Below, in pieces: positions 1-64,000 of a DNA stretch of 64,000 nucleotides (the first letter of the stretch is position 1; each line of letters opens with the position of its first letter). The notes under the pieces are model-generated. The model was not told where the DNA came from and ran no database searches. It worked only from the letters and a program-made list of their open reading frames with translations. The stretch spans positions 10,790,807 through 10,854,806 of the forward strand of contig JASFXZ010000003.1 in assembly GCA_032209605.1 (NCBI GenBank), given 5' to 3'. Position numbers and translations under genes: made by a program. Source of the DNA: Mactromeris polynyma. Lineage: Eukaryota; Mollusca; Bivalvia; Venerida; Mactridae.

Positions 1-80
1 TATGTGAGGTAGTCCTGTTATTGAGGTGGACTTTATGTGAGGTGGTCATTGAGGTGAACTTTATGTGAGGTTGTACTGTA
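1..80. repeat. Partial foldback element, family A
   Basis: Repeated phrases of the type TTGAGGTGGACTTTATGTGAGG end in TACTGTA at 80. They match the right arm of the elements at 39891-40057, 51467-51645, 58508-58684 and 62570-62744. The left arm lies outside the window. Confidence 0.55.
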
Positions 81-320
81 AACTGAATTATGTAGAGACA
101 GTATATAACAAAACCGAGAGAGAGAGGGAACAGCTTGAGACTGAACAACAACAACAACAACACATGCCGAACAAGTTTACTATTTTTGGACAGTCCTCGT
201 ACTTAACATATGATTTGTATTAAAGAGACTCTTTCCGCTTATTGCTATTTTATCTGACGACTACATCACCAATGACATCCGTCCCCAAATTATTACTAAT
301 ATGCTTCTTGTAATTTTCAG

Positions 321-1343
321 GTAATGTTTGCATTTATACCTCCTCCCAGTTACTGTAGTGGTTGGCTGACATTTTCATTCTCTCTGATGTGGATTGGAAT
401 TCTAACCTGTATTGTTGGAGATATGGCTTCAATATTCGGTTGTTTGATTGGACTCAATGACCTTATCACTGCTATTACATTCGTTGCCTTAGGAACCAGT
501 ATGCCGGACACGTTCGCTAGTCGACAAGCAGCATTTCAGGAAAAAACTGCGGACAGTTCTATCGGTAACATAAATGGAAGTAACGCAGTGAACGTGTTCC
601 TCGGTCTTGGGTTACCATGGCTCATTGCTTCCATATATTGGGAGTCACAGGTAATGTTTTATCATTCATTGTGTTGTTGCCAATAACTTCCAGTAGTCTT
701 CCTGTAATGGAAGTCTCCGTTTGAGATTTTTATTTTCCGTCTTTCTGAGCGTCCACTCAGTGGACATCGGTTAATCCTTTAAAATAAGACTTATGGTTAT
801 CTAATTAATAAATTATTAGAAATTTGAAGTAATGACTTATGGTTATCTAATTAATAAATTATTAGTAATTTGAAATAATGAATTATGGTTATCTAATAAA
901 TAAATTGTTAGAAATTTGAATTAATGGCTTATGGTTATCTAATTAATCAATTATTAGAAATTTGATTTAACGTCCATAACAATATTAAAAGACTAAATAA
1001 AAAAAAGCAAATTTCAATTTTAATTTGATATCAGTGGAGGAATTCGTCCAGTTTACTTGACATTTATTATGATACTTTTTTCTTTTTTCTTTTTCAGGGA
1101 ACTAAATTTAATTACCCAAGTGATAATCTAGTATTTAGCGTTGTGCTTTACCTGTCGACTGCTATATTAACAATAATAGTATTGTTTGCTCGGCGTCGGA
1201 TTCATTCATTCTTTGGCGGTGCTGAACTTGGTGGGAAAATCGTCGGAAAGTGGCTGTCGGCAATAATTCTGTTGTGTTTATGGGCATGTTATGTCATTAT
1301 ATCATCTCTGAAATCTGTTGGCAAAATAACAACTAGTTTTTAA
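321..1343 (+). CDS. Na+/Ca2+ exchanger (SLC8/NCX family), last two coding exons
   Basis: This is the C-terminal part of a plasma-membrane exchanger that extrudes Ca2+ in return for Na+. Coding exons are 321-650 (preceded by TTTTCAG, followed by GTAATG) and 1098-1343 (preceded by TTTTTCAG, stop TAA at 1341-1343), joined in phase 0, giving 191 residues. The first exon holds the alpha-2 repeat that helps form the ion pathway: GDMASIFGC, then VALGTSMPDTFAS and GSNAVNVFLGLGLPW, all close to NCX consensus. The second exon holds the last membrane segments around an ELGGKIVGKW loop that matches the family's ELGG motif. The alpha-1 repeat and Ca2+-binding loop lie upstream of the window. One difference from the vertebrate consensus is GNINGSN where GNVTGSN is usual. 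Family assignment is firm; the paralogue is not resolved. Confidence 0.93.
789..966. repeat. 46-bp tandem repeat, about 4 copies, in the last exchanger intron
   Basis: Units start at about 789, 835, 881 and 927. Each carries TTATGGTTATCTAATTAAT followed by a TTATTAGAAATTTGA-like segment. It is AT-rich and entirely intronic. Confidence 0.85.
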
Positions 1344-1406
1344 AATGTCACTTTTTTATCTATTTTACATATTTTTGTTACATAATTGATATTATACCTA
1401 ATTCTC

Positions 1407-1412
1407 AATAAA
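1407..1412 (+). other. Candidate polyadenylation signal of the exchanger gene
   Basis: AATAAA lies 64 nt after the stop codon. A second AATAAA follows at 1532-1537. Which one is used cannot be told from sequence. Confidence 0.5.
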
Positions 1413-1537
1413 CTCCAAATCAATCATTATGTCTAAATATAGACTTGACAAGGGAGATACGCATCGGAATGTTGGGGATGCTAAAATAATTATACAAATA
1501 ACTCTGTTGCATATATACACAACACTTATACAATAAA

Positions 1538-2177
1538 TGATTTTATGCATTTCTAACTTTTACATATGTATGAAAAGCTCTCTTTTGAACATTATCTTCC
1601 ATGTCACTTTAACTTAAAAGCTTCTAAGCTGGAATATCGATATTTTCTAATTATTTATAAAAACATACCTTTCTCAATTTTAAATTATTCAGTAAGTGAG
1701 AAATATAAACATCAATGATACAAAGCATGGCAGAGGTATTGTGTTTCTACTTGTCGATGAAAAACAACTCAGAAACTTATCATATTTAAAATGCATTTGT
1801 GTTCATATCTGAAAAAAAATGAATGAAATGCTAAATGGCTTTCTACATAATGCCATTCACATTCGTTAAAACTTTGATTTATGATATTGTGTGAAAATAA
1901 TGCTTAACACATCAAAAACAAGTAGCCATTCTCTCAACGTCCTTAATCATAATAGTTCTATTCTAATTAGGTTGTGTGCATAATTCAGTCATTCAATGAA
2001 TAATTCGGAATACCTCGGGAATTTCCGTCAAGCAGTCAGTGAAATTAACGACGCGTGGCGAAGTTTAAAGTCTTTTCCATTAGTTGAAAACGGATATAAC
2101 CGCTACGGATTGGAAAGGATTATAACTAGGCGGACTAATGAAATAATAATTATAATCTTCGATTGCATAACTTCATA
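1538..2177. other. No recognisable gene
   Basis: AT-rich sequence downstream of the exchanger. I see no convincing exon, RNA gene or clear repeat here. Confidence 0.5.
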
Positions 2178-2327
2178 ACTCATCGCGTCCGAAATTTCAT
2201 TTCAAATTGTACGTGATTTCGAATAACCCATTTCATTTCGACGTGCTTATAGAAGAAGAAGATACATCGGGACCTGGTATTTATTTCGGATAATACCAAG
2301 TGTTCGAATAAATGAGGTCCAACTGTA
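2178..2327. repeat. Foldback element, family B, degenerate copy
   Basis: It shares ATACATCGGGACCTGGTAT and the end ATGAGGTCCAACTGTA with the copy at 3179-3355. The left arm is eroded. Confidence 0.6.
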
Positions 2328-2498
2328 CATCAAGAGGTGAAAGCGAAACAGTTCTATAAGCTTCCTTGTTTGTTTAGCTTCGCTTTCATTCCCCGATATT
2401 GACTATGCGAAATTCCATTACCATAATCTATATTATACATATATTGGTCGCAGCCATGATTTAACACATGGTTGCTTTGACATAATTTATCGCATTAT

Positions 2499-2788
2499 TT
2501 CCAGAACCCCATAACTTGTTTTTCGACATTTTGAGAAAAACAACTTTAAAGTTTTACCCTCTTGAGATATAAGTGTTACATACGTGGTTATGGCATTGCA
2601 TTTTATTAAATTTATGTGCATTCCAGAACAATATACAATACAATACAATACAATATCATTTATTGCATAAAACATATTACAATGTTTATAGCAAATATAA
2701 GTAGTACAGATAGAAACAGCTTGGAAAGACGGTTTCAACGATACCAAATACTCAAAACCGCCAAAAATTGAGTTACGGGGTTCTGGAA
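2499..2788. mobile_element. Non-autonomous element with inverted termini
   Basis: TTCCAGAACCCCATAACTT at 2499-2517 is matched, inverted, by the segment ending GGGGTTCTGGAA at 2788. The interior contains a short CAATA run near 2633-2655. There is no coding potential. Confidence 0.6.
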
Positions 2789-3178
2789 ATTAGGCGACGC
2801 AATCAAGATATTTTGATAACGTTCAGAGAGAAAGAAGCTTGTGTGATATTGCTATAAATGTATTATCCGTGTATTTTGCCCATATATTTTACATATGCGT
2901 TGTGAATATGATAATTCTTACATCGGTAGTTTTGTCATGTTTTCTAGGTACAATGTACATATAAAGCTTACATTAGTTAGTCTCATGTTGTTCTGATGCT
3001 GTTTCTTGTTGACTGTTATGTTTGTATGTTTATCAAATTACTGTGTTATGCATTTTATACAAATATATTGATAGGAATAAACTATAATTTATATGTTACG
3101 GATGTTACGTTGCGTTGACTTACGCCACTTCCTTATTCATTGCGAGTCATTCAGCGTCACTGTGGAATAAAAATAAAA

Positions 3179-3355
3179 TACAGTCGGACCACGTTCACTC
3201 GAATTCATTCAAATTGTATTTCGAATAATACATGGTTTCGAATATCCTACTTCAATTCGACCTGCGTTAGAAGATACATCGGGACCTGGTATTTATTTCG
3301 GATGATACCAAGTATTCGGATAGAAGGTTGTCGAATAAGCGAGGTCTGACTGTAT
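3179..3355. mobile_element. Foldback element, family B (MITE-like)
   Basis: It starts TACAGTCGGACCACG and ends GCGAGGTCTGACTGTA, which are inverted copies of each other. The body is made of TTCGAATA-rich arms. The copy at 42105-42285 has the same termini. Confidence 0.8.
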
Positions 3356-3977
3356 AATATGGATATAATATAATCAGATTCCATACCGGTATGAAGTAAT
3401 TTTTGTGTTCAAACAAGACAGTGTCGAGTGTCTATTTTACTTTTATGATGGTCATAACTGGCAACCATAGAAGACCTTTGTGATATATATTTAGCCGAGA
3501 CAACAAACAACATTTTTGCAAGGGAGGTAATCACGACATAGCATTTCCAGTTCAAGAGCTGCTAGTTGTCTCCCTTTACTTAAGGTCGCGCCTACTGAGG
3601 TGGGAGGTTGCTTGTCGGGTATTGCTTCCCTAGATTTAACTACCAGCATGACTGTGTGTGTTGGTAGCAACAAAATGGACAGAGCTCCATAACTCTAGCA
3701 AACATGATTCTTAATACAATTGTTTTGCAACTGAATAAATTATACGTCTACACAATATATTACTGGTAATGTTTTCGTCTTCTTGGAAATAGATATTGTA
3801 GAGGGAATATGTTTCTTATAATCTTGAAATTTCGCAAGTAGTGTGTAAATTTATTGTGCACTACTTTACACTTATATTTTTAGATGGTTAATACGATCTA
3901 TTTACAAATGTATTAGAGTGCTGCGTGCTTGAGTATACTGATTTTGTTGCAACCATGAACCGTATATGGACGTCGTA

Positions 3978-4169
3978 TAGATAGTTCCCACATCTACAAG
4001 ATTTACCTCCCTTGTTCTAAATTCATCGGCCATTTTGATAGGCAAATCTGATTTTTTTCCGATTAGTTTATCATCGTTTACATAATATTCCCTATAAACT
4101 TTAAAGAAAGTTGCCTATCAATATGGCTGACTATTCAGAACAAGGGAGGTAAATATTGTAAATGTGAGA
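3978..4169. mobile_element. Foldback element, family C, left part (split by the 11-kb element)
   Basis: Inverted arms are ATAGATAGTTCCCACATC with TTTACCTCCCTTGTTCT on the left and AGAACAAGGGAGGTAAAT on the right. The right arm stops at 4169. Its missing end, ACTATCT, is found at 15185-15191 beyond the large insertion. The second copy at 38481-38815 keeps an uninterrupted right end. Confidence 0.85.
4159..4169. repeat. Target-site duplication, left copy
   Basis: TAAATGTGAGA is identical to 15174-15184. It lies immediately outside the left terminus of the 11-kb element. Confidence 0.9.
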
Positions 4170-5470
4170 GTTGAGTGGAGTTGGCACGGCAAGCATACAT
4201 CGTACAACAACATTGAATATCGACCCAGATTGAATACAGAGCCAGCAGTGACATCGTTATTCGACTTATATTTTTGACAACATATAGATCTAACACAGAG
4301 CTAGCACTGACATCAACATTCGAAACGGGTCCGCAGCGAATACATATCTGGAGTCGAATAACGAGCCAGCTCGTACATCGTTATTCGACTTTTCTAAATA
4401 ATTGAATACAGACCTAGTACACGGCTACATAACGCCAGCTCCACCACTTATCGGTGGTGCAAAGAAAATGAGCTGTCGACACTTCCGTGGTGCAGCTGTG
4501 CCTTCTACACACGTGAGTATGATTTATATTTTATTTGATAATTTTATTAAACGGACATACATGTATTTCGAAAATCGGAGAATGTGGTACCGTGTAAGAA
4601 CACTTTTACAGCAGGTTGGCTTCGATTTCGTTTCAATATTGTGCGAACTGTGGTGCCAGGAGCTTTTCTCCCGAATCGGACTTGTGCATATTTTTAGATC
4701 TGCTAGCATTTCAAGTACACTTCGTTGCTTACACACACCGTAAGAACATTCTGGCGCATGCAAATATAACTGTTATTTATAGTAGTTACGCCGGAACACA
4801 ACAGAACTTATAAACACTTCTTCAAAAGGAAATATGCACATATTTATAAAAGTGGTGGCGCTGTTGCTCTAGTGATGGCGCTGTCGAGTAGTGGTGGCGC
4901 TGTCGAGTATGTTTTGCGCCCGAAGTAATTATCAATATAGTACTGAAAGGGTATGCAAAGTTAACTTTGTATTGCGCCCCTACCCCAAACATTCCGACAC
5001 ATCAAACGTTGCTTCGATGACTTAGGTTATGAAAGAGGTAGTTTTATGGTAAAATTAACGGCACCAAGCCTACTGTTTTCGGAATAGTTTTCACTTTGGT
5101 TAAGGTAGTTCGCGTAGAGTATTGTTTCCGCAACAGGTGGGCATAACAAGCATAACAATGTAACCACGGAAGTGTCGACAGCTCATTTTCTTTGCACCAC
5201 CGATAAGTGATGGAGCTGGCGTTATGTAGCCGTGAAGAAGCGAATCCAGAGCTAGCTCTGACATCAACATTCGAACTTGACCGCGGCGAATACATATCTA
5301 GAGATGAATAGCGAGCCAGCTCGTACATCATTATTCGAGTTTTCTAAATATTTGAATACATACCTAGTAGCGAACCCAGAGCTAGCACTGACATCAATAT
5401 TAGAACACTTCCGTGGCGAATGCATATCTGAAGTCGAATAACGAGCCAGCTCGTACATAGTTATTCGAGT
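4170..5470. repeat. Left terminal inverted repeat of the 11-kb element
   Basis: Several degenerate copies of a roughly 135-bp subunit carry AGAGCTAGCACTGACATC, GCGAATACATATCTGGAG, CGAGCCAGCTCGTACATC and TTGAATACATACCTAGTA. It is interrupted by the insertion at 4420-5234. Without that insertion the arm is about 485 bp. Confidence 0.85.
4420..5234. mobile_element. Nested 815-bp inverted-repeat element
   Basis: About 75 bp at 4420-4495 (CACGGCTACATAACGCCAGC, then a stretch containing AAGAAAATGAGCTGTCGACA) recurs as its reverse complement at 5160-5234. It interrupts the subunit phrase CCTAGTA/GCGAATCCAGAGC, which is continuous elsewhere in the arm. The interior, including three short GGTGGCGCTGTC-like repeats near 4853-4910, has no convincing coding capacity. 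Confidence 0.8.
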
Positions 5471-8400
5471 GAAAAACTTAAATTTAAGTCGGAAGAGTGA
5501 CGTCCCTTTATAATCAGGGGAGGAAACTCTGAAAAACTTAAATTTAAGTCGGAAGAGTGACGTCCCTTTATAATCAGGGGAGGACACTCTGAAAAACTTA
5601 AATTTAAGCAGACAGAGTGACGTCCCTTTATAATCAGGGGAGGAAACTCTGAAAAACTTAAATTTAAGTCGGAAGAGTGACGTCCCTTTAAAATCAGGGG
5701 AGGAAACTCTGAAAAACTTAAATTTAAGTCGGAAGAGTGACGTCCCTTTATAATCAGGGGAGGAAACTCTGAAAAACTTAAATTTAAGTCGGAAGAGTGA
5801 CGTCCCTTTAAAATCAGGGGAGGACACTCGGAAAACTTTAATTTAAGCAGACAGAGTGACGTCCCTTTATAATCAGGGGAGGACACTCTGAAAAACTTAA
5901 ATTTATGCAGGAAGAGTGACGTCCCTTTATAATCAGGGGAGGAAACTCTGAAAACTTAAATTTAAGTCGGAAGAGTCACGTCCCTTTATAATCAGGGGAG
6001 GACACTCTGAAAAACTTAAATTTAAGCAGACAGAGTGACGTCCCTTTATAATCAGGGGAGGACACTCTGAAAAACTTGAATTTAAGCAGAAAGAGTGACG
6101 TCCCTTTATAATCAGGGGAGGAAACTCTGAAAACTTAAATTTAAGTCGGAAGAGTGACGTCCCTTTATAAACAGGGGAGGAAACTCTGAAAAACTTAAAT
6201 TTAAGTCGGAAGAGTGACGTCCCTTTATAATCAGGGGAGGAAACTCTGAAAAACTTAAATTTAAGTCGGAAGAGTGACGTCCCTTTATAATCAGGGGAGG
6301 AAACTCTGAAAAACTTAAATTTAAGTCGGAAGAGTGACGTCCCTTTAAAATCAGGGGAGGAAACTCTGAAAAACTTAAATTTAAGTCGGAAGAGTGACGT
6401 CCCTTTAAAATCAGGGGAGGACACTCGGAAAACTTTAATTTAAGCAGACAGAGTGACGTCCCTTTATAATCAGGGGAGGACACTCTGAAAAACTTAAATT
6501 TATGCAGGAAGAGTGACGTCCCTTTATAATCAGGGGAGGAAACTCTGAAAACTTAAATTTAAGTCGGAAGAGTCACGTCCCTTTATAATCAGGGGAGGAC
6601 ACTCTGAAAAACTTAAATTTAAGCAGACAGAGTGACGTCCCTTTATAATCAGGGGAGGAAACTCTGAACAACTTAAATTTAAGTCGGAAGAGTCACGTCC
6701 CTTTATAATCAGGGGAGGACACTCTGAAAAACTTAAATTTAAGCAGACAGAGTGACGTCCCTTTATAATCAGGGGAGGACACTCTGAAAAACTTGAATTT
6801 AAGCAGAAAGAGTGACGTCCCTTTATAATCAGGGGAGGAAACTCTGAAAACTTAAATTTAAGTCGGAAGAGTGACGTCCCTTTATAAACAGGGGAGGAAA
6901 CTCTGAAAAACTTAAATTTAAGTCGGAAGAGTGACGTCCCTTTATAATCAGGGGAGGAAACTCTGAAAAACTTAAATTTAAGTCGGAAGAGTGACGTCCC
7001 TTTATAATCAGGGGAGGAAACTCTGAAAAACTTAAATTTAAGTCGGAAGAGTGACGTCCCTTTATAAACAGGGGAGGAAACTCTGAAAAACTTAAATTTA
7101 AGTCGGAAGAGTGACGTCCCTTTAAAATCAGGGGAGGACACTCGGAAAACTTTAATTTAAGCAGACAGAGTGACGTCCCTTTATAATCAGGGGAGGACAC
7201 TCTGAAAAACTTAAATTTATGCAGGAAGAGTGACGTCCCTTTATAATCAGGGGAGGAAACTCTGAAAACTTAAATTTAAGTCGGAAGAGTCACGTCCCTT
7301 TATAATCAGGGGAGGACACTCTGAAAAACTTAAATTTAAGCAGACAGAGTGACGTCCCTTTATAATCAGGGGAGGACACTCTGAACAACTTGAATTTAAG
7401 CAGGAAGAGTGACGTCCCTTTATAATCAGGGGGAGAAACTCTGAAAAACTTAAATTTAAGTCGGAAGAGTGACGTCCCTTTATAATCAGGGGAGGAAACT
7501 CTGAAAAACTTAAATTTAAGTCGGAAGAGTGACGTCCCTTTAAAATCAGGGGAGGACACTCGGAAAACTTTAATTTAAGCAGACAGAGTGACGTCCCTTT
7601 ATAATCAGGGGAGGACACTCTGAAAAACTTAAATTTATGCAGGAAGAGTGACGTCCCTTTATAATCAGGGGAGGACACTCTGAAAAACTTAAATTTAAGC
7701 AGACAGAGTGACGTCCCTTTATAATCAGGGGAGGACACTCTGAACAACTTGAATTTAAGCAGGAAGAGTGACGTCCCTTTATAATCAGGGGGAGAAACTC
7801 TGAAAAACTTAAATTTAAGTCGGAAGAGTGACGTCCCTTTATAATCAGGGGAGGAAACTCTGAAAAACTTAAATTTAAGCAGACAGAGTGACGTCCCTTT
7901 ATAATCAGGGGAGGACACTCTGAACAACTTGAATTTAAGCAGGAAGAGTGACGTCCCTTTATAATCAGGGGGAGAAACTCTGAAAAACTTAAATTTAAGT
8001 CGGAAGAGTGACGTCCCTTTATAATCAGGGGAGGAAACTCTGAAAAACTTAAATTTAAGCAGACAGAGTGACGTCCCTTTATAATCAGGGGAGGACACTC
8101 TGAACAACTTGAATTTAAGCAGGAAGAGTGACGTCCCTTTATAATCAGGGGGAGAAACTCTGAAAAACTTAAATTTAAGTCGGAAGAGTGACGTCCCTTT
8201 ATAATCAGGGGAGGACACTCTGAAAAACTTAAATTTAAGCAGACAGAGTGACGTCCCTTTATAATCAGGGGAGGACACTCTGAACAACTTGAATTTAAGC
8301 AGGAAGAGTGACGTCCCTTTATAATCAGGGGGAGAAACTCTGAAAAACTTAAATTTAAGTCGGAAGAGTGACGTCCCTTTATAATCAGGGGAGGAAACTC

Positions 8401-11400
8401 TGAAAAACTTAAATTTAAGTCGGAAGAGTGACGTCCCTTTAAAATCAGGGGAGGACACTCAGAAAACTTTAATTTAAGCAGACAGAGTGACGTCCCTTTA
8501 TAATCAGGGGAGGACACTCTGAAAAACTTAAATTTATGCAGGAAGATTGACGTCCCTTTATAATAAGGGGAGGAAACTCTGAAAAACGTAAATTTAAGTC
8601 GGAAGAGTGACGTCCCTTTATAATCAGGGGAGGACACTCTGAAAAACTTTAATTTAAGCAGGAAGAGTGACGTCCCTTTAATATCAGGGGAGGAAACTCT
8701 GAAAACTTAAATTTAAGTCGGAAGAGTGACGTCCCTTTAAAATCAGGGGAGGAAACTCTGAAAAACTTAAATTTAAGTCGGAAGAGTGACGTCCCTTTAA
8801 AATCAGGGGAGGACACTCAGAAAACTTTAATTTAAGCAGACAGAGTGACGTCCCTTTATAATCAGGGGAGGACACTCTGAAAAACTTAAATTTATGCAGG
8901 AAGAGTGACGTCCCTTTATAATCAGGGGAGGAAACTCTGAAAACTTAAATTTAAGTCGGAAGAGTGACGTCCCTTTGTAGTCAGGGGAGGAAACTCTGAA
9001 AATCTTAAATTTAAGTCGGAAGAGTGACGTCCCTTTAAAATCAGGGGAGGAAACTCTGAAAAACTTAAATAAAGTCGGAAGAGTGACGTCCCTTTAAAAT
9101 CAGGGGAGGACACTCGGAAAACTTTAATTTAAGCAGACAGAGTGACGTCCCTTTATAATCAGGGGAGGACACTCTGAAAAACTTAAATTTATGCAGGAAG
9201 AGTGACGTCCCTTTATAATCAGGGGAGGACACTCTGAAAAACTTAAATTTAAGCAGACAGAGTGACGTCCCTTTATAATCAGGGGAGGACACTCTGAAAA
9301 ACTTAAATTTAAGCAGACAGAGTGACGTCCCTTTATAATCAGGGGAGGACACTCTGAACAACTTGAATTTAAGCAGGAAGAGTGACGTCCCTTTATAATC
9401 AGGGGAGGAAACTCTGAAAAACTTAAATTTAAGTCGGAAGAGTGACGTCCCTTTAAAATCAGGGGAGGACACTCGGAAAACTTTAATTTAAGCAGACAGA
9501 GTGACGTCCCTTTATAATCAGGGGAGGACACTCTGAAAAACTTAAATTTATGCAGGAAGAGTGACGTCCCTTTATAATCAGGGGAGGACACTCTGAAAAA
9601 CTTAAATTTAAGCAGACAGAGTGACGTCCCTTTATAATCAGGGGAGGAAACTCTGAAAAACTTAAATTTAAGCAGACAGAGTGACGTCCCTTTATAATCA
9701 GGGGAGGACACTCTGAACAACTTGAATTTAAGCAGGAAGAGTGACGTCCCTTTATAATCAGGGGGAGAAACTCTGAAAAACTTAAATTTAAGTCGGAAGA
9801 GTGACGTCCCTTTATAATCAGGGGAGGACACTCTGAAAAACTTAAATTTAAGCAGACAGAGTGACGTCCCTTTATAATCAGGGGAGGACACTCTGAACAA
9901 CTTGAATTTAAGCAGGAAGAGTGACGTCCCTTTATAATCAGGGGGAGAAACTCTGAAAAACTTAAATTTAAGTCGGAAGAGTGACGTCCCTTTATAATCA
10001 GGGGAGGAAACTCTGAAAAACTTAAATTTAAGTCGGAAGAGTGACGTCCCTTTAAAATCAGGGGAGGACACTCAGAAAACTTTAATTTAAGCAGACAGAG
10101 TGACGTCCCTTTATAATCAGGGGAGGACACTCTGAAAAACTTAAATTTATGCAGGAAGATTGACGTCCCTTTATAATAAGGGGAGGAAACTCTGAAAAAC
10201 GTAAATTTAAGTCGGAAGAGTGACGTCCCTTTATAATCAGGGGAGGACACTCTGAAAAACTTTAATTTAAGCAGGAAGAGTGACGTCCCTTTAATATCAG
10301 GGGAGGAAACTCTGAAAACTTAAATTTAAGTCGGAAGAGTGACGTCCCTTTAAAATCAGGGGAGGAAACTCTGAAAAACTTAAATTTAAGTCGGAAGAGT
10401 GACGTCCCTTTAAAATCAGGGGAGGACACTCAGAAAACTTTAATTTAAGCAGACAGAGTGACGTCCCTTTATAATCAGGGGAGGACACTCTGAAAAACTT
10501 AAATTTATGCAGGAAGAGTGACGTCCCTTTATAATCAGGGGAGGAAACTCTGAAAACTTAAATTTAAGTCGGAAGAGTGACGTCCCTTTGTAGTCAGGGG
10601 AGGAAACTCTGAAAATCTTAAATTTAAGTCGGAAGAGTGACGTCCCTTTAAAATCAGGGGAGGAAACTCTGAAAAACTTAAATTAAGTCGGAAGAGTGAC
10701 GTCCCTTTAAAATCAGGGGAGGACACTCGGAAAACTTTAATTTAAGCAGACAGAGTGACGTCCCTTTATAATCAGGGGAGGACACTCTGAAAAACTTAAA
10801 TTTATGCAGGAAGAGTGACGTCCCTTTATAATCAGGGGAGGACACTCTGAAAAACTTAAATTTAAGCAGACAGAGTGACGTCCCTTTATAATCAGGGGAG
10901 GACACTCTGAAAAACTTAAATTTAAGCAGACAGAGTGACGTCCCTTTATAATCAGGGGAGGACACTCTGAACAACTTGAATTTAAGCAGGAAGAGTGACG
11001 TCCCTTTATAATCAGGGGAGGAAACTCTGAAAAACTTAAATTTAAGTCGGAAGAGTGACGTCCCTTTAAAATCAGGGGAGGACACTCGGAAAACTTTAAT
11101 TTAAGCAGACAGAGTGACGTCCCTTTATAATCAGGGGAGGACACTCTGAAAAACTTAAATTTATGCAGGAAGAGTGACGTCCCTTTATAATCAGGGGAGG
11201 ACACTCTGAAAAACTTAAATTTAAGCAGACAGAGTGACGTCCCTTTATAATCAGGGGAGGACACTCTGAAAAACTTAAATTTAAGCAGACAGAGTGACGT
11301 CCCTTTATAATCAGGGGAGGACACTCTGAACAACTTGAATTTAAGCAGGAAGAGTGACGTCCCTTTATAATCAGGGGAGGAAACTCTGAAAAACTTAAAT

Positions 11401-13115
11401 TTAAGTCGGAAGAGTGACGTCCCTTTAAAATCAGGGGAGGACACTCAGAAAACTTTAATTTAAGCAGACAGAGTGACGTCCCTTTATAATCAGGGGAGGA
11501 CACTCTGAAAAACTTAAATTTAAGTCGGAAGAGTGACGTCCCTTTATAATCAGGGGAGGAAACTCTGAAAAACGTAAATTTAAGTCGGAAGAGTGACGTC
11601 CCTTTATAATCAGGGGAGGACACTCTGAAAAACTTTAATTTAAGCAGGAAGAGTGACGTCCCTTTAATATCAGGGGAGGAAACTCTGAAAACTTAAATTT
11701 AAGCCGGAAGAGTGACGTCCCTTTATAATCAGGGGAGGAAACTCTGAAAACTTAAATTTAAGTCGGAAGAGTGACGTCCCTTTATAATCAGGGGAGGACA
11801 CTCTGAAAAACTTAAATTTAAGCAGACAGAGTGACGTCCCTTTATAATCAGGGGAGGACACTCTGAAAAACTTAAATTTAAGCAGACAGAGTGACGTCCC
11901 TTTATAATCAGGGGAGGAAACTCTGAAAAACTTAAATTTAAGTCGGAAGAGTGACGTCCCTTTAAAATCAGGGGAGGAAACTCTGAAAAACTTAAATTTA
12001 AGTCGGAAGAGTGACGTCCCTTTAAAATCAGGGGAGGACACTCAGAAAACTTTAATATAAGCAGACAGAGTGACGTCCCTTTATAATCAGGGGAGGACAC
12101 TCTGAAAAACTTAAATTTATGCAGGAAGAGTGACGTCCCTTTATAATCAGGGGAGGAAACTCTAAAAACTTAAATTTAAGTCGGAAGAGTGACGTCCCTT
12201 TGTAGTCAGGGGAGGAAACTCTGAAAATCTTAAATTTAAGTCGGAAGAGTGACGTCCCTTTAAAATCAGGGGAGGAAACTCTGAAAAACTTAAATTAAGT
12301 CGGAAGAGTGACGTCCCTTTAAAATCAGGGGAGGACACTCGGAAAACTTTAATTTAAGCAGACAGAGTGACGTCCCTTTATGATCAGGGGAGGACACTCT
12401 GAAAAACTTAAATTTATGCAGGAAGAGTGACGTCCCTTTATAATCAGGGGAGGACACTCTGAAAAACTTAAATTTAAGCAGACAGAGTGACGTCCCTTTA
12501 TAATCAGGGGAGGACACTCTGAAAAACTTAAATTTAAGCAGACAGAGTGACGTCCCTTTATAATCAGGGGAGGACACTCTGAACAACTTGAATTTAAGCA
12601 GGAAGAGTGACGTCCCTTTATAATCAGGGGAGGAAACTCTGAAAAACTTAAATTTAAGTCGGAAGAGTGACGTCCCTTTAAAATCAGGGGAGGACACTCA
12701 GAAAACTTTAATTTAAGCAGACAGAGTGACGTCCCTTTATAATCAGGGGAGGACACTCTGAAAAACTTAAATTTAAGTCGGAAGAGTGACGTTCCTTTAT
12801 AATCAGGGGAGGAAACTCTGAAAAACGTAAATTTAAGTCGGAAGAGTGACGTCCCTTTATAATCAGGGGAGGACACTCTGAAAAACTTTAATTTAAGCAG
12901 GAAGAGTGACGTCCCTTTAATATCAGGGGAGGAAACTCTGAAAACTTAAATTTAAGCCGGAAGAGTGACGTCCCTTTATAATCAGGGGAGGAAACTCTGA
13001 AAACTTAAATTTAAGTCGGAAGAGTGACGTCCCTTTATAATCAGGGGAGGACACTCTGAAAAACTTAAATTTAAGCAGACAGAGTGACGTCCCTTTATAA
13101 TCAGGGGAGGACACT
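5471..13115. repeat. 60-bp satellite array, about 127 copies
   Basis: The unit runs GAAAAACTTAAATTTAAG, TCGGAAGAGTGACGTCCC, TTTATAATCAGGGGAGGA, AACTCT. Occasional 59-bp units shift the phase. Recurrent variants are AGTCGGAAG versus AGCAGACAG or TGCAGGAAG, GGAAACTCT versus GGACACTCT, and TATAATCAG versus AAAATCAG. Variants are arranged in higher-order blocks (see findings). Each unit contains the perfect 14-bp palindrome ACTTAAATTTAAGT. Because 60 is a multiple of 3 and two minus-strand frames lack stops, long reading frames arise by chance; I do not treat them as genes. Confidence 0.97.
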
Positions 13116-14500
13116 ATAAAAACGGAGATAACCGAATATCGCAGGAATGTAATGAAAAATACCGGAAAATACCGGATATAACTTATAATTGCCGGAATTT
13201 AACGGAGATTTCAGACTCGGCGTATCATGACGGACGTATCATGACCGTGCAACCATATACACGTATCATGCGGTATTCGTCTCTATAAGAAACGAAAAGA
13301 AATAAGTCTACAAAGGCACTGATAAGCTCGACGGGTGCTCCTTATACAATTAATATAAGGAAACAAACGGAGCAAGATCCGCGCGAAGCAGAAATGAGCA
13401 ATACGCTTCATTGATACGTGAACAAATACCCTAACACACATATACGATTGCTTAATAACTATATAATGGCTTTCACAGAAATAGATCTGACGTGCATTTC
13501 TATGTCTATAAATTTAAATAAGCATTAAAAGCAATAGCGTGTCTGAGAAAAGTTGTCGTTTGAATTAAACAACTTGGTTTTTTATATTGCGTTAAAATCT
13601 ACAGCTTAATGAAATAGATATTAGCAAAAGTATAATACATTGCATCTAAGTTCAGGATTTTACGTCTCTACATTTAATGTGTGTGCCCCGGGGGCATACG
13701 CAAACTACACAAAACCTTTCTCTCTCCTATAACAATACACGTAACATAAACGTAATGGAAATATATTTCAGTACAGTCCAATTGTTTTCAAGCTGTTTGT
13801 TACACAATCGTTATTCTGGCATATTTTCCCATTGCAAATATTCTCCCCAAATTTAATGGGCATTTTTCTAAAGCCAATATCAAAAAACAAAAGATGAACA
13901 AAAAAAGATTAACATCATGTTTTTATAATGCGTCATGATCTGAAACATTTTTTTCAACCAGTTTTGGCAAGCTATGTTGCTTAATAGTGTACATCTAATT
14001 AATATGCAGAAGTCTGGGGCGACACTGTAAACATTCATTGCCTACATCAACTGTGTGTTTTAGTCTTTTTAGTCTTTTATGACCCAATTAGCATATTTAA
14101 TTGGATTTAAGACCAACAGTCTATCATATACATCTTAGTTCAATCACTGAGACGAATACGACCAGTCCCTTAGACAAATGCATACAAACATACGAGCGTC
14201 AATGCTTTCAAATCTTCCTTCCCTATAGACTCCCACCCATGGTATCTTGAAAGTTTTTTCAAACAGGCTTATAACGTATACTACACTCACTAGATGATCA
14301 TAACCTGTTTTATCCAGATTTTATGCTTGATGTTACAATTTTATACTGCATTGTTTACGTCAAGTTGACGTCATTATGTCATAATTTTATACTTTTATCT
14401 TGCAATGACACGCACCTGCTATAAAACATCCGAAAGGGAAGTCAGGCCGTACAAACAGATATATAGATACAATGCATCGTGGTCTACTTCAAAACTAAAG
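13116..14500. other. Non-array interior of the 11-kb element, with a dispersed repeat
   Basis: From about 13215 to 14080 this resembles 49446-50060: both contain CGTATCATGACCGTGC, a run of C and G near CCCCGGGGGCAT or CCCCCGGGGCAT, and similar AT-rich text in the same order. A second older repeat is thus nested between the satellite and the right arm. No gene is seen. Confidence 0.6.
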
Positions 14501-15173
14501 TCAATGCTAGCTCTGGGTTCGCTACAAGGTATTTTCAAAGTTTTAGAAAATTCGAATAACGATGTACGAGCTAGCTCGTTATTCATCTCCAGATATGTAT
14601 TCACCGCGGTCAAGTTCGAATTTTGATGTCAGTGCTAGCTCTGGATTCGCTACTAGGTATGTATTCAAATACAATGTATGTAGAAAACTCGATTAACGAT
14701 GTACGTGCTGGCTCGTTATACAACTCCAGATATGTATTCGCCGCCGTCAAGTTCGAATGTTGATGTCGGTACTAGCTCTGGGTTCGCCAATAGGTATGTA
14801 TTCAAATATTTAGGAAACTCTAAGTACGATGTACGAGCTGGCTCGCTATTTATATGTATTCGTCGCGGCCAAATTCGAATGTTGATGTCAGTGCTAGCTC
14901 TGGATTCGCTACTAGATCTGTATTCAAATATGTAGAAAACTCGATTAACGATGTACGAGCTGGCTCGTTATTCGTCTCCAGATAATATATGTCTTCGCCG
15001 CGGACCCATTTCGAATGTTGATGTCAGTGCTAGCTCTGAGTTCGGCTTTAAGATATGTATTGAAAAATATAATATAAGTCGAATAACCATGTCAGTGCTG
15101 GCTCTGTATTCAATCTGGGTCGGTATTCAATGTTGATGTACGGTGAACGATTGCCGCGCCAACTTCACTCAAA
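14501..15173. repeat. Right terminal inverted repeat of the 11-kb element
   Basis: About five subunits are reverse complements of the left arm: GATGTCAGTGCTAGCTCT, CGATGTACGAGCTGGCTCG. The last 85 bp, containing CTCTGTATTCAATCTGGGTC, mirror 4171-4255. Confidence 0.9.
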
Positions 15174-15191
15174 TAAATGTGAGAACTATCT
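15174..15191. repeat. Target-site duplication (right copy) and end of the split family-C element
   Basis: TAAATGTGAGA at 15174-15184 repeats 4159-4169. ACTATCT at 15185-15191 completes the foldback element that begins at 3978. Confidence 0.88.
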
Positions 15192-15614
15192 CATGCGCTC
15201 CGGTTGCTTCCAAGCTAACATAGGGTATTGGCAGCTTACTTGTTATAACAATTTTAGCGTACGGTATACGAAAAAAAACCTCCGATATGAACCTCATTTG
15301 CTTGTACACGACTACATGTAATGACATTCGCGTGACTATCAGAATCATGTAATGCAAATTATCAGTTCATTCTGAAATATCAACAGAAAAGTCATTGCTC
15401 TTCTCTATGACGTCATAAATTACATGAAATCGATTGTGCCGACATGCGATGTATCTGGTTTTGTTTTGCCTACACATCTACAACATGCGAGCTTTACACA
15501 ATCCAAAGATTCTATATGTTTGTTGTTTCATCGGGTTTAACGCCGTTTCTCAACGATATTTCAGTTATATACGGCGGCCGGTTCACCTTACCAGTTTTTC
15601 CTGGACTGAAATCT

Positions 15615-15788
15615 AACCAGTACTAACTTACCCTTCCACAAGGAGCCGGCAACTTCTCCACATGAGGAGGAAAATCGACATTTTTTTGTCAAATTTTCAT
15701 GGAAGGGTATGACCTGACGCGACCGGGAATGGAACCCGGATCGCCGGGTTACAAGTCCAGCGCACTAACCACTGGACCACGACCGCGA
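15615..15788 (-). mobile_element. tRNA-derived SINE
   Basis: On the minus strand a tRNA-like head shows an A box (TGGTCCAGTGG) and a B box (GGTTCCATTCC), with TGT in the anticodon position. A non-tRNA body follows. The acceptor stem does not pair properly, so it is a SINE head and not a tRNA gene. Confidence 0.7.
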
Positions 15789-15977
15789 CAATGGTTCTAT
15801 AGGTCGGAGATAATTATATTTGTATTCCATAATCTGCTTTAAATTTATTCATCTATTTATTTTAAAGCAAATTTAGTATGCAGTCTAATCCCACAGGACT
15901 CGTATAACACCACGCTAAATGACAGTAAGGATAATGAAATAGATTTGTTTTCTTGAAATAAGAATTGACTATCAAAA

Positions 15978-16132
15978 CAACCTCTCCAGAGCAACACACT
16001 TTGAAAGACGCAACATTTGTTTAGAGGTTGTTGCTATAAAGAGGTTAAACGGATTCTTACTGCAGGAAAATTGACACAATTGTTGACGAGAGGCTGTTGC
16101 TTAAGAGAGGGCCGCTTTGGAGAGGTTACAAT
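15978..16132. mobile_element. Foldback element, family D
   Basis: Starts AACCTCTCCAGAGCAACA and ends with the inverted GGCCGCTTTGGAGAGGTT. Interior phrases such as AGAGGTTGTTGCTATAAAG fit the family also seen near 50730, 52530 and 55690. Confidence 0.65.
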
Positions 16133-16199
16133 CGTGAATTCGTAAAGTTGAAATCGTGAATTCATGAAGTTGAATTTGAGAATTCATGAAGCCGAAATG

Positions 16200-18925
16200 T
16201 CACCACCAGGCTTTCGTACTAGTCAGTTCTTTTTTGTAATTTCTTAACTTACATAATTATATTGAGACATTACTCCTAAACTTATTTTCTATTTTGGAGA
16301 GAAAATAGTTTCAAATACGCCGATGAAATGATTTGTGATGTATTCATAGATTAGGTTCAACAATCAATTAATCAATCATTGTTTGACTCGTAAACGATTT
16401 TCATTACCTTAAATGAAAATATACCTAAATGAAGCCAGAACTTTTAATAATCCAAAACAGATTAGGAACAGTTTATTTTCATTTCTCAGTTCATGTAAAA
16501 CATGACAACATGAGTACATAATATACAAAATACTAATACAATGGTAAAGAGGAAGTTACAATAAAAAAATGAATGCATTATGTACAAGCAATACAATTGA
16601 ATATTGCATGATAAATATTCCGGGAGAAGGTATTTTTATTCTAATTTTGTTTAAAATATGTATACAAGAAAATATGTTATTTTCGGATTTTTTAAGTCTG
16701 GCAGTTATTTCAATTAACAAATAATTTCTTTAATGACCACACACAGTTTCCTAGTTTTTATTATGTTATTAAACGGCATTGGTCCATGAGTAATTGCAAT
16801 TTTAATATGTTAGGGCATATGTTTGTCGTGATAATTTGACTTAGGATAGTACATCCAAAGTCATCATCGTCCTTCACCTCTGATCCATGTAGGGAAGTTT
16901 GTCACCTGCCGTGCGTTCGGTTAAGGCTAACACTCGCACGAGTTAAGAAACTGTGCACGCATTGCCAAAAACCGAACGCACGGCTGCCTGAAGTAGAGCA
17001 TGGTGGTACTGGTTGGTAACCGAGAAGCACTGGTTAGGTCAACTAACCGCCGCGCATTACTGGAATACTGTTGACACAAACGGCGTCTAAATCCGACCCA
17101 ACAATCAAAACAGAGATGAGTTATCAGTGTAATATTAATGAATCTATTGATATAAACTCATAACGCAACCTTTGTTGTGCTGATTGGTGTATGAAACATA
17201 CACTTATTCGGTCTCGCATTAATTCTCGATCAATATTTTACGCATGTTTACCTAATGCGACACGCAATTTAGAATCCGATTATATATCTCACATTAACTA
17301 ATTAATTCCCTCAGCATTTGGTATTTAGCCAGCAAACTTAATTAATGAAATAATGTTTCTGTTATATATCACAATTTAGAATTTAAGTCAGGTTTAGGTA
17401 TTGAAAGTAGAATGAGAATATTCTTAAATGTGCTTTGAAATAATAATGATAATATTACTAATAATAAATTCTTTATTTTCAGAAGGTAACATATTAATTA
17501 AGGTTAACAATAAATTGTACATCTTTTTTCAATATTAACAAGATAAACACGCACTAACAAATAAGAGTTCATTGTGACACGCACAAACACGCAAGCATTC
17601 ACACACGCACACACAATAAAGTGTACAAGTACATTATGTATTTGCACCAGGATGTAAATGAGACTATTAAAAACTACAAAAGTTAAGATGATCTGAAATT
17701 TTCGTTTGTCAATTGTTTAAGAAAGTCAAATTTGTTCCTGGGAATAATTTCTGATTTTACAATGTGCAAAGTTTGCTCAACCAGAAACATTTGATGGCAG
17801 GGTTTTATTCCAATCCTTGTGTGATAATTATTTGTATAAGTTAACATCCAGGAGCCTTTGAACTGTATAATTGTACAGTTTTTCGAAGCATGGTTACACA
17901 CGGTCATTCCTAGTTCAAGATGACGTTGAAGTATGTCTTGTTTTCAAAAGCATCGGGAACCCTGAAGATCTAATACATATCTCTTATTTAAACGTATTTA
18001 TATCCTCCAAAGTCTCATGTTTACTTCAAAATATTGTGAAATGATTTTAAAGATGATTAAAAATCTTTCAAAATAGCCAATACAGCATGTTTTCATACAT
18101 AAGTAAATGTTAAATTAGATTGGAAGCATGAAATTCGAATTGTTTCTAAATAAATACATCATAATAACGATTTTTTAATATAATATAATGAGTTTACATA
18201 CTATTAAAACAATAGTCAATCAAGAGTAACTAGACCATAGATAAACTAGACTGAGTTTTATCATCCAACCATAGTCACCATAGTCACTATAGTTGCTGAT
18301 CGAACTGCTTCATAATCAACCGTAGTCACCATAGTCACCATATTTGTAGCCCCGCATACGTGTCTCTGTACTCCGACTCTTACACGCGTCTTCGTGTACA
18401 GCGACAGTATAGAGATGTGACGTCCGTGGCTGGACTACCATAGTTGGTATTCGAAGTGTCTCTACGTAAATAGATAATAATTATAAAATAATGGTGACAT
18501 GATACGAAATGGAATACATGATATCATGATACGCTCCCTGTCTGATTTTCTTTCATCTAAAAACGCACCTCTGACATAAATATGTGTGAAGGTGTAGTTC
18601 CAATACCTGGAGTATTGTGTGTGATAGTTTTGTACTGTGACCGATTATAACATAATTCGGTGGTCATGTATCGTTCACGATGGTCAGTAAGTGGTGAGGA
18701 CATATTTATTTCTCTAAGAAAAGCAAACTTGCAACTAAGAACTGCACATACCTACATCTCTCACCGGTAGTATTAATTATAAGAATGAACAATGTCATGT
18801 GACCGTCTTGTTTCACTGTTATTCTAATTCTGCAATTCTGGTCTTCGTGTTTAATTGTTGTGCCGGTCTGTTCCCCCCCCCCCCCAACCCATGCTTTAAG
18901 TTTTGTTTTGCACTCTTCATTTTTT
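16200..18925. other. Gene-poor AT-rich stretch
   Basis: I see no exon. Minor items are a short inverted repeat at 16908-16984 (GCCGTGCGTTCGGTT and its complement), CATAGTCAC repeats near 18268-18345, and one terminus (CATGATACGCTCCCTG, about 18528) of the element family at 48944-49457. Confidence 0.5.
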
Positions 18926-19260
18926 TCGGCGCAGTCGCTCTAACAATGGCTTTGCTATTTGCATATTAGTGTTGTGTAAACCAATCAAAGGTTACGTCCA
19001 CCACTAAAACAACTTCTGTTATACCGAACAACGTTTACAAGTAACCTTATCGCGGATTGGTTAACCTTGCGATGTGGGGAACGTTACCTTACCGAAATGC
19101 ACTGAATTTCGGTGAAATGACCGAAATCCGTTTTGAATCTGGAGTGACCAGCAATCGTAACATCTCAGCATTTTTATGTTGCTCAACATATCTTAACCCT
19201 TCAAATTGCGCCGACCATATTTTTTCAAGATACTTCTTTTTATATCTACTTCTAAAAAGG
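18926..19260 (+). repeat. Dispersed repeat, copy 1 of a 330-bp family
   Basis: Shares with 35587-35930, in the same orientation, TTTTCGGCGCAG, GCGGATTGGTTAACCTT, GTTACCTTACCGAAAT and ACCAGCAATCGTAACATC, with moderate divergence. Confidence 0.8.
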
Positions 19261-19334
19261 CAAATAAGTTGTTGACGTAAAAAGGCCGTTCGAGTGCTCT
19301 CCGAGTCTACAGTGACTGAGCGTATTAGTTTGTA

Positions 19335-19610
19335 AAAATGGTATCAAATAACCAAGTTATTTTGGTATATGACATAGGTTACGTTTTAGTTCAACGATGT
19401 CTCTTATACTATTCGTAGTACATGTCGCTTCTCTACATTTCTGAGAGAAAAAAATGTCACTTTTTTTTAATTTTCCTCATAATTGGATGTAAAAAATATT
19501 TTTAAAAACTGAAATTAATGTTGCCATTGACCAAACGTGTTGGTTGTTCAATGATTGCAAATATTTGCTAATAGTGTATATTCATAGACAAGTCTAATGT
19601 ATTGAATAAC
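19335..19610. repeat. Dispersed repeat, inverted relative to 26250-26510
   Basis: TTCAATGATTGCAAATAT, ATGTTGCCATTGAC and CTAATGTATTG appear here, and as reverse complements in the first long introns of the NWD1-like gene. Confidence 0.75.
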
Positions 19611-20090
19611 AAACGTCATCAATTACTTTATGATAAGGTCAATACTAAACAGAACTGGATTTATGATTTATGATAAATAATACTTTGTTCGTATTCACGC
19701 GGTATTGGGTATATCGAAAAACAAACATCCATTTTGACAAAACTGTCAAAATATCTGCATTTTATTAAACAATTATATAATTTCACGATTCAATTATGAG
19801 GTGTTAGTGTGACGATTTATAAACTTACGAACAGATCAATACTTGTTACATCATTGGTTCTATTCTGGCCTTCACTAATCTGCCATTTCCTGCAACGTTC
19901 ATTCGTTTTGGAATCAGTCAAGAGACTAAATGAACATCCTACCTGTTCCTAGGTTACCATGGCAACTTCAATACTCCACCACAGTCTATTATAACGCGAG
20001 AAATCATTCACATATAGGGATAAAAGCGAGAGAATAAATATATTTGCTTTCCAGTAGTGAACTAATCAGATTGGTGTGAGATATTTTTTC

Positions 20091-20182
20091 ATGACGGAAT
20101 GTATTCGAATTCGGATTTTTAGTGGGCAGACGACAGAAAACGGATCTGCTAACGGCAACATCAGACTTCAAACAGAGCCATG
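20091..20182 (+). other. Candidate upstream exon of the NWD1-like gene
   Basis: An ATG-initiated open stretch of 30 codons ends in CCATG before a good donor GTAAGT. Joined directly to the 22017 exon it creates TGA. Joined through 21503-21553 (AG upstream, GAG before GTAAGTGAC) it stays open. The acceptor of the middle piece is poor. Conserved NWD proteins start near the later ATG at 22069, so these may be 5' untranslated exons or not exons at all. Confidence 0.25.
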
Positions 20183-20784
20183 GTAAGTGATATTTGAGAT
20201 ACATCGCCACATTTTGTGTCGGAAACGATACGATTTTACATAACTTTCTAATAATGGAGATAAATAATTGGCAATGGGAGATTTTGCGAAAAAATTATTT
20301 TTGTACGGAATCATTTGCTTCGTTTCCTGAGTTCACTGTTGTTCCGTCACTAAAAAGCTATTATTAAACACCCGTGTTAATGACGTGTTAATGTATTAAT
20401 GATAAAAATTGCGTCTGAAACAGTGAGCATGATAGGCATATGTTTACAAGAGAAATTGTCATCTTCAGATGACGCTGTCACTGGCGAATGATTTATGAAT
20501 CGTTGTGATCATGACATGCAACCATGTTTACTATAGATTGTTACGTACATGTCGGTATACATACTTTATAACGACCATCAAGGAAATTTACTAATATACG
20601 TTTAACGTTTTATAGCCATTGTTAGTAGCCATTGAAAAAGACACGTGTGTTACATTTTATGATTTGTACTTATTTTTATATGTTTTCGGGTTCATTTATT
20701 TCGTTGTCAAGATTTTTTGGAAAATACATAAAATGTTCGTTTAAATAGTCAGAGAAATCTGAGTATTTCTATGAAAAATGATGG

Positions 20785-20931
20785 TATTTTTTCCTTTCTT
20801 TATTTCTTTATTTCTTTCTTTTTTCTATTTTTGATTTCTTTCTCTTTCCCTTTCTTTATTTCAGTCTTTTTTCTTTCTTTCTTTTTTTCTTTCTTTTTTT
20901 CTTTCTTTTTTTCTTTCTTTCATTCTTTATA
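20785..20931. repeat. Polypyrimidine (TTTCTTTC) tract
   Basis: About 145 bp of almost pure T and C on the + strand. Simple repeat. Confidence 0.9.
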
Positions 20932-22016
20932 TGTTCTACCAAAAAGCCTATAACCACAGGACAGGCCACACTCTTCATTTGAGGTCAGACAGAGTGATAA
21001 GGTGAGACCTCGGATGTGCGATTGACGTAGTAATTCTCAGACTTGTTATAGCAGAGTCATCACTTTTTATGTGCGATGATGTTAAATCTGTAGATGTTAA
21101 TGAATAAGTATAGGAATTGTAAACACTTATCGATCATATTTATAGAAAATTAACACTTACTATGTGTGCATTGTACATGTCACAATGGATTGTTGAGTAT
21201 GTGTGTTCATTTCGTGTCAGGATTGGATATTTCTCGTGTTTTAAGCAGCTGCCATTTGGACTTAGGGTGTTACCGCTGTCCGTCCATTCCAGCAAAAAAT
21301 GTTTTCCGATCAATAACTTGTTGAAAGGATGGACTCAAAATTCATATTGGGCGCATTGGATAAAAAAGTATAGGTTAAGTTCCATTTCGGTTACTTTCTA
21401 CCAAGTTTGTGGTAGTTGGAGCCCTTTCGCGACTTAAATCTTGATTTATAACACTTGAAAAGTCCATAACGGGGGCATCCGTGTCCTCGTGGACACATCC
21501 AGTTTACGCATAAAATTGCCAAACAAATATCTATTGATAGCAAGATTCTGGAGGTAAGTGACATATTCTTCTTTGCTCGTATTAACCATACATGTTACAA
21601 AGGTATTTTTTGTTAATTTTAGGAAATTTTCAAATTCGTGTATTTTTTATGATACTTGAAAAAAACTCAGAATTAATATTTTTAATGAAATTAACAAGAA
21701 TGTCTGTTTTTTTCGTTTTTTTTTAAAATTTGAATCGTTTATTTCAATAAAATCTAATGTACAATACAGAATATTTAGTCATATCAACAACATATAATAA
21801 TTTTAACAATTTTTAGAAATATGATATTTCGTACCATGAAGTAATTCTATGTAAGAATGTAGGTGAAATGTTTCAAATAATAACATCGAATATGATTATC
21901 GTTTACGAAACGATAGTAATAGAATAACAAGTACGTTTCTTACACTGTGATCTCCGAACCCTTTATGATCGATAGAAAAAAAGATTTGTTGAACAATTGC
22001 ATTTTTGTTATTACAG

Positions 22017-22174
22017 AATTGATATTGGTGTCAATCCGTTGCCACGACAACGCTTGCAGTTGTTCGAAATGATTGATCCAGGCGACTTTCAAAACATACT
22101 AACCGGGCAGCTTGGGTGTATACCTAAATTACCTCCAAATGTCGTCAAGATATTTATATGTGCCAATCCTGGGG
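22017..22174 (+). CDS. NWD1-like: NWD1-like exon 1: start codon and N-terminal domain
   Basis: Follows TTACAG; donor GTGAGT. The frame is open upstream of ATG 22069, so translation could begin in an earlier exon. MIDPGDF, LTGQLG and LPPNVVKIF are the typical opening of invertebrate NWD proteins. Confidence 0.8.
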
Positions 22175-25100
22175 GTGAGTAGATTATTTTTATTTTGCTA
22201 ATGGACGCTACAGGCTACCTCATTAGCACAAGTCAAGTTTCGACGCCCACATAATACGTGGATATATTGTTATTTCCTTGACACAATAGTATAACATTTT
22301 TTTAGATATAATTTAATATAGATAATCCTATTCCCCAGACAAATATTGTTATAAATAGATGTACCGACGTATGCCTCGGTCACATAACGCGTGCGGACCC
22401 GGAAGGTTCCTTAAATCCCGGGGCCACCCGTAGGGTCTCATCTGACCGAAGCATGAAAGATGTACATACTCAACTTTCTGCTATACGACGCCCCTAGGGT
22501 CCAAAAATCATGTGCGGAAAAAAGTTCGTGCGGACTCGCGCGGTTTACAGTGCGATTACACTCGGGCACTAAGGGTTTTGGCCCTTACGGGGACCGTAAA
22601 CTTCCCGGGAACATCATGTGACCTAGCCATAAAACAATACGTCTCATGTAAATATTAGTATTTAAGGTACACTGGTCAAATGAAAGATTTGAACGTACTA
22701 CTGCTCGCGCAAGAATTTGGTAAGGTCGCGTATTTGTAAAGACGAGGACTATCAAGCAAAATCGCTTTTAAAGTCATTTACTATTTATATGCCTTTCTTT
22801 AGTTATCATTTTGGGGCAAATATTTCCGAGCAAAAAACAGCTTTTCAGAATGGCTAACCTTTATTCCTCCTGTTGTTTACTTGTTTTGTGCATAATGTAC
22901 ATAAATAATACCGGTTTCAAGTACACGAATGTCAAACCTATAATATTACTCATATTTATATAACTTGTTTATGTGATTTTAGTCATTACATTTAATGCTA
23001 TGACATTTGTGTATACGTTTTATATAACAACGTATGACGACAATAGACTTTCATAACATGTAAGCATGTAGAGGAAAATAGCCGCATATAATTAAGCGGT
23101 ATTTTTGAAATTATAAAAACACATTTTGTCCAACACCAGGCTTTGTGGCTTGGCCGTTGGCATTAAGTATCGGTTCTTAGTTCTTATCTTGTTTCATAGA
23201 CGAAACCCGTAGATAAACTGAAGCAACGGGGAGCTTGATTCAGCCAAAATGCTTCCTGGTTCCAAATGTTAAGCACGAAAACGGAGATACATTTACTTCT
23301 TCCGGCGATATTTCTTGCCGAACCCCGTTTGACCCCGTTAGGTTGTGACTCCAACTGCAGACCAGGTAGTAAGCATAAACGTGAACAAAATCTAATATAA
23401 TAACCATGTTAAGTCAAAGTATCGATATAGCAAACATGTCAATAAGTTAGAAATGTGCCAGACGAGGCATTGGATAAACTCGTAAAGATTCTCAGGCAAT
23501 ATAATTGTAGTGTTACCAGTCCACATTTAGTATTGTCCTCTGATATACTGTGTCACTGATGAGACTTTACATGCAGAAGCTATAATTATGATAATGGCGT
23601 CTCAAGTATCACACAGCATTATTTATGGTCTAAAACCGATAAATGAACGTTGTGCATCGCAGTCATTAATGATCATAAAAGGAAATATTTCAACGGCTGC
23701 AGGCGTCATTGTACATGTTACATAAGTGTAGCTTGCAACCCACGTGGCAACCTCGCAAGAACAACCCCCTTTGGGAAACGTAAATGTTGTTCGTTTGTGA
23801 GAGGTTTTTGCCATAGGCGAGGTACACAGGGAATTGAAAGTATCTATTTCATGTGTAATATGCGATACTCCTGAAAGTGCCTTTGTGAAACAAATTAAAG
23901 TCCACCGTGGCTATTTTGGGTGTGATAGATGTATGCTTAGACATTTTAAACTGACTATACATACAAACTTGGCAATGATATGGAAGACGCGTTGCTGCTG
24001 TGTTTGTGTTGCATCGTAGACTAGTATACAATACAATTTATGATTCAGAAGAGGAAACCTCTGATGTAGACACCTTGTACTTCTAACCACAGCAGTGTCC
24101 CGTGTCTTCTTGGTGTATTTGTGGTCGCTTTATTGTAGTTTTCGATTGAAATTTTTGTTAGTTCTTTTTTAGCTTTACGACATTTTTTTATACATTTGTA
24201 ATACAGTGCGGGGTTCAGACCATTTCTTAATACGGTGCACGATTCAGTCCATTTCATAATACAGTGCACGATTCAGTCCATTTCATAATACAGTGCACGA
24301 TTCAGTCCATTTCATAATACAGTGCTCGATTCAGACCATTTCATAATACAGTGCTCGATTCAGACCATTTCATAATACAGTGCACGATTCAGACCATTTC
24401 ATAATACAGTGCTCGATTCAGACCATTTCATAATACAGTGCTCGATTCAGACCATTTCATAATACAGTGCTCGATTCAGTCCATTTCATAATACAGTGGT
24501 CGATTCAGTCCATTTCATAATACAGTGATCGAGTCTGACCATTTTCATAATACAGTGCACGATACAGACCATTTTCAAAATACAGTGCTCGATTCAGACC
24601 ATTTTATAATACAGTGCTCGAGTCTGACCATTTTCATAATACAGTGGTCGATTCAGTCCATTTCATAATACAGTGCTCGATACAGACCATTTTATAATAC
24701 AGTGCTCGATTCAGTCCATTTTATAATACAGTGCTCGATTCAGTCCATTTTATAATACAGTGCTCGATTCAGTCCATTTTATAATACAGTGCTCGAGTCT
24801 GACCATTTTCATAATACAGTGCACGATACAGACCATTTTCATAAAACAGTGCTCGATTCAGTCCATTTTATAATACAGTGCTCGAGTCTGACCATTTTCA
24901 TAATACAGTGCACGATACAGACCATTTTCAAAATACAGTGCTCGATTCAGACCATTTTATAATACAGTGCTCGAGTCTGACCATTTTCATAATACAGTGC
25001 ACGATTCAGACCATTTTCAAACTACAATGCTCGAGTCTGACCATTTTCTTAATACAGTGCTCGATTCAGACCACTTTCATAAAACAGTGCAAACATCTCC

Positions 25101-28100
25101 AAAGCAGCCCTGCCTTGAGCAACAACATATCGTCAACAACTGTATCATTTTATCATGTAGTCAAAATGTACCATCCCTTTTATATATACAGTGCAACAAC
25201 CCCTCACAACAGGCACATTTGGCGCCTCCCAGAGGGTGTTGCTCTGAAGATGTTGCGCCGTATATGTAACTGTCCTATAGAATAAACGAGCGAAACTCAA
25301 CAAAAGCATACCCCGCAACAAACTTTGTTGCATGATGGATAATGTTCAAAATCGCTCCTTCACTTTGAATATTTATGGCGTTAAGTATTTTCAAATATAT
25401 TTCAGAGTTCGACATGGAGAGGAAATATATTTGGCACGAAGTTTTACCGGATCTTCAACATCATTGTCTACAATATGGTGTTAATGTTCTATTTGTGGAC
25501 ATGTTGCTAGGTAACAGTGAAAATTGTATGCGTTGTTCGGAGGATCTGGAGAGGAGTATAAAGGAGATTGACGAATGCAATATTGATTCTATTGGGCCTT
25601 TCTTTTTGGTAAGTGCGTTCATTTAATTGAACTAACCCCACACGGACACCAGAATAACAATATGGGCCAAAAATCGAAATAAAAACTGTTTACACCACTT
25701 CATGACTCACTACTATCAGCCGGTTCCGACTGTACCATAAAATGCGTAACCATGTGTGCGGCGCCTTAATGTCAACCACAAGTCAAGAGAGCTAACCCGC
25801 CATATTGTATTTTGAGACATGTATTCACTAAACCGTAACAAAGTGATCTGAAAGGACGAACGTGATATTGACACATTGACATCGAATTTGTCTGTAGTTC
25901 AAATCATTTGAATCATGAATGATTTAGCTTATCGCAGTCGTAATCAGCAAAATGTATGTCCAGTACCTCTTTAAAAAAATTTATGTGGAATACAACTGGT
26001 GGGTTAAGCTCTTATGACCAGTATCTAAACCATGATTTTAAGTAGAGGTTTGTAACTCTGGGTCGTTGAGCCTTCCTTCATGCTTTATTTGACTTTAGGG
26101 TTTATTCAGTGGTTGTCAACTAGATCTTAATATTGACCACTCGAATGCAGGAAATATTACAAATCAAAAGAAATGTAGAATCAAAACAGAATGTAAAGCA
26201 TTCTTTGAAAGCAGAACACAATGATTGAATACTAACGTAAGGCATGTACATAGCGATGTTCTATAGTCTAGATGCGGCAATACATTAGACTAATCTATGA
26301 ATATACGATATTTGCAATCATTGAACAACAAGCACGTTTTGTCAATGGCAACATCAATTTCAATTTTTAATTACTTTTACGAGGGAAAAGTAAGATTTTT
26401 TCTCTAAGAAAGGTACATGCAATACGATGCCATAGAATAAAAAGACATTGTTAAATAAAAAATCAACCTCGGTCATAAACCAAAACAGTTTGTTTATTTG
26501 ATACCTTTTTTGTGACGAAAACTTAAAGTAACCTTTAGGAAAAGAGATATAAATAAAGACGAGGTAAAGTGACTTTCGATGTGTCTAGTGTTAAAATAGG
26601 CTTATAATATCAAATATATATTTTGCAGGGATTTCTAGGAGACAAATATGGCGATGTGCCACTCCCTATGTCAATCAGTGAGCAGGAATTTACTCTTCTA
26701 TTAGAAGCGGGCAAAAAACAAGGAAAACGTAAGCCATAATAGTGTACAACTTAGACTAAAACTATCGCTTGTATCATTGCATTGAGAGACTTCCCGTCTT
26801 TATAATCAAATAGTCAGTTATATTGGTTTAAACAAATTTACTTTTTATTATTCAACATCAACATGAACTTTGCATTGAGTAAAATTAAGATTGTACCAGA
26901 AGTGTATGAATACTTAAAGTAGTTCTGTCCAAATAAATTGTACAACTGTCTGAGTCCATCCTCTCTAGAGCGCTCCTCACTCGAGCAACAACCTCTCTTC
27001 AGCAACATTTTCTTGTAATTCGAAGTTTAACTTTTAGTTTATGCTTATCAATTTTATTTTTTAAACTGATCAATCCACGCGATTACTAATAATGTGAGGG
27101 CCAAACTGTCATCACCAGAGTGCTATATCTCACTTGCCCCCAAATATACAACATAACACGTCAATAAACACTTGTATCAATTATTTTCACGGGTAAAATG
27201 TTATTCAATGCGATAATGCCCATCTTTGAAATTTTATACGCTTGCATTCAGCTTTTATATTTTATCGAATATTCGATTGCCGAATCAGTATTCGAATATT
27301 CGGACGTACAAACGAATATTTGAATATCCGAATATTCGTTGACATCTCTAGTACTAATATTACATTATGAATTTTCATCAATTTATTGAACAAATTCGGA
27401 AAACAGTTATGTTCTTATTGCTTTCATGTTTTCCTGTTTCTGTAGAATTCGACCTGCTATCATCTTCATACCGTCTGGACGAGAACTCCATTCCACCATC
27501 TTATATTCTGCGACGTGATCTTCACGCAGACGGGTAAATGTGTTTGACATTCTATATGCAAATTAGCAATAAGATTTTCCAGCCGTCGGATTAGCTGCCC
27601 AGACGTAATTTAACCAGCTTAGCAAATTTATGATGTTATGCGGAAGAAAGATTTCAAGCTGTCTTAAAAACTAGTCATTAACACTAACAACTTCCTTGAC
27701 GACTGTAGCAGTTGCAAAATGTCATTTGTATACTAGAGTGAGGATAAATGTAGCTTCGGTTTTTTCTATGTTGGTACGAATGCTACAAGGAAGACATAGT
27801 GATCGATGAATAGAGCGCCTGACTCTCAGACCGATGGTCGTGGATTCGTAACCCGCCTTTGTGGAGGTTGAACTTTGAACTTCTTTTATAAACAATTTTA
27901 CTCAATTTTACATTTCACATACATTACATAAACAGTATATAGACTTACATTACATAAACAGTATATAGACTTACATTACATAAACATCATATAGACTTAC
28001 ATTACATAAACAGTATATAGACTTACATTACATAAACAGAATATAGACTCACATAACATAAACAGTATACAGACTTACATTACATAAACATCACATAGAC

Positions 28101-31100
28101 TTACATTACATAAACAGTATATAGACTTACATTACATAAACAGAATATAGACTCACATAACATAAACAGTATACATACTTACATTACATAAACAGTGTCT
28201 AGACTTACATTACATAAACAGTGTCTAGACTTACATTACATAACAGTATATAGACTTACACTATATAAACAGTATATACACTTACACTATATAAACAGTA
28301 TACAGACTTACACTATATAAACAGTATACAGACTTACATTACATAAACAGTGTCTAGACTTACATTACATAACAGTATATAGACTTATATTACATAAACA
28401 GTATATAGACTTACATTACATAACAGTATATAGACTTACATTACATAAACAGTAGATAGACTTACATAACATAAACAGTATATAGACTTACATTACATAA
28501 ACATCATATAGACTTACATTACATAAACAGTATATAGACTTACATTACATAAACAGAATATAGACTCACATAACATAAACAGTATACAGACTTACACTAT
28601 ATAAACAGTATACAGACTTACATTACATAAACAGTGTCTAGACTTACATTACATAACAGTATATAGACTTACATTACATAAACAGTATATAGACTTACAT
28701 TACATAACAGTATATAGACTTACATTACATAAACAATATATAGACTAACATTACATAAACAGTATATAGACTTATATTACATAAACAGTATATAGACCTA
28801 CATTACATAAACAGTGTATATACTTACATTACATAAACAGTATATAGACTTACATTACATAAACGGTACATCAACAATTTCAACATTTCACTCACGTTAC
28901 ATAAACGCTATATAAACAATTTCACTTAATTTCTATACTTCAATCACATCTTATAAACAGTATATAAACCAAATCAATACTTCTCCACATTACATAAAAC
29001 GGTACATAAACAAATTTCAGTCAATTTCTATATTTCACTCATGAACTTACAATACATAAACGGAATATGAACAAGTTCAACATTTCATTCACATTACATA
29101 AACTTATTGCATCTACACAAACATTTTACATTCGTTGTATTAGAAAGGTAAGCAAAAAGAAGAGAATGTGATAATTTTATACGATCTACGATCTTTGTAA
29201 TCCCTGATATGGGCCCGATTACTCATCAGTGACCCAGGAAACAGTCATCTTACGTGTATAAGTTGTAGTAATTGCTTTACGATCGATATAAAATAAATAA
29301 GTTTTTAACGAATGCAGCAGCTGCTTGGCTTCTGAAACTGTTGTATAACAAATAGCAATACATGTGCCAACACGCAATATACGATGCTTGGATTATATCA
29401 GGCTTGGTCTGCTATTGCTACATTTGTTGGAACCAAGCCGCGCATCGAACACATGTGACCATCGTTTGGTCTGCTATTGCTACATTCGTTGGAACCAAGC
29501 CGCGCATCGAACACATGTTACCATTGCTATCAGTGTTTGTAACTGAGTACTAACGCCACAAATCAAGCAAATGCGTTCATAATATGTTTTATACTCTTGT
29601 GTAACATCCATCACTTTATTCGTTATATTTATATTGAGGTTACAGTTGTTGTTAAAACAAAAGATGACGGTTGCTTTGACAACGGACGACACTTTTACAA
29701 TTTCAGAGACACTGAACTTGACCGGGCCACGCGTTATAATGAGCTTCTAACAATTATCCAGGCGTCAGCTATACTGTGTGACAGTCAATCTAAACTCACA
29801 CAGGGGCTGGAGAGATATTTTGTTTCGGGTAAGGAACACTCTTTTACTCAGATAAGTGAAACCTCCGTAATAAGACCCACATTAGTTCTGGAGAAAGTCG
29901 GTCTTCATTATAAGGTGGTCAGATTATCGATTTAAAGTATGAACGAACGAAACTGTGCTTGGTATATGAAAATACATGTACGTTCTTATTAGTGAGGTGC
30001 TCTTAAATTTGAGGTGATATTTAAGTGATGTTTTACTGTACATTTACTAATGGTTAAGACAACTTTAAACGGGAAGATGTCTACAGCCTTTTATTGCATT
30101 ACTAGTAGTTCAAATTCAGACTTCTTCTTTTAGTATAAAATTAATTGTTTGAATCAAATATACATGAATACAATTGTAACATATTGTTAAATTTACTGAG
30201 AAATTACTGAGAAAAGTTACAATTTTTACAGGAAGCCATATTAAGACTGGTTCTTTTTTTCAGGACTAGAGCGACAAATCAAGCAAGCACTTTGGCTCTC
30301 ATCACAAGACAGTCTATTTCTTTTCAGAAGCTTTCAGGGTAATTATTCATTATTGTTTTCTGTTTGAATGAATATCGTGTTGTGTCAAGACATCAATATG
30401 AGCTTCTACATCCTTACTTTTGCATTTTATATACTGTAAGGATAACATCTTATTGACTATGTTGATTGAATTAGTAGCGTCTGTCTTGTGATGTTGAGTG
30501 GTCACGTGATTGCAAATATCACATGACTGCGCATGACCGAATGTCTGATTGATAAATGGATCTGGGCGTTATTTACTTGCGACGACTTTGTTAACATAAC
30601 AGCTAACAAATGAATCACGAATTCATTTACATTGGACAGTAATGATGTTTTAGGAAGCCAGTAATTGAATATAAAATATTCAGACTTGTGATTTTAGAAA
30701 ATTATATGTTTATTAAGAAATATCAGGCACGTGACACGCTACTCTCCTTTAGCATCGGGCGCTTATTCCGAAACATTCATAAACACGAATGTAACGGCAG
30801 TGGAATCAAAGCGCTGTGAGTGAGGGTAGTGACACGCAAAGATGGAACAAGACAGTTTATTGCAAGGTGAAATATAGCATGCTAAACAGAAACAGCTCGT
30901 ATATAACGCCAGGGTTGTAGATCATTCATTTCAAAGACGCTTGTCACGGACTATTGAAAATGTAATTTTGACTTGTCCGACATAGGAAGTTAGTTGTCCG
31001 CGAATATCGGTAAATTTAGTAACAAATAAACATACACAATGATAGCTCCACACAATTAATGATCGCATGTATGTGTTTGTGGGATTCTAAGGTTTGACTT

Positions 31101-34100
31101 TTAACTGAACTATTGCTGATGTTGGTTAGCTTTAAAACAGACTTGTCCGAGACTAACATCAGCTCAACTGTTGCTAACCCGATTCAATATTAGACTAGTC
31201 CAGGACATTGGGCTAGTGGATTTCTAGAGCACTGCACGCAATGTACATCAAATCATTTGACTTTACATTCGGAGAGCGTATAGATTTTTCTGTAAGATAT
31301 CAAATTTACACTAATTATACACGAATGGAGACTGAACGAGTTGTTATGTTCACAATCCATCATATATAGATAGAAATCGACTTATAAAGCAAATTATAAG
31401 AGGTAAGTCACCTCTTATAATTTGCTTTATAAGCCGATTTCTATCTCGAAACATAGACAGAAACAGGAGGTCGTTTATCAAAATAGTAGTTAACTTGTAT
31501 ATCGTATTCCACCAGCGAACCTTATGGTCTCATTAACGTGACGTCGGTATCTTGTCAACTTGTAGTTCATTACAGTCATGTTATTACATGTGTACAAAGA
31601 CTTAAAATAATGTTATATAGTCGCAAATCTTAGCTTTCACTGTCGAATGAATTCATTAAAAGTGCATTGCCTTATTTTCTACCTGATTATGATGTTGATA
31701 CATTAATTCATAATCTAAAACTCTGCATTATAACTTTCCCTAAACGTTTCCTGGCACCGTAAACCACAAGTCTGATACATTTGTACATGTATTTCCTGTG
31801 TTAGCACTCAATCGGTGCGTAGAACAGGATAGAATATATTTGTAGTTTTGGGACACTTGATAGAAAAGTGGCCATGCAATGTTGTAGAGAACATCTATTT
31901 GAAGGCATTTCCCACCGATTTTCCCATATTTTAGACTTAGGTTATTCTGACAAAAATCGAGACTAATCGACCTTTCGATTATATACTGAGTTGTTTTGCA
32001 GTTACGCTAAATATGTGGCACCGGATACTTGTATCTGTGGGTTTAGAAACATGTCAGGAAAGTGACAATGTCGTGATAAAGGTTACATCTGTATGAAGGA
32101 AATAACCACCGAGCATCTCATATTTATGACTGAGTGTATTTTGTCAAAAGTATAAGTTCACGTGCCTTTAAAGACGTGTCAACAGACTAAAAGGAAAATC
32201 TGTGTTCCACATTCCCCCCAAAAATGGTGACGTTTTAAGTGGATTATTTTACCATTTTCATACATTTTACCGGCTACTGGATGTTATCTTGGAATTGCTT
32301 GATAATGATTTGTTTATTACCCAGTCAGTGCATTTAATAGAATGACCTTCAAGACACTCCCTCGTGCTATATAAATACTGCAAATACAATAGAAAGATAA
32401 AAACATATTTCCAGTTACTATGGATATCAATAATAGGCTTTCAAAACAAATTTCGTGCTCAGAAATAGCTTCTAATTAATTATCATATCAATATTTCCTA
32501 GTAAAGACACGAAATAAGATACGATGTTTCTCTTCAGTTTCATTTAAAGTCCATATATAGCACGTATTCTATGTAGTTTGTAATAATATTGACATTTGAT
32601 ATTTTTGCTAATATTAAACGCCGCGTTGAACAATATTTCAGATAAAATCGACAGTCATCTAACCTGGCTCGTAGTTTTGAATTTTGTATTATAAATGCTT
32701 GATTGTGTAACAAGCTTAATAGTTATTAATCCCTCGCGATGACTCCTTCCTGGATTACGAACTAATACATGCGCATTATTCAGCAATTTTGAGGTTCGCT
32801 GGTCAACCCAGGGCTCTAGAAATTTTCTTTTAATACAGTTGTCTCAGACTAGTGTACATGTTAATTTTGACATGTCCGACATAAGACGCTAATTTACGAA
32901 CATAGAATAGGGTATTGATCAAGCAGGCACGCATGACATACTTGTCCCGGACTAAGTCCAACTCAACTGTTGGAAGACCGAATTGGCAATTAGACTTCAA
33001 GAGCCCTGGTACAACCTCGACCAATGTGGGAATCGGAGCCACCACCTTCGTATCAGGAGACATGCGCCCTACCCCCTCAACCCCTGTGTTGTCAATGATC
33101 TTTGAAGCATTTCATCAGCAATATCTTCAATCATAACACACGCTTCTGTATCAGTTGAATGAGCGACTTCTCGACCGTAGAACCTTGATGAATTTGTAAC
33201 TTTTCATTCTATTTTTCAGGCATAGAGAACACAAGCGGTTTAGAATTACATACATCATTAAAATCGAACAGTCCTAAAAAGAATGGTCGAAAATTATCAT
33301 TGGCTAAACCCGTTGATAAACTAGCAAGACTTAAACTTGGCATATCGGAGAAAGTTTCTGACAGCAACATAATACATATAATGATTCCATGTAAAAATGG
33401 TGAGTTAGAAAATAATAAGAAAATGCTCGATGACTATGTTGAAAACTTGATCACTTTGGTAACTAGAAAAGTGGCATCTCTGATTGAAAAGAACATAACC
33501 ATGCCAATTAAATCCGTGGATTCAGGACGAAATTCGTTCGATTTTCATGAAACTTTGGTGCATCTACATAGGTGTGCTGATTTATACAGAGACAACACTG
33601 TGACCGGGGTCGCTAAGTATTTGGCTAAGTTACAAGCATTGTTGATAAACGGATCTCGCTCTGATCACCAGTTAAGTATTATAAAGGGTTCTGAGGGGTC
33701 AGGGAAAAGTAGTATTATGGCCAAAATGTGCTACAGGGCGCGGGAACTATTCGGAAAGGACGCTATAATAATACCTGTGTTTGTGGGCTTGACCGCCAAA
33801 TCCTCGTCTGCGGAAGATATATTTAGAAACATATGTTATCAAATAAATATGCTTCTTAAACAGGAGTTTAATATTGAGACTTATTCTCTGAAAAAATTGA
33901 CTAACTATTTTCATGGTCTTATGAACAGGGTTTCAAAGAGCACAAGACAATTGTTAATATTCATTGATGGAATAGAAAAGATGCAGATTATTCAGGACCA
34001 AAATGGAGAACACGTGTTCGATTCTATAGACTGGTTAGCAACACGACTTCCGCCAAAATTTCACGTGACGATCACGTGTTCATCGACTGAAAATTCAGTA

Positions 34101-37100
34101 ATTGTGAAGAGGATAAAAAGTAAATTACTTCAACATGACGTCATTGTATACGTCAGCAATATGTCTGAAGATGAAAGCCAAACAGTATTGAATCAGATTT
34201 TAGTTAAAGCCCGGCGAAAACTTACCGACAATCAGTCAAACGCTGTGATGACCGCTATGTCCAAAGACAGAAACCCCTTTATTGTAAAACAACTTTCAAA
34301 CACTGCTACCACGTGGAATTCTTGGACAATTATTGATACAAACACGGAACAATGTGATGCAATACCTTCCACAATTGAAACCATAGTTGACGTGAAATTA
34401 ATACATCTTGAAAAGTCGTTTGGACAAGAGACTATCAGTGCATTATGTTCCTACATAGCTCTCAGTCGGTATGGCCTCTCTGAAGTGGAGGTACTAGATG
34501 TGATGTCAGCCAATGATCCGGTTCTGCTAGAAGCTTATCAGCATCATGAACCTTCAGTTCTTCGCTTTCCACATTACAAGTGGGCTGCAATCAAACACGA
34601 GCTCGGTATGTAGTGCATTAACACTTTGATTTATGAATTACGCCGTTCAAATAAGTTTTTTATAGGTCAATGTTTATTTAAAACATAATGATGTTGGATG
34701 TATCGTGTTTCATTTATAAAATAATATAGTTATTAACAACTCCAATCATATAACAGCTTATTATGAGCATGTAACCTATGGACATGATGACAAAAAATCA
34801 ATAACTATGTCAATTATGATATAGCCTACATGATGTCGTACCAGCAATACAGTGTTAAACACGAATCTATTGCAATATATATAATGGATAATGTGTATCG
34901 TTAGGTGAATGATATTGGCTCGTTAAGAACATAATATGCGATTATTTTTATAAATATAATTAATTGTTTCATTCTGCAGACTCGTATGAAACATCACTAA
35001 AACAAACCGGTTGCCACAATTTCATGTTTTTGCACAAAACAACCGTACTTTTGCTAAGTACAAACGAAATAATCGTTTAAATAACAATGTAGAACCTGCT
35101 GGTATTTTGTCTAGTTTAGAAATATTTTATAAACATATCACTGAGAATTATTTTCCTTCGATATTTGACTTGAATTTAGCTTTTGAATATTTTTTTGAAT
35201 ACAGTTAAAGAAAGGTTGATTAAATAACAGAATGTGTACAGTAGATATGATTAATTCTTAGGTACCCTACTCAGCAGGCGTTATATTGGCAACAAGACGT
35301 TACTGATGTGGAGAAACAAACGCATTACGGCAGTGATTCGACAAAGATATTTAAATTTCCCAGAAAAAGCGACAAACTGTCATCGAGACTTGGCCAATCT
35401 GTTTCTTGAACAGTGGAATGTACGCAACCCATTTGTGGATTACGACGACCTCACCATGGTGACCGAAGATGCTGATAGACTGCTCAGCCCTCAACCATTG
35501 GTTTATAATGACGTCATGTATAATTTAAGGAAACTGCACGAGCTTTGGTTCCATCTGCTGAAGTCAGGTGCGTAGTCTTAGTTCTGTTTTCGGCGCAGCC
35601 GTACTAACCTGGCTTTGCTGTTTGCATATCCGTGTTGTGGAAATCAATCAAATCTTACGCTAAACACTAAACCATCTTCTCTTTAACCGAACGTTTGTAA
35701 CATAGACGCGGATTGGTTAACCTTTCGATTAGGGGTACGTTACCTTACCGAAATCCACTGAATTTCGGTGAATTTACCTAAATCCATTTTGGATCTGAAG
35801 TAACCAGCAATCGTAACATCACGGCAAATGTTTATGTTGCACAACAAATCTTAACCAGCTTAAATTACGCCGACCACATTTTTTCAAGATATTTCTTGTT
35901 ATCGCTTCTTTCATGATGAAGACCGCCTGAATTAAACAAGCACATGTGGCATTATCCGTCTATCTGTTCGAAAATTAAGCATATGCAATGACCAAACGAT
36001 GCTGACGTCCATAAAAACCGCGATGAGTTGATCACATGTGCAATCATAGCAAGTTTGCATGAATCACACCTACTTCCTTCAGAACTATATTTGCTGTAAT
36101 TGTTTTTGCACGTTACAAAAGAAAACTAACAAGGTGTGCATTTAAAGACGTCTTGGAGTTCTTAAAACAATATTACTGAGAATGGGATGAGCATAGAAAC
36201 CCACAATTACAGAGCAGGACTGTAATCTATATTTGTACTTATTCAATCACCTTCATAATCCGACCTATATATGCACATCTTGGGTGATTGTACTATTCCC
36301 GTTTAAGGAATATGAGCTTAAAAATAATAGACTGGCATCCCAACAAAATCCGCATAATTATTTTAAACCGTAATTTCAGAATATATTTCTAATAATTATT
36401 TTAAACCGTAATTTTAGAATATATTTCTAATATACCATCTAAGGGAAAACAATTCTAAAGAATAATTCATCTTAAAAGATGTACGGATCGTTCAATATTG
36501 AACTAATTCAAATATTCTTTCTTTGTTTACATGGGCATGAAATATTCCGTTTGTTAAAAAATAAACATCTAAAGTTGTGCGTTTTGCTTCACGCTACAGT
36601 AAACCTTCTTATTCTATATATTCCGTGGAAAGACGACTACTATTTGTATTACAGGTCGTCTTATTTGTAAACAAATGTTGATGAACCTGAACTCCCCAAA
36701 CTACTCCATTCATCGGTACTTCTTTCATAAATAGTATTTCTAATTCACTTAAACGGATTCGAGTGTTGCCGGACGATTTCGTCATATTTCGATACATTTC
36801 GTGAATTGTTCCGAAATTTTCGTCGGAAGACGGCATTGCTCGGAATACCAAAATATTTACTTTTATAAAATTATTTTTGCAATACGATAATAAATTATGT
36901 TCGTTTTTTTATGTTATGTTTTTGGTTTCAGTTTATATGAACAATAGTCAATTCTTTGATATCCTGGAATAGCCTTCCGATTACGTCATTTTCGAAATAT
37001 CCTTACAAACAGTGCTTTGATTTCGTTATCGTTATGAACATCATGATTAAGAAAGTAATGAAATGATCACTCCATTCTAATGAAAAGTACAAATATGTGT

Positions 37101-40100
37101 TACTTTATGTCTGGTATCTTCTTAAATGCTTACTGTAAAATTATTTACATGGATATATTAATTTGCTAATAGAGATTTTATGACCGGTGATGCTTATTTT
37201 CTTAATACAAAATCCTCTTAAATTATTATGTGTACATATGGTATAAAGTACGTTCCCCTGGCAACGTTTTACGCTAATTAACTTACAAAGGCTGAAAATC
37301 CGATTTCCCTCAATACTTCAACGATTTCTTTGTTATTCAGTGACAATCACACGATACTGAGCTAGACATTCTTGTCGTTATTGATTAATTTATACATAAT
37401 ACATGTATATCATATTAATGGTTTACAGGAAAACTATTGAAAACACAACGCCGGTTTGTTTTTAAAGAAACACGTCATATCGTATATACCAAATTTGATC
37501 TCCCTAATCATCTGTTTGGGCCTGGCCCCATGTTCACAAATAATTAGTTTTTAGGATCAGGATCAAGATTAGATATACTTTTTTGCAAATTTTGAAAAAT
37601 GTTGTAGGAAAAACTAAATGTTTTGATAGAATGTGATACAAATGGATATATGAATGTTTTGAACAACTTTTAAGACATTAAAGTTAGTTTTCTTGTTTAT
37701 TTAGAAAAGAGTTATGATTGGTAAGTTAAGACTGATTCTTGAAAATTGATCCTGATTTGACCTGTATCAAATTCAGTGATAAGTATAATTTATTATTTTC
37801 TCAACAAGTTTTAAGGGTTTTCACAATGTTTATTAGAAGATATTAGGTATTTTTGTGTTAGTATATGAAAAGTGCTTCCAGAAAAGGGAAAATATATTTC
37901 AGGATCAAATTGATCCAGATCAGTGGATCCTTTGTGAACACCGAGATTGTTACTCATAATTCTAAAAATTAAACAGTTCCTGAATGATTTTTCAGGGGAT
38001 ATTGAACGTTTCAAAGAGCATACTTTTTGCAACTTTGAATACCTCTTGGCAATGGCGGACGCTGATCACGTGCAAAAGGTCATGTATAACCTTGACCTTG
38101 TGAAATCATTCCTCGTTGATGAAGATATGCACGTCCTTGACCTTACCTTTAGGTCAGCGGGTGTTGCACTTCACACATCTCCACTACAGCTTGCTAATGA
38201 ACTGATCGGAAGATTGCGTCAACTCAAAGGTACGTTTGTACAAACCAATTAAAAGGACTACAGCCACGAAGGGTTAAATCTAGTGTAATACATCATAAAA
38301 AGGTAAGAGGTGGCAGTTCTGGGCACTTTCAAGCCTGTTTCTAGTTGTATGATATTTATCTTACCGAAAATTTATCACGAATATTAACTAGATAACTAGA
38401 TAATTATCGTAATAATTAAGATGGTTAAAACGAATTAATTCGCGAACGCTATCATGCTAGCTGGTGGCAGTAATATGCCACCATACACAAATCTACAATA
38501 TTTACCTCCCATGTTCTTTGTCATCAGCCATTTTGATAGGCAAAACTGATAAGCACTTACCAAATTAATTACCAAATATAAGATAATCGAGAAAATACCA
38601 ACTTCGGAGAACTTGCATGTGACAACCACATTTTCTTCAAATTTCTGAGACATCTGCCAACATGAGCATGATGAAAAAGTCATTTTATATACCTGATTCT
38701 ATTTTACTATCGTTTAAATTATATTCCCTATACTTTTTAAGGAAAATTGCCTATCAATATGGCCGACTATTCAGAACAAGGGAGGTAAATATTGTAGATG
38801 TATGAACTATCTATTTATAACAAGAAAACATTTGACGGTGATTGAATGTTTCTGTTTATATAATTTGTTTTGAAATCAAGAGTTCAGTAACTAATCAAAT
38901 CTTAATTCTGTATTGCCCATTGTATTTGTTTCCACAGTGATGCATTCATCAAACTCATTCCTCATCCATTTTCAGCCATATTTGTATCCTTAAAGTAAGT
39001 TCACAAAAAACAAAATGGCGTCGTGTACATCGATTGGATCACTAAACAAATAAGTTACAATAAAGTTGAAATGATGATAACATGATTATGGCATTTTCTT
39101 TGTAGATTATTTTCCTCGGTATATCGAATCGTTTGTGACTCAGTGCATGGAGTGGTGTGATAATTATACTCTTCCGCTGTTGGTTCCCTTGACCACGTGG
39201 TTAGATAATGTACACACCCCCTCCGTGACAACCATGAGATATGATCAGCCAATCACGTGTGCAGCCGTAATGCCAAACACTCAACATGTGCTAGTGGCTT
39301 CCGAAAATGCTATTTTTATGTTTCACATAGCAACAAGACGCCAGGTCAAATCATTCAAAGGTAATGCACCTATCTAGGTTGTTTCCCATCCAATGGGAGT
39401 GGCGGGCACACCGAGGGAACTACTTATTACAAACTGCAAACTTGTTTGTCTAAATTCCACCCATTGAGCAGGAAGTTTTGTCAAGCCTCATTTCGGTGTT
39501 CTGTACCAATCGGAACACCTCATAGATATAAATAACCTCGGAGATATTATGGTTAGAAAGTAGTCCGCAAGATGGCCGCCTCCGAGATATGTTGTACCTG
39601 TCTATTATGGAATCGAGACATATACGATATTTCTGGGAAACCAACATCAAATAAATTTGGAACGACAAATAAATATATCCCTGATAATGAAATAACATCA
39701 ATTTGTAGGAATTGTTGGCGAAAAATATTTTTTTTTATGCATTCAGAAGGTAATCTCGTGATTATCTACTCGGCGTTATTCGCCGGGGACACATCACATT
39801 GGGTGTATCCATCCACTTACTTACGAGGTATGTATTCCGAGCTCTGCCGGATACCGCCGAGTAGTTACGATTGGTTCTGTACATCAAAATACAGTAAACC
39901 CTCCATGATAAGACCACCTTTGGGGCCCTTGAAAACAGAACTGGTTTTTTATTGAGGTGGCCATAATATTGAGGTTGAATAATGAGCAAAACAGTGAAAA
40001 TGGACTTGAAAATTGTGTTCTTAATTTTGAGGTGATCTTTGAGTGATATTTTACTGTATCCTGCAGAAAATTCCGCTCAATTTTATTTCCTGAATGGCGA

Positions 40101-43100
40101 TCTCACTAGGTCAGTCAAAAATCACACATTTCGGGATTCATCCTCTGTTTAAAGACCCCTATATTTCGCAGCCCCCTTTCCGGTTGGGACAAAGTATGGA
40201 CATGCGCATAAATGTATAGTATGGTTTGTTGAAATATACAAAAAAAAATATGATTGTCAAACTCAAATGTCGTGTTCAGTTGGTTGAAGTTGATATAAAG
40301 TTGGGTTTTATAAAAAAAGCATTTATATGTATATGTTTTACGTCATAAATCTTAGGGAGATTTGATAATACAAGTTCTGAATAATATGAAGTTTTTACAC
40401 AAACGTTTCAATTTCACGTTATGTCTTTTACCCAATACTTCAGAGTACCTAACAACATTGTACGCTCGCAATTGTTAACAACGTCTCGGAAAAATATATG
40501 CAAAATACCTTCAATTTTGATGAACCGAATTCCCGACCAAAATAATCTCTCAAACATTCAGTAACATTAGACCCACTCGCACCTATAGACGAGAAACATA
40601 ATTTATCTCCGTCTCAAAAAAAACAAAAAAAAAACATTCAGTAATTGTTTTCAGGTCACGTTGGACAAGTGACTTGCATTTTTCTAGAGACGAAATCTCG
40701 CATTATGATATCAGGGGCTAAGGACAAGACAGTTCGTGTCTGGGCTCTGGATTCCGAGGACTGCATAAATGTACTCAAGTATGTTCCTTTCATTAGCAAT
40801 TTTCTACGTGATATGTTTTATAAATTTGGATGGTGCACGAAAAATTCGAGCTATGTTTAATACCTGGGAACGTACCCGGGCAGTTTTATACACTACGTGT
40901 GTCCTTGTGTAAAACTTCCATTTGAGCGCCACTGTACGATTTCAAACGTCTTCCGCAAGTGACGTCATTTCAAGAAAACGCAACATGTGATGTCACTATT
41001 TGCAAGCAGGAAACTATATTTACTTCATATGGTCACTTCGTTTTCAAATTGCCATATGGGGCAAATATTGCCTACTGTCAGTGGCCTACATGGTGACGTC
41101 ACATGTGACGTTTCTCTGGAAATTACGTTTACTTGAAGAAGAGGTTGGAAATCGTGCAGGCGCTCATTTGTATAAATAAATTAAAAATGGACAAAGTGTG
41201 ATATTGTTTACATCATTTTGGCAGAAGCAAATGTCTCGTAATAGTGACGATACTTTTTAATGAAAGAGGACGTGATGGCAATGTCGAATCTGAAGTTACT
41301 TGATAAATAAACAAAATTGTTCACCTTTTCCGAGAGTTTTATGCTTTTGTCACGTACATCGTATGTTTGCCACTTTTTCAGGGAGTTTAAGGCGTTTGTC
41401 ACGTGTATCGTTTTTTTGCCACTTTTCAGAGAGTTTAAGGCCTATGTCACGTGTATCGTATTTTTGCCACTTTTTCAGAGAGTTTAAGGCGTTTGTCACG
41501 TACATCGTATGTTTGCCACTTTTTCAGGGAGTTTAAGGCGTTTGTCACGTGTATCGTACTTTTGCCACTTTTTCAGAGAGTTTAAGGCGTTTGTCACGTG
41601 TATCGTATGTTTGCAACAAGAGTATGTTGTGTGTGGAACAAACGATGGCTCTATTGTTGTCAGGGAACTAGAAGATGGAGATGATATAAAGACACTCTCA
41701 ATGCATAAAAAACGAGTAACTTCTCTGCGTTTATGCAAATCGAATTCAATATTATTGACCAGTAAGGGCATTCTATCATTATGTTTACCATTACCATTTA
41801 CTCTTTTTCTGAATTTTTAAGGACTGATTTATATCTTTTTTCCAATTAAATACATGTACATGTATTTTTTTCGATTTGATGAACGTCATATTTTGAACGA
41901 ATTTGTGATGAGCTGCGTCAGTTCGTGACTTGGAATGGCCAACCGTTTATTTAACATCGATTGGGTCTCGAACTCGCGTTTGTGAGGACACAGACGCTTG
42001 GCCGCTGTACCTCCAGTAATCTTTATTTTCAGATTTATCGATTTAAAATGTTTTGAAACAAATGCTACAATTCAAAAAGACGAAGTAATTTATGCAATTG
42101 AGAATACAGTCGGACCCCGTTTATTCGACAACCGTCTATCCGAATACTTGTCAACATCCGAAATAAATTGCAGGCGCCGATGTATATTCTTTTCACGTCG
42201 AAACAAACTGGACTATTCGAAACCATGTATTATTCGAAATAAATTTCGGACACGATGACTTCGAATGAACGAGGTCCGACTGTATATTATGTTAATAAAA
42301 TGAATTGCCAAAATATACCATCATTTAGTTTAAATGGATTTTGACCTAACATTTCAGGCTCGTTGGATTGTAAGATAATTCTGTGGTATACTAAGGATTG
42401 GTCGCACATGAGTATCATAGATGTGGAGTCACTCAGTCCAATACTATGTATCGATGTGTCAGCAGATAGCACCTTTCTTGTGGCAGGTAAACACGTCTGT
42501 CTATATAACGTGACTTTTCCCCACCTTTTCCTATTTTAATTATCACCTGGATGGTACTAAAACAGTCAACCGTAAGGTTATTTACGGGTAACTTCAGAAA
42601 AAAGAACGTTAACAAGTACAATGTACTTATATGAATTCAGAATCAAAAGTTCAGTAAAACCTCACCTAAAAATACACATCAGTAAAAATTAACTTTGTTG
42701 CCGATAAAAGATAAAAGCAGCACCCTTCACTGTAACGCAAAGTTTGACGCTACTTTGATTGGATTTATTATGTCATTTACATCACTAAGGACCAATCGGA
42801 AAACAACTATTTTATGGGTATTATTACTAATTTACGACATCATTTATTGATACAATAATTAGCAAAGTGAGAATCCACATTATGATGCAAACCAACCGAG
42901 ATTATGCTGCATGTATCATTACGCATGCGCAAACCAACCGAGACTATGCCAGCATGTATCATTACGCATGCGCAAAGAATCATCATGTCGCAATTCACTC
43001 TTAATAACTAATGTGTAGCCTTATGGACAGATGATTGCAAGTTATACGTCATTTGTGTTGAATGTTCATTTTCTCATCATTGCAACCTAGAAATGAAGAG

Positions 43101-46100
43101 TAAACAAACATTAAAGGCCAATTTGGAAGTACAAATGTATGGCAAAATTAATGTGATCATTTCAAATGCATTCCAGGCTGTGATAATAGTTATATGCACG
43201 TAATTGCCATGGCAACGGGGACAATTGCGCAGACGATACAAGGACATAAAGGGAACGTGAGTAGAATAAGTGTGAACATTATAAATGAACTAATTGCGTA
43301 GGTGAGCATCGTTTTATTAAAGATCGTTACGTATATAACTTTATGTACGTTATACCAGATTATTCTATTCGGTACATAAATATCTGCTTCTTATGGAATC
43401 ATGGCCAAGGTCGTCTGGTTATATGTTTATATTCACGCATAGCTTAAAACGTTACTTACTTATTATTGTTTAAACATCGTAAAAGTGTGTGACTGTATGT
43501 TTTTTAAGACGTTTATGTTGTAGACAAAATGGTTATATACTTGATTCTTTCAAAGTCGTCTGACAAAAACGTCGAAATGTTATATTGCTCTGCAGGGAAG
43601 AATTAACATTACAATAAACGGACCAATGTTTTAAATTTTAAGCAAAGCAAGCCTTATGTTTCGGAACTATGTTTGTGGGTTTTTGTCAAGGAAGAACTAA
43701 GTTGTTTCAATGAAAAGCACATTAACAAGACAATGCCTCCCAATACAAATCTCAAGGAAACATCGGCATACGAAACATTAGGAGTTATGGAGGCGGTAAT
43801 ATATACATGGGAATGGGGTAATAAGGAATTGTCTGGCAGATTTCCAAAACAACCAAGGAGAATAGGAGGAGACAACACGGTTGGGGGAGAATGGTTGGAA
43901 TGGTGGGAATACATTACAGAACAAGCTACGAGAGCATGTTGGTCACCAACAGATAACTTGGAATTGATTGTAGCGATGAGATTACAGTCATGCTGAATAT
44001 TTACTTATTCTTGGTTTTAGATAAACTGCGTTTCAATATGTAGTGACTGTCATCATTGCATTGCCGCGTCGTCTAGTGGTGAAGTCTATCTCTATAATTT
44101 CCGAGCAACCGAAGTTCTAGAAATCTTCAAAGGTCACAGTTCAGAAGTACTTTGCACTATGTTACCATCCAACGAACAAATGGCGGTTACTGCATCAAAG
44201 GTATGTAAAGCCATAAAATTGCCCTTTATATCGAAACTGAAAGCTAATGTTTCAACTGTCAAACATACTGCGAATCGGCGAGTTCAGATGTTTAGCGAGC
44301 AGAAATTGTTGCGAAACGGCGAAATCCATATTGTTAAATTGGATAGCAAAGTATACAAGAAATTACTTCTGTGAACGAGGAATGATACGTTGGCTTAATT
44401 TTTTGATATTTTCTTGAATTTAGTAAACTCTTCCACGTTAAACTAGTTAAATAATGGTTATCATGTGTCTATCCGCCTGATGCCTGACATTAAAGGATAG
44501 GAATCGGGAAGTAAATTTGCTCAGACAGTAGGCGTCTCATAAGTCAGAAATGTCTGCCCTTTAAAGTAGGGATGACACTATAATAAATAAACACTTTACT
44601 TTTACTTTTATACAATATTCAATAAATATCAAAAGTGTAACGTTCGTCTAATTAGAAGTCTGGTTAAAAACTGTTTACTGTGTTTCAGCACGAGATATGT
44701 GTGTGGAGTATGATGAAAAAGTTCAGCGGGGAATCACAGTATCAGGTTACACATAGTGGACCAGTCAACTGTCTAGCTCTCACACCAGACTCGAAGAAAC
44801 TAGTGTCTGGTATTGTGTTTAATACTACATGTACCTTTAAACAGTCATCACCCGATCATAGCAAATATATCAAATGTTTTAAGTTTAACAGAAGATGTTT
44901 TTTTAACCATTAACGTCCTGTCTGAACTTCAAGCTTACCATTCTTTCAGAGAATAAATTGTAATTCCTATCATTAAGTCCCTGATCAAAGCCTTTTTGAA
45001 AGTTTTAATTATCAGTTATAATGAAACCATCTTTACACCAAAGCAATATTTTATTGATTATAATTACAGGCAGCCATGATGGGTTGTTAAAAACTTGGAA
45101 TCTGGACATAAGCGATTTCGGCGAGAATTTCGTTGGACATAAAGGAGCGGTCACGTGTCTTGATTCAGCCAATGACAATTCATTTGTAGTTTCTGGTTCT
45201 GCTGACTGCACATTGAAAGTATGGAGCATCACTATTGCTTCTGTTATCACCCACTATAGGGTAAGTTTATACATGTAATCACCCTCTATAGGGTAACTTT
45301 ATTCATGTTATCACCCTCTATAGGGTAACTTTGTTCATGTTATCACCCTCTATAGGGTAAGTTTATTCATGTTATCACCAACTATAGGGTAACTTTATAC
45401 ATGTTATCACCCTCTATAGGGTAACTTTGTTCATGTTATCACCCTCTATAGGGTAACTTTATTCATGTTATCACCCTATATAGGGTAACTTTGTTCATGT
45501 TATCACCCTATATAGGGTAACTTTGTTCATGTTATCACCCTCTATAGGGTAACTTTATTCATGTCATCGCCCACTATAGGGTAACTTTGTTCATGTTATC
45601 ACCCTCTATAGGGTATCTTTGTTCATGTTATCACCTACTATAGGGTAACTTTGTTCATGTTATCAGCCTCTATAGGGTAACTTTGTTCATGTTATCACCT
45701 TCATTAGGGTAACTTTGTTCATGTTATCACCCTCTATAGGGTAACTTTGTTCATATTATCACCCTCTATAGTGTAACTTTGTTCGTGTTATCACCCTCTA
45801 TAGGGTAACTTTGTTCATGTTATCACCCACTATATGGTAACTTTGTTCATGTTATCACCCTCTATAGGGTATCTTTGTTCATGTTATCACCTACTATATG
45901 GTAACTTTGTTCATGTTATCACCCTCTATAGGGTAACTTTGTTCATGTTATCACCCTCTATAGGGTAACTTTGTTCATGTTATCACCCTCTATAGGGTAA
46001 CTTTGTTCATGTTATCACCCTCTATAGGGTAACTTTGTTCATGTTATCACCCTCTATAGGGTAACTTTGTTCATGTTATCACCCTCTATAGGGTAACTTT

Positions 46101-49100
46101 GTTCATGTTATCACCCTCTATAGGGTAACTTTGTTCATGTTATCACCCTCTATAGGGTAACTTTGTTCATGTTATCACCCTCTATAAGGTAACTTTGTTC
46201 ATGTTATCACCCTCTATAGGGTAACTTTGTTCATGTTATCACCCTCTATAGGGTAACTTTGTTCATGTTGTCAGCCTCTGTAGGGTAACTTTGTTCATGT
46301 TATCACCCTCTATAGGGTAACTTTGTTCATGTTGTCAGCCTCTGTAGGGTAACTTTGTTCATGTTATCACCCTCTGTAGGGTAGCTTTGTTCATGTTATC
46401 ACCCTCTATAGGGTAACTTTGTTCATGTTATCACCCTCTATAGGGTAACTTTGTTCATGTTATCACCCTCTATAGGGTAACTTTGTTCATGTTATCACCC
46501 TCTATAGGGTAACTTTGTTCATGTTATCACCCTCTATAGGGTAACTTTGTTCATGTTGTCAGCCTCTGTAGGGTAACTTTGTTCATGTTATCACCCACTG
46601 TAGGGTAACTTTGTTCATGTTGTCAGCCTCTGTAGGGTAACTTTGTTCATGTTATCAGCCTCTGTAGGGTAACTTTGTTCATGTTGTCACCCTCTATAGG
46701 GTAACTTTGTTCATGTTGTCAGCCTCTGTAGGGTAACTTTGTTCATGTTATCACCCACTGTAGGGTAACTTTGTTCATGTTGTCAGCCTCTGTAGGGTAA
46801 CTTTGTTCATGTTATCAGCCTCTATAGGGTAACTTTGTTCATGTTGTCAGCCTCTGTAGGGTAACTTTGTTCATGTTATCACCCACTGTAGGGTAACTTT
46901 GTTCATGTTGTCAGCCTCTGTAGGGTAACTTTGTTCATGTTATCACCCACTGTAGGGTAACTTTGTTCATGTTGTCAGCCTCTGTAGGGTAACTTTGTTC
47001 ATGTTATCACCCACGGTAGGGTAACTTTGTTCATGTTGTCAGCCTCTGTAGGGTAACTTTGTTCATGTTATCAGCCTCTGTAGGGTAACTTTGTTCATGT
47101 TGTCACCCTCTATAGGGTAACTTTGTTCATGTTATCACCCTCTTTAGGGTAACTTTGTTCATGTTATCACCCTCTTTAGGGTAACTTTGTTCATGTTGTC
47201 AGCCTCTGTAGGGTAACTTTGTTCATGTTATCAGCCTCTGTAGGGTAACTTTGTTCATGTTATCACCCACTGTAGGGTAACTTTGTTCATGTTGTCAGCC
47301 TCTGTAGGGTAACTTTGTTCATGTTATCACCCACTGTAAGGTAACTTTGTTCATGTTATCACCCACTGTAAGGTAACTTTGTTCATGTTATCACCCTCTA
47401 TAGGGTAACTTTGTTGATGTTGTCAGCCTCTGTAGGGTAACTTTGTTCATGTTATCACCCTCTATAGGGTAACTTTGTTCATGTTATCAGCCTCTGTAAG
47501 GTAACTTTGTTCATGTTATCACCCTCTATAGGGTAACTTTGTTCATGTTGTCAGCCTCTGTAAGGTAACTTTGTTCATGTTATCACCCTCTATAGGGTAA
47601 CTTTGTTCATGTTGTCAGCCTCTGTAGGGTAACTTTGTTCATGTTATCACCCACTGTAAGGTTTTAGTGTCATTTTGAATGCATCGTTTCATAGAAATTC
47701 GGACTCAACACTGAACATGAACATTCTGTCGTAATTTGTTTATATTTCCAAATTGTATGATGCTATGTTAATGAAATTGTGGTGAATCATCAATGAGTAA
47801 TTGAATTGCAGGGGCATGACCAAGTGGTTAGTGGTGTACATGTGCTATCAGACAACCATTTAGTGCTCTCTCTGGATATATCGCAGAAAATACACATGTG
47901 GCGAGCAGAGGACGGACAGACAATGAGATTGTACGCTGGACCAACCCAGCTACATACAATAGCACCGAATAGTCAACACTGTATCTCAGGTGCAGGTGAT
48001 AACAGGTTAGTTCATTGATTTCCCCTGATTTAAGTTCGAACATTAAATGTATCGGTCTGGATCAAAGTTGACGTTAACTTTGAACAACATACACAAGTAA
48101 TATCTTTCAAAAAAGATGGTTGGTGCAATCTGATTGAAGCAAATTGTTGCAATCTGGAGGTTAAGATTTGTTGTGCAACATAAATGAAAACGAAACAAAC
48201 CAAGACAAAAAATTGTCAAAGCTCATTTTTTGTTTACTTGTTAACGAAATCTGTGTTACGAATACAACTATACATGTAGTTGAATTAGTTGATATACAGA
48301 ATGATAGTGGTCCCCTTATGTTGGGGAGTTGAACAGCGGAGATTATCTTACATATACACTGTTCATTTCTGTTTAGTGATTGTAATTGCAGTAGCTATAT
48401 TATCCCATTAACCATCAAACAACTGCTTAGCAATGTGTTTCTACAAAGTCAACACAGTGTATAAGTAAATGTCATTACTCTTCATGGGAAGATCAATTCG
48501 AATACCAAACAGTTCTTCCTAATAATGTCAATGTATCACTTTGATTCTACACAATCTATGTAAGCACTCCCAGTACTTTGATTCTATACTATCTTTGGTG
48601 GAGGATCAATCCGTAGATATCGCATTCGGGCACTTCCGACATTGTTCGGGTTAGCCTTCGTGCGTTTCCGGCAATTTCCGTATACAAATAGTGAACAAAC
48701 AGCATTTCCTTTTAAAAATATTAGTATACGTTAACATTTACCCACCACCTCCCCTGGAAGCACTTAATATATAAATTTCCTTAATTAATTTAAACAGGTT
48801 TTTTAAAATTTGCATATATTAAAGGGAGGTAATTCAACAAACTGGTGCAGTCTGGGTGTTTATTAAATTGGAATATTTCCGTCCTGATTGTCGGAAATAA
48901 CTTTTTTATTCTGATAACAGTATGATACTAAATGGAATGCAAATCATGACACGCTCCCTGACTGATTTCGTCTTTATATAAAACTTACTTCATAGAAATA
49001 AAAATGGATTTTCAGGAACCTATCTAGAGTTCAAAACTTAAGAGTCGTGGAGAAATTTAAGTTAGAATACAACCTACATTTTCAGCCAATGAAATGACAG

Positions 49101-52100
49101 AACGGCTCCCGTTAAGTACTACGCTTATTCATTATGAATTTCGACTTTTCGCGGGCTTTTTAAGCTCCGCCTACTGCGAATATGTGTGTGAGCGTTACCA
49201 TATTTGGAAAATTAATGCGTATCGGTCAATCAAAATGTAGGTTACATTCTAAGTCAGTTAGTAGATTTTAAGTAAAATCTTATTGGTTAAGAAGAGGGCT
49301 CGCTCGCTACGCCCCTTCTTAATCAATAAGATTTTACTTAAAATCTACTAACTATTACTTATATTGTTTAAATCAACAATAATTGTATATAAAATATTAT
49401 ATAAGATTTCATTAATGCTACAATACTTGGGGAAAACAGACAAGGAGCGTATCATGACCGTGCGACCACATACACGCATCATGCAGTTTGTTCGTCTCTA
49501 ACACGAGACAAACATAAATAATGCATAAAGACAACACAACAAAACCCTGACAAGGTCAACGGCTACCCCTTCTTATCTAGGAGGGAAGAAGGGGTATAGG
49601 GAAACAACCGTCGACCAAGCCAAGTGCTAAGCTGAATGCGCTCTACGCTGGACTATACAGTCATTTAATGAAATATAAACTGACACCTTATATACAACTG
49701 CTAAATAACTTGTGAACGACTTTGATTTGCCAATTAATCATTGAGTTTTATGTTCAGAAATTTCAGTTTAGAACTGTTTACGATGTATTTTGACAGAAAG
49801 CTTACGCGTTCATTTAACAACATATTTTCCAAGTTTCGTGACAACTGGCCATGAAATTAAATGGTTACAAGCAAAATTATCATATATAAGTTTGTATTTT
49901 TTCCTCCCCTAGTAAAAATTAGTACCCCCGGGGCATATTACGCAAATGATACGTAGCTATGTATTAGAGCAATCCTGTTCACACCCTTATATAACTAACG
50001 GTATTTATACATGTCTTGTTACCAGCGATAACGTCATGACATAAGAAAGATGAGGAAGAAATATCTTGAATAAAGATGGTCGGTATGTTTCAACATAGTA
50101 CATCAGTACTGATCGTATCAGTTGTGAAATCACACATTCATGTTAATAAATTTGTGACATATCTATTTATCTTATAAAAACAATACAAATTTGTACATAA
50201 AACCTAGCATCTTCTTAGTTGTTAATGCATGGAACAACACACATCCAAATTATTTGTGCTGGTTGACTTGAATAGGGAAGCTTAGTCAAACGGGCCCGTT
50301 AAAATATGTTTTGAGTCTTGTCTGTTGTTGTTTTACTATCTAACTGTGTAACAATATAAATTGGATCAATTGTTTCTAACATTTATAACTTTTGAAAACA
50401 TTTTTTTTAACATCTAAAACTTACGAATGTGTGAAGAGTCGCTATGAGGTTTGCGTATTGCAATATTTGGTTTTTGTTCATTTGTCCATAAATGTTACAA
50501 ACTTTGAAAATGTTACAATGTGATGTTTTCTTTTTTGTTGTCAAGGTTGCAAATATGGAAGTTGGCGGACGGATCGGTATTGAAAGAAGTGACGCACAGT
50601 GAAAGAATCACATGTCTAAAATGTTCACGTGATAGTCAGTACCTAGTCACTGGTTCCCAGGATAAATCGGTGAAGGTTTGGGAGATAGACACTGGTAAAA
50701 TTGTGCAAGTGAGTAGATAAATGCCACATACAGTGTATCCTCTCCAAAGTGGCCCTCTCTTTAGCAACCACCTCTCTTCAATGACAGGACATGTATCGTG
50801 TTGTACTGTTGTAAGAATTAACTAACAATTTAAGCCCTTTTATCAACAGCCAAAACTTTGCATCTACTAATGGGTGTTGCCCTGAAGAGATTGCACTGCA
50901 TTATAAGACATGTGGCTATAAGTATGATCAAACAAAACAAAGGATGTTTCGATGCATTCTAGACGGAAATAAATATATGATGTTGCGATTTTTTCTCCCT
51001 ATTTTCGGAAGTTGATGACTGTTTGATGGTGGCAATTGCCTCCCTTGGCTATTTCATAATGCAAGCACATTCAATTTGAATTACAATGACACGGGTAATA
51101 ATTTATGTTTTGAAAGAAAGAACAAATTGAATTTTGAAACTTTGAAGTAGATTGGTGCTCGAAATTTGCGTCTGTACTTTATTTATATATAATTGTGTAC
51201 ATGTATTATGGTGATTATTGGTTGCACTTAAAGTGTTTTGACGATCAGTTTGGACTCACACTTCATTGTCCTGTTCTCTTGTGATATATATTAGGTGATA
51301 GTACAATGTGTATACGTTTCATCTATGTTCTACCTGTCTGATCTCAATACTATTCAATAATTGTTTGAGATATTAGAGATTAGTAGTAGCTTATTGCTTT
51401 CCATGTCATCGATCTATATGTCAATGCTAGCCAAATTTCCCTGAATCTGAGATGCAAGGTGTTTAGACAGTAAAACCTCACCTACCGACCATTTAACAAA
51501 TAAGACCACCTCAATATCAAGAACACAATTTACAAGTCCATTTTCAATGTTTTGATTTGTATTCAACCTCAATATTAAGACCACTTCAATAAGAAGACCC
51601 GTTTTAAAGGTCCCAATGGTGGTCGTATCATTGAGGTTTACTGTAACTATATCGTTACAGAAAAAAGTAACACATTTGCTGATATTTCTATAAAATGTTA
51701 TCATATTTCAGATTATAGTTGATCAGAGTTCCACCGTTAATTCTCTGGAGATAACCTTGGACAATGAGACCATATTGTCTGCTGGAACAGACGGTATCAT
51801 TCATGTTTGTAGTCTCAACTTGGGTGTCATTGAGAAGAAACTGAATGGTCATTTTGATACAGTTACGTGTTTAAATCTCTCAGCAGACGATAGTATATTA
51901 GTATCAGGTAAGCAATATGTATACAGTTACGTGTTTGAATCTCTCAACAGACGTAGTATATTAGTAGCAGGTAAGCAATATGTATACAGTTACGTGTTTA
52001 AATCTCTCAGCAGACGATAGTATATTAGTATCAGGTAAGCAATATGTATACAGTTACGTGTTTAAATCTCTCAGCAGACGATAGTATCAGGTAAGCAATA

Positions 52101-54968
52101 TGTATACAGTTACGTGTTTAAATCTCTCAGCAGACGAAAGTATCAGGTAAGCAATATGTATACAGTTACGTGTTTAAATCTCTCAGCAGACGATAGTATC
52201 AGGTAAGCAATATGTATACAGTTATGTGTTTAAATCTCTCAGCAGACGATAGTATATTAGGATCAGGTAAGCAATATGTATACAGTTACGTGTTTAAATC
52301 TCTCAGCAGACGATAGTATCAGGTAAGCAATATGTATACAGTTACGTGTTTAAATCTCTCAGCAGACGATAGTATATTAGTATCAGGTAAGCAATATGTA
52401 TACAGGTATGTGTTTAAATCTCTCAGCAGACGATAGTATATTAGTATCAGGTAAGCAATATGTATACAGTTACGTGTTTAAATCTCTCAGCAGACGATAG
52501 TATATTAGTATCAGGTAAGCAATATGTATACAGTGCGACCTCTCCAGAGCCACACCCATTGGGAGACACAAATTTTGGACGTTAATTAGAGATTGATGCT
52601 CTTGAAAGATTAAATTGATTGTAAATTCTTACTGCAGGAAAAAAAGGATACTGTTGTTGAAGAGAGGGAGTCGCTCAAGAGAATGTTGCTGTAGAGTGAT
52701 TACACTGTATTTACATGAATTGTCTGAAAAAATAAAATGAGATCTCACTTTTTATGATATATTTTATCAATAATATGTGTCTTGAAATGTATAATAATGC
52801 TTAGCGATCTGTTATTTATTTGCACGTTCTATTGTGATGCTGGTTTAGACATATCTAAATACTTAATCAAACATTTACACTTAAAGATTTATAAATGACA
52901 GTCATCTCTGAGTGTATTTGTATATGTATCGATATAAAACATAGAATCTAATAGTAATCATATCCGGGTATGCCACTAAGTCTAAAGTGTATGATAGAAT
53001 GAATGTATGAAGCATGGTTTGTGATCTAGTTATGTACGTGACAAACTTTGAAGAATATTAGTGTCGTTGATACAGGTTGCCTTGACAACACGATTAGAGT
53101 TTGGAACTATAGACGTGGTACACAGATCACTATGTTTGATACCCACCACCCAGTCCTTGGCATTGTCATGACCGAGACTGCAAACAGGATCGGCGTCCGG
53201 CTCGGTAACAACAATAACGTCCCTATACTCTGCCTCCATAATTCTCCCGCCAAACTAAAGGAAGCCAACCTAGCGGAAATGACGTATTCAGCATCTTCCA
53301 TCCGGGGTTTTTCTATGGGCGGGACAACTGCTCGTTCTAACGATAGCCAAGCTGATCTGTCTGGTTTGTATATTTACTCTTTGATGCAGATGTACTAAAG
53401 ATACTTTTTGCAGTTTGATTGACATAGATGCGCGAACAAATCAAATCTCAAATTATATGTCATATACAATGTATGCAACCACGCAGCATTTGTAATCTAG
53501 ATGCGGATTGGTTTAGATTGTATAAAATGAGTCAATAAGATAATACTAGTGCTTTTTCAAGTTTTGCAGTCATTTAATCCCAAGTTTAATGAAACAGAAA
53601 AAAACACATCCATCATGGAGGCATGTCCGTTTGTTTTCAAATTACACTATAAATTTATTATTTAACAATTGCATGCAGTTTCTATGATAACTTTCTAACA
53701 CAAAATGGTCTCGTTTTACATCTTTGGTTTAGGTTACAAACAATCAATGTTACAGAATATATGTCGGTGTCTAGCATAGTGGTTCATGCTATTAACAGGC
53801 TTAGAGTTACACTGGAACAAATGTCAAAATGTCTTCACGTCCCGAAAATAGCCTAATCCAAGAAATCGTAGTATCATTTTTCAGTCAAGAATATCCCCGA
53901 ACGCCCTCTAGTGCTGTTAGAGTGTAGCCCTAGTGACATGTCTGGATACAACCTTTCATGTGTCTATTTATTTATAGATTTCAGTAGCGAGGAGGGACAT
54001 ACATTGCCCATAAAACCAAAACAAGTACACCGATCTAGAGTCCCAGTGACGTGTTATTCTACGTCACATCGACGGAGACATTCGTCTGTATCAAGTGTGC
54101 CTCAAATTATACAGGTATAATTATATTGCTTGTACAACTTTTCATATGTTTCATGAGTACCTAACTTATAGTGTTAATTTCCATTACTATACTTACGAGG
54201 AATGTATTCTTGATCAGCCAGATGGCGTATTTATGGATATTACATACTTTATTGACTTGTTTCGTATTCCATCTATTAAACGTCTCCCCTTGTTGTCCAT
54301 CTAAATTCTCCTTAGTTGTGTTTTTGGTCGGCCAGCCCATTCATTGCACCCCTATTTCCATACATGTTTACCGTTGCACCGATCGGTGCCTTATGTTTTG
54401 TAGCCTGTTGTTTTCCCGGTAGTATGTGTGAGGAGGCATTGTCGTGTGTGTGCGGCGTTCTCTGTAACAACATAATTTCTCTTTTATTAGCTGCAGGGTT
54501 AAACCGAGTACAGAACTGACATTATTTTGAACCTACCTAGGTTACTTCTAGCTCGTTACTCAGGTCAGCTGAAAGCTGTAGGCCTACATAACTGGAATAC
54601 TGTTGAAAAACAGCACAAAAAGCAGTACCAAATACATTATATGCTCTATCATATCTTTATATACAATGTATACGCTAATTGTAAATTTTAACTTGAAGTC
54701 TTACATGACACAAATTGTCTTTCTCTGATACCATTGCTTAAGTCTGTCTTTAAGAGATAGAACACTTTTAATATAACAGCTTCGGTCAAAACTGATAAGA
54801 TGTTTTGATTCATTGCAGCATTCCCCCATACGAGCACCAATACAGTCGACAGTCAAAGCACAAGAAAATCGCCGTATGAAGTTCCCTCTCCCACGAAACC
54901 TAACCAAACCAAAAGCAAAAGCAGAATGTGTTGAGACAAAACGATCATATGTTTGCATAGTGCTGTGA
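22069..54968 (+). CDS. NWD1-like: NWD1-like NACHT and WD-repeat protein, complete, 23 coding exons
   Basis: This is a STAND-type NTPase with C-terminal beta-propellers. Coding exons: 22069-22174, 25406-25608, 26629-26728, 27446-27533, 29707-29828, 30264-30338, 33220-34605, 35262-35567, 37996-38229, 39106-39360, 40655-40778, 41577-41761, 42358-42486, 43177-43256, 44021-44200, 44689-44809, 45070-45260, 47812-48005, 50546-50708, 51712-51907, 53076-53363, 53978-54114, 54819-54968. All introns are GT-AG, every phase matches, and the sum is 5013 nt (1670 residues). Order: NWD N-terminal domain (about 30-165); NACHT with Walker A GSEGSGKSS (388-396) and Walker B LLIFIDG (476-482); winged-helix/helical linker (about 590-900) with LVPLTTWL as in NWD1; 14 WD blades (about 920-1530), hence two propellers; basic tail ending CIVL. 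The start ATG was chosen because MIDPGDF then LPPNVVKIF fits the usual NWD opening. The human protein is reported as a cytosolic, stress- and hormone-linked scaffold; function here is inferred from family only. Confidence 0.9.
22371..22630. mobile_element. Inverted-terminus element in NWD1-like intron 1
   Basis: TGCCTCGGTCACAT at the left and ATGTGACCTAGCCA at the right are near-perfect inverted copies. The interior is GC-richer than the surroundings (CGTGCGGAC repeated). Confidence 0.55.
24195..25085. repeat. 29-30 bp minisatellite, about 30 copies, intron 1
   Basis: Unit: CATAATACAGTGCTCGATTC plus AGACCATTT; variants swap CTCGATTC, CACGATTC and CTCGAGTC. The array runs directly into a family-D foldback element whose terminus, ACAGTGC, is part of every unit. 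Confidence 0.95.
25085..25290. mobile_element. Family-D foldback element, degenerate
   Basis: Starts ACAGTGCAAACATCTCCAAA, carries GAGCAACAAC, and ends with the inverted phrase GTTGCTCTGAAGATGTTGC. It abuts the minisatellite on its left. Confidence 0.55.
25406..25608 (+). CDS. NWD1-like: NWD1-like exon 2: N-terminal domain
   Basis: Acceptor TATTTCAG, donor GTAAGT. Encodes MERKYIWHEVLPDLQ and YGVNVLFVDM, equivalent to the conserved ER...VYPKL...GLEFQVVD of the family. The usual RWG after VD is missing, which marks a divergent copy. Confidence 0.9.
26250..26510. repeat. Dispersed repeat, inverted copy of 19335-19610
   Basis: AATACATTAGACTAATC, ATATTTGCAATCATTGAACA and GTCAATGGCAACAT are reverse complements of phrases in the earlier copy. 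Confidence 0.75.
26629..26728 (+). CDS. NWD1-like: NWD1-like exon 3
   Basis: Acceptor TTTTGCAG, donor GTAAGC. GFLGDKYGDVPLP is the family's GLLGxKYG motif, followed by an acidic helix (ISEQEFTLLLEAGKK). Confidence 0.92.
26927..27020. repeat. Family-D foldback fragment
   Basis: ACAACTGTCTGAGTCCATCC, then CTCTCTAGAGCGCTCC and GAGCAACAACCTCTCTTCAG. Only one arm is recognisable. Confidence 0.4.
27446..27533 (+). CDS. NWD1-like: NWD1-like exon 4
   Basis: Acceptor TTTCTGTAG, donor GTAAAT. Encodes FDLLSSSYRLDENSIPPSYI, matching the family's W/Y..DENxxPPxYxL motif that closes the N-terminal domain. Confidence 0.92.
27797..27880 (+). mobile_element. Degenerate tRNA-derived SINE head
   Basis: ATGAATAGAGCGCCTGACTC and a B-box-like GGATTCGTAACCC look like a decayed tRNA-derived SINE head. 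It sits just upstream of the 26-bp array. Confidence 0.45.
27905..28870. repeat. 26-bp minisatellite, about 36 copies, intron 4
   Basis: Unit AACAGTATATAGACTTACAT plus TACATA, with 25-bp units (TAACAG for TAAACAG) and variants GTGTCTAGAC and ATCATATAGAC. Looser copies trail to about 29110. Confidence 0.93.
29404..29525. repeat. 61-bp tandem duplication
   Basis: GGTCTGCTATTGCTACAT through GCGCATCGAACACATGT occurs twice in direct order at about 29405 and 29468, with few differences. Confidence 0.85.
29707..29828 (+). CDS. NWD1-like: NWD1-like exon 5
   Basis: Acceptor AATTTCAG, donor GTAAGG. Encodes RYNELLTIIQASAILCDSQS, a helical segment equivalent to the family's region of paired helices between the N-terminal domain and NACHT. 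Confidence 0.85.
29869..30040. mobile_element. Foldback element, family A, degenerate
   Basis: CTCCGTAATAAGACCCAC at the left and TTGAGGTGATATTTAAGTG then TTTTACTGTA at the right fit family A, with an eroded left end. Confidence 0.55.
30264..30338 (+). CDS. NWD1-like: NWD1-like exon 6
   Basis: Acceptor TTTTTTTCAG, donor GTAATT. Encodes LERQIKQALWLSSQDSLFLF; in the family this corresponds to the short helix before ...CLAYIRxI. Confidence 0.8.
30339..33219. other. Intron 6, no gene seen
   Basis: 2.9 kb. The only strong structure is the hairpin at 31369-31445. Weakly related phrases near 30955-31210 and 32855-33000 (AATTTTGACTTGTCCGACAT against AATTTTGACATGTCCGACAT) indicate another dispersed repeat present twice. 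Confidence 0.55.
31369..31445. repeat. Near-perfect hairpin, arms of about 36 bp
   Basis: GATAGAAATCGACTTATAA continuing to AAATTATAAGAGGT is followed, after a few bases, by its reverse complement ending CGATTTCTATC. One extra C is the only interruption seen. Confidence 0.9.
33220..34605 (+). CDS. NWD1-like: NWD1-like exon 7: NACHT domain
   Basis: A single 1386-nt exon codes residues 232-693. Acceptor ATTTTTCAG, donor GTATGT. It opens with a Lys-rich linker, then a helical region (TLVHLHRCADLYRDNTVTG), then NACHT: Walker A GSEGSGKSS, sensor-like VFVGLTAKSSSAEDI, Walker B LLIFIDG, RLPPKFHVTITCSS, and the NACHT-associated winged helix IALSRYGLSEVEVLDVMS. The exon carrying most of the NTPase without introns contrasts with the finely split WD region. 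Walker A, Walker B and the post-Walker PPK..ITCSS segment appear intact, so nucleotide binding is plausible. Confidence 0.95.
35262..35567 (+). CDS. NWD1-like: NWD1-like exon 8: winged-helix end and linker
   Basis: Acceptor ATTCTTAG, donor GTGCGT. GNKTLLMWRNKRI matches the family's DGxTLLxWYHRQ motif, and LANLFLEQW then NLRKLHELWFHLLKSG follow as in NWD1. It joins exon 7 directly to read HELG-TLLSRRYIGN. Confidence 0.92.
35587..35930 (+). repeat. Dispersed repeat, copy 2 of the 330-bp family
   Basis: Begins 20 bp after the exon 8 donor. See 18926-19260 for the shared phrases. Confidence 0.8.
36354..36430. repeat. 38-bp tandem duplication
   Basis: ATAATTATTTTAAACCGTAA to AGAATATATTTCTA occurs twice with one base changed. 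Confidence 0.85.
37531..37941. mobile_element. Foldback element with GTTCACAAA termini
   Basis: TGTTCACAAATAATTAGT and AGGATCAGGATCAAGATT on the left are mirrored by GATCAAATTGATCC and GGATCCTTTGTGAACA on the right. The right end is 55 bp before exon 9. Confidence 0.7.
37996..38229 (+). CDS. NWD1-like: NWD1-like exon 9: helical linker
   Basis: Acceptor TTTTTCAG, donor GTACGT. Encodes FEYLLAMADADHVQKVMYNL and SPLQLANELIGRLRQL, the helical repeats that precede the propellers in NWD1. Confidence 0.9.
38481..38815. mobile_element. Foldback element, family C, uninterrupted copy
   Basis: Left arm: ACAAATCTACAATATTTACC and CAGCCATTTTGATAGGCAAA. Right arm: TTGCCTATCAATATGGCCGA, AGAACAAGGGAGGTAAATAT and TGAACTATCTAT. 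It contains about 150 bp of extra central sequence relative to 3978-4169 and serves as reference for the split copy. Confidence 0.8.
39106..39360 (+). CDS. NWD1-like: NWD1-like exon 10: end of linker and first WD blade
   Basis: Acceptor CTTTGTAG, donor GTAATG. Contains LPLLVPLTTWLDN, recognisable in NWD1 proteins, then the first blade (ITCAAVMPNTQHVLVAS, IFMFHIATRR). Confidence 0.92.
39891..40057. mobile_element. Foldback element, family A
   Basis: ACAGTAAACCCTCCATGATA ... TTGAGTGATATTTTACTGT. The interior has CCTTTGGGGCCCTTGAAAAC and GAGGTTGAATAATGAGCAAA as in the other copies. Confidence 0.8.
40655..40778 (+). CDS. NWD1-like: NWD1-like exon 11: WD blade
   Basis: Acceptor TTTTCAG, donor GTATGT. 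GHVGQVTCIF, SGAKDKTVRVWALDS is a canonical blade. It ends in phase 2 (AA), which decides the reading of the repeated acceptor downstream. Confidence 0.95.
40915..41178. mobile_element. Foldback element in intron 11
   Basis: TTTGAGCGCC and ACGATTTCAAACGTCTTC on the left, then GTTGGAAATCGTGCAGGCGC on the right, plus inner arms with TGACGTCA-like words and GCCATATGGGGCAAATATTG at the centre. Confidence 0.6.
41331..41618 (+). repeat. 49-bp minisatellite spanning a 3' splice site, 6 units
   Basis: Each unit consists of an intron end (CACTTTTTCAG) and the first 38 nt of exon 12 (GAGTTTAAGGCGTTTGTCAC ...). Acceptor AGs lie at 41381, 41429, 41478, 41527 and 41576 (spacing 48, 49, 49, 49). A diverged first unit ends CCGAG near 41334. 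The last unit continues into the true exon. Confidence 0.95.
41577..41761 (+). CDS. NWD1-like: NWD1-like exon 12: WD blade
   Basis: It starts after the last of five repeated acceptors; AA from exon 11 plus A gives Lys, then EFKAFVTCIVCL. Using the acceptor at 41429, the only other frame-preserving one, meets TAA after about 19 codons. YVVCGTNDGSIVVRELEDG is a blade with R-E in place of W-D. Donor GTAAGG. Confidence 0.9.
41958..42016 (-). mobile_element. tRNA-derived SINE head, degenerate
   Basis: Minus strand: GGTACAGCGGCCAAGCG (A-box-like) and GAGTTCGAGACCC (B box). No full cloverleaf. Confidence 0.55.
42105..42285. mobile_element. Foldback element, family B
   Basis: TACAGTCGGACCCCGTTTAT ... 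AACGAGGTCCGACTGTA with inverted arms of TTCGAAATAA-type text. It ends 72 bp before exon 13. Confidence 0.88.
42358..42486 (+). CDS. NWD1-like: NWD1-like exon 13: WD blade
   Basis: Acceptor ATTTCAG, donor GTAAAC. SLDCKIILWYTKDWS, then ILCIDVSADSTFLVAG. Confidence 0.93.
42887..42975. repeat. 45-bp tandem duplication
   Basis: GCAAACCAACCGAGATTATG to ATCATTACGCATGC twice in direct order. Confidence 0.8.
43177..43256 (+). CDS. NWD1-like: NWD1-like exon 14: WD blade
   Basis: Acceptor TTCCAG, donor GTGAGT, ends in phase 0. CDNSYMHVIAMATG, then IQGHKGN. Confidence 0.9.
44021..44200 (+). CDS. NWD1-like: NWD1-like exon 15: WD blade
   Basis: Acceptor TTGGTTTTAG, donor GTATGT. SSSGEVYLYNFRATE, FKGHSSEVLC; 60 codons. 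Confidence 0.93.
44689..44809 (+). CDS. NWD1-like: NWD1-like exon 16: WD blade
   Basis: Acceptor GTGTTTCAG, donor GTATTG. EICVWSMMKKF, then VNCLALTPDSKKLVSG. Confidence 0.93.
45070..45260 (+). CDS. NWD1-like: NWD1-like exon 17: two WD blades, ends at a repeated donor
   Basis: Acceptor AATTACAG. SHDGLLKTWNLD, GHKGAVTCLD and SGSADCTLKVWSIT are textbook blades. The exon ends ACCCACTATAGG before GTAAGT. Its last 17 nt and this donor are the seed of the 2.4-kb array that follows. Reading past the first donor gives VSLYM and then a stop, so only the first donor is productive. Confidence 0.95.
45236..47659 (+). repeat. 32-bp minisatellite spanning a 5' splice site, about 75 copies
   Basis: Unit: TTATCACCCTCTATAGG (exon 17 end) and GTAACTTTGTTCATG (intron start). 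The first copy keeps the functional GTAAGT; later copies read GTAACT. Between about 46540 and 47300 two variants (TTGTCAGCCTCTGTAGG and TTATCACCCACTGTAGG) alternate, giving 64-bp dimers. The last copy decays at CTGTAAGGTTTTAG. Confidence 0.97.
47812..48005 (+). CDS. NWD1-like: NWD1-like exon 18: WD blade
   Basis: Acceptor TTGCAG, donor GTTAGT. GHDQVVSGVHVLSDN, ISQKIHMWRAEDGQ and CISGAGDN; phase 0 in, phase 2 out. Confidence 0.93.
48944..49457. mobile_element. Inverted-terminus element in intron 18
   Basis: TCATGACACGCTCCCTGACT at the left is mirrored by CAAGGAGCGTATCATGA at the right. It encloses the hairpin at 49257-49352. Confidence 0.6.
49257..49352. repeat. Hairpin with arms of about 42 bp
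   Basis: GTTAGTAGATTTTAAGTAAA ... GAAGAGGGC and its reverse complement GCCCCTTCTTAATC ... CTACTAAC, around a short loop CTCGCTCGCTAC. Confidence 0.9.
49446..50060. repeat. Dispersed repeat shared with 13215-14080
   Basis: CGTATCATGACCGTGCGACC, GGGAAACAACCG and CCCCCGGGGCATATTACGCA parallel phrases inside the 11-kb element in the same order. Confidence 0.6.
50546..50708 (+). CDS. NWD1-like: NWD1-like exon 19: WD blades
   Basis: Acceptor GTCAAG (no pyrimidine directly before AG), donor GTGAGT. LQIWKLADGS, ITCLKCSRDSQYLVTGSQD and VKVWEIDTG. Confidence 0.93.
50730..50912. mobile_element. Foldback element, family D
   Basis: ACAGTGTATCCTCTCCAAAG ... GTTGCCCTGAAGAGATTGCA; it begins 21 bp after the exon 19 donor. 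Confidence 0.65.
51467..51645. mobile_element. Foldback element, family A
   Basis: ACAGTAAAACCTCACCTACC ... CATTGAGGTTTACTGTA; ends 66 bp before exon 20. Confidence 0.82.
51712..51907 (+). CDS. NWD1-like: NWD1-like exon 20: WD blade, ends at a repeated donor
   Basis: Acceptor CATATTTCAG. ILSAGTDGIIHVCSLNLG, then GHFDTVTCLNLSADDSILVSG. The 3' end (ACAGTTACGTG ... AGTATCAG) with donor GTAAGC is repeated downstream. Confidence 0.95.
51858..52535 (+). repeat. 64/56-bp minisatellite spanning a 5' splice site, 11 donors
   Basis: Each unit has the last ~48 nt of exon 20 and GTAAGCAATATGTAT of the intron. CAG/GTAAGC donors begin at 51908, 51971, 52035, 52091, 52147, 52203, 52267, 52323, 52387, 52451 and 52515. 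Spacing is 63 or 64, or 56 where 8 nt (TATTAGTA) are lost. The array ends exactly where a family-D foldback element begins. Confidence 0.97.
52530..52712. mobile_element. Foldback element, family D
   Basis: ACAGTGCGACCTCTCCAGAG ... GTTGCTGTAGAGTGATTACACTGTA. Its first bases, ATACAG, are shared with the minisatellite unit to its left. Confidence 0.7.
53076..53363 (+). CDS. NWD1-like: NWD1-like exon 21: last WD blade
   Basis: Acceptor GATACAG, donor GTTTGT. CLDNTIRVWNYRRG closes the second propeller. A Ser/Thr-rich stretch (SASSIRGFSMGGTTARSNDS) follows and is probably unstructured. Confidence 0.9.
53978..54114 (+). CDS. NWD1-like: NWD1-like exon 22: tail
   Basis: Acceptor TTTATAG, donor GTATAA. 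Basic, Ser-rich tail (SRVPVTCYSTSHRRRHSS). If the donor is not used, translation would stop after one more residue (Val, then TAA), giving a shorter form without the CaaX-like end. Confidence 0.75.
54819..54968 (+). CDS. NWD1-like: NWD1-like exon 23: basic C-terminus with CaaX-like box
   Basis: Acceptor CATTGCAG; stop TGA 54966-54968. Encodes 49 residues with a Lys/Arg-rich stretch (NLTKPKAKAECVETKRSY) and the end VCIVL. As I recall, vertebrate NWD1 ends similarly in VCLIV, which supports this terminal exon. Confidence 0.75.
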   Translation, partial: HSPIRAPIQSTVKAQENRRMKFPLPRNLTKPKAKAECVETKRSYVCIVL

Positions 54969-57900
54969 TAGATAGTTGAAATATTTTGCCCCTATTGTTT
55001 CGCAGTGCATTCTGTAAGACGAAGCTCTTACTTCAGTGGATCAGGTTGTACGAAAACACCAAATCAAAAATGTGCTTGTACATTATGCGAAGTAGCGTTT
55101 TGTCATTGATATGTCAATGATAAAATACTGGTGTTTGATTGCTAATGTTATTTTAGACATCTTTGTGTTGAATCTGGACACATATTTCATTTCCCAGTCA
55201 CCTTGGCATATTGTTGAATATCTATATGAAAAGTCATTGTCCATTTCTTAGCGCCTCTTGTGGTGCGCTGTGTTAATGCATTGATTCTGGTGTAACTTGG
55301 CATTGTTGGGTTGTAACAGTATTTTGTATAGCTGTTATCTGGCATACGTACTTAAAGTTATATCTAAAGTGTGATGTATTCGGGAATATGTAATACAGTC
55401 TACTATAGTACCATATATATATATTGTTTTGACAATATGGTATTAATATAGGACCATGATGGTTCAAAAACATGGTACAACTAGTAAGTTACGACTACCA
55501 CGGACGTAGAGTGTCCCTTGCATGTGACCTTGACACTGGTGTTACAGACAGGCTCTTGCGCATGACACACCTTCTAGTCTTGTTTAACATTTGTGTAAAG
55601 TTCCATCGTAATCTTTTGACCAGATGAAAAATAACGGCTGAGAAATGAGGTGTTTTGAATGGATCAACAAGCAACTAGGTATACATACTATTTGTCTCAC
55701 AGAGGGTGAAAACTGGCCGTCTCATGAGCAACAACCTTTCATAACAACACTTGTCCACTACGCTACAGAGGCCATCCTTAAATAAATGTTTGTTTGCGGT
55801 TACATGACCCGGAATTTTAAGTGGGCAGGAAGGTAGGTTTTTTTCAGTTTAGTAATGTAATGGCTAAAAGACCGAAAAAAATGATTATCATTGATGAATC
55901 TGAAAAATCAATTAAGTCGCGTCATTTTTCATGAGTTGGTCGAATAACTGCTAACAAACAATTTTTTAAGGATGGCCTGATCCAGTTGTGATGGACGACA
56001 TAAATACAGAGTTATTACAGAATTTGCTTTCCCTAAAAATGTATTATTTGCTATAGTAAATTATCTGCATATCTAAGTTGAGTTTCTTCTTGATTTCAAC
56101 TTGGTTGATTTGTGGGAACCAGTTTCAGTCGTCATATTGACAGCCGATAATTTGAGTCCAAGCAAGGGTTGTATATTTTGTATGTGTCCAGTAAATTGTT
56201 TGTCCCAGTATTAATAATAGAAAACTAAATGCTTTTCAGTGCTTTACATTGGGTCAATAGTCACAAGACTCGGTGGATAATTGTAATATTGACCACTCAA
56301 ACGGTACATAAATGCGACATTATATTGTACATTTCACTAAGGTCATACTGTTGTTGTTTTTTAAGCGTCAACCTTGGTTTGCGAAACCTAGCTACCTATT
56401 CAAAAAAACACAAAGTCGTTTCGAAAAAAACGAAAAGTCAGATTAGAGACGATGTATCATTTCACATGTTTTAATGAGGTAAACATGATAAAAATATAAC
56501 TAAACAAATTGTTTCTTTATAAACCATTAGAAGTCTAACATAAAAAACTGATTTTCATTCAACATTTTCAAACATGCAATTTAACAAAATATTTACAAAA
56601 AAATATCTAAATACGACACAGCGGTTTCTTCCGATGGCAATTTTTTAAACTTACGAAATTTTTTTTTTGGCTCAATGAGCTCAAAACCAAGGCGCACACG
56701 GATGCTTAACAAAACTGCATGGCCTAATCATAGGTTTTTGGCCTAATGCACCATTAAATAATCCACACAAGTGTTCCTGACTAATATAATCTCATGTTAT
56801 ACTGTGTCATCTCGTTAAGACAAATAGTTCTACAATTTCACAAGTGGTATAAGTTTATTTTATTAAACCACCTTTGATTGGCTGTGAAGTTGTAAACCAA
56901 TCAGATTACATTATAGGTAACACTGTAATTATAATACAGTAATGATAAGTTTTTAATATACATACCAGCCCTGCATTCAGTTACGGCTAACAATTGAGAC
57001 CGTTTTGTTTTGTATCCCTCACCCCTCCGTATCACATTCACTGCGTACGGAAACAAATAACAAACGTTACGAAATGTTAGCCGCTAACACCTTTACTGAA
57101 CGCAGGGCTGTTGTTAGGCAAACACAACAAACATCAGCTTTATTTCAGTGTTTTATTCTTATTTGCTAAAACAACAATATAACATCATGGAAAACGTGTT
57201 TGCCATTCAATAATCTTAATGTCTGGTGCAAAACTACCAGGTTACAGAACAGACACAGTCACTATAGTTAAGCACCAAAATTCCAATATAATTTATTTGA
57301 GCCATATTTTGCAAAAAGGGACAAGTTTTGGAAATTCCATACTTCAAATGTCATTGTTTGCAATTTGGTACGTACGACTTTCGTTATGCTTACGTAAGGC
57401 TATTCTTATTGTTCGTTTGCAATATTCGACCCAGAGTTTTTGGTGTTGAGCTAATTGATAGGTAGATTATATTTTTTAGAACTTTTCCTGAATGCACAGT
57501 GTGCAAAATGACATGGAAAAAAACCCACATAGTAGAGCCAAAACTATTGAGTTGGGGCCAATCTCGAAGGGTCAGCTGTGGTATAGCTATCTTTAGACAG
57601 CTAGCGTAATCTGACAGTGCTAGTTTTGTTAAACAAAAATGGTGTCCATTCAGAACAATGTTGTCTGCTTTGATGGACGCCATTTTGTTGCTAGCAAACC
57701 GTTCAAGTGCTTTTTAGACAGCTGCCTTTTAAACCTTAGCTAACTTTTCTCGCAAATGACCCATGTCTAAACAATGCTTCTCTGATATAGAGATTTCTAA
57801 AGGTAGAAATATAAAAAATAAGCTTCATCAAAAAGAAACATTTATGGGGATAAATGATCAGAGAAAATGGTTCATTATGTGATATTTAATCAACGTTTCA

Positions 57901-58507
57901 TCTCCAAGCTATGCAAGTGTTTTTGTCTTCACAAAGAAGCTTCTAACAATGTGCTATAAAGTCTTTATTGTCTCATAACAAACGAGTCCCATCTTGGAAA
58001 ATACAGTTCATTTCAAACATACACATGAGATTCTCTTGAGGCATAAAATATCAAAACAAGAACACGCTTACATCTTGTGGATTTGGTGCAAAACAATGTT
58101 AACGTTTCTCTTACAAAATTAAGTTACAACTATTTTGCACCAAACTATCAATATGTAGAAATGGTGTAACTCCTTGGTTACATCCATGAAAAGCATTGAC
58201 ACAAAGATTTATGTTACCATAGTAACCAAACTAAACAAACAATGCAACAACAACAACAAATAACATACACTTAACCTCAGCAGTTGAAGTCATCAAAGAT
58301 AAATTGCAGACAAATGAGGGATAAATACTTCTATGTTGCTCTGCATAGCTGAAATAATGTTAGTAATCCTTTATGTATGACAAGTTATGTTAGTTATACT
58401 AATTACTACTAGATCACAATATGTACGATTGTCTCAACTAAAATTTCATAGAAAAGATGTTTGCAGCAGTATGACTTCCTTAAATGTTATAACAAATACT
58501 ACACATT

Positions 58508-58684
58508 ACAGTAAAACCTCACTTAAAGACCACCTCAATAATATGACCACCTCAAAATTAAGAACAATTTGCAAGATTATTTTCACTGTTGACTCTTCAT
58601 TCAACCTCAATATTAAGACCACCTCAATAAGAAGACCAGTTTTTAAGAGTCCCAAGGGTGGTCTTATAATTGAGGTTTTACTGT
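58508..58684. mobile_element. Foldback element, family A
   Basis: ACAGTAAAACCTCACTTAAA ... ATAATTGAGGTTTTACTGT. Clear inverted arms. Confidence 0.85.
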
Positions 58685-58926
58685 ATGTTGATGCCAAAAG
58701 TTTATTCAGAAATGTGTGCAGTAAACAATAGGAAAGGCTTCATCAAGTATGCATGTGTGTGCATGAGTATGTGTTGCGGTTCAACCGTTCTGCCACACTA
58801 ACATGGCGCCATACACACATGGCATGATGCCACACCCTGGTCACCTTAACCTGACACCGTGCCAACCATGTAAAACCTGTGACATCCCACACCTAAGGCC
58901 AATACTCCACCACTTCAGGAAGTTCA

Positions 58927-59176
58927 GGGGCCTTATTCATAAACATAGACTGACACTCCGACTTAGACTTTAAAATGTAAAACGGTTTTTTTCCTCATAT
59001 GTTGTACCAATATAGATTTTAATAAAATTTGGCAAAAGTTTTAAGAGGATAAAACAATCGTTCTGACAACATTTCATTTGTTTAGATACAATAAAACCAA
59101 AATGACGGAAATATATACTCTGCAATTTAAAATCTAAGTCTGAGTTTCAGGATTAAAGTGTTTGTGAATAATGCCC
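58927..59176. mobile_element. Foldback element with TTCATAAAC termini
   Basis: GGGGCCTTATTCATAAACAT and CGACTTAGACTTTAAA on the left; TTTAAAATCTAAGTCTGAG and GTGTTTGTGAATAATGCCC on the right. Confidence 0.7.
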
Positions 59177-60442
59177 TAGGTTCCTAAAAACTGCAGACAT
59201 TGAATAATTGGAAAGGTGGTCAGAGGTTTTATGAGCTGCATGGAAATTGTGTAAAATCACAAAAATAAAAATTTACATGTCATATAAGTGCTAACATCTT
59301 GCAATCAGATCAGTCACATTTTTTTTGTAAATAATGATGACAACAAAAATCTAAAATGTACGAATAAATCCTAAAAGAGTACACAGGCATCTGGACTAGG
59401 CATTATACTGAAATTTATTAAAAATTCTGGAAAACATTTTCAAAAACTGTTGGCCTTCATATACTCAGTTACAGATTTCTGTGAAAATTCATAACAAAAC
59501 TTACATACGCAGAATCTACTGAGACATGTTTTTGTGAAATATTATTACTAAACAAAACACTGTAACGCCTATGTACAATATAAATTAATACAATGTTGTA
59601 AAATATTATACATCGCTTATATACTAGTGCAGAAAAAAAACTAAATACAAGTATGTTTAAAACATAAGTATAGATCAATTCAAAATACAGATATGCCATG
59701 TGAATAAATACCCTTAAAACATTTTTTAACATATAAATAGTATAACATGAAATGGTAGTTAATTTCAATAAAACTTAACATAAAGCGAGATATCTAGGCT
59801 ACATATTCACACAAAATCTTATTGAGTATTTCCCACAAAATCAGATCAGCTGTGTTTTCACTCAAATGAGTTTTTACTCAAATCTGTATACATGACACAT
59901 TCTAAAACATCAAGTTTGAAACTGACCAATCTCAAATATTTGAGTAAAAAGCAATATTTGAGTAGTAATTTCCCCTCATTTTTTTGGCAAAAGCATCTGA
60001 GGGAAACCTCAAATAACAGCGACAATGTGTTAATTGTATTGCTGAATGGTTGAGTCTTAAAATCCAACCCCTTTAAAAACTGATCCTTAGGCAAACTCAG
60101 ACACTAAACTATCCATATTTCCACTTAAATCTGAATAGTTAGGGTCCAAGGCCCTAAAACAGGTAAGGGAGTCATAATGATCAATTATTGTCATTTGGAT
60201 ATTAATATAGAAGGAACAACTGTTGCATGGTGTGTAATATAAATGAGGTGTCAAACTAAAGGTTAATACTGATTGCAACTACATAACATGAAATATGATA
60301 AAACATGTGGCTAACCAGAAACAAGGAAACTAGCTTTAAAAGGAAGAATTCAAACAGCAAAATTTCTGATGCGAGTTTTGCTAAAATTTCCCTATTGAAA
60401 AAATTTGGATACAGTTTCACGTAGAATAAGAAAAAAACTAGA

Positions 60443-60790
60443 ATGTGTCCATGTGCAAAACTTCACATGCTGGTTAACCTTCCTGTAAAGTTTTATGTGT
60501 CTGGCTCATATACTTTTGGAGACATGAGTGACAAAAGATTGCATACTCTGTAGGCTATATTTTAACTAAGTCAAGGGACATAACTCTGCACTTACTGGAC
60601 ACAACCAAACATGAAACCCCAGGTGCAAAACTACATAGACTGGTGAACAGTCCTGTAAAGTTTTATGACTGTGGCTCATATTCTTTTGGAGATATGAGTG
60701 ACACAAGATTTTGTGACGGACGGACGGATGGACAGACGGACAAGGGCAAATCTATATGCTTCCCCCCCCCCCTTTTCAGAGTGGGGGCAT
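60443..60790. repeat. Dispersed repeat, family E, with internal duplication
   Basis: CCTGTAAAGTTTTATG, TGGCTCATA and TTTTGGAGA-ATGAGTGACA occur twice within it. It ends GGACGGACGGATGGACAGAC and a C-run. 62755-63010 belongs to the same family. Confidence 0.8.
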
Positions 60791-61342
60791 AACAAAATGG
60801 GACTTTCATTCAGTGTGAGAACGAATGCAAAAATCAAGATGAATGAGTTTGTCAATATATCACAACACTAGAAATCATGTGTTTCATATATTAACCAGTT
60901 AGTTATCTGACATTAAAATATACACAGCATGAGCCAACGTTCAATAGGCAACCCTCTCCTTCTGAGTTTCTGTACAACTAGCATCACTGCTAGGATGATG
61001 ACAGTATATAAAACAACAAAAGCATACATAAAACATGAATGCAATATTAACATGTATAATATAAGTTCTCACATTTACTATTGCCATTAATAAACATTAC
61101 ATGCATTTTGTTGCTAAATAAAACCATACCATGTGTTCCCTAAATTAATAGCTTGTACTTAATTTCTTATTATCAATCAACTATACAATAGATTTAATGA
61201 ACATTGCCCAGTCCGGTGGTATTAAAAAATATCACACCTGGAGATTGTTTGAAATGTAATATTCAAAATGAATACCTGTTGAGCAGTGGAAATTTTACAC
61301 TGAGTGTTTATCTGAGGTGTTATAAATCATATTATTGTATTA

Positions 61343-63761
61343 TCAACTGTGTCGCATGGAAAGAACAACACAGACCTGATCATAAACAAAAAATATGGTC
61401 CCAGAAACAAACACAGCTTTAAGTAGACTGGGACACAGTCCTTTATATAAGCCAAGGACGCCTTCCTCTTGAACTAAGCTCCTTAAACAATGAACCAGTC
61501 CGTGATATTTTGATACCCTTCCAAACTGTCGTCTAGCTTCTTCAAATCCTTGTATCTGTAAACGTTTCTTTGCTAAGTCCATTGGATAAACTATAAGTTT
61601 GCTAAGGAAACCTGAACCAGACCCGCAAATAAAACTCTCCGCGGGACCTGAAATACATGTATATCATTAATGATTAGGTCCTGATTTCCCCGCAGATCTC
61701 AAATGATATCTAACTTGAACTCGAATTTTCAAAATCGTTCATTCAGAGTTACAGAATGCTTAACTTTACAAAATACATCTGTGTACCATCAATTTACATA
61801 TTGGTCCAACTATTAATGGCTAGCCTGACAGTTGCATAATTTTCATTATGTACACAACTATGGCATACAACAACTTCCAATCTATAAAAAGAAGTTATAA
61901 AATCAACCTGTAAGTCTTAGTGAGATATAGGCAAAAGTCAAGTTGACATTACTTCATCGTATCAAACTATTATCGATTTAGCAGTGCTTTCTCATACTAC
62001 AGCAGCCAAGCAAAAATATGTCTCTTATTATTTTGGTTCTGTAGCAATGAATCACTACAGGAGGATTTTGACAGGCATAGTTAGACCTGAGAAACAGACT
62101 TGGCTAGAACTTTTGTCCATAAGAACCGCCTACGATGAACGATACTGATTTATTGGTGTGTTAGTTGTAAGCATAATCAGGATGTTTACCTGGGTGGTGT
62201 CCCTTTGGTAAGTCAAAAGCGTCATTCCACATGTTTTGGAATAATGCATAGAAGCCAAACTGTAACCCCATCTGTGGAGCAACCCCTAATATGGAAGGTG
62301 TAAGCCCTTTGTAAAACCCTCTGACCCCTTCATTTTGTACAATAGCACGAGCAGCATGATAGAATGAGGAGTATATCTGAAAATCAGAAAAACAAATACA
62401 TGTATAACAATAATCTTGCAGCTAACTTTCAAGATGATAATTTGGACAGTCATACTAATGATCATATAAGTTTTGGATTAATCTAAAATTTATGATTGAC
62501 CTTTCATACTACAGCACTGAAAGAGCTACATCTGAATGACATGGTCAATGACTCAAAATTGAGATAATACAGTAAAGCCTCAATAATAAGACCACCCTTG
62601 GGGACCCTTGAAAACTGGTCATATTATTGAGGTGATCTTAATATTGAGGTTGAATAAAGAGCAAAACAGTAAAATGGACTTTAAATTTGTGATCTTAATG
62701 TTGGTCTCATTATTGAGATGGTCTTTAGGTGAGGTTTTACTGTATTTACAAAAAACAAGATATGTCCATAAGACACAGGTGCCTCCACATGACTCAATCA
62801 AGGGGCATAACTCTGTAATTACTAAATAAATGCAATCGAAAAACCCAGGTGCACAATTTCATGCGATGAATAATATTCATATGGAGTTTTGTTACTCTAG
62901 GTCAAATACTTTTAGAGATATGATTGACACAAGGTTTGTTGGACAAACGGACAGATGGACAAATGTAAATCTAAGTGCCCCCCCCCCACAATTGGGGGGG
63001 GGGGCACAAAAATACAAAACTGACTTGCAGAAAGCTCATTTCTATCATTATCTAGAATTATGTTAAACAAATTCAGCAATTTAAGACCCCCTCGTCAATT
63101 ATATAAGGCAGCAATGTTTTAGAATCTCTAAAGTAAATGTAATCAATTTCATAATAAAGTATATAAAAATATACTTCCATAAATAAGGAAATTATGCTGA
63201 CTGCCATTGTCGCAACATTGTTGAATTTGTGAAATTCGTAAACAGTTCCATGATGCAAACTTTACCACTGATGCATTCAATTCATCAGAACATGACCATT
63301 CGTGAAGGCAATATGTTTTGTATGGATATAATCAGAGCAATTCAAAATGCAAACTGAAAGTTTTCTTAAATTTCATGAATTTAGCGAGGGATGCAAACTA
63401 AGAACTTAAACAAGCTGTTATTTCATTTTACACAAAATGTATGCTTAAATTTCTTTTAATCAATGGGTATTTTCACATAAAAATCATAGTTTTATAATTT
63501 ATAAAATGATGCTTAAATGACATATCACAGGTATAAAACTGTGCGTTTTTTAAATGTACTGAGTATATTAAAGTTGGATACCTTAGGGTTACCCTGAGCG
63601 ACAAATCTAGTCCTGAGAACGTCTACCGGTTGTACAGATATTGTAGCGACACATGCTGACATGGCACCACATACCAAATGTGTCAATGGTTTATAATCTG
63701 TCGCATACTTCTCCGGTAATACTTGCCATGCTTGTTTTGTTATCTGCTCGAAAGCAGTAAA
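61343..63761 (-). CDS. SLC25A19: Mitochondrial thiamine pyrophosphate carrier, last three coding exons
   Basis: An inner-mitochondrial-membrane carrier that imports thiamine pyrophosphate. Minus-strand exons: 63761-63582, 62376-62190 and 61647-61343 (stop TGA at 61345-61343); phases 0, 0 and 1 agree, giving about 223 residues of the roughly 320 usual. Exon order gives FTAFEQ and the signature QPVDVLRTRFVAQGNPK of the second carrier repeat; then EGVRGFYKGLTPSILGVAPQ and LQFGFY; then ESFICGSGSGFLSK and the third-repeat signature YPMDLAKKRLQ with GFEEARRQFGRV and GLYKGLCPSLLKA. QGFEEAR.QFG is characteristic of SLC25A19 and separates it from other SLC25 members. The first repeat lies beyond the window end. 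It runs convergent to the NWD1-like gene. Confidence 0.93.
62570..62744. mobile_element. Foldback element, family A, in an SLC25A19 intron
   Basis: ACAGTAAAGCCTCAATAATA ... GGTGAGGTTTTACTGTA, with CCTTGGGGACCCTTGAAAAC inside. Confidence 0.85.
62755..63010. repeat. Dispersed repeat, family E
   Basis: CAAGGGGCATAACTCTG, CCAGGTGCACAATTTCATG and GGACAAACGGACAGATGG, ending in a C-run facing a G-run (near 62980-63003). Repeats with this text are, to my knowledge, common in bivalves. Confidence 0.8.
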
Positions 63762-63784
63762 CTGAATATAGAAAAAGAAAGGAG

Positions 63785-63860
63785 TCACAGAAGTGTGGAG
63801 GTGGAGTGCCAGACTCCCGGACCAGAGGGCATGGGTTCAAATTCCAACGTGGCTGTGTCT
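63785..63860 (+). mobile_element. tRNA-derived SINE head
   Basis: GTGGAGGTGGAGTGCCAG (A-box region) and GGTTCAAATTCC (B box) with a TCCCGGA-like anticodon arm. It lies just upstream (in gene sense) of an SLC25A19 exon. Confidence 0.6.
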
Positions 63861-64000
63861 CTTAATCAATATGCACTACCCCCTGAACACGGCTCAAGTA
63901 TGAGTAAATAACCCACGAAGCTGTTGGTGAGAGTGATCAATATAAGTTGTAAGAACTTGCTCAACAATTGATGCAAAATTAACAAGTTTAAACTAAAAAA

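What the first reader, a model, noticed from the sequence alone, without database searches (positions are those of the whole stretch)
41331..52535. Three minisatellites in one gene, each straddling a different splice junction
In the NWD1-like gene, tandem arrays at 41331-41618, 45236-47659 and 51858-52535 each have a unit made of exon end plus intron end. Two copy a 5' splice site and one a 3' splice site. Units differ in length (49, 32, 64/56 bp) and sequence, so these are three independent events. Splice junctions (AG/GT words) may act as repeated sites of local duplication, or selection may tolerate such duplications because one intact site always remains. This is related to proposed intron gain by tandem duplication of AGGT, but I know of no description of serial junction-seeded minisatellites.
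Basis: partly seen in the sequence, partly recalled or inferred. Interest (0 to 1): 0.9.

Follow-up and report, generated by a model that had tools for sequence, protein, structure and literature searches.

The report
Minisatellites spanning splice junctions ("mirages")
Three short DNA repeats in one animal gene each copy an exon-intron border many times over, a curiosity already described as "mirages" in amphioxus; in almost every case only the copy next to the exon could give a full-length protein.

Summary
Three minisatellites in an NWD1-like gene span splice junctions: 49 bp x6 (3' site), 32 bp x75 (5'), 64/63/56 bp x11 (5'). A 17-exon model with consistent phases, and WD40 profiles covering all three joins, support the borders. 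Placed at random, 0.26-0.47 of the gene's five arrays should span a junction; three do (P 0.001-0.007, post hoc). The kind is known: "mirages" in amphioxus genes (passages read). Of 22 further array loci read in this genome, two are clear new cases, in a C1q-domain gene and an animal haem peroxidase. Seeding by AG/GT words is weakly indicated at best: a strict donor word is about twofold over-represented in arrays, but only 2 of 11 such loci read were recognisable coding junctions. Best reading: ordinary minisatellite formation in a repeat-rich genome, tolerated at junctions because the exon-proximal site stays intact; nearly every other copy would truncate the protein. No RNA data were available, and no tool named the species.

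The parts
33220..54970 (+). C-terminal 17 exons of an NWD1-like gene (P-loop region, NWD1 winged helix, WD40 propellers); further N-terminal exons upstream were seen by eye but not modelled
   Evidence: 17 exons phase-consistent, 1438 aa before one stop; PF25469 and WD40 families, PDB propellers
40655..40778 (+). exon upstream of array A (phase 2 out)
41322..41614 (+). Array A: 49-bp unit x6 (one copy 48 bp) = intron end + exon start; in-frame acceptor in the last copy (41576|41577)
   Evidence: 5 of 5 other acceptor copies give a premature stop
41577..41761 (+). exon starting inside the last copy of array A
45070..45260 (+). exon ending inside the first copy of array B
45242..47652 (+). Array B: 32-bp unit, 75 full copies = exon end + intron start; in-frame donor in copy 1 (45260|45261, GTAAGT); 73 of the 74 other full copies lack the +5 G
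47812..48005 (+). exon joined to 45070-45260 across array B
51712..51907 (+). exon ending inside the first copy of array C
51857..52534 (+). Array C: 64/63/56-bp unit x11 = exon end + intron start; in-frame donor in copy 1 (51907|51908); 11 of 11 copies keep CAG|GTAAGC
   Evidence: copy 2 would add 63 nt in frame, copies 3-11 give a premature stop
53076..53363 (+). exon joined to 51712-51907 across array C

Best explanation
These are junction-spanning minisatellites of the mirage kind. In a genome very rich in minisatellites, local tandem duplication and later unequal exchange or slippage sometimes take a segment that covers a splice junction (inferred). Such arrays survive because the copy that touches the exon keeps its splice site and frame, while the other copies lie in the intron and are removed with it. 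In the five arrays modelled here (three in the window, one C1q, one peroxidase) the exon-proximal site leaves an intact frame and the tested alternatives do not, except copy 2 of array C (shown in sequence). That this site is the one chosen, by exon definition, is inferred; there is no RNA evidence. In array B nearly all decoy donors have lost the +5 G, which would weaken them; in array C and in the C1q array they have not. No special seeding by the splice signal is needed.
For: Arrays and junctions. Frames: 5 of 5 (A), 75 of 75 (B) and 9 of 10 (C) alternatives truncate. C1q: 12 of 12 decoy donors stop at aa 53, while the first donor is open for 88 aa, up to the stop that ends the next exon's own open frame (that exon's donor was not mapped); peroxidase: 16 of 16 decoys that match the donor word stop at aa 52-54, while the first donor is open over all that was joined. 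Array B decoys: 73 of 74 lack the +5 G. Repeat-rich genome: 101 merged arrays of 15-200 bp period total 59,537 bases in 200,000 (20 tiles near one end of contig C223), and 17 total 14,196 in the 64,000 of the window. Same structure in two more genes: C1q (PF00386 E 2.9e-12 across the join) and animal haem peroxidase (PF03098 E 2.3e-24 across the join). Known precedent (passages).
Against: Three junction arrays in one gene exceed random placement (P 0.001-0.007, post hoc), and the donor word is over-represented in tandem arrays, so a bias towards junction or donor-like sequence is not excluded. Array C decoys all remain strong donors, which is odd if decoys cost fitness. There is no RNA evidence of which copy is spliced.
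Confidence: 0.72

Rival explanations
1. Splice junctions (AG/GT words) seed local tandem duplication, so arrays arise there more often than elsewhere.
For: 3 of 5 gene arrays on junctions, 0.26-0.47 expected. Strict donor word in tandem triples: 536 matches against 199 for the reversed word, 282 for a scrambled word that also begins CAGG and 233 for its reverse, with a single-word ratio of only 1.25. Up to C46:1.11 Mb in the listing order there are 20 donor loci (13 unit families by eye) against 2 and 6 control loci.
Against: Only 2 of 11 strict-donor loci read, 0 of 5 further loose-donor loci and 0 of 6 acceptor-word loci lie on a recognisable coding junction. These are lower bounds: the loci were judged by eye from open frames, the negative ones were not scanned with Pfam, and non-coding exons would be missed. 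The share 2 of 11 is about the share of single CAGGTAAGT words in excess over the reversed word, (8476-6760)/8476 = 20%, so true donors look no more array-prone than other copies of the word; the interval for 2 of 11 is wide, 2-52%. The loose donor word gives only 5582 against 3862. Junctions lie inside the units. All match counts are clumped, many per array.
Confidence: 0.14
2. The repeated splice sites have a function: alternative exon lengths, or intron gain in progress as proposed for amphioxus mirages.
For: Array C copy 2 would add 63 nt, 21 codons, in frame. In each C unit GTAAGCAATATGT is followed by ATACAG, a possible acceptor. Array C decoys are all CAG|GTAAGC.
Against: The other alternatives tested truncate. 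The GT-to-AG distance inside a C unit is 19 nt, too short for an intron by general knowledge, and no pyrimidine tract is seen. Apart from one 63-bp copy, the units (49, 32, 64, 56 bp) are not multiples of three.
Confidence: 0.08
3. Artefact: wrong exon borders, or arrays collapsed or expanded in assembly.
For: No RNA; long arrays are easily mis-sized.
Against: 17 phase-consistent exons and conserved domains across the joins; the same structure in two unrelated genes. Copy number may still be wrong.
Confidence: 0.04

Closest known systems
Amphioxus mirages (Adh3 of B. floridae and B. lanceolatum; globin genes BflGb6 and BflGb9; TnC; PGBD5)
   Same: Tandem repeat units span an exon-intron border; both 5' and 3' borders occur; many, not all, copies carry AG/GT signals (PMC3087553 and PMC3902484, passages read)
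   Different: Another genome of 793 Mb, species not named by any tool; three arrays in one gene, one of 75 copies. Described units are 10-72 bp (Adh3), 60 and 108 bp (PGBD5) and 150-160 bp (globins)
Intron gain by tandem genomic duplication of AGGT-containing exon segments
   Same: Tandem duplication copies splice signals (PMC3443670, passages read)
   Different: Here existing introns are lengthened; no new intron is evident in the gene model
Internal tandem repeats modifying human genes in segmental duplications
   Same: Minisatellites with units of about 30 bp can lie at an exon-intron boundary (PMC2812944, outline, one section and passages read)
   Different: That work concerns recent human paralogs and reports novel introns and changed proteins

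Membership tests
Mirage minisatellites (amphioxus) | repeat unit spans an exon-intron boundary | tested here: met
   three arrays in the window plus C1q and peroxidase arrays
Mirage minisatellites (amphioxus) | many, not all, copies carry AG/GT splice signals | tested here: met
   array C 11 of 11 copies CAG|GTAAGC; array B 75 of 75 full copies keep GT, 2 of them GTAAGT
Mirage minisatellites (amphioxus) | regular splicing is not disturbed | not testable with these tools
   no RNA data; the exon-proximal route is intact in sequence
Mirage minisatellites (amphioxus) | length and somatic instability | not testable with these tools
   one assembly only
Mirage minisatellites (amphioxus) | occurrence in a cephalochordate (all described cases that I saw) | not tested
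   species not named by any tool; 793 Mb is larger than amphioxus genomes as I recall them
Intron gain by tandem AGGT duplication | a new intron between duplicated AGGT sites | tested here: not met
   no extra intron is needed in the gene model

The most novel reading that the evidence does not exclude
Donor-like words are preferred starting points of minisatellites in this genome, so splice junctions are recurrently copied into arrays, giving genes a renewable supply of decoy and potential new splice sites outside cephalochordates.
Probability: 0.15. Interest if true: 0.75.

Novelty: new member of a known kind. Interest (0 to 1): 0.4.

Why it matters
Mirages were described in amphioxus. Another repeat-rich genome with five cases, from one window and 22 further array loci, suggests that they may be a general by-product of high minisatellite load, and it offers natural arrays of up to 75 competing splice sites in which splice-site choice can be tested directly.

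Tried and rejected
Hairpin-driven expansion: unit folding was unremarkable as RNA (z -1.0 to 1.2, 6 units) and notable as DNA only for the array B consensus (z -2.65, 1 of 5 units); rejected as a general cause.

Donor words in the consensus units of 101 arrays from 20 tiles: 0 units with the loose donor word and 0 with its reverse; too small a sample, and the tiles come from 0.1-1.06 Mb of one contig and may not be typical.

Acceptor-word arrays: 174 matches against 74 control; 6 loci read, 0 at a clear coding exon. Only the flank after the last exact acceptor word was judged; in L040 and L045 the array runs on past it.

Loci picked for reading. Loose donor: the 6 loci in the first places listed. 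Strict donor: 20 loci appear in the first 100 of 536 places; 10 were fetched and one of the loose set (C1:4336912, L026) is also strict, so 11 of 20 were read. Left out: seven loci of one dispersed family (TGTACCAAC), the second copy of the C35 32-bp unit, and C2:19225010; a relative of the TGTACCAAC family was read as L024. L030 and L035 were unclear and are counted as not on a junction. Acceptor: 6 of 13 listed loci read; left out were five of one repeat family (TTTTTTACAGGTCCAAAA), C258 and C267.

Not obtained: species, RNA support, paralogues, homologous proteins, further control words CAGTGAAGT and AAGTCAGGT and the word AAGGTAAGT (not completed), and a whole-genome annotated junction scan.

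Full report
Observation. The three arrays are real and their sequences were read. I built a gene model from open frames and GT/AG borders; one missing 80-nt exon at 43177-43256 was found by a phase-constrained search. The 17 exons join in consistent phases to 1438 aa before one stop. Pfam finds WD40 repeats and the NWD1 winged helix (PF25469, E 9.3e-20), and WD40 profile stretches cover all three joins. A PDB propeller aligns with no gap at joins B and C.

Anatomy. Array A duplicates intron end plus exon start, and the last copy carries the in-frame acceptor. Arrays B and C duplicate exon end plus intron start, and the first copy carries the in-frame donor. The junction lies inside the unit (position 11 of 49, 19 of 32, 51 of 64). 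Array C is flanked by the short repeat ATACAGT. So the unit edges do not coincide with the splice signal. Switching to another copy truncates the protein in 5 of 5 (A), 75 of 75 (B, including the partial last copy) and 9 of 10 (C) cases; C copy 2 would add 63 nt in frame. In B, 73 of 74 decoy full copies lack the +5 G that the first copy has, copy 4 being the exception; in C 10 of 10 decoys keep CAG|GTAAGC.

Chance. Five arrays lie in the modelled gene (the second TRF row of array C was merged). Thrown at random as single units on the collapsed gene with 33 junctions, 0.26-0.47 should span a junction; three do (P 0.001-0.007 over six rules; window-wide with 18 unit lengths P 0.003). A Poisson version gives 0.003. 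The test is post hoc, on one gene.

Genome. The window lies in a 793-Mb assembly of 299 contigs. Merged arrays of 15-200 bp period total 30% of twenty 10-kb tiles near one end of contig C223 and 22% of the window. Arrays with three exact copies of CAGGTAAGT give 536 matches against 199 for the reversed word; CAGGATAGT gives 282 and its reverse 233. The single word is 8476 against 6760 reversed. The looser MAGGTRAG gives 5582 against 3862. Up to C46:1.11 Mb in the listing I count 20 donor loci (13 unit families by eye) against 2 and 6. Of 11 strict-donor loci read, two are clear coding junctions: L034, a C1q-domain gene, 49 bp x13, and L033, an animal haem peroxidase, 35 bp x30. The C1q exon alone scored below Pfam's cut-off (16.6 bits, E 0.0097); joined to the next exon it passes (47.4 bits, E 2.9e-12). 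In both genes the first donor joins to the next conserved exon in frame and the decoys tested do not (12 of 12 and 16 of 16). Five further loci with the looser donor word and six with acceptor words gave none. These readings are by eye on short flanks, so the positives are a lower bound. Mirages therefore recur in this genome, but most donor-like arrays that I read are not at recognisable coding junctions.

Comparison. [quoted passage not shown] PMC3902484 adds PGBD5 and mentions TnC (passage). The finding is therefore a new member of a known kind. For molluscs, one search returned 0 papers and one search listed 2 (seen as a listing only, titles on other subjects); the exact phrase returned 0. 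This covers the held library only; the primary Adh paper was not found under the identifier I tried.

Judgement.

Noticed in passing
window 5470-13123: 60-bp satellite-like array of about 128 copies with a 239-bp higher period.
   Followed up: no
L033 and L039 (C35:16898800-16903400): The peroxidase intron holds a second tandem array besides the junction array, and more repeats follow the next exon.
   Followed up: no
L026 (C1:4336912-4338759): 35-bp x55 array whose unit holds both CAGGTAAGT and TGCTTGCAG or TGCTTGTAG, as if made of tiny introns; no coding exon recognised.
   Followed up: partly
G000 C1, C2, C13, C24: Dispersed minisatellite family with unit TGTACCAACATCAGGTAAG at seven of the 20 listed loci, so some donor-word arrays are copies of one element.
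   Followed up: partly
window 39911, 51503, 58527 and near 62570; also L029: Repeated short element with AAGACCACCTCAATA-like words, perhaps a MITE; seen by eye.
   Followed up: no
window 54819-54970: The NWD1-like protein ends in CIVL, a CaaX-like motif (motif recalled).
   Followed up: no
window 61400-63760: Minus-strand exons that look like a mitochondrial carrier, judged by eye only.
   Followed up: no
window 15718-15786: Weak Rfam tRNA match on the minus strand (29.6 bits, cut-off 29), not found by ARAGORN.
   Followed up: no
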